DNA of 64,000 nucleotides from an uncultured Selenomonadales bacterium (GTDB taxonomy: Bacteria; Bacillota; Negativicutes; Acidaminococcales; Acidaminococcaceae): positions 1-64,000 of the forward strand of contig ONAV01000020.1 of the NCBI GenBank assembly GCA_900315925.1. Direction: 5' to 3'. The translations under genes and the position numbers were made by a program. Under the pieces are notes generated by a model that was given only the letters and a program-made list of their open reading frames with translations, did no database searches and was not told the DNA's origin. Numbering within the stretch: the first letter of the stretch is position 1; every line of letters begins with the position of its first letter. Shown here in pieces: positions 1 through 64,000 of the stretch.

Positions 1-1
1 G

Positions 2-1312
2 AAAGGTACCCGGGGCTGGCAGACCATTCTGGTAAACGGTCGCAGCATCAGCAATCTGATGATCAGCAAGGCCATCGAGCATGCCTATCAGTCCCAGATA
101 CCCAAGCGGGGGTTTGCCTTTGCCGTGCTGGATATCCAGGTTGACCCGGCCACTATCGACGTGAATGTGCATCCCCAGAAAAGTGAAATCAAGTTCAGTG
201 ACGAAAGCGCTATATATAAAGCTGTCTTCCGTGCCCTGACCGATGCGCTGACAAAGCCGATGCATGCGGAACAGGAAAAGAGTTTGCAGGAACAGAACCG
301 GCAGGCGCTGGCAGCGGTACTGGAACGGGCGGAAAGAGGAAATGATTCAGCAACAGGACAGGGAACCGGTGCCGTACACAATGAACCGGCCGATCAGCAG
401 ACTATCTTCGGAGAGATAGCAGATACAGGGCGGCAGGGTCATCTGAACCGGGATTTCGGAGAAGGCATAAATCGTTATCGTAATTACGAAAACAGGGAAA
501 CGCCTTTCGGGAATCATCGGCAAAGCGGAACCGCTTTTTCCCATCCCCGTCAGGAAATATGGAAACGACCGGACAAAGCATACGGGGAAGAATCGCCGAA
601 AGAACCGGTGTACAGTTTAGGCGAGACCCGCCAGCTCCTGCAAGACCAGGCGCCGCTGCAGACAGACAATACGGTAGCGATGCAGCTTGCGGGTGAGGAT
701 ACGCTGGAAACCATCTGGCCTATCGGGCAGGTGGACAAAACCTTTATCATCGCCCAGTCGGAAGACACGCTGTATTTAATCGACCAGCACGCGGCCCATG
801 AGCGTATTCTATATGACCGTCTTGTGCTGACCCACAACGATATTCCGGCCCAGCAGTTGCTGATTCCGTTGTACGTCACGCTACAGCCGGAAGATGTGGA
901 GCTGTTGGAGCAGCATCATGATGCGTTTTATAAATTAGGAGTGGACATTACCACAGCCGGGGAGAATTCTGTGCGGATTGCCAGCCTGCCCAGCGATATC
1001 CGAAATGAAGATGCGGAAGATTTTATCCGCGAAATCGCGCAGTATCTGCGGGACCACCGCACACCGGAAGCCAGCGAGCTGCGGCAGGATGTGCTGCACA
1101 TGACTGCCTGCCGGGCTGCCATTAAAGCAGGGGAAGTGTTGAATATGCGGCAGATGCGGCAGCTGATCATCGACCTGTGCAACACGACCCATCCCTTTAC
1201 CTGTCCTCACGGCCGTCCCTGTATGATTGCCGTGACCAGCGATGAATTATATAAACTGTTTAAGCGCACCGGATTTGATCTGCCGGGGAAGAATGTACCC
1301 TATGACCGGTAA
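2..1312 (+). CDS. mutL: DNA mismatch repair protein MutL (5' end outside window)
   Basis: MutL couples MutS mismatch recognition to strand removal. The reading frame is already open at base 2 (KGTRGWQTILVNGRS), so the N-terminal ATPase motifs lie upstream. Visible first is the end of the transducer domain (VDVNVHPQKSEIKF-like, here IDVNVHPQKSEIKF), then a long low-conservation linker (about 80-210 after the first in-window Met), then the C-terminal dimerisation/endonuclease domain. The metal-binding motif reads DQHAAHERILYD; families with nicking activity usually end this motif in E, and here it is D. The other endonuclease motifs (ACRAAIKAG, CPHGRP) are present, so a latent endonuclease typical of species lacking MutH is likely. 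It is followed by the methyltransferase/miaA/hfq order common in Firmicutes. Identification is certain; only the start is missing. Confidence 0.96.
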   Translation, partial: KGTRGWQTILVNGRSISNLMISKAIEHAYQSQIPKRGFAFAVLDIQVDPATIDVNVHPQKSEIKFSDESAIYKAVFRALTDALTKPMHAEQEKSLQEQNRQALAAVLERAERGNDSATGQGTGAVHNEPADQQTIFGEIADTGRQGHLNRDFGEGINRYRNYENRETPFGNHRQSGTAFSHPRQEIWKRPDKAYGEESPKEPVYSLGETRQLLQDQAPLQTDNTVAMQLAGEDTLETIWPIGQVDKTFIIAQSEDTLYLIDQHAAHERILYDRLVLTHNDIPAQQLLIPLYVTLQPEDVELLEQHHDAFYKLGVDITTAGENSVRIASLPSDIRNEDAEDFIREIAQYLRDHRTPEASELRQDVLHMTACRAAIKAGEVLNMRQMRQLIIDLCNTTHPFTCPHGRPCMIAVTSDELYKLFKRTGFDLPGKNVPYDR

Positions 1313-1447
1313 ACAGAAAGGGTTGACCGGCAAATCATACATAACGTATTTAATGATGCAACGGAGATGCAAAGAGAATTCGTTGTTCGGTTTTTGCAAA
1401 ACCATATAATAAATGGAACGATACCCTGCGACGTAAGGGAGACTGAG

Positions 1448-2239
1448 GTGGAAGCAGTAAAGTTTGCGGTAACCTGCAACAAAAATGATAACCGGATACT
1501 GAAAGAACAGGCCAGAGCCTGGGCGTTGCAGCTGCAGGTTCCGTATGTAAAACGTTATGATAACGGTTCCCTGGATGCGATGCTGGCGGACCATCATCTC
1601 GATGCGCTGCTGATTGCCGGCAAGAAAGGACCGCAGCTTTACTCACGGGAAGGCATGATGCTGTATCATCCGGGACTTGGCAAAGTCCGCTGGCAGCGTG
1701 TTGTGCAGCGAAACGAAACCGATAATTTTCTAACCGCCATGCATCTTTCCCCGGGTCAGCGGGTGCTGGACTGCACCGTGGGACTGGCGGCAGATGCGCT
1801 GCTGGCTTCCCATGCGGTGGGAGAAACAGGAAAGGTTATCGGGCTGGAAGCTTCGCTGCCGTTGTGGTTCCTTACCAGCCGGGGCGTAATTTCCTATAAA
1901 AGCCAAATCCCGGAACTGGTACAGGACCTGCAGCGCATTGAAATCATCCATGCAGAGGCATCCGCATTCTTGAAAACGCTGCCGGAAAACAGTTTTGACG
2001 CAGTGTATTTTGATCCCATGTTCCGTCAGCCGGTTAGGAAATCCTCGGAGATGGTGCCCCTGCGTCCGTTGGCGTTTCCGGAACCATTAACGTTGGAAAT
2101 GGTGGAACTGGCACTGAAGGCGGCGCCTCGTGTCGTGATCAAAGAACGCAGCGTGGAAATCCTGCAGGAATACGGCTGTACAGAGTTTGTCGGCTCGAAA
2201 TACAGCGCTGTCCGTTTTGGAATACGAAAGAGACAGTGA
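1448..2239 (+). CDS. RsmJ-like class I SAM-dependent methyltransferase
   Basis: Predicted S-adenosylmethionine-dependent methyltransferase of the RsmJ/YhiQ-like family (PF04445 type), whose characterised member methylates 16S rRNA; the substrate here is inferred. The SAM-binding glycine motif is DCTVGLAADALLAS and a later acidic motif reads FDAVYFDPMF, a typical catalytic DPxF loop. The frame is open from an ATG at 1367, but that codon abuts its GGAG. The GTG at 1448 gives VEAVKFAVTCNKND, matching the usual family N-terminus, with GGGAGAC just upstream, so I chose it (263 aa). Position between mutL and miaA matches many Firmicutes and suggests an RNA-modification or translation-fidelity neighbourhood. 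Confidence 0.8.
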   Translation: MEAVKFAVTCNKNDNRILKEQARAWALQLQVPYVKRYDNGSLDAMLADHHLDALLIAGKKGPQLYSREGMMLYHPGLGKVRWQRVVQRNETDNFLTAMHLSPGQRVLDCTVGLAADALLASHAVGETGKVIGLEASLPLWFLTSRGVISYKSQIPELVQDLQRIEIIHAEASAFLKTLPENSFDAVYFDPMFRQPVRKSSEMVPLRPLAFPEPLTLEMVELALKAAPRVVIKERSVEILQEYGCTEFVGSKYSAVRFGIRKRQ

Positions 2240-2364
2240 TGGTGCAAACGGGAAACTGCGGTACAATATGCGGTATAATATAATGTAAGCTGTTTGCAAA
2301 TCGCACCGCCCGGGTGCGGTAGTTTTTACAGAATATGTCTGACGACGAAAAGGGGAAACCGACT

Positions 2365-3297
2365 TTGCCAAAAGAAAGAATAGTGGTAATCCTGGGACCG
2401 ACAGCAACCGGCAAAAGCAATTGCGGCATTGAACTGGCCAAACGGTTCCGCGGGGAAATCATTTCCGGAGACAGTATGCTGGTTTACCGGCAGATGAATA
2501 TCGGGACGGCAAAACCTTCCGCGGAAGAATTACTGATGGCGCCCCATCACCTGGTGGACATTCTTCCGCCTGATGCGTCCTACAGCGTAGCTGATTTCCA
2601 GCAGCAGGCCGCGGAATTGATTTCGCAGATTACGTTACGGGGAAATCTGCCCATACTGGTGGGGGGAACCGGCTTATATATCAAAGCTCTGCTGGAAGAT
2701 TATCAGTTCAGCAGTGTGGAAGAAAACCCGGAACTGCGCCGGCAATTGGAAATTTTTGCTTCCGAACAGGGAACCGATAAACTGTATGCCCGGTTGAAAA
2801 AAGAAGATCCCGCCGCAGCGGAACGACTGCATCCCAATGATGTGCGCAGGGTGGTGCGCGCGCTGGAAACGGCATTATCCGGCGACCGGGTCTCCCAGGA
2901 AAAACAGAATGAGCTGAAATATGATGCTGCTGTGTTTGGTCTTTCCATGGACAGGGATTTTCTCTATGAACGAATCAATCAACGGGTTGACCGGATGTTG
3001 GAAGAAGGGCTGGAAGAAGAAGTCCGGGCCCTGCTGAAAGCCGGAGTTCCCACGGACTGCCTTTCCATGAAAAGTCTGGGATACCGGCAAATGGCGGAAT
3101 ACCTGACAGGCAAATGTGATTTCGCTGCCGCGGTTGACAACATTAAAAAAGGAACCCGTCATTTTGCCAAACGGCAGATCACATGGTATAAAAAAATGCC
3201 GTATATTCATTGGTTTACGGTAGACAGATACCTGAACTATGAAAAAATTGTAACAGAAATGGCAGATATACTTGAGAAAAAAGTCAAAAGGATGTAA
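2365..3297 (+). CDS. miaA: tRNA dimethylallyltransferase MiaA
   Basis: Transfers a dimethylallyl group to N6 of A37 in tRNAs reading U-initial codons, the first step of ms2i6A formation. The P-loop GPTATGKS is at the N-terminus, followed by the substrate motifs SGDSMLVYRQMNIGTAKP, HHLVDI and VGGTGLYI, and a C-terminal RQITWYK motif. Length is about 310 aa, normal for the family. An in-frame ATG at 2335 lacks a Shine-Dalgarno sequence. TTG at 2365 has AAGGGG 8-10 bases upstream and gives MPKERIVVILGPTATGKS, so it is my preferred start; the ATG would add 10 residues. Hfq follows after an inverted-repeat element, as in the classical miaA-hfq order. Confidence 0.96.
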   Translation: MPKERIVVILGPTATGKSNCGIELAKRFRGEIISGDSMLVYRQMNIGTAKPSAEELLMAPHHLVDILPPDASYSVADFQQQAAELISQITLRGNLPILVGGTGLYIKALLEDYQFSSVEENPELRRQLEIFASEQGTDKLYARLKKEDPAAAERLHPNDVRRVVRALETALSGDRVSQEKQNELKYDAAVFGLSMDRDFLYERINQRVDRMLEEGLEEEVRALLKAGVPTDCLSMKSLGYRQMAEYLTGKCDFAAAVDNIKKGTRHFAKRQITWYKKMPYIHWFTVDRYLNYEKIVTEMADILEKKVKRM

Positions 3298-3417
3298 AAT
3301 TTAAGATGCTAACTGAATAAAAAAAGTTAGAAATCCGAATGGGATTCATGGAGATGGATTCCGAGAGGAATGAAACGTGAATACAGCGAATGAAAAAATT
3401 ATATAATGAGAACGGTT

Positions 3418-3579
3418 AAGGAGACACTGATTAAATGAGTTTGTACGATGACCGAGAGGTTTTTGCGACTGACAAGGAAATGGCCCGAGGGCGCAGCCGT
3501 AGCTGCGTTGAGGGACATTGACGCAGTCAGTCGCAAAAAGCACCGGTCAGCGTGCAGACGAATTAATCTGTGTTTCCTT
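3418..3579. repeat. 162-bp inverted-repeat element between miaA and hfq
   Basis: Left arm 3418-3473 and right arm 3526-3579 are near-complementary over about 54 bases, so the whole stretch folds into one long hairpin. The arms begin AAGGAGACACTGATT and end ATCTGTGTTTCCTT. The central loop (3474-3525) holds a further small dyad around GCGCAGCC/GCTGCG. A related half copy (loop plus right arm) occurs at 38968-39056. End fragments that match only the tip (AAGGAAACGCTGATT-like) occur at 6835-6850 and 13359-13376. No ORF is inside, so this looks like a MITE- or REP-like palindromic element, or a mobile processing signal. Confidence 0.75.
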
Positions 3580-3598
3580 AAAGAAAAGGAGTAAGAGC

Positions 3599-3862
3599 AT
3601 GACAAATACAACTGGCAATAAAACCATGATGAACCTGCAGGACAGTTTCCTGAATCATGTACGGAAAGAGAATCTTCCGGTGGTGATCTATCTGGTAAAC
3701 GGATTCCAGATCCGGGGGATGGTCCGGGGTTTTGACAACTTTACGGTAATCATTGAGAATGACGGGAAACAGCAGCTGGTATATAAGCATGCGGTTTCCA
3801 CCATTTCCCCGGTAGCCAATATTACGATCATGCAGCCGGAAAAGGCCGAAAAGAAAGAGTAA
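3599..3862 (+). CDS. hfq: RNA chaperone Hfq
   Basis: Hexameric Sm-like RNA chaperone that mediates sRNA-mRNA pairing. The Sm1 motif ([38 protein letters not shown]) and the Sm2 motif ending [10 protein letters not shown] are intact. I chose the ATG at 3599 because AAAGGAG lies 8 bases upstream and the family begins about 10 residues before the first helix; this gives 87 aa. The frame extends back to 3518 only through the inverted-repeat element. The short acidic/basic C-terminal tail (EKAEKKE) is typical of Firmicutes Hfq. Confidence 0.97.
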
Positions 3863-3950
3863 TGCGGCTGCAGAAAAAGGAAAACGGCGCTCCGGCGTTG
3901 TTTTTCTTTTTACGACGGACGTAACGGAAAATCGGAGAAGGAGAAAAGGC

Positions 3951-4838
3951 ATGGATTATCTTGCGTTATTTATGGAATATCTGCAGGTAGAGCTTGGCCT
4001 TTCGGACAATACCCGGATTTCCTATCAGCGGGATCTGCGGATCTTCTGCAAGGCGTTTTCCATTTCGGAAGACAAGCTGGCAGATGTGCAGCGTTCCCAG
4101 ATTATCGGCTACATTACGAAACTGAAGCTGCAGGGCCGGGCGGCAGCGACCATTGCCCGGAAACTGGCAGCCATCAAAGCGTTTTACCGTTTTATGATCA
4201 CGGAAAATTATCTGCAGACGGATCCGGCAGAAGCAGTGGAAGCGGGAACCAAAGGTGTGCATCTGCCAAAAGTTTTAACAGAGGCGGAAGTTCGCGCCCT
4301 GCTGGAAGCGCCGGACCTTTCCTCGGCGGAAGGACTGCGGGACCGGACTATGCTGGAAATGTTATATGCTACAGGCATGCGCGTTTCCGAGCTTGTGACG
4401 GTGAAAACCGCCAGTGTGAATCTTTCCATGCGTTATGTGATTGCGTTCGGCAAAGGTTCCAAAGAGCGGATCGTACCCCTGGGCAGCGTGGCGGCGGAAT
4501 ATCTGCAGCGATATCTTACGGAAGCCAGAAGCAAGTTCCTGATGGAAAATGAAACGGATCCGGAAACCTTGTTTCTGGGGCTGGGCGGTCAGGGCCTGAC
4601 CCGGCAGCGCGTGTGGGAGATTATCAAACAGTACGGCAGGCAGGCCGGAATATCCAAAACCATTTCACCCCATGTGCTGCGCCATTCTTTTGCCACACAT
4701 CTGCTGGATAATGGAGCTGACCTGCGAAGCGTGCAGGAAATGCTGGGGCATGCCGATATTTCAACAACACAGATATATACGCACCTGACAAATAAAAGGC
4801 TGCGTTCGGTTTATGAGAAAGCACATCCGCGCAAATAG
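3951..4838 (+). CDS. xerD: Site-specific tyrosine recombinase XerD/XerC type
   Basis: Chromosome-dimer-resolving tyrosine recombinase (295 aa). The N-terminal SAM-like core-binding domain spans about 1-90 and the catalytic domain about 110-290. Catalytic residues are visible: Arg in ATGMRVSEL, Lys in FGKGSKERIVPLG, HxxR in HVLRHSFATHLL, His in LGHADISTTQIYTH and the Tyr nucleophile in QIYTHL. The start has AAGGAG 10 bases upstream. It lies after hfq in a housekeeping run with no phage genes beside it, so it is more likely the host Xer protein than an integrase. XerD versus XerC cannot be settled from this sequence alone. Confidence 0.9.
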   Translation: MDYLALFMEYLQVELGLSDNTRISYQRDLRIFCKAFSISEDKLADVQRSQIIGYITKLKLQGRAAATIARKLAAIKAFYRFMITENYLQTDPAEAVEAGTKGVHLPKVLTEAEVRALLEAPDLSSAEGLRDRTMLEMLYATGMRVSELVTVKTASVNLSMRYVIAFGKGSKERIVPLGSVAAEYLQRYLTEARSKFLMENETDPETLFLGLGGQGLTRQRVWEIIKQYGRQAGISKTISPHVLRHSFATHLLDNGADLRSVQEMLGHADISTTQIYTHLTNKRLRSVYEKAHPRK

Positions 4839-4864
4839 GGATGTGAAGAAAAGAGGGGCTGCGT

Positions 4865-5530
4865 ATGCAGGATCAAAACAATTCCCAGGAAAGCAACAGA
4901 ATCGGCGTGGGAATTTTTATTGTAATTGTTATCATATTGCTTATACTGGCCGGAGCTGCCGGCGTGTATTATGCTTCCCTTAAGCAGGAAAAACCAAAGG
5001 ATTTATCGGATACGACAGTTAAATCCTTTGATTTGATGGAAGAATCGAAGATGGTTCACCGGACTGTGGACGACGTATTGCTTATGAAACGGGAAAACTG
5101 GCAGCTGCGGGATACTGGGCGCAGACAGCACAAGGATCTGTTGGAAGTGTCGGGAGCCGATGTGGTCTGGACCGACCGGGAAGTAGCCGTAGGCGTGCCG
5201 GTGACGACCGAGCTGGAAGGAGCATCCCGCTGGGTACAGGAACATCTGCGAACTACCGATGTAAAGACTATCCGCGAAGAAAAATCCAAATGGCATGGGA
5301 TGGAAGCCTGGCGGCTGGATGTGGGAATTGCGGTGAAGTCAGGCAAAGATAACGAGAGAAACTTTACAACGGATACCATATTCTTTTTCCATCACGGGAA
5401 CCTGACCAACCGGGACAGGGATATTCCCCGCATTCCTAAAGAAGAACGCCAAAATGATGAGAAAAGCCGGACCGATAATGACAGAAGCCGGAATGACGAC
5501 AGAAGCCGGACCGATGAAGGAAAAAGATAG
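4865..5530 (+). CDS. Membrane-anchored protein of unknown function
   Basis: I do not recognise a family. The 221-aa product has one N-terminal hydrophobic segment (about residues 14-38, IFIVIVIILLILAGAAGVYY) without a clear cleavage site, suggesting a signal anchor with the rest outside the cytoplasm. The middle (about 60-180) looks like a folded alpha/beta domain. The C-terminal 40 residues are a highly charged low-complexity tail built from DRSRNDD/RTDEGKR-like repeats. It follows xerD by 26 bases with a GGGGCTG-type upstream sequence, so it may be co-transcribed with xerD. It is real by length, membrane anchor and codon use; its role is unknown. Confidence 0.75.
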   Translation: MQDQNNSQESNRIGVGIFIVIVIILLILAGAAGVYYASLKQEKPKDLSDTTVKSFDLMEESKMVHRTVDDVLLMKRENWQLRDTGRRQHKDLLEVSGADVVWTDREVAVGVPVTTELEGASRWVQEHLRTTDVKTIREEKSKWHGMEAWRLDVGIAVKSGKDNERNFTTDTIFFFHHGNLTNRDRDIPRIPKEERQNDEKSRTDNDRSRNDDRSRTDEGKR

Positions 5531-5586
5531 AAGGCTTTTACTATGAACATGTTTAGAAACAGAGAGATCCCTGGTTGGAGGAATTT

Positions 5587-6828
5587 ATGAATCCCGAAGA
5601 AGTAATGCAGAAATATGAAAAATACATCAATCCGTCTTCTACAAGGCTGTTCCGTTTCATGGGACTGTCCAGCGTGGAAGCCCGGGCGGAAGGCTGGATC
5701 ATCACCGATACGGAAGGTACCGAATTCATTGACTGCCTGGGCGGTTTCGGCATGTTTGCGGTGGGCCACAAACATCCGAAAGTTGTGGAGGCGGTGGAAC
5801 GGGAACTGCACAACATGCCCATGTGCGGCAAAGTGCTGTTCAATGAACCCGCTGCCAAACTGGCGGAAAAACTGGCGGAAATCACGCCGGGCGACCTGCG
5901 GTACAATTTTTTCTGCAACAGCGGGACGGAAGCGGTGGAAGGCTGCCTGAAGGTGGCGCGTCTGGCGACCGGCCGCAAAAAGTTCGTGGCGGCTCATAAT
6001 GCATTCCACGGCAAGACCTTCGGTTCTTTGACCGCCACCGGACGGGATATGTATCGCGACCCGTTCAAACCGCTGCTGGAAGGGTTTACTCATGTTCCCT
6101 TTAATGATGTCACTGCGCTGGAAGCGGCTGTGGATGAAGAAACGGCAGCCGTGATCCTGGAACCGGTGCAGGGGGAAGGCGGCATCAATGTTCCCGCTGA
6201 CGGCTACATGAAACAGGCGGAAGAGATTGCGCATAAAAAAGGCGCGCTGCTGATTGCGGATGAAGTACAGACCGGAATCGGGCGCACCGGAACCTGGTTC
6301 GGGGTGGAACACGACGGGGCGAAACCGGATCTGATGGCGGTGGCCAAAGCCCTGGGCGGCGGCATTATGCCCATTGGTTCTGTAATTGGAACGGAAGCTG
6401 CCTGGAAAGGATTGATTGAAGCGCCGTTCCTGCACACGTCAACCTTTGGAGGCGGGCAGATGGCCTGCGCCGCCGGGGTGGCGACCCTGCAGGTGATTGA
6501 AGAAGAAAATCTGCTGCAGCGCAGCGCGGAGACCGGCGCGTATTTTAAAAAGGGTATTGAAGCCATTGCGAAAGAATTTCCCCAGGTTATTAAAGAAGTC
6601 CGCGGCCGCGGCATGATGATCGGTATGGATCTGACAAAAGAAGGCGCCGGCGGTATGCTGATGGCACTGATGATCGACCAGCACATCATTGTTGCGTATA
6701 CGCTGAACAACCCCAAGGTGATCCGCATCGAACCACCGCTGACCATGCCGAAATCCGTAGTGGACCATGTGCTGGAAGTATTGCGCAACTGCATTAAGCA
6801 GGTGGCGGAAGCGATTAACGATTTGTAA
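5587..6828 (+). CDS. Class III aminotransferase, putrescine aminotransferase-like
   Basis: PLP-dependent class III (ornithine/acetylornithine fold) transaminase of 413 aa. Visible motifs are the N-terminal GGFGMFAVGHKHP, the phosphate-binding CNSGTEAVE, FHGKTFGSLTATG, EPVQGEGG, the PLP-aspartate in IADEVQTGIGRTG and the Schiff-base lysine in VAKALGGG. The overall pattern resembles putrescine aminotransferase (YgjG/PatA), converting putrescine and 2-oxoglutarate to 4-aminobutanal and glutamate; other diamine or omega-amino-acid substrates are possible. ATG 5587 is preferred over the TTG at 5575 because GGAGG (5577-5581) sits at proper spacing. An SRPBCC protein follows 109 bases downstream. 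Confidence 0.85.
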   Translation: MNPEEVMQKYEKYINPSSTRLFRFMGLSSVEARAEGWIITDTEGTEFIDCLGGFGMFAVGHKHPKVVEAVERELHNMPMCGKVLFNEPAAKLAEKLAEITPGDLRYNFFCNSGTEAVEGCLKVARLATGRKKFVAAHNAFHGKTFGSLTATGRDMYRDPFKPLLEGFTHVPFNDVTALEAAVDEETAAVILEPVQGEGGINVPADGYMKQAEEIAHKKGALLIADEVQTGIGRTGTWFGVEHDGAKPDLMAVAKALGGGIMPIGSVIGTEAAWKGLIEAPFLHTSTFGGGQMACAAGVATLQVIEEENLLQRSAETGAYFKKGIEAIAKEFPQVIKEVRGRGMMIGMDLTKEGAGGMLMALMIDQHIIVAYTLNNPKVIRIEPPLTMPKSVVDHVLEVLRNCIKQVAEAINDL

Positions 6829-6937
6829 GGACGTAAGGAAACGCTGATTCATCAAGCGATTCTCTGGCTGTTTTTTCTCTGACGCGTGTGTACAGGAAAA
6901 CATACAGCCGTTCAGGCAGATTAGAAAAGGAGTTTAT

Positions 6938-7372
6938 ATGCCGTTTGTAAAATCTGAGATTGTGATTAAAGGCGAAAAACAGAAAATTTTTGATGTGATA
7001 CAGGATATGGCTTCTTATCCGAAATTCATGAAAAACCTTGTGAGCGTGGAAGTGCTCGAAAAAGGGGAGAATTACGATATTTCCCACTGGGTATCCAACG
7101 TGGACGGCCGGAAGATCGTCTGGACCGAGCGGGACGATTTTTATCCTGAAACGTTTAGGATTACCTATAAACAGACAGCAGGGGATTTAAAGAAGATGGA
7201 AGGCGCCTGGGAACTCATTGACACGGAGGACGGAGTTAATGTTTCCCTGGCGGTGGATTTCGAGTTTGGCATTCCCATGATCGCCGGGCTGTTAAACCCC
7301 ATCCTGATCCGCAAGGTGCGGGAGAACAGTGAAGATATGCTACAGGCGATAAAAGGAGAAATTGAAAAATAA
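6938..7372 (+). CDS. SRPBCC (aromatase/cyclase, Coq10-like) family protein
   Basis: A 144-aa single-domain START/SRPBCC fold. The pattern KSEIVIKGEKQKIFDVIQDMASYPKFMKNLVSVEVLE is the typical first strand-helix-grip of polyketide cyclase/Coq10-type proteins (PF03364/PF10604), which bind hydrophobic ligands. The C-terminal amphipathic helix (NPILIRKVRENSEDMLQAIKGEIEK) closes the pocket. AAAAGGAG lies 7 bases before the ATG. The upstream gap carries a short fragment (about 6835-6850) resembling the end of the 3418-3579 inverted-repeat element. The ligand is unknown. The htpX promoter -35 overlaps the last codons of this gene. Confidence 0.8.
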   Translation: MPFVKSEIVIKGEKQKIFDVIQDMASYPKFMKNLVSVEVLEKGENYDISHWVSNVDGRKIVWTERDDFYPETFRITYKQTAGDLKKMEGAWELIDTEDGVNVSLAVDFEFGIPMIAGLLNPILIRKVRENSEDMLQAIKGEIEK

Positions 7373-7390
7373 GATAAAGTCTGTTATAAT
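7362..7390 (+). promoter_or_regulatory. Predicted sigma-70 promoter of htpX
   Basis: TTGAAA (7362-7367), 17-base spacer, TATAAT (7385-7390). The -35 lies inside the last codons of the SRPBCC gene. The resulting 5' leader of about 115 bases contains a possible stem, AGCTACG (7396-7402) with CGTAGCT (7433-7439), before the htpX ribosome-binding site. Confidence 0.6.
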
Positions 7391-7510
7391 AATTTAGCTA
7401 CGTATTACCATAAAATCAAAAATACTTTTTGCCGTAGCTGAATCAGACAAAGCATTGGTATCAGAGATGGCGCCACGGCGTATATTGATGTGAGGAGTGT
7501 GTTTGTAACT

Positions 7511-8362
7511 ATGAAGACCGCGTTATTAATGACATTAATGACTCTGCTTCTGGTCATGGTAGGCGATTTTGCCGGCGGCCAGCAAGGCATGGTAATTATG
7601 TTGATATTTTCCCTGGGTATGAACTTTTTTACGTATTGGAACAGTGACAAAATGGTGTTGGCCCAGTACAAGGCCCATCAGGTGGACGAGCATTCTGCCC
7701 CGGCCCTGTACGGGATCGTAAAACGCCTGGCAGAAAGGGCCAAGCTGCCCATGCCTAAGGTATATATCATTGACGACCAGGTTCCCAATGCGTTTGCTAC
7801 CGGACGTAATCCGGAGCATGCGGCTGTTGCCGTTACCACTGCGCTGATGAATTATCTTTCCCCGAAAGAAATTGAAGGCGTGCTGGGCCATGAACTGACC
7901 CACGTCAGGAATCGGGATATTCTGATCAGTACCGTGGCGGCCAGTCTGGCCGGCGTGATTACGACGGTCTCCCGCTTTGCGTTATGGTTTGGCGGCGGCC
8001 GCGACCGGAATAACAACAATCCCATCGCGTCCATCCTGTTACTGATTCTGGCGCCGATTGCAGCCGCCCTGATCCAGATGGCGGTTTCCCGCAGCCGGGA
8101 ATACAAAGCCGACGAAGGCGGCGGCGAATTATGCGGTAACCCGAACTACCTGGCGGATGCCCTGGAAAAAATTTCCCAGTACTCCACCCGCCGTACCATG
8201 CAGAATGCCACGGAAGCTACGGCCCACATGTTCATTATGTGCCCCTTCAGCGCCAAGGACATGCAGAAGCTGTTCAGCACCCATCCGTCCACCCAGGAAC
8301 GTGTTTCCCTGCTGCGCCGGCAGGCGGAAGAAATGAAACGGCAGGGCAAACTGGAAAAATAA
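7511..8362 (+). CDS. htpX: Membrane zinc metalloprotease HtpX
   Basis: M48-family integral-membrane protease for quality control of misfolded membrane proteins. Two N-terminal membrane segments (about 4-20 and 25-42) precede the catalytic domain. The zinc-binding HExxH is HELTH with the downstream acidic ligand in SREYKADEGG. Two further membrane segments lie between (about 145-190). Length is 283 aa, normal. The frame is open from a GTG at 7490, but MKTALLMTLMTLLL is the conserved family start, so ATG 7511 is chosen; GAGGAG at 7492-7497 is the nearest Shine-Dalgarno sequence. Confidence 0.95.
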   Translation: MKTALLMTLMTLLLVMVGDFAGGQQGMVIMLIFSLGMNFFTYWNSDKMVLAQYKAHQVDEHSAPALYGIVKRLAERAKLPMPKVYIIDDQVPNAFATGRNPEHAAVAVTTALMNYLSPKEIEGVLGHELTHVRNRDILISTVAASLAGVITTVSRFALWFGGGRDRNNNNPIASILLLILAPIAAALIQMAVSRSREYKADEGGGELCGNPNYLADALEKISQYSTRRTMQNATEATAHMFIMCPFSAKDMQKLFSTHPSTQERVSLLRRQAEEMKRQGKLEK

Positions 8363-8506
8363 GTTCGGCAGATAACGTCTTTCGGCTTTCGGTTTGGCGG
8401 CAGTTTTGTTATTTAATTTAACGATGTTTTGTTACGATTCATACCGGACTGAATATCCGGATTGATACAAATTTGCAAAGTATAAATTTTTAAAGGAGAG
8501 AAAAAC

Positions 8507-8923
8507 ATGGATCAGAAATCATTAGTATTAGTTAAACCCGACGGAGTACGCAAACATTTAATCGGCGAGATCATTGCCCGCTTTGAACGCCGCGGCCTGA
8601 AAATCTGCGCGCTGAAAATGCTGGTTATGACCAAAGACCAGGCTAAATATCATTATGCGGAACATGTTGACAAACCGTTCTTCCCGGAACTGGAAGCTTT
8701 CATTACCGGCGGTCCGCTGGTTGCCATGATTGTGGAAGGCCCCAACGCCATTAAAGCCATCCGCACCATGATGGGCGTAACCGATCCGATCGAATCCACC
8801 CCCGGTTCTATCCGCGGCGACTTTGCGCTGGATAAAGGCGAAAACGTAATTCACGGCAGTGACAGCCCGGAAGCTGCAGAACGCGAAATCAAAAACTTCT
8901 TCAAACCGGAAGAGATTTATTAA
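8507..8923 (+). CDS. ndk: Nucleoside diphosphate kinase
   Basis: Exchanges gamma-phosphates between NTPs and NDPs. The 138-aa protein has the standard start ([12 protein letters not shown]), the nucleotide-binding core and the phospho-histidine in [12 protein letters not shown]-like sequence (here [15 protein letters not shown]). AAAGGAG precedes the ATG at good spacing and a strong terminator follows at once, so it is a single-gene unit. Confidence 0.97.
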
Positions 8924-8929
8924 GATTGA

Positions 8930-8960
8930 AAAGCTCAGACAGTTTTGTCTGGGCTTTTTT
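8930..8960 (+). terminator. Rho-independent terminator after ndk
   Basis: Stem AAAGCTCAGACA / TGTCTGGGCTTT with a 4-base loop, followed by TTTTTT. Confidence 0.85.
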
Positions 8961-9077
8961 ACCCCGTACTCTCATTAAACCTGCGGGGATGTGATATTTT
9001 GGATCCATTTGAGAAATGGCAGAAATCATGTCCGTGTACTGTTACGGTACAAGCAAATTGTAAGGAGGTTATGAAGT

Positions 9078-9608
9078 ATGTCGAAAAAAGCTGCAGTCTA
9101 TACCCGTACAGGCGATAAGGGAACCACCGGGCTCTATACCGGGGAACGCGTTTCCAAATGTTCTACACGGGTAGAATCTTACGGGAACCTGGATGAAATC
9201 ACTTCCGCGCTGGGCCTGGCCCGTTCGCTGGTAAAACGGGACGACGTAAAAGAAGCCATCTTTAATGTGCAGAAGCTGCTGATGTCCATGATGGCCGATG
9301 TGGCCAGCCTGAATCTGCCTCAGCCGTATATTACGGAAGAGCATGTAAAACTGTTTGAAAGCACCATCGATAAATTTGACGCGATGTTGCAGCCCCTGAG
9401 TCATTTTATTATTCCGGGGGATTCGCCCGGCGCCGGCGCGCTGGATATTGCCCGCACTACCACACGCCGTGCGGAACGCCAGTTGCTGCGCCTGAATGAG
9501 AACGAACCGGTAAACCCGCAGCTGCTCATCTGTGTGAACCGTCTGTCCGACCTGTGCTTTATTCTGGCCCGTGTAGAAACAGAAGTGGGCGTGGAAAAAG
9601 AAAAATAA
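9078..9608 (+). CDS. PduO-type ATP:cob(I)alamin adenosyltransferase
   Basis: Adds the 5'-deoxyadenosyl group to cob(I)alamin to form the coenzyme. The 176-aa protein shows the N-terminal ATP-binding loop TRTGDKGTTGLYTG, then SYGNLDEITSALGLAR, and the C-terminal LLICVNRLSDLCFILARVE with the conserved N-R-L-S-D core of the PduO/MMAB family. AAGGAGG lies 9 bases upstream of the start. It stands alone between two terminators, well apart from the cobU-cobC block near 58.5-62.7 kb, but belongs to the same pathway. Confidence 0.93.
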   Translation: MSKKAAVYTRTGDKGTTGLYTGERVSKCSTRVESYGNLDEITSALGLARSLVKRDDVKEAIFNVQKLLMSMMADVASLNLPQPYITEEHVKLFESTIDKFDAMLQPLSHFIIPGDSPGAGALDIARTTTRRAERQLLRLNENEPVNPQLLICVNRLSDLCFILARVETEVGVEKEK

Positions 9609-9626
9609 AATTACAGCGTAATGAAT

Positions 9627-9658
9627 CAAGCCTCCTGACACAGAGTCGGGAGGCTTTT
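9627..9658 (+). terminator. Rho-independent terminator
   Basis: Stem AAGCCTCC / GGAGGCTT around a 13-base loop, then TTTT. Ends the adenosyltransferase unit. Confidence 0.8.
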
Positions 9659-9676
9659 GACAGCTAATTTGAAACC

Positions 9677-10108
9677 GTGGTGAACAAAATGAAATTCAAA
9701 TATGTCCGTATCCAGGGCAAGGCCTTAGCGAAGAACACAATGCACGCGAAAGGCATCTTCAGCATGTGCTGGCAGATGATCCAGCAGGATGTTATGACCG
9801 GAGAGGACGCAGACCTTTTCCGGGAGATCGACAGCTGGTTTGCGGAAAACCTTCCATGGCCGCCTCCCTGCAAAAAGCAGGAACCTGTTGTGTGCTGGTT
9901 CAAAACGGAGAACGCCGAAGAGATGCTGAAAATGATTCGGCCTGCCATGTGGCTGCTGGAACGGTACAACCATCCGTATTATGTTGTGTATACGAACACG
10001 CCGGGCGAAATCGTGTACGAGGATAAATACCAGATTGCGGCAAAAGCAGACGGGGTTCTCCAAATTGACGAGTTACAGCCATCCTGGTCACCGAAAGAAA
10101 CGGAATGA
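9677..10108 (+). CDS. Hypothetical protein
   Basis: I recognise no family. The 143-aa product is soluble, rich in Trp and Met, with a proline run (NLPWPPPCKKQE) in the middle and a compact alpha/beta second half (ERYNHPYYVVYTNTPGEIVYEDKYQIAA). There is no signal peptide or membrane segment. The start may be the GTG at 9677 or the Met three codons later; neither has a strong ribosome site. The conserved-looking strand pattern argues for a real gene, but it could be lineage-specific. Confidence 0.6.
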   Translation: MVNKMKFKYVRIQGKALAKNTMHAKGIFSMCWQMIQQDVMTGEDADLFREIDSWFAENLPWPPPCKKQEPVVCWFKTENAEEMLKMIRPAMWLLERYNHPYYVVYTNTPGEIVYEDKYQIAAKADGVLQIDELQPSWSPKETE

Positions 10109-10154
10109 CAAATTCACATTTTTCTTATAAATAATGGTAGATTTTTCCCCGACA

Positions 10155-10260
10155 GTTTTGTTATAATAAACTAATAAGCTGATTATTACAGTTTGTTATC
10201 ATAAACTAACAGGCTGACTATTACGGTTTTGTTATCATAAACCAATAAACGGATTGTTGA
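10155..10260 (+). repeat. Three 35-bp tandem repeats upstream of the GGDEF/EAL gene
   Basis: Three consecutive imperfect copies of a 35-36 base unit (10155-10190, 10191-10225, 10226-10260). Each begins GTTTTGTTAT(A/C)ATAAAC and is followed by a GCTGATTATTAC-like part. The first copy contains TATAAT. They end about 30 bases before the start codon, so a regulator-binding or multi-start promoter role is plausible. Confidence 0.7.
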
Positions 10261-10292
10261 TAAAGTAAGACAGCAAAGGAAGATGCATACGT

Positions 10293-13235
10293 ATGGCTGG
10301 ATATAAGTACAGTAAAAGTGCTCAGCAGGTTCTGGAACGTTCCGTAATTCCTTTTGTCGTTTTCCAGAGACTGGCTGATCGGATTGTGCCCCTTGTTATT
10401 TCCGCAGGGTTCTGTGACTTGTTTGCCCATACAAGAGAAGAAGCCCTTGCGCTGTTGAATCACGATATGTATATGAATGTGCACCCGGATGATAAGGACA
10501 GGCTCCTTGCCGAGGTCAACCGTTTTATTTCCAAAGGCGGAAGTTTAAATATCGTGTTCCGGCTTAAAACAGAAAAGCGTAAAGACGATATGATTGTGCA
10601 TCTCCAGGGAGAACGGCTCATTGCCGAGGACGGTACCCGTCTGACTATCGTCTGGTTCACAAGCGAAGGCTTTTATTCCGCGAAAAATGTAGATCATAAT
10701 GGGCTGGCCCGTTCCTTTAATGCGTTGCTGCGTGAAGAGACCATGATCCATAAGGCATCTTATGATGGTCTTACCGGTCTTCCCAACATGGCGAACTTTT
10801 TTAAACTGGCAGACGCTGCCCGGAGCCGGAAGAAAGCCTTTATTTATTGTGACTTCTGCGGTCTGACCGGGTTTAACCGTAAGAACGGATATGCGGAAGG
10901 CGATAAGCTGATTCAGGCCTTTGCCGAACTTCTTGTAGCGTATTTCGGAAAAGAAAGCTGTTGCCGCATTGCCCAGGATAATTTTGCGGTTTATACCGAC
11001 GAGGACGGTCTGGAAGCAAAACTGGAGAAGCTGTTTGAAGAATGGCATTCCCTGAACGACGGAAAATCACTGCCGGTGCGGGCCGGGATTTACGTGGATG
11101 ACAATCCCCAACTGGAAATCGGCGTCGCCTGCGACCGGGCCAAGATGGCATGCAACGTGCACCGCAACAGTTATGTGTCGGTTTATGAATACTTCACAGA
11201 GAAGTTGCAGGAAAAGGATGCGGTCCGGCAGTATATTCTGGATAATCTGGACAGGGCTATGCAGGAAAAATGGATTAAAGCGTATCTTCAGCCAATCGTC
11301 CGTGCCGTCAATGAAAAGGTCTGCGATGTGGAAGCGTTGGCCAGGTGGGTTGATCCGGAAAATGGCGTCCTGTCCCCGGCCTCGTTTATTCCGGTGCTGG
11401 AAGATGCAGGACTGATTTACAAGCTGGATCTGTACATGCTGGACCGGGTTTTGGAAATTATTAAATTACAAATAGACGCAGGCTTTAACGTAATTCCCCA
11501 TTCGATCAACCTGTCCCGTTCTGATTTCGATGCCTGCGACATAGTGGAGGAAATCCGCAAGCGGGTAGATGCTTCCGGAGTCGACCGCAATAAGATTACC
11601 ATTGAAATCACAGAGAGCGTCCTCGGTAACGACCTGGTATTTATGAAGGAACAGGTAGAGAGCTTCCGGAAACTCGGTTTTCCGGTGTGGATGGATGACT
11701 TTGGCAGCGGCTATTCCTCCATGGACGTATTACAGAGCATCCACTTCGACCTCATTAAGTTTGATATGAGTTTCATGAAAAAATATGATGAGGGCGGCAA
11801 TGCAAAAGTTATCCTGACCGAATTGATGAGAATGGCGACATCCCTGGGGGTAGATACCGTCTGTGAAGGTGTGGAAACCGCATCGCAGGTTCGCTTCCTG
11901 CAGGAAATCGGCTGTTCAAAACTCCAGGGTTATTACTACAGTAAACCCATCTCTTTACAAACGTTTCTGGAGATGGATCAAAAGAACGCCCTGATTGAAA
12001 ATGAAAATCCGAAGGAGTCCGATTATTATGAAAGCATCGGGCGGGTGAACCTGTTCGACCTTGGGGTGATTGCCAGCGGGGACGATAATGCCCTCCAGCG
12101 TTCTTTCAACACGGTCCCGATTGCAGTTTTGGAAATTAACGGTGACAAAGCCAGATATTTACGCAGCAACCGTTCTTACCAGCTTTTTGCCAAACGGTTT
12201 TTCAATTATGATATTTCAAATCATCTGTTTGACCTCAAGAATCCGGAAGGTGCAAAATGGTCTAATTATCTTTCCGAAGTTAAGCGGTGTTGTGAGAGTG
12301 GAAACAGTTTATTCTTTGACGGAAAGGCGTCAGACGGATTCGTATTCCATTTCTTTGCGCGCCGGCTTCACGTGAATCCGGTCACGGGAGCGACGGCCGT
12401 TTCCATGGCTGTACTCTCCGTCTCGGAACCAGATGAGAAGACGACCTATGCGGATATTGCGCAATCCCTTGCCGCCGACTACTACAATCTTTTTGTAATC
12501 GATCTGGATTCCGACGAATATACGGAATATTCTTCCCGAATCGGAGTGGAAGAGCTGTCGATCGTACGGCGCGGGAAAGATTTCTTTGCGTCGGCAAAGC
12601 GCGATACCATGACCCGCATCTATGAGGAAGACAGAGCGCCGTTTCTGGCACTGTTTACCAAAGAGAACGTTCTCCGTGATCTGGACAGACAGGGCGTGTT
12701 CACGACGACCTACCGCTTAATCGATACCGGAACGCCGATGTATGTGAATATGAAGATTACCCGGCTGCGGGGCGGGAACCGGCTGATTCTGGGCGTCAGT
12801 ATTATTGATGCGCACATGAAGCAGCTGGAAGAAGATAAAAAGCTGCGACAGGAACGGATCTCGCTAGGGAGAATCGCCGCCCTGTCTCCGGACTATATCG
12901 TCCTGTATACGATCGATCCTGTAACCGGTCATTATATCCAGTACAATGCGTCAAAGGAATATGAGAGCTTCGGCCTGGCAAAGCAGGGGGACGATTTCTT
13001 CGGCGACGTTGTGCGCGATGCTCCGAAAGCCATTGCTCCGGATGATATAGAGAGACATCTGCGTATTTTCACGAAAGATAATATGCTGCGGGAGATACGG
13101 GAACACGGTTTATTTATCCATAAGTACCGGTTGCTGCTGGGTGGGAAGACCGTACCGGCAGGTCTGAAAGCCACGCTGATCCGGGAAAGCGACGGAGAAA
13201 AAATCATTCTTGGCGTAACCATTGAGGAAGGATAA
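10293..13235 (+). CDS. PAS / degenerate GGDEF / EAL cyclic-di-GMP phosphodiesterase
   Basis: A 980-aa cytoplasmic signalling protein. Residues about 1-130 are PAS-like. Residues about 150-300 form a GGDEF domain that keeps the DGLTGLPN entry motif but has AQDNF in place of GGDEF, so cyclase activity is unlikely. Residues about 310-560 are an EAL domain with intact catalytic set: EALARW, SINLSRSDF, ITESV, DDFGSGYSS, IKFDMSFMK, CEGVET, LQGYYYSKP. The last 400 residues contain three PAS-like units, two of them clear paralogues sharing the pattern KxxDFFxxxxRDxxxxIxxxD and an FTKxNxLRxxxxxGxF stretch. Predicted role: hydrolysis of c-di-GMP under sensory control. A tandem repeat and a terminator flank it. 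Confidence 0.9.
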   Translation: MAGYKYSKSAQQVLERSVIPFVVFQRLADRIVPLVISAGFCDLFAHTREEALALLNHDMYMNVHPDDKDRLLAEVNRFISKGGSLNIVFRLKTEKRKDDMIVHLQGERLIAEDGTRLTIVWFTSEGFYSAKNVDHNGLARSFNALLREETMIHKASYDGLTGLPNMANFFKLADAARSRKKAFIYCDFCGLTGFNRKNGYAEGDKLIQAFAELLVAYFGKESCCRIAQDNFAVYTDEDGLEAKLEKLFEEWHSLNDGKSLPVRAGIYVDDNPQLEIGVACDRAKMACNVHRNSYVSVYEYFTEKLQEKDAVRQYILDNLDRAMQEKWIKAYLQPIVRAVNEKVCDVEALARWVDPENGVLSPASFIPVLEDAGLIYKLDLYMLDRVLEIIKLQIDAGFNVIPHSINLSRSDFDACDIVEEIRKRVDASGVDRNKITIEITESVLGNDLVFMKEQVESFRKLGFPVWMDDFGSGYSSMDVLQSIHFDLIKFDMSFMKKYDEGGNAKVILTELMRMATSLGVDTVCEGVETASQVRFLQEIGCSKLQGYYYSKPISLQTFLEMDQKNALIENENPKESDYYESIGRVNLFDLGVIASGDDNALQRSFNTVPIAVLEINGDKARYLRSNRSYQLFAKRFFNYDISNHLFDLKNPEGAKWSNYLSEVKRCCESGNSLFFDGKASDGFVFHFFARRLHVNPVTGATAVSMAVLSVSEPDEKTTYADIAQSLAADYYNLFVIDLDSDEYTEYSSRIGVEELSIVRRGKDFFASAKRDTMTRIYEEDRAPFLALFTKENVLRDLDRQGVFTTTYRLIDTGTPMYVNMKITRLRGGNRLILGVSIIDAHMKQLEEDKKLRQERISLGRIAALSPDYIVLYTIDPVTGHYIQYNASKEYESFGLAKQGDDFFGDVVRDAPKAIAPDDIERHLRIFTKDNMLREIREHGLFIHKYRLLLGGKTVPAGLKATLIRESDGEKIILGVTIEEG

Positions 13236-13271
13236 ACCGAAAAACATTTGAAAGATTTCTTACATGAGCTC

Positions 13272-13307
13272 ACAGCCGTGGAATTTATTTTCCACGGTTG
13301 TTTTTTT
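13272..13307 (+). terminator. Rho-independent terminator after the EAL gene
   Basis: Stem ACAGCCGTGGAA / TTCCACGGTTGT with a 6-base loop, then seven T. The same stem sequence recurs in the terminator at 15994-16022. Between here and dinB the 330-base gap also holds a fragment like the end of the 3418 element (13359-13376) and the dinB promoter. Confidence 0.9.
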
Positions 13308-13404
13308 GTCTTCGTTTTACACAGCGGAAACGGTTGGATAAAAACCAATGCAAAAATTTAATCAGCGTTTCCTTACTTTTGTTCCGGTCATGGTACTTAT
13401 TTAC

Positions 13405-13453
13405 TTTTCATTTTTCAAAAACTGTGATACAATATATAGCGAACAAAAGTTTT
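13405..13453 (+). promoter_or_regulatory. dinB promoter with LexA (SOS) box
   Basis: TTTTCA (13405-13410), 17-base spacer, TACAAT (13428-13433). A Firmicutes-type LexA site CGAACAAAAGTTTT lies at 13440-13453, close to the consensus CGAACRNRYGTTYG and where the transcription start would be. Its place in front of an error-prone polymerase supports SOS control. Confidence 0.55.
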
Positions 13454-13565
13454 GATTAACGAAAAGTAAAAACAAATATTGCGAAAGAAACAAAGTTAAA
13501 TCTAAATCGTATTGCATGAACAAATTTTTGAAATTGTTTCCACAATCTCTGAAAGCGTGTTTCGT

Positions 13566-14813
13566 ATGCGTTCAATCCTGCACGTTGATATGAATAATTT
13601 TTACGCTTCCGTGGAGTGCCTGTACCGTCCGGAAATCCGCAATCATCCTGTGGCGGTGGCGGGAGACCCGCTGAACCGGCACGGCATCATACTGGCCAAG
13701 AACATGATCGCCAAAAAGCTGGGCGTGACCACCGGCGAAGCCATCTGGGAAGCGAAGCAGAAAGCGCCGGGGCTGGTGCTGGTGCCGCCGGACTACAAAA
13801 AATATCTGCACTTTTCCCGCATGGCCCGGGAAATTTATTACGAATACTCCGACCAAGTGGAGGCTTTCGGGCTGGACGAAAACTGGATCGACCTGACGCA
13901 GTCGCTGCCGTATCTGCACAGCGATCCGGTGAGCGTGGCCAACACGATCCGCCGGCGGGTGAAGGAAGAACTGGGCGTGACGGTCAGCGTAGGCGTTTCC
14001 TTCAATAAAATATTTGCCAAACTGGGCAGCGACTTGAAAAAACCGGATGCCACCACGGTCATCCCGTACGAACAGTTCCGGGAAATCGTGTGGCCGATGC
14101 CGGTGAGCGATTTGCTGTACGTGGGACGATCCACCGCCCGAAAGCTGGAACTGATCGCCGTGAACACCATTGGGGACCTGGCGCGGACGGACGTTGCCGT
14201 TTTACGGCGCAGGCTAGGGAAGTGGGGCGAGATCCTCTGGCTGTTCGCCAATGGCATGGACATCTCTCCGGTACGGAAGATCAGCGAAAGCGAGCAGATC
14301 AAAAGCATCGGCAACGGCACTACCTGTCCCCGGGATCTGCAGACGGAGCAGGACGTGCGGCTGGTGTTTACCGTGCTGGCGGAATCCGTGGCAGCACGGT
14401 TGCGGGACTGCTGCGTAAAATGCCGGGGTGTGCAGATCTTTTTGCGGGACAATGCGCTGTTCACTATATCACGGCAAAAGAAAATGGAATATCCCTGCTG
14501 CACCTCCGGACCGATCCTGGAGACGGCTATGGAACTGTTCCGGCAGCATTACCGCTGGCAGAAGCCGCTGCGCAGCCTCAGCCTCTCCGCTATTTACCTG
14601 GTGACTGCCAACCGGCACATGCAGCTTTCTCTGTTCGATGACACGGCGGAACAGCTGCTGGTGCAGGAACAGCTTGAAAAGACCATCGACATGCTGCGGT
14701 ACCGTTTCGGGCACAACGCCGTGCTGCGGGCCAGCGCGCTGCTGGATCCAAAGCTGACAGGCTTCAACCCGAAGGAAGACCACACCATCCATCCGTACAG
14801 TTATTTCAGGTGA
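13566..14813 (+). CDS. dinB: Y-family DNA polymerase IV (DinB-like)
   Basis: Translesion DNA polymerase (415 aa from ATG 13566). The metal-binding Asp is in ILHVDMNNFYASVE. The second acidic motif reads AFGLDENWIDLT instead of the usual YSIDEAFLD, but keeps D and E. Fingers/palm motifs PVAVAGDPLNRHGIILAKN and SVGVSFNKIFAKLGSDLKKPDATTVI are clear, then helix-hairpin-helix and little-finger domains. The frame extends upstream to 13512; the conserved family start MRSILHVDM favours 13566, although no strong ribosome site is present for either. The variant second motif places it in a DinB subgroup common in Firmicutes. SOS regulation is inferred from the upstream LexA-like box. Confidence 0.9.
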   Translation: MRSILHVDMNNFYASVECLYRPEIRNHPVAVAGDPLNRHGIILAKNMIAKKLGVTTGEAIWEAKQKAPGLVLVPPDYKKYLHFSRMAREIYYEYSDQVEAFGLDENWIDLTQSLPYLHSDPVSVANTIRRRVKEELGVTVSVGVSFNKIFAKLGSDLKKPDATTVIPYEQFREIVWPMPVSDLLYVGRSTARKLELIAVNTIGDLARTDVAVLRRRLGKWGEILWLFANGMDISPVRKISESEQIKSIGNGTTCPRDLQTEQDVRLVFTVLAESVAARLRDCCVKCRGVQIFLRDNALFTISRQKKMEYPCCTSGPILETAMELFRQHYRWQKPLRSLSLSAIYLVTANRHMQLSLFDDTAEQLLVQEQLEKTIDMLRYRFGHNAVLRASALLDPKLTGFNPKEDHTIHPYSYFR

Positions 14814-14843
14814 CGACGACGAAAAAAATTGATTTAGGAAAAC

Positions 14844-14891
14844 GTGACGATTTGTCACCTTATTGTTGTTACGGCTTCTATGTGATATAAT
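14844..14891 (+). promoter_or_regulatory. Promoter and upstream dyad of the ECF sigma gene
   Basis: Dyad GTGAC-gattt-GTCAC (14844-14858) is followed by TTGTTG (14863-14868), a 17-base spacer and TATAAT (14886-14891). The dyad sits just upstream of -35, as for an activator. This promoter rules out translation starts before about 14900. Confidence 0.55.
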
Positions 14892-14952
14892 AATTAATGT
14901 AATAGTTTTTTTAATAAAAATTAGTTGTTTGCCTGCTTACGGGTGGATGATT

Positions 14953-15477
14953 ATGATTCGAGTCGTTAATACAAAGAAAGAAAACGATTTGTCGTTTGAT
15001 GAAATTTATCAGGAATATTACCGCCGCGTGTTCAACTACGCATTCGGCCGTCTTTTGCATCGGGAAGAAGCGGAAGACGCAACGGCGGAGGTATTCCTTG
15101 TTTTGCTGCAAAATTTACAGAGTTATGATCCGAAACGAGGCAGTGTTGGTACATGGATTAACCGGATCACCCATAATGCGGTGGAAAATTACTGCCGCAA
15201 GGCGTACCGGCGCAAAGAGTTTCCCACCGCGGAACTGATCCGGGAAAAAGAAGGGGAATGGGAACCGGAACAGCCGGCCAACCGACGGGCGTACCACATC
15301 CTGCGGCAGCTTTCCGAAGAGGAACGCGCGTTTTTGGCACTTCGGTACGAGCTGGACATGACGAATGCGGAAATCGGGGAACTGATGGGAGTGAGTCCGG
15401 TATCTGTCAGCCAGCGTTATCATCGTCTGCTGGAAAAATGCAGGAAGCTGGACAAGAATCCCAAAAAAAATTTATAA
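14953..15477 (+). CDS. ECF-type RNA polymerase sigma factor
   Basis: A 174-aa group IV sigma factor. Region 2 (about 15-80: IYQEYYRRVFNYAFGRLLHREEAEDATAEVF, then the YDPKRGSVGTWINRITHNAVENYCRK DNA-melting part) is joined to region 4 (about 115-165: LSEEERAFLALRYELDMTNAEIGELMGVSPVSVSQRYHRLL), a helix-turn-helix for -35 recognition. The frame is open from 14863, but the promoter lies there; ATG 14953 has GGGTGG 6 bases upstream. No anti-sigma membrane gene follows. The next gene is a double-glycine peptide with its own dyad-containing promoter, which may be this factor's target. Confidence 0.88.
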   Translation: MIRVVNTKKENDLSFDEIYQEYYRRVFNYAFGRLLHREEAEDATAEVFLVLLQNLQSYDPKRGSVGTWINRITHNAVENYCRKAYRRKEFPTAELIREKEGEWEPEQPANRRAYHILRQLSEEERAFLALRYELDMTNAEIGELMGVSPVSVSQRYHRLLEKCRKLDKNPKKNL

Positions 15478-15490
15478 ATTTTTATAAAAC

Positions 15491-15526
15491 CTGTCAATTT
15501 TGACAGATGAGATTCGTATATATAAT
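15491..15526 (+). promoter_or_regulatory. Palindrome-containing promoter of the double-glycine peptide gene
   Basis: The 16-base palindrome CTGTCAATTTTGACAG (15491-15506) overlaps TTGACA (15500-15505). TATAAT follows at 15521-15526 with a short 15-base spacer. The short spacer and palindrome suggest an alternative sigma factor or a bound regulator. Confidence 0.45.
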
Positions 15527-15568
15527 TGAGCAGGTAAATTTCAGAATTCAGGAAAGGGGGAAATCCGA

Positions 15569-15910
15569 ATGGATGAAATGGACAGACTTTTCCGGCAGTC
15601 GGATTTTTCCGCAGAAAACGAAGGGCTGGGAACGCGGATATGGAACCGGTTGATCCGGCGTAAGGAAGAATCCGTCATTATGCCAATCCATAAAAACGAA
15701 ATCACAGAAGAAATGATGATGCAGGCGATGCAGTGCAAGGATGCCGATGAGCTGATCGCTTTGGCAAAGACCGGCGGTTACGAAATCACAAAAGAAGAAG
15801 CCGAAACCTACATGGCGGAACTTGAGGATTTCGAACTGGAGGACGAGCAGCTGAAGCTGGTAGCCGGAGGCAAGGGCTGGCAAAACTGTCAGGAACCGGA
15901 CAGCCATTGA
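15569..15910 (+). CDS. Nif11-like double-glycine leader peptide, possible RiPP precursor
   Basis: A 113-aa acidic protein. Residues 1-36 form a basic N-terminal part (DRLFRQSDFSAENEGLGTRIWNRL) of the kind found beside sigma factors in Clostridia. Residues about 38-100 resemble a Nif11-type leader (EITEEMMMQAMQCKDADELIALAKTGGYEITKEEAETYM) and end in FELEDEQLKLVAGG, a canonical double-glycine cleavage signal. After the GG only KGWQNCQEPDSH remains, a short core with one Cys. GGAAAGGGGG precedes the ATG. No modifying enzyme or peptidase-ABC exporter lies nearby, so maturation, if any, would act in trans. It may instead be a regulatory partner of the ECF factor that merely kept the motif. Confidence 0.7.
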   Translation: MDEMDRLFRQSDFSAENEGLGTRIWNRLIRRKEESVIMPIHKNEITEEMMMQAMQCKDADELIALAKTGGYEITKEEAETYMAELEDFELEDEQLKLVAGGKGWQNCQEPDSH

Positions 15911-15993
15911 GTAATCATTGCGGAAAGGCCGGGGACGACCGGAAATATCTTTTACATATTATCATTTATTAACTTATATTCGTAAAATTCTCA

Positions 15994-16022
15994 ACAGCCG
16001 TGGAAGTTCCACGGCTGTTTTG
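15994..16022 (+). terminator. Rho-independent terminator
   Basis: Perfect stem ACAGCCGTGGAA / TTCCACGGCTGT around a single base, then TTTT. Same stem family as 13272-13301. The remaining gap to 16188 contains a stop-limited 22-codon stretch of unknown origin and nothing else recognised. Confidence 0.85.
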
Positions 16023-16188
16023 GTATAATAGAATAAAATAGAATCATTATGAAACGGGGATAAATATTACTGGAGGAGGGAAGGCTGCTATCCTCGCTGT
16101 CATCGCGGACGGCGGGGAAGTTTACAAAGCGGAAGCGTGATTCGGTAACAAAACAGTTAATCATTAACAGCGAAAGGATGTAGATAAA

Positions 16189-17172
16189 ATGAAAAATCAG
16201 ACGATGTCATCAGAAACAGGCTATGGTATGACCGACTACTCCCGGAAGACCAGCTGGTATCAGATTCCGGATGCTGCCAGGGAGGTCGACACGATCTACA
16301 TTTACGCCACGGAGTACATCATGGGGAGCTTCGAAGAGGGATCCCCCGATTACGCGACGCTGGACAATGAGGAGATGTTGCAGGGCGTGGCAGGCGAGTA
16401 CATGATGCATGCGTCCGCCTTCGCGGATGCTACCAACGTGTTTGTGCCGTACTATCGCCAGGCCGGCTTACGGTACGCGGGGGAAATCCATAAGAAGACC
16501 GGGGACGTTAACGCGGCGCTTTCCGGTATGCCCTACGACGATATAACCGCCGCCCTGGACTACTACTTCGAGAACTGCAACGGGGGGCGTCCGTTTATCA
16601 TCGCGGGCCACAGCCAGGGCTCGTCCATGGTCCTGCTCCTGCTGAGTAAATATTTCAAAGACCATCCCGAGTATTGCAAGCGCATGGTCGTGGCCTACCC
16701 CATAGGCTACTCTGTCACCAAGGAGTACCTTGCGGCCAACCCGCACCTGAAGTTCGCCACCGGCGAAACGGATACGGGCGTTATCGTCAGCTGGAACACC
16801 GAGGGTCCCAAAAACGTGGAGGATAACGCCGTGAACGTGGTGGTGCTGCCGAATGCGATTTCCATCAACCCGCTGAACTGGAAGCTGGACGAGACATACG
16901 CCCCGGCCAGTGCAAACCTGGGTTCCCTCCTGCTGAATGAAGAAACCGGCGAGGCGGACATTGGCGATCTGGGCGCGGACGCGCAGCTGAATCTTGCCCG
17001 CGGTGTAGTCGTGACAAACGCCAAAGTCGTCCCGCTGCCGGAAGGGGAAGCCGAAGTCGCGGCTTCCTTCTTCGGACCGGACGGACGCCACGACTGCGAT
17101 TACATATACTACTACAACAACATCAGGGACAACGTGGCCAAGCGCATCGCAGCGTATAAGGCGGGCCGATAA
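16189..17172 (+). CDS. DUF3089 alpha/beta-hydrolase
   Basis: A 327-aa protein of the DUF3089 family, related to lipases. The nucleophile elbow GHSQGS is at about residues 141-146 and is preceded by the PFIIAGHSQG strand. The N-terminal half has the family pattern (IYIYATEYI..., FVPYYRQAGLRY). The acidic residue and the His are expected in the last third (HDCDYIYYYNNIRDNVAKRIAAY). No signal peptide is seen, so it is probably cytoplasmic. AAAGGA lies 10 bases upstream. The substrate is unknown; an ester or acyl-peptide is likely. It lies 118 bases before the degenerate carboxylesterase, so both may derive from one acquired unit. Confidence 0.85.
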   Translation: MKNQTMSSETGYGMTDYSRKTSWYQIPDAAREVDTIYIYATEYIMGSFEEGSPDYATLDNEEMLQGVAGEYMMHASAFADATNVFVPYYRQAGLRYAGEIHKKTGDVNAALSGMPYDDITAALDYYFENCNGGRPFIIAGHSQGSSMVLLLLSKYFKDHPEYCKRMVVAYPIGYSVTKEYLAANPHLKFATGETDTGVIVSWNTEGPKNVEDNAVNVVVLPNAISINPLNWKLDETYAPASANLGSLLLNEETGEADIGDLGADAQLNLARGVVVTNAKVVPLPEGEAEVAASFFGPDGRHDCDYIYYYNNIRDNVAKRIAAYKAGR

Positions 17173-17289
17173 CGGCAGGCGTGTGAAGAATTCGAAAATC
17201 CCTGGATTGGGATCAGGATATATTTCCTGACCAGACAGTATGTGTTTTGACAGGTCAGGCAAACAAAGAAATAGAAATTCAGGTGCAAC

Positions 17290-19284
17290 ATGAAAAAACT
17301 ATTCACCATTGATGATTTAATGATCGGCTTTATCATGGCCATCGGATATGGCTTAGGCTTCGCAGTCCCGAAGGCGATGGGCTGGTCGGACTGGGAGAGC
17401 GGGCTAGTCTGCTGGGTGGTCGGATATGTGCTGCAGGAGGCAGCGACCCGGATTCTCTTCAGCAAAACCGTACAGAGTAATACGGCCTACCGGTACATGG
17501 TTTTTGGCGCGTTCGTCCTTCTCTTTCTGGCGGCCGAGTATGCCGTCATGTCATGGATGGGGTTATCCGCGTCCGATTATTTGCTGGAACAGTACTTGTA
17601 TATTATCGGTCTGCCGGTTTTGATGTTTGCGTTCCAGATGGCCGTCCGCTGGTACCGTATCCGGAAAATCCGCGAACAGTACGGGGACGGAAGCCACGGC
17701 TTTGTATTTGACGACGCGCTGAAAAAAATCGACCTGGACGAAGTGAACCGGCAGAACCAGCCGATCACCGGCGCCTATGACACCGACCTGGCGGTGAAAA
17801 CAAAAACCGGCATCTATGTGGGCGTCAAAGAAAAAAATATCATATACTATTCGGGAATTCCCTATGCAAAGCCTCCCGTGGGGGAACGCAGGTGGAAAGC
17901 ACCCGAACCGCTGCCGGAATCGGAGACCGTATTCGAGGCGAAATACCTGGGGGCCTCTGCCATACAGGTGGAACACGAAGGTTCGATCTTAAAGCATCAC
18001 AGGCAAAGCGAAGACTGCCTGACGCTGAATATCTGTACAGGCGCTAAAAAAACGGATCAGAAAAAGCCGGTCCTCGTATTGTTCCATCACGGGGATTTTG
18101 CCTACGGCGGATCGGCCGATCCGCTGCTGGACGGCGTCGAATTGATCCGTTCCTGCCCGGACATTGTGGGCGTCAGCTTTAATTACCGTCTGGGTCTCTT
18201 CGGCTTCATTGATTTTTCCCAGGTGCCCGGCGGGGACGCGTATCCCGACGCCTTAAACCTTGGGCTGCTGGATCAGATTGCGGCCTTGAAATGGATCAAA
18301 GAAAACATCGCGGCCTTCGGCGGCGACCCCGACCGGATCACCGTGATGGGCTTTGCGTCCGGCGCCATCTCCATCTGTCTGCTGGCGGCCTGTGAACAGG
18401 CGAAAGGCCTCTTCCGGAAAGCGTTTGTGTTCCAGGGCAATCCCCAGGCGGCCTATGAAACGCCGGACGTGTCCCGGAATCTGGCGAAGAAACTGCTGCA
18501 GGAGACATCCGCGACGACCATGGAAGAGCTTATGCAGCTTTCCACGGACCGGTTGAAGGAAGTATCGCAAAAGATTTTGCATGACCTGTATCCGACCGGG
18601 CCGACCCGGGACGGCAGACTGATTCCCCCGGATGCGTTTGAGGCCTATCGGAACGGATCGGCTGATCGCGTGGAATTCCTGATCGGCGTGGCCCGCAATG
18701 AACGGCAGGTTTACAAATCCGTTGTCGGAAAGCAGACATATGAAGATTTCATAACCAACGAGCTGGACATCGCGCTGCAATTCCTTGACAAGGTCAACGC
18801 GACCGATGCGCAGGCTGTAAGGGACTATATCCGTGAACTGGCGGAGACGATGCCCGAGATTGAAGCCAAAGCGAAAGTGGTGGAGCAATGCAGCGCGTTG
18901 AGCGGCTATCTTACCGCCAGAAAACTGGCGGAAAGCGGAAAAAAAGTGTATCTGCTGTATTGGAACGTAAAACCGCTGATCGAGAATCTGGGCTCGGGCA
19001 CGGTGGACGTAGCGGCGGCGTTTTTGGGAAACCGGGAAGGCGCGCAGCTGTACGGCAACGTACTGAATTCGGATATATCTGAGATGCTCCGGAAATTTTT
19101 AATTAAATTTTTGCGCGGAGACGCGATGCGGTTTTACAATAACGAAATCAAAGGCGTCGGCGCCATCGACTGGAACCGGTTCCCCAAAGCGCTCGTCATT
19201 TCCGAAAAAGAGTTTCGGTGCGAATCGATTGAAGACAAGCTGACAGAGGAAACGTGCCTATTGCGGTTTATGGAAGCGTATTAA
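17290..19284 (+). CDS. Membrane-fused carboxylesterase-fold protein lacking catalytic residues
   Basis: A 664-aa fusion. Residues about 1-125 contain three to four hydrophobic segments, including FMAIGYGLGFAVP-like, VLLFLAAEYAVMSWMG and YIIGLPVLMFAFQMAV. A type-B carboxylesterase domain (PF00135) follows from about residue 155: GIYVGVKEKNIIYYSGIPYAKPPVGERRW, SEDCLTLNI, GVSFNYRLGLFGF, NLGLLDQIAALKWIKENIAAFGGDPDRITVMG. The family elbow GESAG here reads GFASG, so the nucleophile position is Ala, and the His motif (usually FHGSE/FHASE) reads GTVDV. Both losses point to a non-hydrolytic binding protein unless the shifted Ser acts. The domain is otherwise full length and undisrupted. Confidence 0.85.
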   Translation: MKKLFTIDDLMIGFIMAIGYGLGFAVPKAMGWSDWESGLVCWVVGYVLQEAATRILFSKTVQSNTAYRYMVFGAFVLLFLAAEYAVMSWMGLSASDYLLEQYLYIIGLPVLMFAFQMAVRWYRIRKIREQYGDGSHGFVFDDALKKIDLDEVNRQNQPITGAYDTDLAVKTKTGIYVGVKEKNIIYYSGIPYAKPPVGERRWKAPEPLPESETVFEAKYLGASAIQVEHEGSILKHHRQSEDCLTLNICTGAKKTDQKKPVLVLFHHGDFAYGGSADPLLDGVELIRSCPDIVGVSFNYRLGLFGFIDFSQVPGGDAYPDALNLGLLDQIAALKWIKENIAAFGGDPDRITVMGFASGAISICLLAACEQAKGLFRKAFVFQGNPQAAYETPDVSRNLAKKLLQETSATTMEELMQLSTDRLKEVSQKILHDLYPTGPTRDGRLIPPDAFEAYRNGSADRVEFLIGVARNERQVYKSVVGKQTYEDFITNELDIALQFLDKVNATDAQAVRDYIRELAETMPEIEAKAKVVEQCSALSGYLTARKLAESGKKVYLLYWNVKPLIENLGSGTVDVAAAFLGNREGAQLYGNVLNSDISEMLRKFLIKFLRGDAMRFYNNEIKGVGAIDWNRFPKALVISEKEFRCESIEDKLTEETCLLRFMEAY

Positions 19285-19424
19285 GATCGGGATTCATACG
19301 TTTTTGTTGTGATTCTTGCTACATATCTTTGTTTATTATATAATTAGTATAATAACTGACCGATACAGTAAAATAATTTCAAAAGAAGGCCGAACGGCTG
19401 ATAAGATAAAAGGGGGAGACGTTT

Positions 19425-20243
19425 ATGAATTTGAAAAAGAAATGCGCTGCCGCATTGCTGGCAGGCTTAGTAGCATGCAGTTCCGCTTACGCGGCAACTG
19501 CTGACAGGGAAACGATCCAGCAGGTTGCGTTGCTGCAGTCGCTGGCACAGGGATATTTCGGCGGCACCGTTACCGTGAAACAGCTGCGCTCGGTGGGCGA
19601 CACCGGCATCGGAACCTTCAAAGGGCTGAACGGCGAAATGATCGTACTGGACGGCACCGTCTATCAGGCTCTGGGCAGCGGTGAAGTGGTGGTTGCCAAC
19701 GATAAAGACACCGTACCTTTCTCCAACGTAACCTTCTTTGACAAGGACATCACCCTGCCGCTGACGGATATTGCAAACAAAGCGGCGCTGGAAGAGCGGC
19801 TGAACAAGATCGTCAACGAAAAAGGGGCAAACAGCTTCTACATGATCAAGCTGCACACCACCTTTCCCAGCATCCTGTTCCGCAGCGAATACGGAAGCCA
19901 GGAACCGTATCCCACGCTGGTAGGCGCGTTGAAAGAAAAGCAGACGGAATTTACCCATAAAAACATCACCGGCACCGTGGTAGGCCTGTTTTGCCCCAAT
20001 TACATGGGCGGGCTGAACTCAACCGGCTGGCATTTCCATTTTATTTCCGATGACAAAAAGCACGGCGGCCATGTGCTGGAGCTTACCTTCCAAAGCGGCA
20101 AGGTGCTGCTTGACAAGACCGACAAATTTAACATGTTGATTCCGGACGACAAACCGTTCCAGAGCCTGAACCTGGCAAAGGACATGAAGGAAGATATCCG
20201 CCAGGCCGAACAGGACACGCAGCCGTCGGCACAGAAAAAATAA
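19425..20243 (+). CDS. budA: Exported alpha-acetolactate decarboxylase
   Basis: Converts 2-acetolactate to acetoin. The 272-aa protein has the family core (LAQGYFGGTVTVKQL, GIGTFKGLNGEMIVLDG, PYPTLVGALK) and the zinc site GWHFHFISDDKKHGGHVLEL with three His ligands. Unusually it has an N-terminal signal peptide (MNLKKKCAAALLAGLVACSS); LVAC fits a lipobox and AYAA an alternative cleavage site, so it should act outside the cytoplasm. The C-terminal extension (IRQAEQDTQPSAQKK) is low complexity. AAGGGGGAG precedes the ATG. No acetolactate synthase is adjacent. Confidence 0.9.
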   Translation: MNLKKKCAAALLAGLVACSSAYAATADRETIQQVALLQSLAQGYFGGTVTVKQLRSVGDTGIGTFKGLNGEMIVLDGTVYQALGSGEVVVANDKDTVPFSNVTFFDKDITLPLTDIANKAALEERLNKIVNEKGANSFYMIKLHTTFPSILFRSEYGSQEPYPTLVGALKEKQTEFTHKNITGTVVGLFCPNYMGGLNSTGWHFHFISDDKKHGGHVLELTFQSGKVLLDKTDKFNMLIPDDKPFQSLNLAKDMKEDIRQAEQDTQPSAQKK

Positions 20244-20328
20244 AATCATTTTTCCGTAACAGTCGCAGGAGTTTCCCTTTCATGGCAATGGATGAAAACG
20301 CCTTGAAAGAATACAAGGAGGCACAGAT

Positions 20329-21018
20329 ATGAGAAAACATCTTTTCGGTTTGGTGTTGACGTTGTTGGTAGCCGTAAGCGCGCTGCTGGGCACGGTAACG
20401 GCAGAGGCTGCCGGAAATTTTGTACAGGTGGCAGACACAGGCGTGTTGGAACTGAAATCCAATCAAAAATGGGAAAAAGAATACCGTACCAAGATGGGTG
20501 ATGTAAAAATCCGTTTCCGTAACCTGGCAAATTCCAAGGAAAACAAACGCTACCACCTTATCATCTGGTGGCGCGATCCGGGTACTAAAGAGTACACGCG
20601 GGTAGCGGACGGCTACAGTCCCAAGAACACGTTCGGGTATGCATTCAAAGTATTCCGCGACAACAAGACCGGCCGCGTGTACTTTGCCATGGACGCCCAT
20701 GGGCGCCTGGTGCTGTATGGATATGATACCTTTGCCAAAAAACTGGAAATGTATGTAGACAGCATAAATTACTGGAGTCCGTTGCCGCTGCCCAGTATGC
20801 TGGTGCGCCCGGACGGTGATTTAGAGCTGCGTTTTGACGATGTGAAGCGTGCGGCGGAACCTACCCGGTACCGCCTGTTCTGGGATGCCGGACGGAACTG
20901 GTTTGGGTATCAGGACCTTAACGTTCCCGTGTACCATGATGTTCCGACTACGTATGACAATACCGTATACGATACATCCGTGCATGAGGCTCCAACCATT
21001 TATGAAGGTGTAGATTAA
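20329..21018 (+). CDS. Secreted protein of unknown function
   Basis: A 229-aa product with a clear signal peptide (HLFGLVLTLLVAVSALLGTVTAEAA, cleavage after AEA). The mature part is rich in aromatic and charged residues and looks all-beta (YRTKMGDVKIRFRNLAN, RYHLIIWWRDPG, GYAFKVFRDNKTGRVYFAMDAHGRLVLYGYD). No family is recognised. It starts 85 bases after budA with AAGGAGG, so it is probably in the same transcript, and a long hairpin follows. The tyrosine-rich C-terminus (VYHDVPTTYDNTVYDTSVHEAPTIYEGVD) looks disordered. Confidence 0.75.
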   Translation: MRKHLFGLVLTLLVAVSALLGTVTAEAAGNFVQVADTGVLELKSNQKWEKEYRTKMGDVKIRFRNLANSKENKRYHLIIWWRDPGTKEYTRVADGYSPKNTFGYAFKVFRDNKTGRVYFAMDAHGRLVLYGYDTFAKKLEMYVDSINYWSPLPLPSMLVRPDGDLELRFDDVKRAAEPTRYRLFWDAGRNWFGYQDLNVPVYHDVPTTYDNTVYDTSVHEAPTIYEGVD

Positions 21019-21024
21019 ACGAAA

Positions 21025-21072
21025 AAAGACGGTTATACTTTGTGGCAAAGCGCCGCAGAGATAACCGTCTTT
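21025..21072 (+). terminator. Long-loop hairpin terminator after the secreted-protein gene
   Basis: Perfect 12-base stem AAAGACGGTTAT / ATAACCGTCTTT around a 24-base loop. The T tract is short, so it may also act as an RNA 3'-end or operator structure ahead of the zinc-ribbon gene. Confidence 0.6.
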
Positions 21073-21130
21073 GCATATATTGAGACAGGTAAGCGATTGT
21101 CATCGGCTGCCATGCCGACAGGAGGTTCGT

Positions 21131-23986
21131 ATGCATTGCCCGGAATGTGGACAGGAAATTTTAGCAGGCTCGGAGTTTTGCGGTAACTGTGGCGCGCCGG
21201 TAACGCGTCAGCAGGCGGGACCGGTCTGTGCCAACTGCGGCAGCCCCAACCAGCCCGGAGCGGAATTTTGCGCGGAGTGCGGCGCCCGACTGGGCGGTGA
21301 AGTAATGCCGATGCAATCGTTTTGCCCGGAATGCGGTGCGGCGGTGAAGGAAGGCGCTGCCTTTTGCAAAGAGTGCGGCGCAGACCTGAACGCAACCACG
21401 GCTCCGGCGCCATTCGTATGTCCCGAATGCGGGGAACCTCTGCCTCCCGATGCGGCATTCTGCGGTAATTGCGGACGGGTGTTGCAGCAGGGTGGGGAGT
21501 ATGTCCCTGCACCGGCAACCACGGCAACGGAATACCAACCGTCGTATCCGTCGGAAAGTCAGGATTATTACCCACAACAAGACTGGGTGCAGCCACAACC
21601 ACAGCCTCAACCACAAACGCAGGATTGGGAGTATTCGCAGCAACAGGCGCAGTATCCGCCGCAGGGTCAACCTCAGCCACCGATTCAACAGCAGGGGTGG
21701 ACACAACAACCGCCGCAAAAATCCAACCGGAACAAAATGCTGCTGGCAGCCGCCGCAGCTGTGATTTTGTTAGTCATTGGCATTACCGGGTTCTGGAAGC
21801 CCGGCTATTTGCTGGATCTGTTCCGTCCCACGGCCAAACTGGAAAACGGAGTGCTGGCGTTAAAGGACATTACGTTGGATTTTAAACAGACGAACCTGGG
21901 TAACGGCGCAGCCACGATGACTACCGTAAAAGACAAGGAGGAAGAAGTACACAACGGGCTGATTGGCGACCTGTATGTCATGAAGGTTGACAAGAGCTGC
22001 AAGGGCAAGGTCACAGTATCCGTGCCGGTGCCGAAGAACTTTAAACCGACCACCGGCAACGGTCTGTACATAAAACTCGGTGTAGGGCAGGATTACACTT
22101 TGGCTGACGGGAAAAAGGAACGGTATTATGATTACTTCGATGCAACGGTGAAGGATGAAAAGGCTGTAGCTGTGATTGATCCGGCTGCCTTGGGGCGAAG
22201 CGTACGTAAGAGTAAGGCGTCGTCCGCAGCATCAGCGGAGAAAAAGAAACCGGATTTAGGCGAGTTTACAGAATATGTGGGATTCTTTTTTAAGCAAGGC
22301 CTTTTAATGTACGGTGAAGGTTATGAGAATTCCAAAGGTCATTTCCGCTTGTGGTATAACTATAATCCAACGGGTTTTGTCAAAAACGTTTATATGGGGG
22401 GAGACGAGGCCCAAAAGGTACTAAGTGATCTGGAAGAGGCCCACAATTACTATAAGACGCATGGTTACGAAGAGCATGTGGATACCTTTACTCCCATCGA
22501 CGTTTATATCACCCGATGCAAAGATGAAGGTGGTTGGAATGCAGTGACCGGCAACATTGAACTCAAGGAATCCAGCATGTTTGGAGTAGATTATAACCTG
22601 CGCTATGAAGGGGATCAAAGAATCAAAACGAAGGTTACAATCTATCACGAGTTCTTTCATGCGGTGCAGCAGAGTATGATTGGTTCGCTTACTAATGCTT
22701 TGGGATTAATGAAAAGTAACTGGTTTGGTGAAGCGACGGCGACGCATTTTGAAAGACTGGTTGTCCCCGATGAGGTTACTGAAAATGGGAAAAAACTCTT
22801 CTGGCGGCTATGGCAGGGGCCGATTCCTGAAGGTAACGGTGCTGACGATGGTTATGCACGGGGTCTGTTGGTTGATTATTTGAGTAACAAGCTAGGCGGC
22901 GATGATTGGATTAAAGAGTGCTATAAACACTGGGTCGGAAACACTGAAGTGACATATTACATGAGAAAGATAGCCCAGACGGAGGCTGATTTTGCTGCAA
23001 AATTTTATATGGAATTGATTAGGAATAGAAAACTGGCTCCGTTATATGATCCTTCTTATTATTACACTGAAAGTCTAAACCCCAATAAACGCGAAGGGGC
23101 AGATCGTTTTGTAACCTCGATCAGGTTAGGGTTGGATGATAAAACCAAAGAAAAAATGAAAAAGGGCGAAGAAGATGCATTCCCCGTTGTATTTATCAGT
23201 CCGTCCTTTGAGCTTGCGGGTTATGGGGGACGTGTAGTTGGGCTTATAACTAAAGATACTATCAATAAAAAGCCTGTCGACCTGACCGGGGGTTACCCGG
23301 AAAAATGCCAGCTGAAGTTAGAAGCAGAAGGCGGATGCCAGACACAGATTATCAGATTTTCTACCGGAGAAAGTGGAGAAGATAATATTGTAAAGGGTAA
23401 CGTTATCAAAAATTTCAAGGAGCAGATAGACAAAGGTTATAGATTTCTCGTGCTCGTAACTTCTACCCAGAATAAAAAGCAAAACGTCGTGCTGAAGGCC
23501 ACGCTGGAAAAAGAGGATCTTAAGGAAGGTATTTATCATGGCAAGACAACCATGACGCAGGGAAAGAAAACCGAAACGCGTAACAACGTTTTGGGATTCA
23601 GACTTTCTAAACTCAATGATGGCCGGTGGAGCCTGTGCTCATGTGATAAAAATGGAAATTATCCTGGAGAGGTTTCTAAGATACCCCTCACCTATGACGC
23701 AAAGCAGCAGTTATGGAAGGGGCACAGAAAACTCAAGGAAAATGTTTCCAAAAATCCTAATCAACCGAAAATAGAAACGGCCACACTGGACTGTACTATG
23801 AAAGTCAATTTGGAGGGGAAGGAACCGGTTCTGATTATTAAATTTAAGTCAGAAGGAACTTCATGGAAATGGGGATATCCTACAAAAGAAAAATACGACA
23901 TAAAATTTGAAGGAAAGTGGGTCAGTGAACTGAAGGGGAAAAATTTATATACTGGGAAAGAAGATAAAGTAATCATATTGGAATAA
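21131..23986 (+). CDS. Zinc-ribbon membrane protein with extracytoplasmic HExxH metallopeptidase-like domain
   Basis: A 951-aa protein. Residues 1-120 hold four zinc-ribbon units of CPxCG...FCxxCG type (first CPECGQEILAGSEFCGNCG). A Pro/Gln-rich linker (about 130-215) follows, then a single membrane helix (about 220-240, MLLAAAAAVILLVIGITGFW). The large C-terminal part should therefore be outside. It contains a predicted gluzincin site, TIYHEFFHAVQQS, with a downstream WFGEATATHFE supplying the Glu ligand. Beta-rich domains fill the rest. GGAGG sits 6 bases before the ATG at 21131; the frame upstream runs into the hairpin. GC and codon use drop in the peptidase half, suggesting a composite origin. 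Substrate unknown. Confidence 0.82.
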   Translation: MHCPECGQEILAGSEFCGNCGAPVTRQQAGPVCANCGSPNQPGAEFCAECGARLGGEVMPMQSFCPECGAAVKEGAAFCKECGADLNATTAPAPFVCPECGEPLPPDAAFCGNCGRVLQQGGEYVPAPATTATEYQPSYPSESQDYYPQQDWVQPQPQPQPQTQDWEYSQQQAQYPPQGQPQPPIQQQGWTQQPPQKSNRNKMLLAAAAAVILLVIGITGFWKPGYLLDLFRPTAKLENGVLALKDITLDFKQTNLGNGAATMTTVKDKEEEVHNGLIGDLYVMKVDKSCKGKVTVSVPVPKNFKPTTGNGLYIKLGVGQDYTLADGKKERYYDYFDATVKDEKAVAVIDPAALGRSVRKSKASSAASAEKKKPDLGEFTEYVGFFFKQGLLMYGEGYENSKGHFRLWYNYNPTGFVKNVYMGGDEAQKVLSDLEEAHNYYKTHGYEEHVDTFTPIDVYITRCKDEGGWNAVTGNIELKESSMFGVDYNLRYEGDQRIKTKVTIYHEFFHAVQQSMIGSLTNALGLMKSNWFGEATATHFERLVVPDEVTENGKKLFWRLWQGPIPEGNGADDGYARGLLVDYLSNKLGGDDWIKECYKHWVGNTEVTYYMRKIAQTEADFAAKFYMELIRNRKLAPLYDPSYYYTESLNPNKREGADRFVTSIRLGLDDKTKEKMKKGEEDAFPVVFISPSFELAGYGGRVVGLITKDTINKKPVDLTGGYPEKCQLKLEAEGGCQTQIIRFSTGESGEDNIVKGNVIKNFKEQIDKGYRFLVLVTSTQNKKQNVVLKATLEKEDLKEGIYHGKTTMTQGKKTETRNNVLGFRLSKLNDGRWSLCSCDKNGNYPGEVSKIPLTYDAKQQLWKGHRKLKENVSKNPNQPKIETATLDCTMKVNLEGKEPVLIIKFKSEGTSWKWGYPTKEKYDIKFEGKWVSELKGKNLYTGKEDKVIILE

Positions 23987-24062
23987 AAGGGCAATCATAA
24001 GTCCATTACAAGGGCGCCGTTTAGTTTGTAAAATGAAACGTAGTGGTATTTCCGGAGGTGAC

Positions 24063-25433
24063 GTGACGGTGACAACGAATCGTGTCAGAAACAATCTTGG
24101 TAAAGGCAAAGGGGAGGCTTTGTCTTTACAAAAGTATATTTCCGTATTACTGGCAGCCTTTGTGTTTGTGCTGGGCATGCTGGGAGGCGGAACGGCAGAT
24201 GCGGCCAAAGTGGCGTCTGAAGAGATTTCGAGGACGGCAACGATAGAACTGCGTGCAAAAAAAGGTGAGGAAAAGCCCATGAAGACCGTGCCAATCAAAA
24301 TGACGGTAAAGTTGGAAAACATTGATATAACTGCCTATGCCAAATATACTGCCGAAATACAAAAAAATGATAAATATAAACGTATCGTATTTGCAAAAGC
24401 AGCCCCCGGAAGCAAGGTAACGATCACTGTGGAACCAGCGCCTATACCGGGTATGCTTTCAAAACCTGCTAGGAATATGAATTATTCGGAATCTGTCAAC
24501 TATTATAATCATAAGAAGATAGGAACGTTAAAAGAGTTAACGTCTCGTGGCAAAGAGAGTAGTTTTTATAATAATTATACAATTCCCAATGACGTGGAAG
24601 AGGTTACGGCGACCGTTGATTTAACCTATCATGTAGGGATGGAAGTTGGAAAAGATATGAAATCTTCTACCGGTACGTATCGCAAGGAGCCTGCATTAGC
24701 CCGGCACTATTATATTTTTACATCCGAAGCAGCCTGTAAAAAGGCATTTGAGTTAATGACCGCCAGTAGTGTCACCGGGGCGATTTCTAATGTTTTCGGG
24801 GGCGATAAAAAACCGAACGCGAAATCCGACAGCAAAGATTCCGGCGGTATGGAAATGGTTATCGGCGTGGTCATCGGCGTTGCTGTGTTGGGCGCAGTCG
24901 GCTACGGCGCGTACCGGATGTTTGGCAAAGGCGGAGGCAGCAAAGGGAACGGCGCAGGTAATTATAATAACCCTGCTGGCGGTCCGCAGCCAATGCAACG
25001 GCCCAGTGCGCCGATGCCTAATTCATATGGACAGCAGCCAATGCAACGACCTGGTGCGCCGATGCCTAATTCATATGGACAGCAGCCAATGCAACGACCC
25101 GGTGCACCGATGCCTAATTCGTATGGTCCGCAACCAACACAACGGCCCGGTGCAACCATGAACAATGCCGGTCGTCCGCAGCCAAAGCAACGCCCCGGTG
25201 CAGCGACGCGTAATGCTTCTGGTCAGCAACCAGCCCAACGACCTGGCGGCGCAGCAAAGCGTAGTGCTGCAGAAAATGTAACCTATTGTAAACAGTGCGG
25301 CGCGCCGATGCGAAGTGGCAGCCATTTTTGCAAAAACTGCGGCGCCCGAAACACCTCAGACATTTGCCCAAACTGTGGTGCCAAACTGGAACCCGACGAT
25401 ATGTTCTGCGGGAATTGCGGGATGAAGGTGTAA
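24063..25433 (+). CDS. Type I membrane protein with C-terminal cytoplasmic zinc ribbons
   Basis: About 456 aa. A KYISVLLAAFVFVLGMLGGG signal sequence is followed by an extracellular domain of about 200 residues (DITAYAKYTAEIQ..., HYYIFTSEAACKKAFELM). A membrane helix follows (MEMVIGVVIGVAVLGAVGYG), then a tail of QPMQRPGAPMPNSYG repeats (15 aa, about six units), then two zinc ribbons (YCKQCGAPMRSGSHFCKNCG and ICPNCGAKLEPDDMFCGNCG). The inferred topology places the ribbons in the cytoplasm. The extracellular domain is paralogous to that of the 33612 gene. GGAGG at 24054-24058 favours the GTG at 24063 or 24069; the upstream ATG at 24033 has no ribosome site. The CCGGAGGTG(A/G)CGTG context recurs before the 33612 and 43758 genes. 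Confidence 0.78.
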   Translation: MTVTTNRVRNNLGKGKGEALSLQKYISVLLAAFVFVLGMLGGGTADAAKVASEEISRTATIELRAKKGEEKPMKTVPIKMTVKLENIDITAYAKYTAEIQKNDKYKRIVFAKAAPGSKVTITVEPAPIPGMLSKPARNMNYSESVNYYNHKKIGTLKELTSRGKESSFYNNYTIPNDVEEVTATVDLTYHVGMEVGKDMKSSTGTYRKEPALARHYYIFTSEAACKKAFELMTASSVTGAISNVFGGDKKPNAKSDSKDSGGMEMVIGVVIGVAVLGAVGYGAYRMFGKGGGSKGNGAGNYNNPAGGPQPMQRPSAPMPNSYGQQPMQRPGAPMPNSYGQQPMQRPGAPMPNSYGPQPTQRPGATMNNAGRPQPKQRPGAATRNASGQQPAQRPGGAAKRSAAENVTYCKQCGAPMRSGSHFCKNCGARNTSDICPNCGAKLEPDDMFCGNCGMKV

Positions 25434-25470
25434 GTTCTTTAATGGCTCTTTTCATTTAGTTTATTTGTCG

Positions 25471-25517
25471 TATAATCATATTGAAAATCAGTGTCACTAA
25501 TGACAAAAATTTTCAAT
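25471..25517 (+). promoter_or_regulatory. -10 box and nested hairpin in the leader of giant gene A
   Basis: TATAAT (25471-25476) is followed by a nested palindrome: outer arms ATTGAAAAT (25480-25488) and ATTTTCAAT (25509-25517), inner arms TGTCA (25492-25496) and TGACA (25501-25505). The transcription start would fall in the left arm, so this is either an operator or a 5'-end RNA hairpin. The second giant gene has lost this region. Confidence 0.5.
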
Positions 25518-26477
25518 AAAATGAACGAGAGCAGAATACTGGCCATGCAAATTAAAGAGATAAGATAAGTGAAACGTGTAGGGGGATTGTATGATGGTAA
25601 GCAATTTATATAGAGGACAGGCAAAGAAACATAACACGTTCCGGACAGGGTTTATTGGTACGGCCATCCTGACAGTGCTGTGGGTCGTGCTGTCCCTTTT
25701 TGCAATTCCCTGCACAGGTGTGGAGGCGGCGGTGCCGAAACCGGAGGAAATCAGCGGCGAGTACCATTATTACGAAGAGAATATTGAAAGGAATAGGAAG
25801 GGGATATCCGGTCATGGTTCTGGTACCGTAGTAGTAGTTCTTCGAGGAAATACATTACAATTGGACGGCATGTGGACTGAGAATGTGCGATTACCTTATA
25901 ATGCGAAGACTGGTACTGCGCATACATCTTTTACCGATAAGCATGGGCAACTTAATGTTTATAATATTAGATTGAGTAAGGGCGCCGATGGAAAGGTACA
26001 CGCTTCGGGAACTGTTACCGTTAGCTTTACATCCGAAGGGAAACCGTATGATATGGTATTTTCTTTTAACGCAACAAAAACCCGTTCTATCGGAGTAGCT
26101 CCAAGTGGAGAAAAAAAGACGGATAAAGAGGCCGAGAAAAAGAAACAGGAGGCAGAAAAACAAAGACAGGAAGCTGAAAGACAGAAGCAGGAAGCTGAAA
26201 GACAGAAGCAGGAAGCTGAACGGAACGCCGTTCCGGGTGTAGGCAGGGTTAGTACGCAAGACGGAAGAGATATAGATGAAGACGAAAGGGATCGGAACGA
26301 CCTGCCGGAGTCGGACGCCGGTAAAGTTGGTGCGGCTGTAGGAACCGCCTTAGGGGGCGGACTGATTGGTCTTGGCGCTGGTGCAATTGGAGGTGCTGCC
26401 GGTGGAGCAGCAGGCGGTGCTGCAGGTGGCGCCGCTGGAGGTGCAGCGGGCAGTGCAGGCGGCGGTTTTAGCGGTTA

Positions 26478-27250
26478 TGGCCCGAGTGAAGGCGGTTACG
26501 GCCCGAGCGAGGGCGGCTATGGTCCGGAAGAGGGTGGCTATGGCCCGGAAGAAGGAGGTTATGGCCCGGAAGAGGGCGGTTACGGCCCAGAAGAAGGCGG
26601 ATACGGCCCGGAAGAGGGCGGTTACGGTCCTGAAGAAGGTGGATACGGTCCGGAAGAGGGCGGCTACGGCCCAGAAGAAGGCGGATACGGTCCGGATGAA
26701 GGTTTTGGCGATGGTGACGGATCCGGTGGAGATTTCGACGATTCCGGCGAAGATCAGGATGAGTCCGATGAAGATTTTGACGATTCCGGCGAAGATCAGG
26801 ATGAGTCCGATGAAGATTTCGACGATTCCGGCGAAGATCAGGACGAGTCCGATGAAGATTTCGACGATTCCGGCGAAGATCAGGATGAGTCTGACGAAGA
26901 CCAGAATGAGTCTGACGAAGACCAGAATGAGTCTGACGAAGACCAGGATGAGTCCGACGAAGACCAGGATGAGTCCGACGAAGACCAGGATGAGTCCGAC
27001 GAAGACCAGGATGAGTCCGACGAAGATCAGGATGAATCCGACAATGATAACGATGACAATCGCGATGATTTCGATGACAGTCGAGAAGATTTTGATGACA
27101 ATCGCAATGACTTCGATGACAGTCGCAACGATTTCGATGATAGTCGCAACGACTTCGATGATAGTCGCAACGACTTCGATGACAGTCGCAATGACTTCGA
27201 TGACAGTCGCAATGATTTCGATGACAGCCGCAATGACTTCGATGACAATT
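26478..27250 (+). repeat. Coding tandem repeats of giant gene A (21-bp units)
   Basis: Three successive arrays: GGYGPEE units (about 26478-26700), DESDEDQ/DDSGEDQ units (about 26740-27045) and NDFDDSR units (about 27060-27245). All are multiples of 21 bp and strongly acidic after the first array. The long open frame on the opposite strand here is a by-product of the repeat composition. Confidence 0.85.
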
Positions 27251-28699
27251 ATGACCGCGCCGGCGATGATTCTGACAAAAATGATTACGAAGATGCCGGT
27301 AGGAATCAGGACGACTCCGGCGACGATTACAATGATTACCAAGATGCCGATAATGGTCAGGGCGATGGGACCGAAGCGGAGGATCAAACTGACCCGTCTG
27401 AGGATACGCAAGGCGAGCCCGCAGCAGATAATATGACTATGGATACGCCCCCGGATAATATGACTGTTGATGAAAATGGGAACATCCACGTAACAACACC
27501 TGACGGGGAAAAAATGGTCTTCCCTCGTAATGAAGATGGTACGTTCAAAATACCATCCAAGACGGAAGAAGGGACAAATGTGGCTGATTCGGACTGGAAT
27601 GGGACAGCGACAAAAGAGGATGTTCAGTATATTGCCCAGTGGTATAAGGATAACGAGGATGCAATGCGTGCGGAACGGGCCGCGGAAGACGCACGGCGTC
27701 AGGCCGAACGGGACCTTCAGGCGGCGGATAATGCCAGATGGCGGGCAGAGCAACGGGAGATCGACAATCAAAAATCCTGGCTTACCAGGGAACTGGAGGA
27801 ACAAAAAAAGCGGGAGGAATTTGAATACAAACATTGGGAATATATTGAGAAGAAGCGCGAGGAATTCGCTCATGGTGATGAATCCCTCAGCGTAGAACAA
27901 TTGAAAAGAATCGTGAAAAAAGCCCGTTTAAAAAAGAATCAAGCCATAGACATGATAGAAGGCGGAGAAGCTGAACAGGAAGCAGCCATGTGGGATAACC
28001 GCCTGGTGACCGCTCAGGAAGTTAAATTCGTGGCAGACCAGGCGGTTAACGCCTATGGCATGCTGTCGGGTAACCAGTCGTTTTCCAACGCATACTCAGC
28101 CCTTACCAACTACACTGAAACTCTGACAGACGCATACAGGAATAATAAAAGCATGGGAAAAGCGTTTTTTAAAGCAACGGTAGACACCGGCCTGGATGTA
28201 TTTTCGAATAAGCTTGAGAGTCATGGCTGGAACATGACCGGCAACGCCTTTTCTAACGCTTACAAGCAGGTAAACGATAATCTTTATAATGGCCGTGATG
28301 CGTTTGAAGGAACCGATAAGGCAGCAGCTCTTGGCGGATTGATGGGCGGGGCCGCCCACGTTTCGAAATATCTGGGCAAGAAGAGTCATGGAACGGTTTT
28401 TGGCCGAGAGGTTGGCTTAGATGGATTTAAACCAGTGCTGAAACCGGACGTAGATGTTAACAGTACTAAACTGAAAACGGATTTTGATTCGGATACGAAT
28501 GGGATACGGGAGACGAACATCGCCGAACGGCGGATGGGAGAAGGTTTGACCAAGTCGAAACTGAACACGGATGGGGATGTGCCCAATACGAAGCTGAACA
28601 CGGATGGAGAGACAGGTGGAATTGGAAGGCAGAATGCTACGGATGTTCAGTCGGGTAAGACGAACTTAGGACAGGAGCCTGAAGTAGCCAAGCAGGGAA

Positions 28700-28910
28700 T
28701 GAATGCAGGTGAACCTACCGGCAGAACGAATGCAGGTGAACCTACCGGCAGAACGAATGCAGGTGAACCTACCGGCAGAACGAATGCAGGTGAACCTACC
28801 CTACGGGCAGAACGAATGCAGGTGAACCTACGGGCAGAACGAATGCAGGTGAACCTACCGGCAGAACGAATGCAGGTGAACCTACCGGCAGAACGAATGC
28901 GGGTGAGGCT
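28700..28910 (+). repeat. 27-bp coding repeat array carrying the frameshift
   Basis: About seven to eight units encoding NAGEPTGRT. Each unit is 27 bp; the unit at the lesion is 32 bp because CCTAC is duplicated (junction 28796-28805). Confidence 0.85.
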
Positions 28911-30221
28911 ACCGGAAGTTCCAACAAATCGAAAACAGGTGGCACGGAGTCCAAGAATCAGTCGTCTGCTTCCGATGCTGCGAACAGGGCGCAGGCCAAC
29001 GAAGACTGGCAGGGTAGCGTGGCCATGAACAAGGTGCGTAAGCTGCATAAAATCAGTCAGAAGCTGGATGCGATGGAGAAAGCGAACCCCAAAACGTACC
29101 AGAACGATCCCGAATACCAGAAGCTGTCTCAGGAGTTTGATGTCCAGGCCAGGGAAGTACGCGAAAATAAACTTTCTGTTGACCGCATGAATGCACTGCA
29201 AGGCAAGACGGGTACTGATTTGCGGAAACGCTACAATAAGTCGGATATTGAGTACGAGAAAAAGGTACTCGAATACCGTAATGAATCCATCGCGGAAGAA
29301 TACGGGCTGAAAACAGACCAGATTGGTGATTACAATGTGACCTCCAACAAGATTGCGGAGAAACTCTCAGGCGGCAAAGCTTCTCACGATACGGATACTT
29401 CCCCATACGTGAAGGTTAACACCGGAACAGGCAAAAACGCGAAGGTTGATTTCACGCAGGTTGACGGGGACCATCATCTGGCCAGGGCCATCTATAAGGC
29501 AGAACACGGCAGGTATCCGCAGACAGCAGCGGAATATGACGAGGCGTTGCGGTTGAAAGAGTTGCGCGACTTTACGAATGTGAGCACGCGGCCCAGCGAT
29601 ACCCACGAACTCCACCATAATCCGGATGCCTATGTGGGAAGCGGCAAGGGCGATGTGAATAAAGTATTGCATCCTGAGACATATGGGACGCCGGAGAAAG
29701 GCACGGGGATACTCAACAAACAGACCGCAATCCACAAGCAGGAGTTGTCGCTGAATCGGCATCACGAGCAATATGCCGAGGCCCAGCAACTACGGCAAAA
29801 ATTAAACACGGATAAAACACTGAGCGCTGCCGAAAAGACAGCGATGGGTAAGAAAATCGCTGATTTGGAGTCCCAGTCGGCCAGCAACCATTACGAAAGC
29901 GTACGTACGACAGCCAAAGAGTTTAACATAATCAAGAACATAAACGATGTGAACATAAAGAATGGACTGGGGGATGGCCTGAGCAAGGAGGCCAAGCAAA
30001 TCGGCAGATGGGCCAATCAGGTGGCAGAAGGCAGGTTAGAAGTTGAGACCTACAAGCAACTTGTAACAAAACTGTGCGGCTCAGAGGAGAATGCGCTGAA
30101 AATTGTAGCGGATGGTTTCAGGACTACCAATAAGTAAACAGAAGAGTCTGTTTGTTATACGAACGCAATGAATGAAAAAGGAGTGTAGAGATATTTAGTT
30201 TGACGGAACGAGGTATGAGTT

Positions 30222-31346
30222 ATGCATTGTAAACATTGTTTCCGGCAGTTGCCGGACGGGGCGCGCTTTTGCAAGTATTGCGGACAACCGGTAGCAGCAC
30301 AGCCGCAGCCCGGACAAAACCAAAAGAGGAATCCTCAGCCGCAAAATTATCCGCAGCAAGGAGGAAGGCAACAATATCCGCAACAGAACAGAGGACAGCA
30401 GGGTTATGTGCAGCCACAACAGGGCTATCCACAACAACAGGGCTATCCCGAGCAGACTTATCCGCAACAGGGATATGGGCAGCAGCAGGGTTATCCTCAC
30501 CAGGGATATGACCAACAAGGTTACTCTCAGCAGGGATATGGTCAACAGCAAGGATATCCCCAGCAAGCTTATCCTCAACAAGGCTATCCTCAACAAGGAT
30601 ATGCGCAACAACAAAACTATCAGCAACAGGGTTATGGACAACCACCTGCCGGGGAAAACGTGCCGCCCAGGAAACTGTCCCTGATGGCGCAGATCAAGGC
30701 AGGCGTGATGGACATCATCCGTCATCCGGCCAAATTGTTGCCGACCATTATTTTGTCGGTGATCTGGATGGTGATTTCCTACCTGATGGCCATGGGCAAA
30801 GACACGGCCGTGGTTAAGTGGATTAATACACTGACCTATGCCAGCGGCGGTATGTATGGCGGATCGTTGGGCGCGGCCGGCATTGTTCTGTCATTGTGGG
30901 CAGGCAAGAACCCGTTTGCCAGGGACGCGAACGGGCAAAGCCTCATGACCAAGGCCACCAATAAAGGAATGGCAAAAGTCGCCCCGTTCGTCATCGGACT
31001 GGGTGTGAGCCTTGTGCTGTATTATTTCTTCAACGTGACCAGCAGCACCAACAACGTAATGGTGGGTGTGATGGCGGCCATCGGTACTATTCAGGCGGCC
31101 CAGAGCAGCCACGGTATCATCTTTTCCACCGTGTTGTTTATCATTGAAAAAGTTTCCGGCGGACGTACGCCGTCCAGCAGTGCGGTGCGCAACAGCCTGA
31201 TGGGCGCCACCGCCGGTTTTGCGATTTGCGTGCCGCTGACTTACCTGCGTCAGCCGCTGATGATCGTGGCGGCGGGCAGCGCCGTATTGCTGCTGGGTAT
31301 TTTGCTGGCGGTACTGGGCCAGCAGAAAAAGCCGGCGCAGGCGTAA
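30222..31346 (+). CDS. Zinc-ribbon / YPQQGY-repeat / multi-spanning membrane protein, copy A (intact)
   Basis: A 374-aa protein. An N-terminal zinc ribbon ([19 protein letters not shown]) is followed by about 115 residues of Q/Y/P/G repeats ([11 protein letters not shown]). From about residue 145 comes a conserved membrane domain: an amphipathic entry ([23 protein letters not shown]) and five hydrophobic segments including [36 protein letters not shown] and [22 protein letters not shown]. The prion-like YPQQGY linker resembles low-complexity linkers that favour condensation (inference). It follows giant gene A by 84 bases, and the same order is seen in copy B (48642), so the two proteins probably work together. 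Start ATG 30222 gives the ribbon at once. Confidence 0.82.
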
Positions 31347-31409
31347 AGAAATCCTTTCTGGATGGGGAGCTTGTCACGAAAAGAATACCATCAGAGGAGA
31401 GTTCGTACG

Positions 31410-31499
31410 ATGAAAAAATATCTTTCCGTTTTGCTGGCTTTGTTTGTATTTGTGTCAGCGCTGCCTGCCCGTGACTGTGCAGCAGGAGGTACTGTATGA
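31410..31499 (+). CDS. 29-aa signal-peptide-like leader ORF
   Basis: MKKYLSVLLALFVFVSALP then ARDCAAGGTV and stop. It has its own GAGGAG and is the same signal peptide that begins the 24063, 33612 and 43758 proteins, but without a mature domain. Its stop overlaps the next start (ATGA at 31496-31499), so it may couple translation of the downstream membrane gene. It is most likely the remnant of a deleted family member. Confidence 0.5.
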   Translation: MKKYLSVLLALFVFVSALPARDCAAGGTV

Positions 31500-32131
31500 C
31501 TGAGCAGCCTGTTTACGAAAGCGAAAACATAACCATGTGCACCGACGGCAAGTACCGCTGGGTGTACGAGCTGAATCTGTATAAAAATCCGGCAATCATC
31601 AAAGAAGTCGGGCGGGTAATGCTCATCAGTTTAGTGATTGTGCTAGTGCTAATATCTGGTTTTCAAATCATAGACGGTATAGGCACTTTAGCGGAAAGGC
31701 TATTGTTCGTTGCGGAGTTGGCGGGTATTTTAATTGTGATCCTGGTGGTTATCACGATCCTGGGCTACCTGCTGTATTCCTATATGATGGGCGGAACCTA
31801 CTGCGCGTTGTTCGAGATGGATGAAAACGGCGTCTGTAACAAGGCCCAGGAAAAGCACATCAAGAAAGCGGAACTGATCAGCGCGATAACCGTAATTGCG
31901 GGTTTAGCCGGCGGCAGGCCTGGCGTGGTAGGCACAGGCATGCTGGCATCGGCGCGTACTTCCATGTACACCAGCTTCGACAGTGTAAAGGAACTGGAAA
32001 TTTTGCCGAAGCAGCACCTGATCCGTCTGAACGGGACATTAGATCGAAACCAGGTGTATGCGGAAGAGGAAGACTTTGCGTTTGTGGCGGATTTTATTCG
32101 AGCGCGCTGCCGTAATGCAAAGGTGATATGA
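31496..32131 (+). CDS. Two-TM membrane protein of unknown function
   Basis: A 211-aa protein with a short N-terminal cytoplasmic part, two membrane helices (about 41-60, VMLISLVIVLVLISGF, and about 73-97, VAELAGILIVILVVITILGYLL) and a C-terminal domain of about 110 residues (YCALFEMDENGVCNKAQEKHIKKAELISAITVIAGLAGG..., SVKELEILPKQHLIRLNGTLDRNQVYAEEEDFAFVADFI). The domain's strand pattern is like a PH-type fold. AGGAGG sits 7 bases before the ATG. It follows the leader ORF by an ATGA overlap and precedes a DUF805 gene, suggesting one transcript with cassette A. Confidence 0.7.
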   Translation: MTEQPVYESENITMCTDGKYRWVYELNLYKNPAIIKEVGRVMLISLVIVLVLISGFQIIDGIGTLAERLLFVAELAGILIVILVVITILGYLLYSYMMGGTYCALFEMDENGVCNKAQEKHIKKAELISAITVIAGLAGGRPGVVGTGMLASARTSMYTSFDSVKELEILPKQHLIRLNGTLDRNQVYAEEEDFAFVADFIRARCRNAKVI

Positions 32132-32190
32132 TTATGAGCGAACATTTAATGTATGCTTTTGGCAATTGAGGAGAAAACGGTACAGGTAAT

Positions 32191-32571
32191 ATGAGTGGGG
32201 AAAAATATGTGCCGGATAGCAGTTTGCAGTCAGTCTTTCTGCGCTGTGATAACCGTTTGAATAGAAAGCGCTATATATTGCGCTGTCTTACAGTTTCCGT
32301 GGTAGTTTCGGCGGGTATGGTTGGTCTTGCTCTTATTGCTGACAGGCTTTCCGGTTCAGCAATTACTGCAGCGGCAGTGTTGCTTTGGCTGATAGCCTTT
32401 ATTCCGGGCCTCCTGCTTACGATACGCCGGCTCCATGATTTGGATAAACCGTCCTGGTGGTGTATCGGTATGTTTATCCCAATAGTAAATTTTCTGCTGT
32501 TGTTTTTCCTTCTTTTTTATAGAGGCACTAAGGGTCCTAACCGATATGGGCCTGATCCGTTGGACATTTGA
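32191..32571 (+). CDS. DUF805 family membrane protein
   Basis: A 126-aa protein with the DUF805 signature: N-terminal CDNRLNRKRYI, two to three membrane helices, the RRLHDLDKPSWW motif and the C-terminal GPNRYGPDPLD. Members are small inner-membrane proteins of unknown role. GTACAGGTAAT gives only a weak ribosome site. It ends 50 bases before a terminator and is probably the last gene of the cassette A transcript. Confidence 0.85.
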   Translation: MSGEKYVPDSSLQSVFLRCDNRLNRKRYILRCLTVSVVVSAGMVGLALIADRLSGSAITAAAVLLWLIAFIPGLLLTIRRLHDLDKPSWWCIGMFIPIVNFLLLFFLLFYRGTKGPNRYGPDPLDI

Positions 32572-32622
32572 AAAAGTGGATCTGAGTAAAAACGAATGAG
32601 TGTTATATTATGCATTGTTTCC

Positions 32623-32658
32623 ACTGCGGTCTGTCAGTAATGGAAGGCCGCAGTTTTT
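32623..32658 (+). terminator. Repeated-family terminator, copy 1
   Basis: Stem ACTGCGG / CCGCAGT with an inner CT/AG extension and TTTTT. The hairpin plus flanking GAGTGTTATATTATGCATTG is nearly identical at 49842-49877; the hairpin alone recurs at 43572 and 51270. Confidence 0.85.
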
Positions 32659-32693
32659 ATAGAATAACGGCTCCAGAATTTCTGAACGAAAGG

Positions 32694-32738
32694 TTTACAT
32701 TATTTTTTCAACATGATACAATATGTACAAAACGTACA
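32694..32738 (+). promoter_or_regulatory. Promoter and operator of the HicB/HicA-like pair
   Basis: TTTACA (32694-32699), 17-base spacer, TACAAT (32717-32722), then the dyad TGTAC-aaaac-GTACA (32724-32738) at the expected transcription start. The position fits autorepression by the antitoxin. Confidence 0.6.
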
Positions 32739-32761
32739 CAGTGTATTTCAGGAGGTAAATT

Positions 32762-33199
32762 ATGATAGCAGTGGAACAGTTGAGCCGTTCGTCTACTGAA
32801 GTTCGTAAGGAATGGAGCAGTACGATTGACGCCACGGTACGGGTGCGGCCGCAGTTCGTGCAACGCACGCATGACAATATAACGATGCTGAATACGGTTA
32901 TGCTTGCGGAGCTTATGGGCAGCTACAAAATACATGCTGCTTTATATCGGGAACCGGACGGGTCGTATACCGCTTCTGTAGATGAAATCGACGTAATAGA
33001 GAACGGAAAAACCAAAGACGAGTGCCTGGACAACCTTCTTACCGCATTGAAAGAGTATGCCCGCGATTATTATGAAGAGTTTGACTATTGGTCTGCAGCG
33101 CCAAATCGTCGGGCGCATCTGCCATATGTGATTAAGATTCTGACCACGCCAGATGCAATGATGCGGAGGGATATCCTATGCCACGATGGAAAGAATTGA
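32762..33199 (+). CDS. PHD-like/HicB-like antitoxin
   Basis: A 145-aa protein with two parts. Residues about 6-60 (SRSSTEVRKEWSSTIDATVRVRPQFVQRTHDNI) resemble the PHD/YefM-type DNA-binding antitoxin fold. Residues about 60-110 (YKIHAALYREPDGSYTASVDEIDVIENGKTKDECLDNLLTALKEYARDYYEEF) are a HicB-like partially degenerated RNase-H fold. AGGAGG lies 6 bases before the ATG. The end overlaps the HicA-like gene by 22 bases, so the pair is translationally coupled. The antitoxin comes first, opposite to classical hicAB. Likely neutralises the next gene's product and represses the promoter. Confidence 0.75.
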   Translation: MIAVEQLSRSSTEVRKEWSSTIDATVRVRPQFVQRTHDNITMLNTVMLAELMGSYKIHAALYREPDGSYTASVDEIDVIENGKTKDECLDNLLTALKEYARDYYEEFDYWSAAPNRRAHLPYVIKILTTPDAMMRRDILCHDGKN

Positions 33200-33396
33200 A
33201 GCGCTTTTGCGAGCGGGACGGCTGGGAACTGTACAAAGATACTGACCATTACTACTATCGCAAGTTATTGCCGGATGGAACAGTGTTGCGTACAAAAGTG
33301 TCCAGGGGCAGTGGGGAAATCCGTCCGCATATGTGGCAGGAGATACTGAAAAAGCAGCTGAAAGTCACGCAGGAATATTTTAATAGCAAGATTTAG
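33178..33396 (+). CDS. HicA-like mRNA interferase toxin
   Basis: A 72-aa basic protein. The pattern KELKRFCERDGWELYKDTDHYYYRKLLPDG...VLRTKVSRGSGEIRPHMWQEILKKQL matches the HicA double-stranded-RNA-binding-like fold: N-terminal helix, Gly-Trp turn, strand pair with His at the DHYYY position, C-terminal helix. The usual catalytic His of HicA (GSHH) is represented by D-T-D-H here. It would cleave mRNA when free of the upstream antitoxin. Confidence 0.75.
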   Translation: MPRWKELKRFCERDGWELYKDTDHYYYRKLLPDGTVLRTKVSRGSGEIRPHMWQEILKKQLKVTQEYFNSKI

Positions 33397-33446
33397 TTTA
33401 AATCGCTGTTAAATTTATACATACTAATAAACCGTTATACTGCCGC

Positions 33447-33470
33447 CCACAGGGGAACCTGTGGCTTTTT
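33447..33470 (+). terminator. Rho-independent terminator after the TA pair
   Basis: Stem CCACAGG / CCTGTGG, 4-base loop, then CTTTTT. Confidence 0.8.
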
Positions 33471-33640
33471 CTTTTATACCACTAAATAGTTTCCAATTTA
33501 TAAACAATTATTTTGTTTTTTTGTATTATAATTTAAATGGGGAATAATATGCAGTTGGTTGTTTTTCCCTTTGATACTAAAAAATGCATATCACCGGAGG
33601 TGGCGTGTGCGATGAAAAAATATATTTCCGTTTTGCTGGC
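33463..33640 (+). repeat. Promoter-signal-peptide direct repeat, copy 1
   Basis: About 175 bp nearly identical to 43612-43783. It runs from TTTTCTTTTATA through TATAAT (33527-33532), the conserved CACCGGAGGTGGCGTG ribosome-site context and the first ten codons MKKYISVLLA. The two copies are 10.15 kb apart in the same orientation and drive different genes. Confidence 0.85.
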
Positions 33641-35588
33641 GGTTTTTGTGTTTGTGCTGGGGATGATGACACGGAATTGTTTCGCAGCAGGTGTGACACG
33701 GCATAAAGTTACGGATTTTGACGGAGTCGTTACCGTTATGGAATTACCGGGATTAGATCTGCAATACTATGCAAAATACAATAAAGATATACAGGCACTG
33801 AAAAAAGATTTGGTGCCGGCATCTTCTCTCTCTAGGCAAATTATAGCAATTTCTAAACCTCAACGAATACTTGCAAAAGCAAAACCAGGAACAGTTATAC
33901 ATGTAAAGCCCATTGAATCCAATTTTAGTAGTAAACATAATGGTGATGTTCCGTGTATTTATTTTGGAAGGAGATCTTTTACAATCAACGGCAGAACGTT
34001 TTCGCTTATTACCCCAAATGACGGAGAAGACAATTTTTTGCCCATTTGCCCGCCATTTGACGGACGGCCGGCAGAAGGTTTCAGATTAGTTATTCCTAAG
34101 AATGCGGATATGGTTTGCGCTCACTGGCGCAACGCGCCATCATTTAATTCCATGGAAAAACTGAAAAAATATAAAGCGTTAAATAGTTTTGTCAGAACGG
34201 AATACTACATCTTCACGTCTGACGAAGCATTTAAAAAGGCCTACAAAATCTGGACAGGAAAAACCATTACCGGTCCGATCAGTTCATCGTCTACTACAAA
34301 GAAAGAATCGGCCAAGACAACTACGAATCAGAATAAAAACAACTCAAAATCAACAGTTCAACCGAAACAAAGCGAAGATGATTCTGACGGTCTGGGAACG
34401 ATCGGAATGGTTGGCGCGGGAATAGCCGCGGCAGGAGCGATTGGTTTCGGTGCGAGCCGAATCCTGGGCGGAGGAGGCGGTGGTTCGGGTGCAGGCACAG
34501 CGGAACCGGTGCCTCAGGAACCGGAAACCTTTGTGTACAAGGATCCGGCGACCGGGGCTGAGACCCTGTATGAAAAGGATCCGAATACCGGGGAGTGGTT
34601 CGACCCGAGTACGGGCGCCATTACCGATCCAAGCAAACTGGAAGATTATTCGCGGCAACGCATGCAAGACAGAACATGGATGAACGGTCAGATGGAGAAT
34701 ATGCGAGACCGAAAAACCGACGTAGACCGTGCCTGGCAGAAACAGGATCAGGAATCGGCCAAAGAGATGCAGAAGAAGTTTGAGGAAATCGATCGTCAGG
34801 GAGCGAAGGATAAGGCGGCCATCCGTTCCGGCACCTACGGTATGAGTGATGCGCAACGTACTGAATACCTGAATAAGCGGCAGGAAGACTATGTGTCGAA
34901 ACAGGCTGCGGCGCACCGGACCGCCGAAAACTGGGACCGGGCGGTAACCGTGGCGGAAGGTACCGGGAAACTGGCAGATATTGGCATGGATATCGCTGCT
35001 ACGTATGGAAAAGTTGTGGATGGCGGTCTTGTAACCGGTCGTATTGCAGATGGTTATACGTTACTGAAAAATATGGCCGGAAGCGGTGCCGATGCCTATT
35101 CCAAAGGAAACAGCGTTGTAGGCGGTATGACCAAAGGATTCGTAGACGGACTCGTCGACGTTGCTCAGAATAATGCGAATACAAAAATACAAAAGGTTGC
35201 GGCGTTTGTCGGCGGCGACGCTTTTAAGGCTGGCCTTGAGTCAGGGCTGAAAGGAGAAAGTGCCGCAACAGTATTAAAAAAATCTTTTAAGGGCGGACTG
35301 AAAGGCGGCGCAAAACTTACCATTCAGGAAATCGGAAATAATCTTGAAAATAAAATTCAGACAAGCAAAACAGACAGCTTGAAGAACGCATATGATCATG
35401 CAAGAGAAATAAGGAAAGATTTTAGCAAGACGATTTCTCCCAAAAGTGTTGAAACTTTAAAGCAGATGAACCTGGAGAAACACCTGACTACTGTGAAAAA
35501 TGCAAATTATCAGTACTGGACAAATAACATTGGTAACGCGGTTACAAAAAACACAGTCCCGGATGCACTTTTTGGAGAAAATAATTAG
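33612..35588 (+). CDS. Signal-peptide-led membrane protein of the giant/zinc-ribbon cluster
   Basis: About 658 aa. The signal peptide (KKYISVLLAVFVFVLGMM, cleavage near CFAAG) leads an extracellular domain of about 200 residues paralogous to that of the 24063 protein (LDLQYYAKYNKDIQ, TEYYIFTSDEAFKKAYKIW). A Gly/Ala membrane helix follows (GMVGAGIAAAGAIGFGASRIL). Next is a repeat of the form Y-K/E-K-D-P-x-T-G (DPATGAETLYEKDPNTGEWFDPSTG as overlapping units), a charged coiled coil, and a helical C-terminal domain. That domain (DAYSKGNSVVGGMTKGFVDG) resembles a segment of both giant proteins (DAYRNNKSMGKAFFKATVDT). No zinc ribbon is present, but the next gene encodes one. ATG 33612 is preferred because GGAGG precedes it and the signal peptide begins there. 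Confidence 0.75.
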   Translation: MKKYISVLLAVFVFVLGMMTRNCFAAGVTRHKVTDFDGVVTVMELPGLDLQYYAKYNKDIQALKKDLVPASSLSRQIIAISKPQRILAKAKPGTVIHVKPIESNFSSKHNGDVPCIYFGRRSFTINGRTFSLITPNDGEDNFLPICPPFDGRPAEGFRLVIPKNADMVCAHWRNAPSFNSMEKLKKYKALNSFVRTEYYIFTSDEAFKKAYKIWTGKTITGPISSSSTTKKESAKTTTNQNKNNSKSTVQPKQSEDDSDGLGTIGMVGAGIAAAGAIGFGASRILGGGGGGSGAGTAEPVPQEPETFVYKDPATGAETLYEKDPNTGEWFDPSTGAITDPSKLEDYSRQRMQDRTWMNGQMENMRDRKTDVDRAWQKQDQESAKEMQKKFEEIDRQGAKDKAAIRSGTYGMSDAQRTEYLNKRQEDYVSKQAAAHRTAENWDRAVTVAEGTGKLADIGMDIAATYGKVVDGGLVTGRIADGYTLLKNMAGSGADAYSKGNSVVGGMTKGFVDGLVDVAQNNANTKIQKVAAFVGGDAFKAGLESGLKGESAATVLKKSFKGGLKGGAKLTIQEIGNNLENKIQTSKTDSLKNAYDHAREIRKDFSKTISPKSVETLKQMNLEKHLTTVKNANYQYWTNNIGNAVTKNTVPDALFGENN

Positions 35589-35639
35589 AAGAGAATTTAT
35601 TAATTATGTGAAAACGGCTTTGAACAGGAGAGTACGAAG

Positions 35640-36149
35640 ATGAAGATAGCGGCAAGTTTTAAGGATGCATTGCTGGTCGCAGAACAACATTGCCAGGAAT
35701 GGCTCTTTACGGGTAGCGGCAAAAGCTTCAAGTTGAGGGAATTGGAGGAAATCGCCGGCGAGTATGACGCAAAGACTCCGTTAGGAGAATTGGATTTTCT
35801 TGTCATAACGGATGATGGCTCCATCGGTTTGATGTACGCGTTTTGCGAGGAACCTTTATGGTATTTTGTATCGCCGGAGTTCGCTGTGGCGAATATCTTG
35901 AAGGAGGATCCGAGAAAGTACCTGGTACCGGCAGATGACAGTGCACAGATGGCAGGAAGAACCGGAGCGGCAATGGGAAATGTTGCAGGGGCCGTCGCAT
36001 TTTGTAAACAGTGTGGTGCGCCGTTACGAAGCGGCAGTCGTTTCTGTGAGAACTGCGGAGCAAAGAACGCGCCGGAGTTTTGCACGAACTGCGGTGCAAA
36101 ACTGAATCCTAACAGCAACTTCTGTAAAAATTGCGGAACGAGAGTGTGA
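35640..36149 (+). CDS. Small protein with two C-terminal zinc ribbons
   Basis: A 169-aa cytoplasmic protein. Residues 1-95 form an alpha/beta domain of unknown family (MKIAASFKDALLVAEQHCQEWLFTG, GELDFLVITDDGSIGLMYAF, EEPLWYFVSPEFAVANIL). The C-terminal 55 residues hold two zinc ribbons (FCKQCGAPLRSGSRFCENCG and FCTNCGAKLNPNSNFCKNCG), closely similar to those ending the 24063 protein. CAGGAGAG precedes the ATG by 11 bases. It follows the 33612 gene by 51 bases and is probably its partner, carrying the ribbons in trans. Confidence 0.75.
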   Translation: MKIAASFKDALLVAEQHCQEWLFTGSGKSFKLRELEEIAGEYDAKTPLGELDFLVITDDGSIGLMYAFCEEPLWYFVSPEFAVANILKEDPRKYLVPADDSAQMAGRTGAAMGNVAGAVAFCKQCGAPLRSGSRFCENCGAKNAPEFCTNCGAKLNPNSNFCKNCGTRV

Positions 36150-36167
36150 GGAATGAATTCAAATTTT

Positions 36168-36201
36168 ACCCTGATGCGCACATTACGCATCAGGGTTTTG
36201 C
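36168..36201. terminator. Bidirectional terminator between convergent genes
   Basis: Stem ACCCTGATGCG / CGCATCAGGGT with a 7-base loop. T-rich on the + side (TTTTGCTTTT) and A-rich on the other, serving the gene at 35640 and the minus-strand unit ending at 36218. Confidence 0.8.
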
Positions 36202-36217
36202 TTTTCGCGGTTTTGTT

Positions 36218-36631
36218 TCACTTCTTGTCGATAATCGTCAGCTCCGGACAGACTTCTTCGTAAATCATGTCGCCGTTTTCGTTGTTCACATCAGTGATCT
36301 CGCCGAAGAGTAAGATGCGGTGATTTCGGTATTCCGGTGTGTGCAGCGCCTGCTGCCAGGTGCATTCTTCCAGCTGATTGTTTTTGTAGCGCAGGTACAC
36401 CGGATTATCGAAACCGCTCTTTTCCCACGCTTTAAAGAAAAGCAAAGTCGTGTGGCCAAAATAACCGATGCCGGTCATACCGATGATTTCGTAGGCCCTG
36501 TCCGGCAACGGCGCAGAAGGGGGAAGACCGGCTTCTTCATCACGCTGTTGTATCAGCTGTTTGCCGTAATCAATGGATTCCTTCTCGGTAAAATGTACTT
36601 CCGTAGTGTCTGCATAAATAATTTTTCTCAT
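36218..36631 (-). CDS. Hypothetical protein at the end of the dnaB unit
   Basis: A 137-aa soluble protein starting MRKIIYADTTEVHFTEKES. No family recognised. The sequence suggests alpha/beta (YEIIGMTGIGYFGHTTLLFFKAWEKSGF, YRNHRILLFGEITDVNNENGDMIYEEV). AAAGGAAAGGAC precedes the start (36631). The open frame extends 27 codons upstream into the gap after dnaB, without a better start. Codon usage and its place 24 bases after dnaB suggest co-transcription. Confidence 0.65.
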   Translation of the reverse strand: MRKIIYADTTEVHFTEKESIDYGKQLIQQRDEEAGLPPSAPLPDRAYEIIGMTGIGYFGHTTLLFFKAWEKSGFDNPVYLRYKNNQLEECTWQQALHTPEYRNHRILLFGEITDVNNENGDMIYEEVCPELTIIDKK

Positions 36632-36654
36632 AGATAATAGTCCTTTCCTTTCCG

Positions 36655-38043
36655 TCAATTTTCTTTTTGCAATTCCATAATATTTTTTGGAATCTCCACA
36701 AACTTGGTGCACTCGCTGATGAAAAACAAATTGATATTGCCGGTAGGGCCGTTGCGATGCTTGGCCACGTTCAGTTCCGTGATGCGGCTGGGCTCTTCGT
36801 TTTTGTAATAGTTTTCCCGGTACAGAAACATTACGATGTCCGCGTCCTGTTCCAGTGAGCCGGATTCCCGCAGATCGCTGAGGATGGGGCGCTTCACCTG
36901 ACGCAGTTCCACGCTGCGGCTCAGCTGACTTAAGGCCAGCACCGGCACGTTCAGCTCCCGGGCCATGGCCTTCAGGCCCCGGCTGATCTCGCTGACTTCG
37001 TACTGACGGTTGGTGGTTACGTTACGGCGAACGCCGGGGGCCTGCATCAGTTGCAGGTAATCGATCACGATCAGGTCCAGTCCGCCTTCGTTTTTCAACT
37101 GCCGTGCGCTGTCCCTCACTTCCAGAATGGATAGACCCGGCGTGTCGTTAATATAAATGCAGGCGCCGGCGATTTTGTCCGACGCAGGCCAGATGCGGTT
37201 CATCACTTCCATCTGTTCTTCGCCGGTGGTGTCCGGACCCGGGCACAGCTCGTCGTTGTCCACATCCGCTTCCGTGCAGATCATGCGTTGCAGCAGCTGG
37301 CTCCGGCTCATTTCCATGCTGTAGAAGGCCACCCGTTTCGGGGCGTCTCCTTCTTTGGCGCCCCGCAGGGCCACGTTGGTGGTAATGTTCAGGGCCAGGG
37401 CTGTTTTGCCCATGGAAGGCCGGGCTGCCAGAATGATAAAGTCCGAGGGCTGCAGCCCGCCGGTGAGACGGTCCAGGTCCCCGTACCCGGTGGAAAGGCC
37501 GGTGACGGGCTCACCATTTTCCAGACGCCGGCCCATGCGGTCCATAGTGTCGGTCATCATGTCGTGTACGGAAACAAACCCGGCGGAGCGTTTGCCGGAA
37601 GAGAGGCGTTCCAGTTCCTGCCTGGCGCTGGCCGCCAGGCTGCGGGTATCTACCGTGTCGTCGCAGCTCATGGCGGCGAGGCCGTTGCCGGTTTCCAGAA
37701 TACGGCGGCGCACGGAAGCTTCTTCTACCAGTCCGGCGTGGTGTTCCACGTTGACTGCGGTGGGCGTGATGTTGGCCAGAAACGTAATAAACTTTACCCC
37801 GCCGACGGCGTCAAACTGATCCATGTGTTTCAGCTCGGCGGTCAGGGTTATCAGATCGACCGGTTTGTTGCGGCTGTACAGGTTCATCATGGCCTGAAAC
37901 ACAATCCGGTGGGTCTGCCGGTAAAAGTCCGTGGGCTGCAGTCTGGCAGTCACGGAACCGATGACGGAATTATCAATCATCATGGCGCAGAGCACAGACT
38001 GCTCCGCTTCAATATTCTGTGGAATTTCAGTATTTTGCAGCAT
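36655..38043 (-). CDS. dnaB: Replicative DNA helicase DnaB
   Basis: Hexameric 5'-3' helicase that unwinds the fork (about 462 aa). The N-terminal primase-binding domain (IPQNIEAEQSVLCAMMIDN, FYRQTHRIVFQAMMNLY) is joined to the RecA-like domain. Visible motifs: Walker A ARPSMGKTALAL, YSMEMSRSQLLQRM, Walker B DLIVIDYLQLM, H4 VLALSQLSRSVELR, and the arginine finger region KHRNGPTGNI. Length and motifs are normal. An ATG at 38043 or a TTG four codons earlier may be the start; AAAGGAG lies just upstream. It follows a DnaC-like loader and a replisome-organizer-like gene, an order typical of phage and plasmid replication units, but it could be the host's only dnaB. Confidence 0.93.
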   Translation of the reverse strand: MLQNTEIPQNIEAEQSVLCAMMIDNSVIGSVTARLQPTDFYRQTHRIVFQAMMNLYSRNKPVDLITLTAELKHMDQFDAVGGVKFITFLANITPTAVNVEHHAGLVEEASVRRRILETGNGLAAMSCDDTVDTRSLAASARQELERLSSGKRSAGFVSVHDMMTDTMDRMGRRLENGEPVTGLSTGYGDLDRLTGGLQPSDFIILAARPSMGKTALALNITTNVALRGAKEGDAPKRVAFYSMEMSRSQLLQRMICTEADVDNDELCPGPDTTGEEQMEVMNRIWPASDKIAGACIYINDTPGLSILEVRDSARQLKNEGGLDLIVIDYLQLMQAPGVRRNVTTNRQYEVSEISRGLKAMARELNVPVLALSQLSRSVELRQVKRPILSDLRESGSLEQDADIVMFLYRENYYKNEEPSRITELNVAKHRNGPTGNINLFFISECTKFVEIPKNIMELQKEN

Positions 38044-38084
38044 CCGTTTTATCAAACTCCTTTAGTTTTTTTCGCAACAGTGTG

Positions 38085-38205
38085 CCCCCGGAAGCGTGTC
38101 GCGGCCAGCCGAAACTGATAACCGCCCGCACATGGGGAAGAGACCGCCGAAGCAGACCGATGCATCGGCATGGGGGACCGGTCTGCCGCCCGCACGCTTC
38201 GGGGG
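38085..38205. repeat. GC-rich inverted repeat between dnaC-like and dnaB
   Basis: CCCCCGGAAGCGTG (38085-38098) pairs with CACGCTTCGGGGG (38193-38205) with one bulge. The interior contains further GC-rich dyads around GCATCGGCATG and ACCGGTC. It may be an attenuator or mRNA-stability hairpin within the minus-strand unit. Confidence 0.5.
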
Positions 38206-38220
38206 AAAGGTACAGAACCG

Positions 38221-38934
38221 TTACGCCTCTTTTTTCTTTGTATCGTTTTCCTCCAGCGGCAGCTTCTGCTGTTCGGGAGGACAGGGCATTCCTTTTTTCA
38301 GGCCGGCTTCCGCCTCTCTTCTTTCTTTCATTTTTTCGGCGCGGCGGCTGCTGGGCATGGGCAGCACCAGCGGCAGACAGCGCTCCAGCATCTGTTGGAT
38401 GGAGTAGATGCGCTTTGACTTGGCGTTTTCGTCTACCAGGTTATCCTGCTGGTAAGGCGTGGAGATGATCATGGGAATCTTTTTTTCGTGGCAGGTATTC
38501 ACGATCAGGTTCAGGATATTGCTGCTGTTGGAAGTCTCCGCCTCCTTGCCGAAATCGTCCAGCACCAGAAGGTCCAGGCTGCACAGTTCGTTCAGGAACG
38601 GCAGCCGGCTGTCCGGGCTGAGGGTAGGCAGCGTGTTCATGATGGTCAGCATGCTGGTGTAGCGGCAACGGTAGCCCCTGTCGGTAAGGGCGTTGACGAT
38701 TTCCGCCGCAAGATAGGTTTTGCCGCAGCCGCTGGGCCCGTACAATAACAGGCCCCGGCCGTCTTTCCGGTATTTTTCAAACCGCTCCACATAGTTTTTG
38801 CCGTAATTGGTGGCAATGGGGTTCTCCCCGTTATCGTTCGCAAAGTCGCAGTCGCATAACAAAGCAAGGCCAAGGGCTTTGCGGCGCAATTCCTGTTTGA
38901 CCAGTTCCGCTATGTTTAATTTTTTCTGTTTCAT
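38221..38934 (-). CDS. DnaC/DnaI-like helicase loader ATPase
   Basis: AAA+ ATPase (237 aa) of the IstB/DnaC group that loads DnaB. Walker A is GPSGCGKTYLAAEI, Walker B is LDLLVLDDFGKEAET, sensor I is KIPMIISTPYQQDN and the arginine finger lies in RIYSIQQMLERC. The start at 38934 (MKQKKLNIAELVKQELRRKALG) has GGAGG upstream; the open frame extends further only into intergenic sequence. The C-terminus is a charged tail (PLEENDTKKKEA). It lies between a replisome-organizer-like protein and DnaB, which supports the loader role. Confidence 0.85.
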   Translation of the reverse strand: MKQKKLNIAELVKQELRRKALGLALLCDCDFANDNGENPIATNYGKNYVERFEKYRKDGRGLLLYGPSGCGKTYLAAEIVNALTDRGYRCRYTSMLTIMNTLPTLSPDSRLPFLNELCSLDLLVLDDFGKEAETSNSSNILNLIVNTCHEKKIPMIISTPYQQDNLVDENAKSKRIYSIQQMLERCLPLVLPMPSSRRAEKMKERREAEAGLKKGMPCPPEQQKLPLEENDTKKKEA

Positions 38935-38967
38935 AAAATCAATTTCCTCCAATATTTTTTTCGCAGG

Positions 38968-39056
38968 TGAATCGTAAGCTGCGTTGGATAACAATGACGC
39001 AGGCAGTTGCAAAAGCGACAATCGGCGTATAGCCGAATGAATCGGTGTTTGCTTAA
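38968..39056. repeat. Half copy of the 3418-3579 inverted-repeat element
   Basis: Matches the loop and right arm of the element (GTAAGCTGCGTTGGATAACA... through GAATCGGTGTTTGCTTA) in the same orientation, at roughly 75 % identity by eye. The left arm is missing. It lies between the DnaC-like and organizer-like genes. Confidence 0.65.
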
Positions 39057-40474
39057 TACGTTACGCCAAAGTCCCGGGCCATTTCGTCCAGCCCCGGGTT
39101 ATGGGGATGCAGGAACTCCCGGAACCGCTGCTGCCGTTCTTCCGGGGAAAGGTTCGCCAGATGTTCGCTGCCGGGAAGGCAACGGGTAAAGGCCTGTGGT
39201 TCCGCTTCAGAATCAAATCCGCCGCCGGGATCCCGGTTGTACTTTCCGTCCCGCACGTTGATAAAATTTTCTTCCTTCAGCAGCCAGGTAAAGGTGGCGC
39301 GCCAGTTGTTCCGTGTGTGGGTGCGTCCCATAAGGAAGGGGCTGTTTTTTACATTTTCAATGACCTTTAAGAAGGTTTCTTCCCCGAACCGGTACAGAAT
39401 GTCGTACAGTTTTTCCGCAAGGGAACTGTATAAGCCCTTAAAGGTTTTCAGATTCAGCCGGTTCCAGGCGCGCAGCACGTTCTGTGCCGGTGCGGCCAGT
39501 TTGTCCAGCAAGATCAGTTTCGATTCGTCCACATAATCGCCGGGGGAAAAGGGAAGACAGCTGCCGTCGGTTTCATCCGCGGGGTTGGGCGGTTCCGTCC
39601 GCAGGACGTCCGGTGCATGGGGCGAACCTTTATCCGTAACCGGCACTTCGCCTGTTTTCGCATGGGCATAATTGGAATTACAATTATCACTGTTTTTAAT
39701 TACTAAATTATTACAATTATAATTATTATAATTATAGTCAGCTTGCGTACCGGAAGGTTTGTCACACACAGCGTCACGGGACGCGTCACCGGATTTTGCT
39801 TTCCGTTTTGCAACCGCAGTCGCAGCGCGTTTTTTCGCCGGTTTTTTCAACGGTTTTTCTGCGGTTTCCGAACCCGTTTCACCAACGGGCGCCGTTACCG
39901 GTTCGGCAGGGTTTTTCATTGCTGCTTCGTTGTCAGTTTCCGTCACCGCTTTGTTGCGTTTTTTTGTCGCCCCCTTGCTGCATTTTTTCGTCGCCGGTTC
40001 GGCACCGCAATCTGTCGAAGGCTCGTTCCCGTTTTCTGCCACCAGTTCGGCATGGTTCGATGACGCTGCACAGTCGGCCATTGTATTTCTGGCACGCCAG
40101 GCTGCCGTCCGGGCCGCGCCTTTGGCCCGCTGCTCCGCCGTTTTTTCTGCTTTCTGCTGGGCGGCGGCTTTTTTCATCTTATCCTTGCGGAGCAGGGTGA
40201 TGAAAATCTTGCCGTCTTCTATGGTGATCAGGCCAAACTTCTGCAGGGTTTCAATGGTCCTGGCAACGATAGACGAAGAACAGTGGAAGTACTCGGAAAA
40301 CTTATCGGCGTCCATGTCCGACGCCGGCATGGAACGGACGCAGCCTTCGGGATCCTTCAGGGCCAGGCCTACCATGCGATGATAATTGCCGGTGATGGCA
40401 TCGCCATCCGGTTCCATGGAAAGGGTTAACAGGGTGTTGATATCAAAAAACTGATGTAAGACTGATACAGCCAT
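39053..40474 (-). CDS. Replisome-organizer / DnaD-like replication initiation protein
   Basis: A 473-aa protein. Residues about 1-110 look like the winged-helix domain of phage replisome organizers and DnaD (MAVSVLHQFFDINTLLTLSMEPDGDAI, FSEYFHCSSSIVARTIETLQKFGLITIEDGKIFITLL). A basic Ala/Lys-rich disordered linker (about 110-300) contains an Asn/Tyr run (YNYNNYNCNN). The C-terminal part (about 300-420: LLDKLAAPAQNVLRAWNRL...) includes the FSWLLKPENFIKVLEGKY-like motif FTWLLKEENFINVRDGKY, found in phage replication proteins at the DNA-binding end. GGAGG precedes the ATG. It probably binds origin DNA and recruits the DnaC-DnaB pair downstream. Confidence 0.8.
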   Translation of the reverse strand: MAVSVLHQFFDINTLLTLSMEPDGDAITGNYHRMVGLALKDPEGCVRSMPASDMDADKFSEYFHCSSSIVARTIETLQKFGLITIEDGKIFITLLRKDKMKKAAAQQKAEKTAEQRAKGAARTAAWRARNTMADCAASSNHAELVAENGNEPSTDCGAEPATKKCSKGATKKRNKAVTETDNEAAMKNPAEPVTAPVGETGSETAEKPLKKPAKKRAATAVAKRKAKSGDASRDAVCDKPSGTQADYNYNNYNCNNLVIKNSDNCNSNYAHAKTGEVPVTDKGSPHAPDVLRTEPPNPADETDGSCLPFSPGDYVDESKLILLDKLAAPAQNVLRAWNRLNLKTFKGLYSSLAEKLYDILYRFGEETFLKVIENVKNSPFLMGRTHTRNNWRATFTWLLKEENFINVRDGKYNRDPGGGFDSEAEPQAFTRCLPGSEHLANLSPEERQQRFREFLHPHNPGLDEMARDFGVTY

Positions 40475-40564
40475 TACAACAATACCTCCAATAGTATGAG
40501 TTTGTTATTTCAGCGCGGCGCGCTGATTTTTTTGTGCTGCGTTGTAAACGAACGCATCCTTTGC

Positions 40565-40615
40565 AAAAAAATAACATTCCGGCCCCGACGTAATTTCACA
40601 TCGGGACCGGAATGT
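40565..40615 (-). terminator. Rho-independent terminator of the minus-strand sigma gene
   Basis: Stem ACATTCCGG(C/T)CCCGA(C/T)G on both arms (40574-40590 and 40599-40615), 8-base loop. On the minus strand it is followed by TTATTTTTT. Confidence 0.85.
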
Positions 40616-40639
40616 CAAAAGCAGACAGGTGATGATCTC

Positions 40640-41263
40640 TCAACTCACATGGCAATCCAGTAAACCGCGCAGGCGGAGCAGGGCTTTGCGCCTTGTCTTC
40701 CGTACAAAGCGGGGTGAGCAGCCTAAGCGGGCTGCAATCTCGTTTATGGTTTCCTGACGGAAATAATATGACTGGATCACGGTCTGTTCATTCCGGTTCA
40801 GGTGCTGAATCGCGTCCTGTACCGTTTGGGCATATGCGTTCTGCAACAGGCAGGCTTCCGGTTCCCCGTGGGGGGGCGCAGAAGGCGAGCCGGTATCGCC
40901 GGAACTGTTTTCGGGCGAGCCGGTATCGGGGGTGAAAGAGGACGCGTCTTCCTTACTGCGCCGGTATTCCATTCGATGAACGCTGTTAATGAGGTCACAT
41001 TTGATAACCTGCTTGATCAGGGCAGGAATCTCCTCATCGGGAACCCCTCCGGAGTAACTCATAATAAACTCCACTAAGGCAAGAGAGGCAATGCTGCGGA
41101 CTTCGTCTTTCCCCAGCCAGCCCACAAAATAAGATACCTTGCCAAACTGGTCGACAATCGGCTCCGCGGTGGCACATGTCCGCCGTACAGCCTGCGTGTC
41201 TCCCTGTTGGGCAAGGTAAATTTCTTCGTTCCAGGGGAACTTTCTCAATGCTGAAAAATCCAC
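40640..41263 (-). CDS. Sigma-70-like RNA polymerase factor
   Basis: A 207-aa protein. Residues about 20-100 resemble a degenerate region 2 (VDQFGKVSYFVGWLGKDEVRSIASLALVEFIMSY, ALIKQVIKCDLINSVHRMEYRRSKED). A Ser/Gly/Pro linker (DTGSPENSSGDTGSP) follows, then region 4 (AIQHLNRNEQTVIQSYYFRQETINEIAARLGCSPRFVRKTRRKALLRLRGLL), a clear helix-turn-helix. AAAGGAGCG lies about 14 bases before the ATG. It is transcribed from a strong promoter in the divergent region and ends in its own terminator, so it may be separate from the replication genes. A role in controlling the divergent amidase unit is plausible. Confidence 0.8.
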   Translation of the reverse strand: MDFSALRKFPWNEEIYLAQQGDTQAVRRTCATAEPIVDQFGKVSYFVGWLGKDEVRSIASLALVEFIMSYSGGVPDEEIPALIKQVIKCDLINSVHRMEYRRSKEDASSFTPDTGSPENSSGDTGSPSAPPHGEPEACLLQNAYAQTVQDAIQHLNRNEQTVIQSYYFRQETINEIAARLGCSPRFVRKTRRKALLRLRGLLDCHVS

Positions 41264-41305
41264 GGAAGGGATTCGCTCCTTTCTTTAAAAATATACTAAA
41301 TAATT

Positions 41306-41353
41306 TATTCCGGAATACATGGTTATTATACCATAAATCGCTATAGATGTCCA
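41306..41353 (-). promoter_or_regulatory. Promoter of the minus-strand sigma gene with start-site palindrome
   Basis: Read on the minus strand: TGGACA (41353-41348), 17-base spacer, TATAAT (41330-41325). The perfect 12-base palindrome TATTCCGGAATA (41306-41317) covers the expected transcription start and may be a repressor site. Confidence 0.65.
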
Positions 41354-41811
41354 GCAAAAGCTGTTAAAATTTATTTCACATATTATTCACAATTAAAGTA
41401 AAATTTGAGAGTTTCACATAAAAAGTGCAGAATTTATAAAAATAAATTCACACTTTATTCATAATTTCGCAAAAAATTACTTGATTTTTTTAAAAATATG
41501 TGAAACTGGCCGATACATTCCAAGTAAATTCCAAGTTATTTAAAATTAAATTTAGAAATTCAGAAAAACATAAAGAATTTTTCACCAGTTTTTTTCAAAA
41601 AAATTTTAAAAAAACGGAAAAAATGGTTCCGTTTTTTCGGGCTCGCGGGATTATATAAGTGAAAGGGAAAACAGGAAACAAGGATTCCGGTGACAGCTCG
41701 TCTGTCGGTGCAAAATCGTATGGAATTCCTGTAACCTGATCGCAAAAAATATAATCGGCCGCGCAAAAAATAATCAGCGCTGCCGGAAAAACGAAAAGGA
41801 GAGAATGAATT
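41354..41811. other. AT-rich divergent control region with TTTCACAT motifs
   Basis: About 460 bases, very AT-rich compared with the roughly 50 % GC of the neighbours. TTTCACAT occurs at 41374-41381 and within GTTTCACAT at 41411-41419, and in inverted form ATGTGAAAC at 41498-41506; ATTCACA occurs twice more. No ORF. It separates the replication/sigma unit from the amidase unit and could be a regulatory region or a replication origin for this module; no DnaA-box cluster was recognised. Confidence 0.5.
41611..41637 (+). terminator. Terminator-like hairpin before the amidase gene
   Basis: Stem AACGGAA / TTCCGTT with A-run and T-run flanks. It could stop read-through or attenuate amidase expression, since it lies 175 bases upstream of that start with no gene before it on this strand. 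Confidence 0.5.
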
Positions 41812-42453
41812 ATGGTAGTGGAGAACCCTGTTGTGATTACGGAAAATGAATTATTTGAGCTGGCGAAGCAGGCCCGGGGCCGCATCACCGCAATCTATCT
41901 GCACTGGACCGCCGGACACTACGGCCAGGTGTTTGACGATTACCACCTGTGCATCGACCAGGACGGTACCGTGTATGCCACCTGCGACGATCTGTGCGAA
42001 CGCAAGGCGCACACCTGGATGCGGAACAACGGCACCATCGGCATCGCCCTGTGCTGCGGTTACGATGCGGAATGCGAACTGCCTGCCGCCGTCAGCGCCA
42101 AGACGGCGTGGGGTGCTACGGGCCCCGGCGAATACCGGGATCCGTATCAGGCCATGGTGGATGGGGGAACGGAACCGCCCACGGCGATTCAGATCGAAGT
42201 ACTGGCCAAGATCGTGGCCATTCTCTGCAAGACGCTTCGGATTCCCAACAGTTCCGAACGGGTGATGACTCACTGTGAAGCTGCCTTCCGTGACGGTTAC
42301 GGTCCCGGCAGCGGCGACCCGGAAACCAAATGGGACCTGTGGTTTCTGCCGGACGATGCCCGGCATGGCCGGCTCTTTCCCGGCGGTTTCCTGATCCGCG
42401 GCAAAGCGGCGTACTATCTGTGGGATATGAATGAGACCAAGAAAGCGGCGTAG
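41812..42453 (+). CDS. N-acetylmuramoyl-L-alanine amidase (amidase_2 fold)
   Basis: A 213-aa peptidoglycan amidase cleaving between muramic acid and L-Ala. Zinc-site motifs: HWTAGHYG (first His), the central IGIALCCGYDA strand, THCEAAFRDGYG (second His) and KWDLWFLPD with the basic/acidic residues of the third ligand region. There is no signal peptide, as in phage endolysins or spore/lysis amidases. AAAAGGAGAG precedes the ATG. With DUF1659, DUF2922 and YvrJ genes downstream it forms a set often seen in Clostridia and Negativicutes. Confidence 0.85.
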   Translation: MVVENPVVITENELFELAKQARGRITAIYLHWTAGHYGQVFDDYHLCIDQDGTVYATCDDLCERKAHTWMRNNGTIGIALCCGYDAECELPAAVSAKTAWGATGPGEYRDPYQAMVDGGTEPPTAIQIEVLAKIVAILCKTLRIPNSSERVMTHCEAAFRDGYGPGSGDPETKWDLWFLPDDARHGRLFPGGFLIRGKAAYYLWDMNETKKAA

Positions 42454-42773
42454 TGATTGCTATGGGGATGAAGATAAGAAGGAGACACAGCCGGGACAGA
42501 CCGGTTGCGCCGGTGCAACGCATCGGTGATTGTAAATCAGACGGATTTGTTCTGCGGTGAAAATTTTTCTGAGTAACCGCAGTGCAGATACAGCGGGCGC
42601 GTGAAGCGGCATGCGGCAGAATCGTAGGGCCTGCAGATGTAAGCCGGGTGAGCGGTAAGACCCGCACGGGGAGCGGAGCAACCTGTCTGCGGCGCAGCGC
42701 ATCGTTCAGCAATGTGTGGCGGCCGGTTGCGACGTACCCGACATAAATGAAACCTGAAAGGAGGTGAAATACA
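42454..42773 (+). other. 320-bp gap without a clear gene
   Basis: It contains a possible hairpin CTGCGGT / ACCGCAG (42562-42593) and a 33-codon basic ORF from 42472 (start MGMKIRRRHSRDRP). Neither is convincing as a gene. The gap is GC-rich with many short dyads, so a structured RNA leader is possible. Confidence 0.3.
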
Positions 42774-42998
42774 ATGGCAGCTGTGATGAATGTAATTAAA
42801 CGTACCTTATCCATTTCCATCCTGCGCGGGCAGGACGTGGATGGCAATCCCGTAACCAAAAGCTACGTCTATTCCAATGTGAAACCGGATGTGGAACCGG
42901 AGAAACTGCTGGCGGTAGGCAAAGCCCTGGGCGGTCTGTTCGATAATGACATTACCGGACTGAACGTGGTGGAACGGGCCACTCTGGCAGAAGAGTAA
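42774..42998 (+). CDS. DUF1659 family protein
   Basis: A 74-aa protein of the DUF1659 family, recognisable from SISILRGQDVDGNPVTKSYVYSNVKPD and the helical end EPEKLLAVGKALGGLFDNDITGLNVVERATL. Function unknown; the family is usually encoded beside DUF2922 and YvrJ. AAAGGAGGTGA precedes the ATG, a near-perfect ribosome site suggesting strong expression. Confidence 0.88.
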   Translation: MAAVMNVIKRTLSISILRGQDVDGNPVTKSYVYSNVKPDVEPEKLLAVGKALGGLFDNDITGLNVVERATLAEE

Positions 42999-43145
42999 AA
43001 GACGGAAATCGTTAACCCCTCCTTCCCCCGCGAAGTCTACGGCGGCATCCTGCAAGATTTCTTGCAGTCGCCGCCTAAAAGATTCGCGATGGGGCAAACA
43101 AAACGTGTGAAGAATTTGAATGAGTAAGTCAAAAAGGAGGAGAAT

Positions 43146-43367
43146 ATGACTTCTGATACCGATCTGGATTTGATCTTTAAGAACGCGACTGGTAAAAAGG
43201 TGGTTCTCAACATTGAGGAACCCAAGTCCGGCTTAACGAAGGCGGAAATCGACGCCGCCATGCAGGTAATCGTTGACAGCAATGTTTTCGCTACCAGCGG
43301 CGGCGACATCGTGGAAGCCGTGGGCGGCCGTCTGCGTACTACTACGCTGGATCCCATTGCCGCGTGA
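43146..43367 (+). CDS. DUF2922 family protein
   Basis: A 73-aa protein of the DUF2922 family (DLDLIFKNATGKKVVLNIEEPKSGLTKAEIDAAMQVIVDSNVFATSGGDIVEAVGGRL). Function unknown. AAAAGGAGGAG lies just upstream. Part of the DUF1659-DUF2922-YvrJ triplet; the 147-base gap to DUF1659 contains no gene. Confidence 0.88.
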   Translation: MTSDTDLDLIFKNATGKKVVLNIEEPKSGLTKAEIDAAMQVIVDSNVFATSGGDIVEAVGGRLRTTTLDPIAA

Positions 43368-43385
43368 TGAAACGGGGGTCGCGAC

Positions 43386-43553
43386 ATGGAGACCACGGAA
43401 GTGTTCAGCTTCATTAAAGACTTCGGGTTCCCGGTAGTGCTGAGCTGGTTTTTGCTGGTGCGTATGGAAAACAAACTGGCAAACCTGACGGAGGTCATCG
43501 GGGAGCTGAGCTGCAACATCGCCGCCATGCGCGGCGATGTTGTAAAAAAGTAA
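43386..43553 (+). CDS. YvrJ family protein
   Basis: A 55-aa single-helix membrane protein. It starts METTEVFSFIKDFGFPVVLSWFLLVRMEN, then LANLTEVIGELSCNIAAM, the YvrJ pattern of one N-terminal membrane helix followed by an amphipathic helix, as also seen in small holin-like proteins. It follows DUF2922 by 18 bases. Co-occurrence with an endolysin-like amidase makes a holin-like role conceivable but unproven. Confidence 0.8.
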   Translation: METTEVFSFIKDFGFPVVLSWFLLVRMENKLANLTEVIGELSCNIAAMRGDVVKK

Positions 43554-43571
43554 AAACCGGGCATTGTTTTC

Positions 43572-43607
43572 ACTGCGGTCTGTCAGAAATGGCAGGCCGC
43601 AGTTTTT
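43572..43607 (+). terminator. Repeated-family terminator, copy 2
   Basis: Stem ACTGCGG / CCGCAGT with TTTTT; hairpin identical to copies at 49842 and 51270. Confidence 0.85.
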
Positions 43608-43611
43608 ATAT

Positions 43612-43783
43612 TTTTCTTTTATAACACTAAATAGTTTCTAATTTATAAACAATTTTCTTGTTCTTTTGTATTATAATTTAAATGGGGAATTATATGCAGT
43701 TGGATATTTTTTCCCTTTGATATTAAAGATAGCATATCACCGGAGGTGGCGTGTGCGATGAAGAAATATATTTCTGTTTTGCT
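43612..43783 (+). repeat. Promoter-signal-peptide direct repeat, copy 2
   Basis: Nearly identical to 33463-33640, including the TATAAT, the CACCGGAGGTGGCGTG context and codons for MKKYISVLLA. After that codon run the sequence changes abruptly to that of the giant gene (QAKKH...). The junction at about 43785 is thus a recombination point. Confidence 0.85.
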
Positions 43784-46700
43784 GGCAGAGGAACAAGCGA
43801 AGAAACATTACGTACCAAAGATCGGATCGATTGGTATGGTTATCTTTACCGTGCTGTGGGTCGTACTGTCCCTTTTTGCGTTTTATTGCACCGGGGTTGA
43901 GGCTGCGGTGCCAAAACCGGAGGAAATCAGCGGGGAATATCATTATTATGCAGAAACTACCGATGGTAATACATTTATTCCTAACGATTCCGGTACCGTA
44001 AAAATTGTAGCTCGGGGAAATACATTGTATATGATTGGAGATGAAGAGTATCCGTCAGCTTATAATGCGCAAACGGGTACTGCACGTTGGTCTTTTCACG
44101 ATGTTTTGCCCAGAACTTTAAGTCTAAGATTCAGCAAAGGCGCTGATGGTAAGGTACACGCTTCTGGAACCTATACTTACGCCAGTAAAACAGGTCATCG
44201 ATATTCGTATTCTGTTAACGTAACACAAACCCGTTCCCTGGGAAGCGCGCCGGCTGCACCAGCCAATAAACCGCAGCCGAAAAATACTGTTCCGCAGAAG
44301 CAGAAAAAATCTGATTCTGCAAAATCAGGTACAAGCCAGCAAAAGAAAACCACAAAGCAATCAGATAGTGACAGTGACAAGCATGATTCGGCAGATAATG
44401 ACGGACATTCCCAACAGCAAGATTCGGAATATGATGATCGTAACGATCTGCCTGCAACAGATGCCGGTAAAGCGGCTGCGGCGGTAGGAACAGCCCTTGG
44501 GGGCGCCCTGTTGGGTGCTGCCGGTGGTGCATTTGGTGGAGCTGCTGGTAGCGCTGCGGGCGGTGCTGCCGGAAGTGCAGGCGGAGGTTATGGCCCAAGC
44601 GAGGGCGGTTATGGCCCCGAAGAAGGCGGTTATGGCCCCGAAGAAGGCGGTTATGGCCCGGATGAAGGTGGTTATGGTCCGGAAGAAGGCGGCTATGGTC
44701 CGGAAGAGGGCGGTTATGGTCCGCCCGAAGGAGGCTATGGCCCGCCAGAAGGCTTTGGCAATTTAGAAGATGCCGGTGTAGAAAGCAACGAGACTGGTGA
44801 TGATTTCGAAGATACAGGCGCTGAAACCGAAGAGCCTGGAGCTGAAACCGAAGAGCCTGGAGCTGAAACCGAAGAGCCTGGAGCTGAAACCGAAGAGCCT
44901 GGCGATGAATTCGAAGATTCCGGTGATGAAGGCGAAGACTCCGGTGATGAAGGCGAAGACTCCGGTGATGAAGGCGAAGACTCCGGTGATGAAGGCGAAG
45001 ATTCCGGTGATGAAGGCGAAGATTCCGGTGATGAAGGCGAAGATTCCGGTGATGAAGGCGAAGACTCCGGTGATGAAGGCGAAGACTCCGGTGATGAAGG
45101 CGAAGACTCCGGTGATGAAAGCGAAGACTCTGGCAATGAAGACGAAGACCCCGGTGATGAAAGCGAAGATTCCGACGATGAAGGCGAAGACTCCGATGAT
45201 GATCACGAAGACGCTGGTGAAGAACGCGACGAGTCCGATGATGATTACGAAAACGCCGATGAAGAACGCGACGAGTCCGGTGATGATTACGAAGACGCTG
45301 GAGGAGGAAGCGAAGAATCTGGTGAAGATTACGAAGACACCAGCGCGAATCAGGACGACTCCGGCGACGATTACAACGAGCCCGTTACTGATCCCGGAGA
45401 TGTAAGCGAAGACGGAGAGCAAACGGAAGCAATGGAAACCGCAGAAGAAGAACCTGCAGATGGCAACATGCCAATGGAAGCGCCTCCGGATAATATGAGC
45501 GTTGCCGATGACGGCAGTATCCGCATCACAACGCCTGACGGGGAAACCATGGTCTACACCCCGAATGAAGATGGTTCATACAACATCCCGACCAAGACGG
45601 AAAGCGGGCTAAAGATAGTTGATTCGGACAGGAATGAGATAGAGCCGGGGCAGACCATGTCAGCGGAGGATGTTCAGTCTACCGCCCAGTGGTTCAAGGA
45701 CCACGAGGAGGAACAGCGTGCAGAGCGTGCCGCGGAAGACGCGCGGCAGCAGGAAGAACGGGACCGTCTGGCGTCGGAGAATGCCGCATGGCAGGCAGAA
45801 CAAAGCAGGATCAACAACCAGAAGTCCTGGCTCACTAAGGAACTGGAAGAAGAAAAGGAGTGGAAGGAAAAAAACTACGACCGTTTGCAGCATGTTGAGA
45901 AGATGCGTGATAAATACGCCCAAGGTGATAAATCCCTTAGTGAAGATGAATTGAAAAGGGTCATGAAAAAGACCCAATTGAAAAAGAATCAAGCCATCCA
46001 CATGAGAGAAGGAGGAGAATACGAACAGGAAGCAGCGGAATGGGACAATAAAGTTATAGCCGCAGAGGGAACAAAATTTGTGGTGGATCAGACAGTCAAC
46101 GCCTATGGTATGCTGACACATGACCCGGTGCTACCCAGAGTATATAACGCCGCAACAAACTACACAGAGACCTTGACAGACGCATACGTGAATAATAAAA
46201 GCATGACAAAAGCGTTCGTCAAAGCAACGGTAGACACTACTATCGATTTGGTAGTAGATAAAGGGGAAAATTTCGGTTTCAAGGCTGCCGTTGCCAGTAA
46301 CACTGTTGGTAGTGGATTAAAACGGGTGAATGATAATCTGTATAATGGCCGGAAACTGACAGATGGCGTCGGTGGCTCGCTGTTGCAAGGCTCGCTGACG
46401 GGTCTTGTTTCCGGAGGTGCAAGCACGCTGATCAAAGTGACCAAGGATACGCCTTTGGATATAGAACTTGGCGGCCCCGACCATAGTAAAATTTGGAATC
46501 TTTCCAATTTATTCGGCTCAACCCCGGATCCGAAAATTAAGGGTGGCAGCATGGATGCGGATGTACCGACCGGAAAGATGAATACGGATGTGGAGACCGG
46601 CGTATCCAAACCGAGAACGACTACGGATATGGATTCTGGCGCACCTAAACCGAGAACGACTGCAGACGCGGATAACGCTGTACCGAAGACGAGAACAGAC

Positions 46701-48602
46701 GCAGACAACAGCGCAACCAAGACAAGAACAGACGCGGACAACACTTCATCCAAGACGAGAACAGACACGGACAACACTACATCCAAGACGAGAACGGACA
46801 CGGATAACACTACATCCAAGACGAGAACAGACGCGGACAACACTTCGTCCAAGACGAGAACGGACACGGACAACACTGCATCCAAGTCGAGAACAGATAC
46901 AGAAAACACTACGTCCAAGTCGAGAACGGACACAGAGAACACTTCGTCTAAGACGAGAACGGACACAGAGAACACTTCGTCTAAGACGAGAACGGACACA
47001 GAGAACACTACGTCCAAGTCGAGAACGGACACAGAGAACACTACGTCCAAGTCGAGAACGGACACAGATAACACTACGTCCAAGTCGAGAACGGACACAG
47101 ATAACACTGCATCCAAGTCGAGGACAGACACGGACAACACTACATCCAAGACGAGAACAGACGCGGACAACACTTCATCCAAGACGAGAACAGACGCGGA
47201 CAACACTTCATCCAAGACGAGAACAGACACGGACAACACTACATCCAAGACGAGAACAGACACGGATAACGCTACATCCAAGACGAGGACAGACGCGGAT
47301 AACGCTACATCCAAGACGAGGACAGACGCGGATAACAGTTCATCCAAACCGAAAACAGGCGGCGCGGAATCCAAGAAAACAAGTATTGCCGAACGGCGTC
47401 TCGGCAAAGGCACGTCCAAGACAAATCAGTCCGAGGCGGATATTAAACAACAGTTAAGCGAAGAATTGCAGGGCCAACGGGCCATGAACGAGGTGCGTAA
47501 GCTGCATAAAATCAGTGAGAAGATGGCCTCGATGGAGAAAGCGAACCCGAAGGGTTACCAAAACGATCCGGAGTACCAGAAGCTGTCTGAACAGTTCGAT
47601 TCTCAGGCCAGGACCGTACGTGAAAATAAACTTTCCATTCAGCGTATGAATCTACTTCAGGGCAAGACGGGCACTGACTTGCGGAGTCGATACAATAAGT
47701 CGGATATTGCGTACGAGCAAGAAGTGCTCAGAGAGCGTAATAAATCCCTTGCGGAAGAATACGGGCTGAGCCCTGATCAGATTGGCGATTTTAACGTGAC
47801 GTCCAAGAGGATAGAGGATAAACTTGCAGGCGGGATGGCCGGTAACGATACGGATACCTCCCCGAACGTAAAAGTGCTCTCTGCCGGGGAAAATGATCCC
47901 ATCAAGACGGTAGATTTCACACAGGTAGATGGCGATCATCATCTGGCCAGGGCCATTTATAAGGTAGAACACGGACGGTATCCGAAGACAGCGGCAGAAT
48001 ATGACGAGGCCTTGCGGTTGAAGCAGACGCGCGACTTTACGAATGTGAGCGTGCGACCGACCGATACGCACCAATACCGTCATAATCCGGATGCATATAT
48101 GGGAAGCAGCAAAGGCGATGTGAATAAAGTATTGCATCCGGAGATAAATGGAACGCCGGAGAAAGGCACGGGCGTATATAACGAGATGACGGCCATTAAT
48201 AAACAGGGTAAACCCTTAAAGCTGCATCATGAGCAATATGCCGAGGCCCAGAGACTAAAGAAGCAATTGGATACAGATACAACGCTGAGCGAAGCCGAAA
48301 GAACAGATCTTGGAAAGAGAATCAAAAATTTGAAGAAAGAGTCGGCCAACAACCATTTCGAAAGCGTTCGTACCACTGCGAAAGAGTTTAACGTAATCGA
48401 GAAAATAAACCAAGATAACATAAAGAAAGGACTGAAGGATGGACTGAGCAAGGAAGCCAGACAAATCGGCGAGTGGGCCAATAAGGTAGCAAGAGGTGAA
48501 ATGGATCCTGGCGAATACAAGAGTCGTGTAGAGGAGGCGTTTGGTTCAGAAGAAAACGCGCTGAGGATTGTAGCAAGAGGTTTCAGGGACACTAATTTAT
48601 AA
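43758..48602 (+). CDS. Giant repeat membrane protein, copy B (intact, chimeric N-terminus)
   Basis: About 1614 aa. Residues 1-10 (MKKYISVLLA) come from the 33612-type leader, then the giant-family N-terminus resumes (QAKKH, then IGMVIFTVLWVVLSLFAFYC). The beta domain starts VPKPEEISGEYHYY (about 50-160). Next come a Ser/Asp/Lys linker, a Gly/Ala zipper (GGAFGGAAGSAAGG), about eight GGYGPEE units, ETEEPGA units, about ten GDEGEDS units, a coiled coil (about 640-760), a helical domain (VDQTVNAYGML...), about twenty 11-aa RTDTDNTTSK units, and a conserved C-terminal domain of about 380 residues rich in paired His (VDGDHHLARA, LHHEQYAEA). The flanks match copy A but the repeats differ. Cellular side of the C-terminus and function are unknown. 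Confidence 0.82.
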   Translation: MKKYISVLLAEEQAKKHYVPKIGSIGMVIFTVLWVVLSLFAFYCTGVEAAVPKPEEISGEYHYYAETTDGNTFIPNDSGTVKIVARGNTLYMIGDEEYPSAYNAQTGTARWSFHDVLPRTLSLRFSKGADGKVHASGTYTYASKTGHRYSYSVNVTQTRSLGSAPAAPANKPQPKNTVPQKQKKSDSAKSGTSQQKKTTKQSDSDSDKHDSADNDGHSQQQDSEYDDRNDLPATDAGKAAAAVGTALGGALLGAAGGAFGGAAGSAAGGAAGSAGGGYGPSEGGYGPEEGGYGPEEGGYGPDEGGYGPEEGGYGPEEGGYGPPEGGYGPPEGFGNLEDAGVESNETGDDFEDTGAETEEPGAETEEPGAETEEPGAETEEPGDEFEDSGDEGEDSGDEGEDSGDEGEDSGDEGEDSGDEGEDSGDEGEDSGDEGEDSGDEGEDSGDEGEDSGDESEDSGNEDEDPGDESEDSDDEGEDSDDDHEDAGEERDESDDDYENADEERDESGDDYEDAGGGSEESGEDYEDTSANQDDSGDDYNEPVTDPGDVSEDGEQTEAMETAEEEPADGNMPMEAPPDNMSVADDGSIRITTPDGETMVYTPNEDGSYNIPTKTESGLKIVDSDRNEIEPGQTMSAEDVQSTAQWFKDHEEEQRAERAAEDARQQEERDRLASENAAWQAEQSRINNQKSWLTKELEEEKEWKEKNYDRLQHVEKMRDKYAQGDKSLSEDELKRVMKKTQLKKNQAIHMREGGEYEQEAAEWDNKVIAAEGTKFVVDQTVNAYGMLTHDPVLPRVYNAATNYTETLTDAYVNNKSMTKAFVKATVDTTIDLVVDKGENFGFKAAVASNTVGSGLKRVNDNLYNGRKLTDGVGGSLLQGSLTGLVSGGASTLIKVTKDTPLDIELGGPDHSKIWNLSNLFGSTPDPKIKGGSMDADVPTGKMNTDVETGVSKPRTTTDMDSGAPKPRTTADADNAVPKTRTDADNSATKTRTDADNTSSKTRTDTDNTTSKTRTDTDNTTSKTRTDADNTSSKTRTDTDNTASKSRTDTENTTSKSRTDTENTSSKTRTDTENTSSKTRTDTENTTSKSRTDTENTTSKSRTDTDNTTSKSRTDTDNTASKSRTDTDNTTSKTRTDADNTSSKTRTDADNTSSKTRTDTDNTTSKTRTDTDNATSKTRTDADNATSKTRTDADNSSSKPKTGGAESKKTSIAERRLGKGTSKTNQSEADIKQQLSEELQGQRAMNEVRKLHKISEKMASMEKANPKGYQNDPEYQKLSEQFDSQARTVRENKLSIQRMNLLQGKTGTDLRSRYNKSDIAYEQEVLRERNKSLAEEYGLSPDQIGDFNVTSKRIEDKLAGGMAGNDTDTSPNVKVLSAGENDPIKTVDFTQVDGDHHLARAIYKVEHGRYPKTAAEYDEALRLKQTRDFTNVSVRPTDTHQYRHNPDAYMGSSKGDVNKVLHPEINGTPEKGTGVYNEMTAINKQGKPLKLHHEQYAEAQRLKKQLDTDTTLSEAERTDLGKRIKNLKKESANNHFESVRTTAKEFNVIEKINQDNIKKGLKDGLSKEARQIGEWANKVARGEMDPGEYKSRVEEAFGSEENALRIVARGFRDTNL
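44590..45400 (+). repeat. Coding acidic and Gly-Tyr repeats of giant gene B
   Basis: GGYGPEE units (about 44585-44755), ETEEPGA units (about 44820-44900) and GDEGEDS units (about 44905-45125), followed by decayed acidic units to about 45360. All are 21-bp units. Confidence 0.85.
46672..47350 (+). repeat. 33-bp coding repeat array of giant gene B
   Basis: About twenty units of 33 bp encoding (D/E)NTTSK(T/S)RTD(T/A). It sits where copy A has its 27-bp NAGEPTGRT array, so the position is conserved but the repeat is not. Confidence 0.9.
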
Positions 48603-48641
48603 AGACGGAGTGTCGGGAAGGTTGGTTAGATGAGGTGAGCT

Positions 48642-49765
48642 ATGTACTGTAAGAATTGTTTCCGGCAGTTGCCGGACGGAGCGCGGTTTTGCAAGTATTG
48701 CGGACAACCGGTAGCAGCACAGCCGCAGCCCGGACAAAACCAAAAGAGAAATCCGCAGCCGCAACAAAATTATCCGCAGCAAGGTTACGGGCAGCCGCAA
48801 AACTATCCACAGCAAGGCGGAAGACAGCAATCCCCGCAACAGAATAGAGGACAGCAGGGGTATGTGCAGCCACAACAAGGCTATCCACAACAACAGGGCT
48901 ATCCCGAGCAGAATTATCCCCAGCAGGGTTACGGACAACAGCAGGGCTATCCACCCCAAGGTGGAGGGTATCAAGATTATTCGCAACAGGGGTATGGCCA
49001 ACAGCAAGGATACCCTCAACAAGGTTATGCACAACAAGGATACGGGCAGCAACAGGGCTATGGACAACCACCTGCCGGGGAAAACGTGCCGCCCAGGAAA
49101 CTGTCCCTGATGGCGCAGATCAAGGCAGGCGTGATGGACATTATCCGTCACCCGGCCAAACTATTGCCGACCATTATTTTGTCGGTGATCTGGATGGTGA
49201 TTTCTTATCTGATGGCCATGGGCAAAGACACGGCCGTGGTTAAGTGGATTAATACACTGACCTATGCCAGCGGCGGTATGTATGGCGGATCGTTGGGCGC
49301 GGCCGGCTGTCATTGTGGGCGGGAAAGAACCCGTTTGCCCGGGACGCAAACGGGCAAAGCCTCATGACCAAGGCAACCAATAAAGGAATGGCAAAAGTCG
49401 CCCCGTTCGTCATCGGGTTGGGTGTCAGCCTTGTGCTGTATTATTTCTTCAACGTGACCAGCAGCACCAAGAACGTGATGGTGGGTGTGATGGCGGCCAT
49501 CGGTACTATTCAGGCGGCCCAGAGCAGTCACGGTATCATCTTTTCCACCGTGTTGTTTATCATTGAAAAAGTTTCCGGCGGACGTACGCCGTCCAGCAGT
49601 GCGGTGCGCAACAGTCTGATGGGCGCTACCGCCGGGTTTGCGATTTGCGTACCGCTGACCTATCTGCGTCAGCCGCTGATGATCGTGGCAGCAGGCAGCG
49701 CCGTATTGATGCTGGGTATTTTACTGGCGGTACTGGGCCAGCAGAAAAAGCCGGCACAGGCGTAA
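48642..49765 (+). pseudogene. Zinc-ribbon / YPQQGY / membrane protein, copy B, 7-bp deletion
   Basis: Paralogue of 30222-31346 with very high identity in the ribbon ([19 protein letters not shown]) and the membrane domain. After GGSLGAAG the DNA lacks 7 bases present in copy A (deletion at about 49307), so translation runs into a wrong frame and stops at 49367. The rest of the membrane domain ([18 protein letters not shown]... to the end at 49765) is intact in the shifted frame. Adding 7 bases restores 376 codons. The truncated product would keep the ribbon, the repeats and one membrane helix. Confidence 0.85.
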
Positions 49766-49841
49766 ACGGATTTTTTCCAGATGGGGAGATTATAATTAAC
49801 AGAAGCGAGGAAGAATGAGTGTTATATTATGCATTGCTTCC

Positions 49842-49877
49842 ACTGCGGTCTGTCAGAAATGGCAGGCCGCAGTTTTT
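49842..49877 (+). terminator. Repeated-family terminator, copy 3
   Basis: Same hairpin as 43572, and the flanking GAATGAGTGTTATATTATG shared with copy 1 at 32594. Confidence 0.85.
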
Positions 49878-49887
49878 ATATAATTAG

Positions 49888-50033
49888 AAACTCGCTCATT
49901 TTTTTGCTAATTTCAGTTAAAACTCGCTCATTTTTTTGCTAATTTCAGTTAAAACTCGCTCATTTTTTTGCGGATTTCAGTTAAAACTCGCTCATTTTTT
50001 TGCGGATTTCAGTTAAAACTCGCTCATTTTTTG
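49888..50033 (+). repeat. 32-bp tandem repeats (four full units and a partial one)
   Basis: Units of AAACTCGCTCATTTTTTTGC followed by a 12-base AATTTCAGTTA-type part, at 49888, 49920, 49952, 49984 and 50016 (partial). Units 1-2 have TAATTTC and units 3-4 have GGATTTC. No spacers. The last unit runs into TATAAT (50034-50039) with GTTAAA 17 bases upstream, so the repeats form the upstream part of a promoter in front of the DUF4143 remnant. Confidence 0.85.
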
Positions 50034-50060
50034 TATAATAGTATCGAAAGAGGGGGATGA

Positions 50061-50327
50061 TATCGTGCTTTACCTGAAACGGAAGATTCCACATTGGAAG
50101 AGGATTTTTTTGTACGCACCAAAAACAGTTTGCTGCCTTTGGAAGTAAAGGCACGGCGTGGTACATCCAAATCGCTTGCTACGTTAATTGCGCTGGAGAA
50201 GTATCCGGATATACGATACGGACTTAAAGCAAGTGCGGGGAATATCGGTTTTAGTGATAATATATTGACTTTCCCGTATTTTTGCGTTTTCCTGCTCAAG
50301 CGCTTTTTAGATGTATTCGGGTTATAG
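50061..50327 (+). pseudogene. C-terminal remnant of a DUF4143 AAA ATPase
   Basis: About 88 codons open from 50061 (LPETEDSTLEEDFFVRTKN, then LLPLEVKARRGTSKSLATLI and LKASAGNIGFSDNILTFPYF), the conserved nuclease-like end of DUF4143 ATPases (plEvKa...GtsKSL...GNiGf...iPyF). The AAA domain and DUF4143 body are absent and an in-frame stop lies at 50058. It differs from the intact relative at 51525, so it is the relic of a separate copy. Confidence 0.75.
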
Positions 50328-50471
50328 AAAATGATTCGGGCACTTGTGAAATCTTACGACATTTCTTGCGTTTGTTTTCAAACCGCGCTACAATATCTAT
50401 GAGGAAATAATGCCCCGGTCGGAAAGAGGTATAGTTTGAAAACAAGATATTTTTGAAAAGGAGGGGGCAGT

Positions 50472-50837
50472 ATGTGTATGGTGAAAACAATACAGATTAA
50501 CAATCGTACGATAAGGGTTGCCGAAATAAAACAAAAATACATAGAAAATGTAATTGATGCTGCCCGCAAGTGTTCTCTGATTGACCGGGTTATTCTTTTT
50601 GGCTCCTGTTTAGAAGAACGCTGCAGCGAATCATCGGATATTGATATTGCTGTGTTTGGTACGCAGACCTCGTACCGCGCTCTAAGTTCAAAGGAGTATG
50701 AACGCTTTGCAAGACAGCTTTATTCATTTAATGATTATGCGCAATCGTATGATATCCTTTATTTTAAAACGGGTACAAAGGATAACAGTCCTATCATGGA
50801 AGATATAAGAAGGGGGGAGGTGCTCTATGAACGATAA
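50472..50837 (+). CDS. MNT-type nucleotidyltransferase antitoxin
   Basis: A 121-aa minimal nucleotidyltransferase. The diagnostic motif is ILFGSCLEERCSESSDIDIAVFG (GSxxxx...SDID), with a third Asp in SYDILYF. Such proteins act as the antitoxin of HEPN toxins, in known cases by adding AMP to the toxin. AAGGAGGGGG precedes the ATG. It overlaps the HEPN gene by 11 bases. Confidence 0.85.
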   Translation: MCMVKTIQINNRTIRVAEIKQKYIENVIDAARKCSLIDRVILFGSCLEERCSESSDIDIAVFGTQTSYRALSSKEYERFARQLYSFNDYAQSYDILYFKTGTKDNSPIMEDIRRGEVLYER

Positions 50838-51252
50838 GTCTGCAAATCCTTTTTCTCTGGGACAGATTGAGGCGGATCTTTTTATGGCAAGTGCTGCGAT
50901 CCAAAAGGCAGAGTCAATGTCGAGTAAGGCCGGTAAATTCTACAGGGGACAGGCGAGTTATCATCTTCAACAGGCTGCAGAAAAACTTATTAAAATTCAA
51001 ATATATGATTCGGGAGCGCCTTTGAATCACGCCAAGTTGTATCGCCATTCTCTTGATGAATTGATTACATATGCTTTTTCTTTAGGTATTCAACTTATAG
51101 TACCAAAGTGGGTGGATAGAAAGAAGTACGTAATTACCAAATGGGAAGCCGAAGGAAGATACGATCTTCATTTTGTTGTGAGAACAGACACATTAAAAAG
51201 ATGCTATCAAGAGTTATGTAACTGGCTAAAAGGACTGAAAGGTACGAGATAA
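50827..51252 (+). CDS. HEPN-domain toxin
   Basis: A 141-aa all-helical HEPN protein. The second-helix motif is YHLQQAAEKLIKIQIYDSG, and a third helix contains LYRHSLDELITYAF. The usual RNase motif RxxxxH near the last helix is not clear; the nearest is RYDLH (RxxxH), so activity is uncertain. It is translationally coupled to the MNT gene upstream and followed by a strong terminator, giving a self-contained type VII-like toxin-antitoxin unit. Confidence 0.82.
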   Translation: MNDKSANPFSLGQIEADLFMASAAIQKAESMSSKAGKFYRGQASYHLQQAAEKLIKIQIYDSGAPLNHAKLYRHSLDELITYAFSLGIQLIVPKWVDRKKYVITKWEAEGRYDLHFVVRTDTLKRCYQELCNWLKGLKGTR

Positions 51253-51269
51253 ACATAGTGATTGCTTCC

Positions 51270-51306
51270 ACTGCGGTCTGTCAGAAATGGCAGGCCGCAG
51301 TTTTTT
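51270..51306 (+). terminator. Repeated-family terminator, copy 4
   Basis: Stem ACTGCGG / CCGCAGT with TTTTTT, the same hairpin as the other three copies. Confidence 0.85.
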
Positions 51307-51415
51307 GCAACGTCTCTTCCTTTTTCTATAAACATATCATCTTTTTAAAAAACAAAATCTCGGCTTGAAATAATTACTGTTGTACGATACGAAACAAAGG
51401 GTACATTTTAATTTT

Positions 51416-51497
51416 CGATGAAAACGACATTGCGATGTTGATTTCATCGGGAAAATAGGTTATAATTGCATTGCGATGAAAATGACATCGCAATGCA
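51416..51497 (+). promoter_or_regulatory. Promoter and paired operator of the DUF4143 ATPase gene
   Basis: TTGATT (51438-51443), 17-base spacer, TATAAT (51461-51466). A 12-base perfect dyad TGCATTGCGATG / CATCGCAATGCA (51467-51497, 7-base spacer) starts right after -10. A direct repeat CGATGAAAA(C/T)GACAT(T/C)GC begins at both 51416 and 51475, so the same site brackets the promoter on both sides. Confidence 0.65.
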
Positions 51498-51524
51498 TTT
51501 TTTATCGAAAAGGGAGAGATGAGC

Positions 51525-52781
51525 ATGTATGTAGAACGTAACAGCGAATCCATGATACGGGAAGTCAGCAAATCGTTTCCCTGCATTGTGTTGTATGGCC
51601 CAAGACAGGTCGGAAAGTCTACCACCATTGACCATATATTTGGAGACGCTTTCCGTAAGGTTACACTGGACGATTTAGAGGACCGCAATCTTGCCATCCA
51701 AAATCCAAAACTGTTTCTGGAAACATACGGCTGGCCGCTGATTATTGATGAAATCCAAAAAGCGCCTGCTCTGCTTGACGAGATTAAAAAAGTAATTGAT
51801 GAGCAGCGTCTTGTCTGGGTTAAAAATAATGAAGAAAGACAGCTGATGTATATTTTGACCGGTTCGAACCGGTTTGAATTGCAGCAGGGTATTTCAGATT
51901 CTCTTGCCGGACGTTGCGGCGTGATTGACATGGCCTCTTTCTCACAATCGGAAACCTATGGAGCGGAGGGGAAGCTGTTTGATCCGGAGATTGCCCGGCT
52001 GTTAAAAAGAGAAAAGGAACTGACAGGAAAGTATCGTACACGACAACAGGTTTTCCGTGATATTTTCCGGGGCGGCATGCCGGATATTGTAACCGGTGTA
52101 TCCGGGCGGGAGATCTACTTTAAGTCTTATATCAGCACGTACATGGAGAAAGATGTGCGGAAACTGATCAGTGCCGGCAGCGAGCTGCAGTTCCGGAATT
52201 TTTTGTCGATAATAGCCTTGCGGACTGCGCAGGAACTGCATTACGACACGATAGCTAACAGCGTCGGGATTGATGTCCGGACTTGTAAAAAATGGATTTC
52301 CATTTTGGAAACATCCGGGCTGGTTTATTTATTGCAGCCGTACATGGCGAACATATCCAAACGGATTATAAAAGCACCCAAGCTGTATTTTATGGATACC
52401 GGTCTTTGCGCCTACCTCTGCAGGTGGCCGGACGCTGTTATGCTGGAGCAGTGTGCTATGAGCGGTTATTTCTTTGAAACGTTTGTTGTCAGCGAGCTGA
52501 TAAAGAATTTTTACGTTCATAATAAGGATCCGAAAGAAAGCCTGTTTTACTATCGGGACATAGATCAAAAAGAAATCGACCTGATATACGTGCAGCAAAA
52601 CGGTATGTATCCGATTGAAATAAAAACGGGCAGCACGCCTAAGAACCCGACAAAAAACTACAGTGTTCTAAAAAAATATAAACTGGAGATTCGGCAGGGA
52701 CTGGTCATTGACACCTGTGATAAAATGCGTCCGGTCAATGAAGAGGCCTGGTATTATCCTGTAAGTATTTTAGGAATGTGA
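51525..52781 (+). CDS. AAA ATPase with DUF4143 domain
   Basis: About 418 aa. The N-terminal AAA domain has Walker A LYGPRQVGKSTT and Walker B PLIIDEIQKAPALLDEIK, then sensor sequence YILTGSNRFELQQ. The DUF4143 part includes FFETFVVSELIKNFY and the PD-(D/E)xK-like end FYYRDIDQKEIDLIYV...YPIEIKTGS. The family is widespread, poorly understood and often exchanged between genomes; defence or toxin-like roles have been suggested but not shown. ATG 51525 is preferred to 51519 for spacing from AGGGAGAG. The gene is alone, with a large operator. Confidence 0.85.
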   Translation: MYVERNSESMIREVSKSFPCIVLYGPRQVGKSTTIDHIFGDAFRKVTLDDLEDRNLAIQNPKLFLETYGWPLIIDEIQKAPALLDEIKKVIDEQRLVWVKNNEERQLMYILTGSNRFELQQGISDSLAGRCGVIDMASFSQSETYGAEGKLFDPEIARLLKREKELTGKYRTRQQVFRDIFRGGMPDIVTGVSGREIYFKSYISTYMEKDVRKLISAGSELQFRNFLSIIALRTAQELHYDTIANSVGIDVRTCKKWISILETSGLVYLLQPYMANISKRIIKAPKLYFMDTGLCAYLCRWPDAVMLEQCAMSGYFFETFVVSELIKNFYVHNKDPKESLFYYRDIDQKEIDLIYVQQNGMYPIEIKTGSTPKNPTKNYSVLKKYKLEIRQGLVIDTCDKMRPVNEEAWYYPVSILGM

Positions 52782-52829
52782 ACCCTGTAATCTGCCGCGA
52801 TTCATATTTTTAAAAAACGGAATCTCGGT

Positions 52830-52858
52830 TTGAAATAATTACCGTTTCCCTTTATAAT
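52830..52858 (+). promoter_or_regulatory. Strong sigma-70 promoter, cassette copy 1
   Basis: TTGAAA, 17-base spacer, TATAAT. About 55 bases around it, from TTTTTAAAAAACGGAATCTC to TTTAATTA, are nearly identical to 56410-56470. A partial third copy (TTTTTAAAAAACAAAATCTC...) begins at 51342. Confidence 0.75.
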
Positions 52859-52919
52859 TTAATTATAGAATAAAATATAAGTACCAATAAGTAAAGAGAT
52901 GAGTCAGGAGGTAATAGTG

Positions 52920-53798
52920 ATGCAGTATTTGGAAACCGTTTTGACAGATTATCCCCGGATCAATGAGCTTAATAATGTGGAGCGCTGCGCCTTTGTTCAG
53001 GTAAGCGGAGCAGGCATAACTGTACCCCAATACACATATGCATGCGGCGATAGGCTGTTTATTGCGGAAAAGCTTAAGGATCAGTGGCAGTTGAGGGAGG
53101 AAACAGACTTGGCGGCTACGGTATCTGAGCTGCAGGTGCTGGTGGGCAATTCGCCGTTCAGCAATGGAACGTTTAACCTGTTGCTGACGAAACCGGAGAC
53201 CCTGGCATTGTTCGCATTCATGGATTACTGCCGCTGCCAGTTCCTTGGTGAGATGCTGGACGCATCGCCGTTCAAAGGTATGGCAACGCCGGAAGAAATA
53301 GCAGCCAAGGCAGTACTGTCTCTTCCCTACAGCCTGTGCAATATTTTTACCATGAATACGGGGAACACAAACGACAGTGATGTGGCTGAAGGTCTGGCGG
53401 GGCTTGCGGAGAAGTCGGTCTGCAAACCGGAGAACGGACAATACGCCCTGCGCAGTGATTTTATGACGCTGGCGCGAGGGCTGGTGGTGGTTAACAGTTC
53501 CGCGTTGGTACAGGTATGGGACGGTTCCGGCAGCAGCGTGCGGAACCTGACGGGATATGTTTTGCAGGGAGGCTTGCACGATATTATCATGACCACACTG
53601 TACGGCAGCGAAGCGTTCAGGGTGCGCGGCATGAGTTCACAGGATTTGCTGGGCGTGTTTTATAACGCCATGTCTTGTCCGGAGCTGCCGGAGGCGAAAG
53701 AGGAACCGGCAAGCGCCGGCCCGGAATTCTGCAAAAACTGCGGTGCGAAGTTGGAACCCGATGTCAGGTTCTGTCCGAACTGCGGGACAAAGGTATAA
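52920..53798 (+). CDS. Cytoplasmic protein with C-terminal zinc ribbon
   Basis: A 292-aa protein. Residues 1-245 are an unrecognised alpha/beta domain (LNNVERCAFVQVSGAG, YTYACGDRLFIAEKLKDQWQL, TLALFAFMDYCRCQFLGEML, MTLARGLVVVNSSALVQVW). The last 30 residues form one zinc ribbon, FCKNCGAKLEPDVRFCPNCG, like those of the 24063 and 35640 proteins. No signal peptide. ATG 52920 is chosen over 52899 because CAGGAGG lies 9 bases upstream. It is driven by the repeated strong promoter, shared with the 56563 zinc-ribbon gene, so the two are probably co-regulated. Confidence 0.75.
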   Translation: MQYLETVLTDYPRINELNNVERCAFVQVSGAGITVPQYTYACGDRLFIAEKLKDQWQLREETDLAATVSELQVLVGNSPFSNGTFNLLLTKPETLALFAFMDYCRCQFLGEMLDASPFKGMATPEEIAAKAVLSLPYSLCNIFTMNTGNTNDSDVAEGLAGLAEKSVCKPENGQYALRSDFMTLARGLVVVNSSALVQVWDGSGSSVRNLTGYVLQGGLHDIIMTTLYGSEAFRVRGMSSQDLLGVFYNAMSCPELPEAKEEPASAGPEFCKNCGAKLEPDVRFCPNCGTKV

Positions 53799-53944
53799 GA
53801 TTTAATTCGCGTGTCTTTAAAATAACAGAAATCATGCTGTTGATGAAAGTTGAGTGTGCTTCGTCAAAACTCTCTCAAACTATTTGACGACCGGAAGCAG
53901 CTCTTCTCTGTTACTACGAATTATGGAAAGGTGCCTGAAGGAAA

Positions 53945-56119
53945 ATGATTGTGCAAAGAATTCAAGCAGCAAAACGGTTTTTTGCTTCGTTCTTTTGTAT
54001 GCTCATAGTGTTTCTTTTTATGGCAATGCCGGGTTTGGCTGCTTCCGAAAATAGCAGCGGAGGGGCTTTAACCACCGGCATCGGGAAAACGGTGCGCGTT
54101 GGCTGGCATGTGGTTCCGCATTTCATTACAAACAGGAATGGAAGACTCTCCGGTTATTCGTATGATTATCTGTGCAAGCTTGCAGCCTATACCGGATGGA
54201 CCTATGAGTATGTGCATGGCAATTGGCCTCAGCTGCTGCAGAAGTTAAAAGATGGCGAAATAGACATATTGAGCGATGTTTCCTTTCTGGAAGAACGCAC
54301 AAAAGACATGCTCTATCCATCGTATCCCATGGGTACCGAGGCGTATTATATTTTTATTGCGCCGGGCAATAAAGATATAACCATGAATGATTTTAGCTCG
54401 TTGAACGGAAAACGGGTTGGCGTGACAAAGAACAGTTTCCAGAAGCAGTTGCTCTTGCGATGGATGAAGAGGCATAACGTAGACGCAGAGCTTATAGAAC
54501 TGTCAAATACCGAACAAGAATCGTTGCTGTTGCTGGGCAAGCAGCTGGATGCTTTTGTCACAATGGATATCTATGGGAATCCGCAAACGGCAATTCCCAT
54601 TTGTAAGATAGGCTCGTCCGATTTCTATTTTGCCGTAAAGAAAGACCGGTTGGATCTTCTGGCAGAGCTGGACGCAGCGATGAACCGGATACAGGATGAG
54701 AATAAACATTTTAACCAGCAGCTCCACGATAAATATCTCCTGAGCGCCAACACAGAACGGTATCTCAATTCCGGGGAAAAAGAGTGGCTTGCCAAACATG
54801 GAACCATCCGGGTAGGGTATCAGGACAACTATCTGGCGTTTTGTGCCAGAGATGGAGAAACAGGAGAGCTGACCGGCGCCCTGAAGGATTTTCTGGATTC
54901 CGCTTCTGCTGCCTTAGAGAACGTACGTGTGGACTTTAAACCCGTTGCGTATCCCACTGCCGCGGCTGCCATGGAAGCTTTGAAAAAAGGCGAGATTGAT
55001 TGCGTATTTCCTGCCAATCTTGCGGAATATGACAGTGAAACACTGGGCGTTGTTATGACCCCGGCGCTGATGCGTACGGAGATGGACGCAGTGGTGCGGG
55101 CTTCGGAAAAGAAAGAGTTCGTCCGCAAAAAATGGATTACCGTAGCTGTCAATAAGGGTAACACCAACTACGACAGGTTTTTGGCGGAGCATTATCCCGA
55201 CTGGCACCGGGCGTATTTTACGGATACGCCGGCAGGGCTGGAGGCCGTAGCAAACGGGAGGGCGGACTGTGTTATTATCAGTAACTACCGCTATAACAAC
55301 ATTTCCAAACAGTGCGAAAAATTGCATCTTACTACCGTCTACACCGGTGTGGATATGGATTACTGTTTTGCAGTGCGTAAGGGCGATATTGAACTGTATT
55401 CCGTTCTGGCAAGGCTCATCAATGCAGTGCCTGACGCAACGGTTCACAAGGCGCTGACCTATTATTCCACCGAGGATGTGAAGACCAGCTTCCTCGATCT
55501 GATCAAAGAGAACCTTGTCATTGTAACGTCTTTGATTTCCCTGGTGCTGCTGGTAATCGTGTTACTGCTCCTGCGAAATCTTAGGGCGGAAAAGAAGATT
55601 ATTGAGGAGGAACATCTGGTACATGACCTGAATCGGAAAGTATTTGTTGACGCCCTGACTTCTGTTCGGAACAAAGGCGCGTTTACCAACTATGTGAAGG
55701 ACTTGCAGAAACGGTTGGACCAGGGAGAGAAGATGGATTTTGCCATAGGCGTTTTTGACTGCGATAATCTCAAAATGGTTAACGACCAGAACGGTCATGA
55801 CAAAGGCGATATTTACATAAAAACTGCCAGCCGGCTGATTTGCCGTGTCTTCCAACACAGCCCGGTTTTCCGGATCGGCGGTGATGAATTTGCGGTCGTT
55901 CTGCAGAATGAAGATTTTCAAAACAGAGACGATCTGATCGGTCAGTTTGATTCAGAAAAAAGGAAAGCCATTGTTGCATCCGGGAAAAAATGGGAACAAC
56001 CACGGGTCGCCATGGGTATAGCGGTGTACGATGCGGAACTGGATGGTTCTGTGGATGATACGATTCGCCGTGCCGATAAAATTATGTATGAGAACAAACG
56101 TGTAGGAAAATTGGAATAA
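53945..56119 (+). CDS. Periplasmic-sensor diguanylate cyclase (two SBP_bac_3 domains + GGDEF)
   Basis: A 724-aa sensor. A signal peptide (FFASFFCMLIVFLFMAMPGLAAS) precedes two extracellular amino-acid-binding-type SBP_bac_3 domains (about 45-270: RVGWHVVPHFITNRNGRLSGYSYDYLCKLAAYTG; about 275-505: IRVGYQDNYLAFCARDGETGELTGALKDFL). A membrane helix follows (LVIVTSLISLVLLVIVLLLL), then a GGDEF domain with intact RIGGDEFAVVL, DALTSVRNKGAF and YENKR motifs. No RxxD inhibitory site is evident. Predicted role: c-di-GMP synthesis in response to an extracellular ligand. It complements the EAL phosphodiesterase at 10.3 kb. It has no obvious partner in the zinc-ribbon cluster but lies inside it. Confidence 0.9.
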   Translation: MIVQRIQAAKRFFASFFCMLIVFLFMAMPGLAASENSSGGALTTGIGKTVRVGWHVVPHFITNRNGRLSGYSYDYLCKLAAYTGWTYEYVHGNWPQLLQKLKDGEIDILSDVSFLEERTKDMLYPSYPMGTEAYYIFIAPGNKDITMNDFSSLNGKRVGVTKNSFQKQLLLRWMKRHNVDAELIELSNTEQESLLLLGKQLDAFVTMDIYGNPQTAIPICKIGSSDFYFAVKKDRLDLLAELDAAMNRIQDENKHFNQQLHDKYLLSANTERYLNSGEKEWLAKHGTIRVGYQDNYLAFCARDGETGELTGALKDFLDSASAALENVRVDFKPVAYPTAAAAMEALKKGEIDCVFPANLAEYDSETLGVVMTPALMRTEMDAVVRASEKKEFVRKKWITVAVNKGNTNYDRFLAEHYPDWHRAYFTDTPAGLEAVANGRADCVIISNYRYNNISKQCEKLHLTTVYTGVDMDYCFAVRKGDIELYSVLARLINAVPDATVHKALTYYSTEDVKTSFLDLIKENLVIVTSLISLVLLVIVLLLLRNLRAEKKIIEEEHLVHDLNRKVFVDALTSVRNKGAFTNYVKDLQKRLDQGEKMDFAIGVFDCDNLKMVNDQNGHDKGDIYIKTASRLICRVFQHSPVFRIGGDEFAVVLQNEDFQNRDDLIGQFDSEKRKAIVASGKKWEQPRVAMGIAVYDAELDGSVDDTIRRADKIMYENKRVGKLE

Positions 56120-56130
56120 CATTGTAAGAA

Positions 56131-56313
56131 GGCTGTGCGGCTTTGGGACTTTGTAACATCGTGGAACAGGCGGGTTGCTAAGTGGGCGGTATTGGTGTTA
56201 CTATAGAAAAATCTTTCCTTCCGGGCGCCGAAAAAATAAAAAAAGCAGGGTATCGACTGGAATCGTTGGCCAGGATCAAATCATTGGAAGATGAAAGAAT
56301 AGAATTTATGTGA
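56131..56313 (+). pseudogene. xpt: Remnant of xanthine phosphoribosyltransferase (3' end)
   Basis: Sixty-one codons encode GCAALGLCNIVEQAGC, stop, [20 protein letters not shown], then [20 protein letters not shown]. This matches the C-terminus of Xpt (pattern GEAALGLxxIVEQAGxxVxGIGIVIEKSFQ...LExAGYRVESLARI). The stop at 56179-56181 interrupts it and the catalytic PRPP-binding part is gone. The purine-salvage gene was therefore lost when the surrounding sequence was inserted or rearranged. Confidence 0.75.
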
Positions 56314-56371
56314 AGCAAAGCTGGAAAGCATACTGTTTTACCGTAAGCATCTGTCGCTATGCTAAAAGGAC

Positions 56372-56397
56372 CGGGGTACAAACCCCGATTCTTTTTA
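56372..56397 (+). terminator. Rho-independent terminator
   Basis: Stem CGGGG / CCCCG with a 6-base loop, then ATTCTTTTTAT. Probably the original xpt terminator, now ending the diguanylate cyclase transcript. Confidence 0.65.
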
Positions 56398-56435
56398 TAT
56401 CATCAGAATCTCTTTTTAAAAAACGGAATCTCGAT

Positions 56436-56464
56436 TTGAAATAATTACCGTTTCCCTTTATAAT
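56436..56464 (+). promoter_or_regulatory. Strong sigma-70 promoter, cassette copy 2
   Basis: TTGAAA (56436-56441), 17-base spacer, TATAAT (56459-56464). Core and flanks are nearly identical to 52830-52858. Confidence 0.75.
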
Positions 56465-56562
56465 TTAATTAGAAAAAAATTGCTTCTGTTCCGAAGAAAA
56501 ATGCCCAGAGAATTTTGCAAAAGGATTCAGAGATCCGATCAAATAGAAAAGGAGTGCTAACT

Positions 56563-58515
56563 ATGGCGGAATACGATTACAATGCTGCGGATACATGGAT
56601 GTGCAGTTGTGGTAAGACCAATACGGGTAAGTTTTGCGTAAAGTGCGGCGCACCGCGTCCGGCGGCGCCACCGCCACCTGCGCCTGCTCCCCGGGCGGAA
56701 TGGGTGTGTACCTGTGGAAAGGTTAATACGGGCAAGTTTTGTGCTAAATGTGGGTCACCGCGTCCGGCGGCAGAACCCAAAAAACCGGCAGGGGCAAGAC
56801 CTGCGCCCCAGGGCGGAAGGCCTGCACCACAAGGCGTAAAACCGCAGAAACCATCTCGTCCGGCAAACGGCACAGCAGCAACGCCGCCGAGAGTTAGTAA
56901 ACCTGCCGGTGGGACTGTAGCAGCGCCGCCGAGGGTTAGTAAACCTGCAGGCGGTACTGTAGCGATGCCGCCGAAAGTTAGCAAACCTGCAGGCGGAACT
57001 GTAGCGATGCCGCCGAGAGTTAGTAAATCTGCCGGTGGTACTGTAGCGATGCCACCGAGAGTTAGCAAACCTGCCAGTGGTACTGTGGCAACGCCGCCAA
57101 AAGTTAGTAAACCTGCAGGCGGAACTGTAGCGATGCCACCGAAAGTTAGCAAACCTGCCGGTGCGACAGTGACGATGCCGTCCCGGAGCAGCAAACCGGC
57201 TGCAGAAGCGGTAAGCGCTGTTGCAGCAGCACGTGCGGCGCAAGAGGCTGCAGCACTCAGGGCGGCAGAAGAAGCAGCAGCCCGTCAGACGGCGGAAGCA
57301 CGCGCAGCACAGGAAGCGGCAGCTCGTATCGTAGCGGAAGAAGCAGCGGCCCGTCAGGCGGCAGAAGCACGGGCGGCCCAGGAGGCAGCAGCGCGCAGGG
57401 CAGCAGAAGAAGCGGCGGCCCGCCATGCGGCAGAGACACGTGCAGCACAGGAAGTGGCAGCGCGTATAGCAGCGGAAGAAGCAGCCGCCCGCAAAGCAGC
57501 GGAAGCACGCGCAGCTCAGGAGGCAGCGGCCCGTCAGGCAGCAGAAGCGCGTGCGGCTCAGGAAGCGGCAGCGCGCAGAGCGGCGGAAGAAGAAGCGGCC
57601 CGCCAGGCGGCAGAAGCACGCGCGGCCCAAGAGGCAGCGGCTCGCAGGGCAGCGGAAGAAGAAGCGGTCCGCCAGGCGGCAGAAGCGCGTGCAGCACAGG
57701 AAGCAGCGGCTCGCAGGGCAGCGGAAGAAGAAGAACGCAAGGCGGCGGAAGAAGAAAAAGAACAGGAAGCGGCTAAGGCAGCTGCGGCAATGGAAACCGG
57801 TGCAGAAGCTTTGACAGGCCGGGACGCGGAGCCAAAGGCTGTTCAGGAAACTGCAACACAGGAACCGGTGGAAAAAACCGCGGAAGTACCGGAAACACCT
57901 CCGGCGCCATCCGATGAGGAAAATGATAACAAAGGCACGATGAAGAAAGCAGCGATTGGTGCGCTGATTCTGCTGTTACTCATCGGCGCGTATTTTATGT
58001 TCGGTAAAAAGAAAGAGGCGCCGCCTGCTCCCGATCCGGCAAAGGTTGAGACGAAGGCAGAGACTAAGACCGAAACTAAGACCGAAACCGATAAGCCTGC
58101 GGATCCGGCAGCCAAAGAAGCAAAGCTGAAGGAATATGCGGAAGCGGTGAAGGCGGCGAACGAGCAGAAGAAACAAGATGCGGCCGCCAATGAAAAACTG
58201 GTCTTCCTGGTTGAGAATGTGCAGCGCAAAGACAACGAACTGGTTATTTCCGGGCATTTCTATAACGGCAAGAAGAACCGGACGATTACCTCGGTAAAAT
58301 CGATGGAACTGGATATTGTGCTGAGGGATATGGATAAGGAACTGCTGAACGAGAAGAATATTAAATACGCGCAGCCCCTTGCCGGAATACGCATCGAGCC
58401 GCTGCAGGATTCCCCTGCGATAACTGTAAATCTGCCGGATAAGGCGCCTGCCGGTGAGTTCAATAATTTTATGGTTACGGCCCATGATGTTCATTGGGAA
58501 GGCGTAGGCAACTAA
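56563..58515 (+). CDS. Double zinc-ribbon, Ala-rich coiled-coil membrane protein
   Basis: A 650-aa protein. Residues 1-80 hold two CxCGKxNTGKFCxKCGxPRP ribbons (WMCSCGKTNTGKFCVKCG and WVCTCGKVNTGKFCAKCG), a type also found after SPFH domains. Then come about seven 14-aa VSKPAGGTVAMPPR units (about 110-220), and a long Ala-rich coiled coil of AAEARAAQEAAARR units (about 225-420). One membrane helix follows (AAIGALILLLLIGAYFMFG). The C-terminal extracytoplasmic domain (about 545-650: VFLVENVQRKDNELVISGHFYNGKKNRTITSVKSMELDIVL) looks Ig-like beta. ATG 56563 follows AAAAGGAG; the earlier start at 56515 lacks a ribosome site. The coiled coil suggests a long rod inside the cytoplasm. It precedes cobU by 30 bases, so the cob genes may be read from the same promoter. 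Confidence 0.8.
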   Translation: MAEYDYNAADTWMCSCGKTNTGKFCVKCGAPRPAAPPPPAPAPRAEWVCTCGKVNTGKFCAKCGSPRPAAEPKKPAGARPAPQGGRPAPQGVKPQKPSRPANGTAATPPRVSKPAGGTVAAPPRVSKPAGGTVAMPPKVSKPAGGTVAMPPRVSKSAGGTVAMPPRVSKPASGTVATPPKVSKPAGGTVAMPPKVSKPAGATVTMPSRSSKPAAEAVSAVAAARAAQEAAALRAAEEAAARQTAEARAAQEAAARIVAEEAAARQAAEARAAQEAAARRAAEEAAARHAAETRAAQEVAARIAAEEAAARKAAEARAAQEAAARQAAEARAAQEAAARRAAEEEAARQAAEARAAQEAAARRAAEEEAVRQAAEARAAQEAAARRAAEEEERKAAEEEKEQEAAKAAAAMETGAEALTGRDAEPKAVQETATQEPVEKTAEVPETPPAPSDEENDNKGTMKKAAIGALILLLLIGAYFMFGKKKEAPPAPDPAKVETKAETKTETKTETDKPADPAAKEAKLKEYAEAVKAANEQKKQDAAANEKLVFLVENVQRKDNELVISGHFYNGKKNRTITSVKSMELDIVLRDMDKELLNEKNIKYAQPLAGIRIEPLQDSPAITVNLPDKAPAGEFNNFMVTAHDVHWEGVGN

Positions 58516-58545
58516 GAGGTAAGAGCAACAGGAGGTCATGCTGCA

Positions 58546-59118
58546 TTGAGTAAAGAGAATAAGCTTGTGCTGGTGCTGGGCGGGGCCCGCAGCGGGAAAA
58601 GTGAATTTGCGGAAAAGTTTGTGCTGCATGCGGGCAATCTGTGCGGCTATATTGCTACGGCCGAAATTCTGGACGAGGAAATGGCGGAACGTGTGAAGCT
58701 GCACAAAGCCCGCCGGGAAAAACGCTGGATCACCTTTGAAGCTCCCTACGAAGCGGAGAAAATTTTCCCGGAAGCGGGAGAACGTACGGATGCGATTTTA
58801 TTTGACGATATTACCCTGTACCTGAGTAACATGCTGTATGGAAAAGATGCGCCCCGGGGCACCACGGCGGAAAAAGCCGCTGTGGTACGGCAACGTATGC
58901 AGGCGCTGCTGGATGCGGCCAAAGCCTGCGGCAGGACGGTCGTGTTTGTTTCCAATGAAGTTGGAAACGGTATCGTACCGGATAATGCCATGGCCCGGGA
59001 ATACCGCGATATTTCCGGCTGGGTGAACCAGCAGATCGGGGAGGCGGCCGACCAGGTTTTTTATGTGGTAGCCGGTCAGGCGGTAGATATCAAACGGCTT
59101 GCGTTCCGGTTTGAATAA
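58546..59118 (+). CDS. cobU: Adenosylcobinamide kinase / guanylyltransferase
   Basis: Phosphorylates adenosylcobinamide and then transfers GMP to give AdoCbi-GDP. The 190-aa protein has the P-loop LGGARSGKSEFAE, a nucleotide-site YIATAEILDEEMAERVKLHKARR motif (including the GMP-accepting His), FDDITLYLSNML, VFVSNEVGNGIVP and AREYRDISGWVNQQIGEAADQVFYVVAG. The start is TTG at 58546 with CAGGAGG 10 bases upstream; the nearby ATG is out of frame. First of the five cobamide genes. Confidence 0.94.
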   Translation: MSKENKLVLVLGGARSGKSEFAEKFVLHAGNLCGYIATAEILDEEMAERVKLHKARREKRWITFEAPYEAEKIFPEAGERTDAILFDDITLYLSNMLYGKDAPRGTTAEKAAVVRQRMQALLDAAKACGRTVVFVSNEVGNGIVPDNAMAREYRDISGWVNQQIGEAADQVFYVVAGQAVDIKRLAFRFE

Positions 59119-59140
59119 GTTTCTGAATGGAGCAAAAGTT

Positions 59141-60154
59141 ATGTTAGACGATTTATATATATCTTTGCCAAACGAAAACATCCGTAAGGAAGTTCTGAAA
59201 GAATGGGCTGCTCTGGCTCCGGGCGAAGATTTTGGCATCCTGCCGGGCCTGACGGCGGATTATCTGATGATGACGGACGGAAGAGGCATCCGGGGACTAA
59301 AACCGGTGATGCTGCTCATGTGCGGGGATCACGGTATCTGCAAATACGGCGTCAGCGCCTTTCCCCAGGAAGTGACCCTGCAGATGATCAACGGGTATGG
59401 CCGGGGCACGGCAGGCGCCAATGTGATGGCCCGTCATGCCGGTGCGGATATCGTTGTGGTGGACGTGGGGACGAATTTTGACCTGAACGGGTTTTCCCAT
59501 GTGCGGCAATGCAAGATTGCCTGGGGTACGGAGGATTTTACCCAGGGACCGGCGATGACATATGAGCAGGCTGTTGCGGCGCTGGAAACAGGCATGCGTA
59601 TGGCTGATGAAGCCATTGACGGCGGCTGCAATCTTTTGGAGACCGGTGAGATGGGAATCGCTAATACAACGTCTACGGCTGCTATCGCCGCAGGCTTTCT
59701 GGATCTGCCTGCCGAGCTGACGGTCGGACGGGGCAGCGGCATTAACGATGAACGGCTGAAAATTAAAACGGAAGTGGTCCGCAGGGGACTGGAAGTAAAT
59801 AAACCGAAACCCGGGGACGGACTGGATGTGTTATGCAAGGTGGGCGGCTACGATCACGCGGGACTGGCCGGTATGATGCTGGCTGGCGCGGCCCGGCATG
59901 TTCCCACTATGGTGGACGGGGTGAACGCCACGGCTGCCGCGCTGATTGCGTACGGGATCAATCCCAACTGCGCGAAATATTTGCTGTGCTCGCATCTTTC
60001 TTCGGATTTAAGCGCCAAAAAGATGCTGGAAGTACTGCAGCTGAAACCTGTCGTACACGCCGGCATGCGTCTGGGTGAAGGTACCGGCGCTTCGCTGGCC
60101 ATCAGTATTTTACGTTCGGCGCTGGATACATACAGGGAACTGATTAAGGAGTAA
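59141..60154 (+). CDS. cobT: CobT-type nucleotide-base phosphoribosyltransferase
   Basis: Activates the lower-ligand base with nicotinate mononucleotide to give alpha-ribazole phosphate or an analogue. The 337-aa protein (start 59141, GGAGC upstream; the frame extends into cobU) has the family motifs CGDHGICKYGVSAFPQEVT, GRGTAGANVMARHAGAD, LLETGEMGIANTTSTAAI, KVGGYDHAGLAGMMLAG, VDGVNATAAALIA and MRLGEGTGASLAI with the catalytic Glu. A second CobT-like gene lies two genes downstream. Confidence 0.93.
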   Translation: MLDDLYISLPNENIRKEVLKEWAALAPGEDFGILPGLTADYLMMTDGRGIRGLKPVMLLMCGDHGICKYGVSAFPQEVTLQMINGYGRGTAGANVMARHAGADIVVVDVGTNFDLNGFSHVRQCKIAWGTEDFTQGPAMTYEQAVAALETGMRMADEAIDGGCNLLETGEMGIANTTSTAAIAAGFLDLPAELTVGRGSGINDERLKIKTEVVRRGLEVNKPKPGDGLDVLCKVGGYDHAGLAGMMLAGAARHVPTMVDGVNATAAALIAYGINPNCAKYLLCSHLSSDLSAKKMLEVLQLKPVVHAGMRLGEGTGASLAISILRSALDTYRELIKE

Positions 60155-60156
60155 CC

Positions 60157-61005
60157 ATGGCGGAAGAAAATTTGAAGACGAAAGGGACGGAAGTGGAAGA
60201 GGAAACCGGCTTCTGGAACCGGCTGAATATTCCGTTGCCGGAACGTTCTACGGGTCTTTTCCGTTACATTCGGGATTTTTTTACCTGCCTTGAGTTTTTA
60301 ACAAGGATACGGATGACCAAACGGGAAGTCTGGTTCCCGGATGACTTTGCCCGTTCCGTGCCGTATTTCCCGCTGGTGGGAGGAATCATGGGCGCGCTGA
60401 TGTGGGGCGCTGCCCGTGTTGGCGCCCTGGCCGGTTTTTCCGGCAATGTGCTGGGTGTGTTTCTGGTACTGGCGGAATTGTTTTTTATCGGCACGCTGAT
60501 GTACGACGGGTTCATGGATACGGCGGACGGTGTGTTCAGCGGCCGGACCCGGGAACGGAAGCTGGAGATCATGCAGGACAGTCATGTGGGCGCCAACGCA
60601 GTCATCGGCGCTATCATCCTGATCCTGGCCAAAGTTACCCTGCTGGGTTCCTTTCCAACCGCTGTGTTAGGTCCGCTTCTTGTTGCTATGTACGTTGTGA
60701 CCCGGACGCTGATGGTGTTTTATATTCTGCTGTTTCCCAACGCACGGCCCGGCGGTCTGGGGGAAATGTTCAAAACCGGAGGCAGTCCGGTGTATTTGCC
60801 GCTGGCGCTTGTACTGGCGGCGGGCATTCTGTTTTACCTTGGTCCGGTCTGGTGCAGGCTGGCGGTTTTCAGCTGCGTTCCCTGTATGGCCCTTGCCTTT
60901 TACCTGAAATGGAATCTGGGCGGTCTGACCGGCGATACCTTTGGCTTTTTAACGGAATGCGGAACTGTGATTGTTTTGTTTTTGGCATATTATTTATTCA
61001 GATAA
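60157..61005 (+). CDS. cobS: Adenosylcobinamide-GDP ribazoletransferase
   Basis: Joins AdoCbi-GDP with alpha-ribazole to form the cobamide. A 282-aa integral membrane protein with several helices. Family motifs are FLTRIRMTKREVW, FPLVGGIMGAL, DGFMDTADGVFSGRTRERKLEIMQDSHVGANAVI (the DGxxDxxDG...RxxxImkDsxxG active site) and TGDTFGFLTE near the end. The ATG starts 3 bases after the cobT stop, so it is tightly coupled. Confidence 0.95.
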   Translation: MAEENLKTKGTEVEEETGFWNRLNIPLPERSTGLFRYIRDFFTCLEFLTRIRMTKREVWFPDDFARSVPYFPLVGGIMGALMWGAARVGALAGFSGNVLGVFLVLAELFFIGTLMYDGFMDTADGVFSGRTRERKLEIMQDSHVGANAVIGAIILILAKVTLLGSFPTAVLGPLLVAMYVVTRTLMVFYILLFPNARPGGLGEMFKTGGSPVYLPLALVLAAGILFYLGPVWCRLAVFSCVPCMALAFYLKWNLGGLTGDTFGFLTECGTVIVLFLAYYLFR

Positions 61006-61110
61006 TAAACAGTACTTCGGACAGGGCTGATGATTTCTTTTTAGAATGGAATCAGACGCCGGATACTGTGTTGCTTAGAGTTCAGGATATATTGTTTGAG
61101 GAAGGCAATT

Positions 61111-61986
61111 ATGCATATTGAAGAACTGATTACGAAAATTCAGCCTTTAAGCAAAGAGATTATCAGGGCGGCGCAGAAACGGTTTGACAACCTGATCAAG
61201 CCGGTGGGTTCCCTGGCCCAGTTGGAAAGTATGACCGCGCGGTATGCGGGAATCATCGGTTCTTCGGATAAACAGCTGGTGACAGTTCCGGAGACCCGTC
61301 TTCTTTTGCTGTGGGGAGAAGCGAAGCATGCGGCGCAAATTGAGGCGGCCATGCTGCAGAAAAAAGCGCTTTCTGTTTACGCCTCTCATGTCGATGCAAC
61401 CGTAGTCCCGCTGCTTGTCATCGGGGAAACGTCCTACGATCTGCTGGAAGAAGGCGCCATGCTGGCAGGAGAATATATCGGCGAGGAAAAAGCGGGGCTG
61501 ATTTGTCTCGGTTCCTGTGAAAACGAGTTAAAACCTGACTGGCAGGACCTGTTGGATGAGGAAGATGGACTGGCCTTTCTGGACAGACTGCAGTGTCCTG
61601 TCGTAGCAGCAATGACCGGTGCGATCCTGCAGGCGGCGGGGATGCGCATACCGGTTATGCTGGACGGTGTCGCTACCTGTCTGGCGGCCCTGGCTGCTTC
61701 CATGTTTAATCCCTTTGTACTGCAATACTGTTTTGCCGGCGACGAATCAGCGGAAGAAGGCAGCGGACTGCTTTTGGATAAACTGAAACTGCAGGCGCCC
61801 TTACGCCTTTCCCTGAACCATTCAGAGGGCGTGGGAGCATTGACCTGTCTGCGCCTGTTTGACGCGGGCATCAAGGCTTATACGGAAATGGAAACCTTCG
61901 AAGAGGCCGGCGTGCATAATGAAAAAGAAGATTATTCGTTAAAAGTGCAGGAAGAAAAGAAAAACAACAAAGAAGATACAGAGTGA
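61111..61986 (+). CDS. Second, divergent CobT-like protein
   Basis: A 291-aa protein of the CobT fold: N-terminal AAQKRFDNLIKPVGSLAQLESMTARYAGI, then LLLLWGEAKHAAQIEAAM, VVAAMTGAILQAAGMRIPVMLDGVATCLAALAASMFNP and LSLNHSEGVGALTCLRLFDAGIKAY. It lacks the GDHG and GEMGI-NTT motifs, and the C-terminal GEGTG is replaced by SEGVG. A pair of unequal CobT homologues is characteristic of ArsA/ArsB of Sporomusa, which form a heteromer and can also activate phenolic bases (established for that family). Here the pair is split by cobS. ATG 61111 has GAGGAAGG upstream. The C-terminus is charged and disordered. Confidence 0.78.
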   Translation: MHIEELITKIQPLSKEIIRAAQKRFDNLIKPVGSLAQLESMTARYAGIIGSSDKQLVTVPETRLLLLWGEAKHAAQIEAAMLQKKALSVYASHVDATVVPLLVIGETSYDLLEEGAMLAGEYIGEEKAGLICLGSCENELKPDWQDLLDEEDGLAFLDRLQCPVVAAMTGAILQAAGMRIPVMLDGVATCLAALAASMFNPFVLQYCFAGDESAEEGSGLLLDKLKLQAPLRLSLNHSEGVGALTCLRLFDAGIKAYTEMETFEEAGVHNEKEDYSLKVQEEKKNNKEDTE

Positions 61987-62144
61987 TCAGCGTTTTAATA
62001 AGTCATCGTGCGTTTGAAAGTCATCGTGTATTCGTAAGATATTGTATTTACATACATAATCGTGACTTCATAATACATCGAAGGTTACGAAAAGTAATTT
62101 GGAAGGGGAAGGCTGCTGTCCAGAGCAGCAAAAGGAGGAGTTTC

Positions 62145-62744
62145 ATGGCTAAACTTTATCTGATTCGTCACGGAGAAACGGATTACAACAACGCGATGCG
62201 TTTTCAGGGCCGGACGGATATTCTTCTGAATCAGAAAGGAATCGAACAGGCAGAAAAGGCGGCAGAATTTTTCAGGGATATCCCGTTGCAGGCGATTTAT
62301 ACCAGCAGCCTGAAACGCGCCAGAACCACCGCGGAGATCATCGGTAAGGTGAAGGGGCTTGAACCGCAGGCAACGGATGCGTTGCAGGAGATGAGCTTCG
62401 GTATCTGGGAAAACATGAACAGCAAAGATATCCAGAAAAAATATGCCAAAGAATGGAAAGATTTTTTTGCAAGCCCGGCCACGACAACGATTCCCCAGGG
62501 GGAATGTATGTTGGATGTGCAGAAACGCGCCTATCCTGTTGTACAGGAAATCCTGGATCAGTATCCGGAAGGCGACGTGGCGTTTGTGGCCCACGGAGGC
62601 ATTATCCGCGTGTTGATCTGCACCATGCTGGGGTTGGATCTGAACCGTGCCTGGCATGTGCATGTAGGGAATGCTTCCATAACTTGTTTTTATTACTGGG
62701 GTAGGTCCTACACGCTGGATTATGCAAACCTGACGCAATATTGA
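62145..62744 (+). CDS. cobC: Histidine-phosphatase family alpha-ribazole phosphatase-like
   Basis: A 199-aa phosphoglycerate-mutase-like phosphatase. Catalytic motif LIRHGETDYNNAMRFQGRTDILLN, second motif TSSLKRARTTAEII, then EMSFGIWENM and the second His in VAFVAHGGIIRVLI. Position at the end of cobU-cobT-cobS favours removal of the 5'-phosphate from alpha-ribazole phosphate (CobC), although such enzymes are hard to assign by sequence alone. ATG 62145 follows AAAGGAGGAG; the frame extends further upstream without a ribosome site. The 158-base gap before it has two copies of AGTCATCGTG. Confidence 0.82.
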   Translation: MAKLYLIRHGETDYNNAMRFQGRTDILLNQKGIEQAEKAAEFFRDIPLQAIYTSSLKRARTTAEIIGKVKGLEPQATDALQEMSFGIWENMNSKDIQKKYAKEWKDFFASPATTTIPQGECMLDVQKRAYPVVQEILDQYPEGDVAFVAHGGIIRVLICTMLGLDLNRAWHVHVGNASITCFYYWGRSYTLDYANLTQY

Positions 62745-62890
62745 CCGGTATGGCATCAAATCAGTCTATAGTATTGATTTAAAAAATTTATGACCGGTCT
62801 GATGTCCGAACAGTCCGCTATAGGATTGATTTTCGTATGACTTGACCGGTATGGCGTCCCGATCAGCTGCTAATATTTAGATTTAATTCG
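62742..62890 (+). repeat. Three imperfect ~50-bp tandem repeats after cobC
   Basis: Units begin TGACCGGTATGGC, TGACCGGTCTGAT and TGACCGGTATGGC (62742, about 62792, about 62842) and share a CAGTC-CTATA-GTATTGATT-like body. The first starts in the cobC stop codon. The 63000 region downstream is AT-rich and shows no gene before 63248. Confidence 0.6.
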
Positions 62891-63066
62891 TAATATGGCC
62901 GCTGAAATACAGAAAACATAATTATTTTCTTTATCACAGACTTTTGTAACGAAAATGTTGTGAATGATATTACAATTATATCAGCATAAATATCAACACT
63001 CAGTACTAAAATGATTTAAAAAGTGAATTTTACTAAAATTGTAAGCAATAATATTGCAAATTAGCA

Positions 63067-63094
63067 TTGACAAGTTTTCTTTTTTTGGTATACT
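63067..63094 (+). promoter_or_regulatory. Promoter of the small zinc-ribbon gene
   Basis: Consensus TTGACA (63067-63072), 16-base spacer, TATACT (63089-63094). The transcript would have a leader of about 150 bases. Confidence 0.6.
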
Positions 63095-63247
63095 TCACTT
63101 TAGGATATCTCAAGGCCGGCTTAGTTTATTGTTTCGTTTTGTTTCGTTTTCTCACTTATTTTTCCGAGTGCGTCAATTAGGAAAAAGCGGTACAGTAAGA
63201 AGCAAGTTGTTCCTATGGGGTACAAAGGAAAAAGGAGTGACTGAACT

Positions 63248-63541
63248 ATGTTTGAAGACAAGACCCTGAAATGTGTTGAATGCGGTAATGATTTTGTTTT
63301 TTCCGCATCAGAACAGGAATTTTATGCGGAGAAAGGTTTTACCAATGAACCGAAACGCTGCTCTTCCTGCCGTGCTGCCCGTAAGGCCCGTATGAACGGG
63401 ACCCAGCCGCGGGAAATGTTTAAAGCAGTTTGTGCGGAATGCGGTAAAGAGACGGAAGTTCCGTTCCGTCCTTCGGAAGATCGCCCGGTTTATTGCTTTG
63501 ACTGCTTCAATAAACGTAAAGCAGGACATGATCACGAATAA
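63248..63541 (+). CDS. Small zinc-ribbon domain protein
   Basis: A 97-aa protein with two CxxC pairs separated by a linker: LKCVECGNDFVFSASEQEFYAEKGFTNEPKRCSSCRAARKAR, then AVCAECGKETEVPFRPSEDRPVYCFDCFNKRK. This is the conserved zinc-ribbon family found in many Firmicutes (PF13451-like), probably nucleic-acid or ribosome associated, of unknown exact role. It differs from the membrane-linked ribbons elsewhere in the window. AAAAAGGAG lies 9 bases upstream, and a consensus promoter and long leader precede it. Confidence 0.88.
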   Translation: MFEDKTLKCVECGNDFVFSASEQEFYAEKGFTNEPKRCSSCRAARKARMNGTQPREMFKAVCAECGKETEVPFRPSEDRPVYCFDCFNKRKAGHDHE

Positions 63542-63593
63542 ATTTCTGTGAAAAGTTTTAAGAGACCCTAAGAGACCCATAGTATCCTATCCT

Positions 63594-63628
63594 AAACCGA
63601 CTGTTTAACAGGCAGTCGGTTTATTTTT
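63594..63628 (+). terminator. Rho-independent terminator
   Basis: Stem AAACCGACTG / CAGTCGGTTT with a 9-base loop, then TATTTTTG. Confidence 0.85.
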
Positions 63629-63807
63629 GTTTTATATTGAAGAGAGTTATGATATAATTAAAATTAACTAAGATTACATAAACTGACAGCAAGTTTATTA
63701 CTCCTGCTTCCATAGCGTTTTTCTGTTGTTTATTGTTTCTGCTGTGTTTTTGTTGTTTCAGGAAAGCAGCCGGTAATTCATGTCTATTTTTGGAAAGGGG
63801 TATTTTT

Positions 63808-64000
63808 ATTTTAGAATTTAAAGAAGTCGCGGTAAAAGACCGTGCCCTGTTTGAAACGTACTTAAATAAACCGGAGCATTTCGGCTCAGAATGCGCCTTT
63901 ACGAATTTGTATATCTGGCGGGATTATTACCGTACGTGGTGGACAGAAATATTTGGCTTTCTGCTGATCAAAGTGGAACTGGAGGGGGAAAGCTATTACT
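63808..64000 (+). CDS. DUF2156 (LPG-synthase C-terminal) family protein, 5' part
   Basis: The last 190 bases are open in one frame encoding LEFKEVAVKDRALFETYLNK, PEHFGSECAFTNLYIWRDYY and RTWWTEIFGFLLIKVELEGE, the N-terminus of DUF2156 acyltransferase-like proteins (pattern ...CSEYNFTNLFIWR). No ATG, GTG or TTG lies between the ribosome site AAAGGGG (63794-63800) and the conserved Leu, except ATT at 63808, which is 7 bases after it. ATT is therefore the likely start, as in infC. The gene continues beyond the window. Confidence 0.7.
   Translation, partial: MLEFKEVAVKDRALFETYLNKPEHFGSECAFTNLYIWRDYYRTWWTEIFGFLLIKVELEGESYY

Follow-up and report, generated by a model that had tools for sequence, protein, structure and literature searches.

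A CCTAC duplication within a 27-bp coding array divides a large repeat-rich gene of an uncultured Selenomonadales bacterium into two preserved reading frames

The window analyzed here is a stretch of 64,000 nucleotides from an uncultured Selenomonadales bacterium, and it carries two copies of a two-gene cassette. The first gene of the cassette (gene A) is about 1,500 codons long and is divided by a short duplication into two overlapping reading frames. Its 5' part encodes, in order, a hydrophobic start resembling a signal or transmembrane segment, a Gly-Ala stretch, YGPEEGG and acidic 21-bp repeat arrays, and a helical middle region. A linker containing a tandem array of 27-bp units joins this middle region to the C-terminal domain, and gene B is the next gene. 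The second copy of the cassette consists of the paralogues A' and B'. Coordinates are given in Table 1.

Table 1. Features of the two cassettes and of the frameshifted array (positions in the window)
Feature	Position	Strand	Basis
Gene A, 5' part, ending at TGA 29026-29028	25591-29028	+	ORF, translation, homology
Tandem array of 27-bp units coding for NAGEPTGRT, 7.9 copies	28697-28915	+	TRF and unit spacing
32-bp unit with +5 bp frameshift	28792-28823	+	Sequence
CCTAC tandem duplication (28795-28799 and 28800-28804), the frameshift	28795-28804	+	Sequence
Gene A continuation in the other frame: remaining array and conserved C-terminal domain	28794-30137	+	ORF, homology
Possible reinitiation ORF	29025-30137	+	Sequence; inference
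Gene B, unbroken, 374 aa: zinc ribbon at the N-terminus, QQGYP repeats, and a hydrophobic C-terminus	30222-31346	+	ORF, homology
Paralogue A', 1618 aa, intact single frame	43746-48602	+	ORF, homology to both halves
33-bp array in A' at the equivalent linker, 21 copies	46663-47358	+	TRF
Paralogue B', split (ORFs 48642-49367 and 49313-49765)	48642-49765	+	Comparison with B

The array in gene A has the character of a coding minisatellite, in which tandem in-frame units of nine codons lie inside an ORF. Its units start at 28711, 28738, 28765, 28792, 28824, 28851, 28878, and 28905. Spacing is 27 bp throughout, with the sole exception of the 32 bp that separate 28792 from 28824, and repeat-family analysis agrees. 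This longer unit and the one after it have a C-to-G change in common (CTACGGG, not CTACCGG), and the 22-bp sequence across the junction is unique in the entire assembly. With 83 exact tandem pentamers in the window, a tandem repeat of 5 bp is by itself no rarity; the notable point is the out-of-phase placement of this one within a coding array.

The upstream frame reads NAGEPTGRT repeats as far as the insertion and then off-frame residues until the TGA. The downstream frame has its last stop ahead of the break at TGA 28791-28793, after which it takes up the NAGEPTGRT repeats beyond the insertion and remains open to its end. GC content by codon position changes phase over the array: the bin from 28591 has 0.65/0.52/0.45, and the bin from 28891 has 0.41/0.63/0.53.

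Both halves of gene A are covered by a single frame in A', which lies 18.4 kb downstream, and likewise in an intact orthologue on contig DDQB01000091.1 of Acidaminococcaceae bacterium UBA2453. Therefore, the two halves of A represent one gene. The C-terminal part is 69% identical to A' and 73% identical to the UBA2453 orthologue; the larger N-terminal part is 48% and 55% identical, respectively, and nucleotide stretches of A and A' outside the arrays are about 74–82% identical. The initial annotation had attributed the frameshift to a CCTAC duplication inside the array and had described one event parting two preserved frames. The single 32-bp unit among 27-bp units bears out the former claim, and the intact homologues, in which both halves form one gene, confirm the latter.

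The linkers of these relatives differ. The array of A' is built of in-frame units only, and its unit is different from that of gene A. The UBA2453 orthologue has a linker without an array, which suggests that the expansion in gene A is lineage specific. From these sequences, independent growth of the linker by in-frame units seems to be the rule, with the 5-bp event as an exception. The C-terminal domain was found in only two species of one genus among the genomes searched, and no relative was found outside the genus across 380 genomes of the class. A search for strain variation returned only UBA2453 from genome contigs and no match from viral contigs. The C-terminal domain had no match in Pfam, NCBIfam, PHROGs, or PDB sequences, and its predicted structure is a weak model (pLDDT 64, pTM 0.37).

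Constraint on the C-terminal half was estimated as branch dN/dS from three sequences (the window copy, A', and UBA2453), with bootstrap 95% intervals. The window branch has a dN/dS of 0.24 (95% interval 0.16–0.38), against 0.36 for A' and 0.27 for UBA2453, and the upper limit for its neutral share is about 14%. Beyond the break, the downstream frame is free of stops for 442 codons, against an expectation of about 57 for each neutral substitution per site. The absence of stops suggests that neutral drift since the break amounts to less than about 0.05 substitutions per site. Thus, neither the relaxed constraint nor the further disabling changes of a decayed pseudogene are found downstream, and the break is either very recent or not real. 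The earlier observation that 350 downstream codons are undecayed was correct, and the open run is in fact longer.

Gene B and its paralogue show the reverse arrangement. In the first cassette A is broken and B is intact, whereas in the second A' is intact and B' is broken. B and B' are 94–96% identical over 300-bp stretches. B' is frameshifted because it is 7 bp shorter than B at about 49307, precisely where a 99-bp block that both cassettes share without a mismatch ends. In G011, a different genome of the genus, the orthologue of B carries a longer in-frame stretch here. The UBA2453 contig does not reach the site, so the comparison there covers B, B', and G011. Further on, an 11-bp tandem duplication without mismatches (CCTATTTGCAT) puts the G011 orthologue out of frame near its C-terminus, and an A-like N-terminus follows closely. 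Apart from the break in A, the frameshift in B' is the only one recognised in the window, and a Pfam scan of 29 other ORFs (between 59-21015, 31496-42450, and 51519-62741) gave no sign of split domains. Therefore, indels are not general in this contig. The presence of one broken and one intact gene in each cassette could reflect random loss among redundant copies or assembly trouble at repeats. Just downstream of B', an intergenic 32-bp tandem repeat with T-rich units is present at 49888-50032 (4.5 copies, 98% matches).

The break in gene A is tentatively explained as a real and recent null allele, of an ordinary kind, in a redundant gene, and this explanation is placed slightly ahead of an assembly error. 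Gene A belongs to a duplicated cassette encoding a large, probably exported, repeat-rich protein of an unknown family. Its linker array may have grown in this lineage through in-frame duplication of the 27-bp unit, and a short slippage or tandem-duplication error, which would account for the second CCTAC, may then have thrown the 3' third out of frame. Ribosomes on A would translate about 75 off-frame codons and terminate at TGA 29026-29028, giving a product without the C-terminal domain. The event would be too young for visible decay, and the loss would presumably be buffered by the intact A'. In favor of a null allele are the lone 32-bp unit among 27-bp units, the array-less linker of UBA2453, and the lack of split domains among the 29 other ORFs; moreover, constraint on the 3' half is undiminished and both halves match single intact ORFs in A' and UBA2453. 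Against it, the allele comes from a single draft assembly, and an array in a duplicated cassette is a typical spot for short-read assembly to fail. In addition, the perfectly preserved 3' half would require that a young event was caught by luck. The situation resembles recent pseudogenes and null alleles of duplicated genes in its single frameshift, the conservation of the rest of the gene, and the intact paralogue nearby, whereas here the allele is known only from assembled sequence. A mutator background was not supported, as the portion of mutL present, which is cut by the contig start, is free of internal stops, and another contig carries a mutS-family gene.

An assembly artefact, of which the initial annotation had already warned, is a serious possibility. 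Two pieces ending in the repeat may have been joined with a 5-bp overlap left unmerged, or a population mosaic may have been collapsed, in which case the true gene would be in frame. The genome is a draft typical of metagenome-assembled genomes (100 contigs, 88% complete), the array contains an exact 73-bp self-repeat, and the contig carrying the second A-family copy of UBA2453 ends inside its 33-bp array. The position of the B' frameshift at the end of the cassette-identical block, the tandem-duplication frameshift in the G011 orthologue of B, and the complete lack of decay in the 3' frame of A point in the same direction. Even for a reference genome, errors in the assembly of repeat-rich genes have been documented (PMC12817950). 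A literature search on frameshifts caused by repeat misassembly in metagenome-assembled genomes returned nothing to the point. On the other side, the C-to-G variant that the 32-bp unit has in common with its neighbour is the kind of trace expected of genuine repeat evolution. De Bruijn assemblers, as a rule, join only words found in the reads, and the CCTACCCTACGGG junction should thus exist in the reads unless it was made at scaffolding. A few bases duplicated exactly in tandem fit an unmerged short overlap and slippage alike, and the sequence alone does not discriminate between them. The preference for a real allele is therefore a judgement, based on the common variant and on the rarity with which de Bruijn assembly invents words.

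Phase variation, in which slippage of the CCTAC pair or recombination between flanking units would switch the C-terminal domain on and off, is improbable. A deletion between flanking 27-bp units, identical examples of which exist, could drop the odd unit and restore the frame. However, a unit of 27 bp is a multiple of three and its copy number cannot toggle the frame, and the pentamer is present in only two copies. A return to the off state would require a fresh 5-bp duplication, which makes a regular switch unlikely. Known phase-variable systems use many short units or homopolymers. The locus has neither many short units nor, in its main repeat, a length that is not a multiple of three. The collections searched, with one genome per species, contained no variants, and the closest orthologue (UBA2453) is array-less while the array of A' has in-frame units only. 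Of the initial proposal that the break is recent or phase-variable, the first part stands if the break is real, given the dN/dS of 0.24 and the zero stops; the second is not supported, given the 27-bp unit, the two pentamers, and the lack of a variant in the collections searched.

Two known systems come close. In Neisseria, C-terminal phase variation is reported, as are low-copy tetramer tracts that differ between strains; two- to three-copy tetramers of this kind are listed for gonococcus (PMC5320596). Gene A resembles the opa pentamers and other simple-repeat phase variation of Neisseria in that a short change in a coding repeat alters the downstream frame (PMC5320596). In contrast, gene A has two pentamers only, with no demonstrated length variation, and its main 27-bp unit keeps the frame. 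Coding repeats of Mycobacterium tuberculosis vary mainly in frame and are frequently misassembled (PMC12817950). The pe_pgrs/ppe coding minisatellites (VNTRs) of that species likewise form a repeat-rich family in which most length changes keep the frame, a minority of indels shift it, and misassembly is frequent (PMC12817950), but the protein here is unrelated and the present comparison draws on assembled genomes, not population data.

Stop-start coupling has a slighter chance than phase variation. The off-frame ribosome would stop at TGA 29026-29028 and restart at ATG 29025, releasing a free C-terminal domain. The first stop after the shift does form an ATGA overlap close to where the conserved domain begins, at an invariant Met, with AGGG at 29011-29014, 10 nt before the ATG. 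However, unbroken relatives conserve both the Met-Asn pair and CAGGG as coding sequence, and 2 of 20 wrong-frame stops have such an overlap, so chance is ample to explain it. The free domain would also be without the exporting N-terminus. It is very unlikely that the two cassettes form a reciprocal pair, with A off and B on in the first and A' on and B' off in the second, in which repeat frame changes select the A and B copies that are made and stop-start coupling frees the C-terminal domain of A. Programmed -1 ribosomal frameshifting, which a +5 insertion would need for the full protein and for which the frames overlap from 28794 to 29025, has almost no probability and was rejected, as relatives do not need it and an in-phase X XXY YYZ slippery heptamer is absent from 28794-29026.

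If the break is real, the locus offers a clean case in which an expanding in-frame repeat disabled one of two gene copies and decay has yet to set in. If it is an artefact, it cautions that repeat arrays in draft metagenome assemblies are poor grounds for inferring phase variation.

The surrounding DNA shows several further features. Between the cassettes, 36655-42453 encodes phage-like replication genes (a DnaB helicase and DnaC- and DnaD-like loaders) and an endolysin-like amidase; this region is possibly a prophage remnant. An ORF at 56515-58515, with no Pfam match, is highly repetitive (42-, 69-, and 111-bp periods), rich in Ala, Arg, and Glu, and open throughout. The starts of three large neighbouring ORFs (24033, 33537, and 43746) have the leader KKYISVLLA or KYISVLLA in common, which suggests an exchange of 5' ends among repeat-protein genes.
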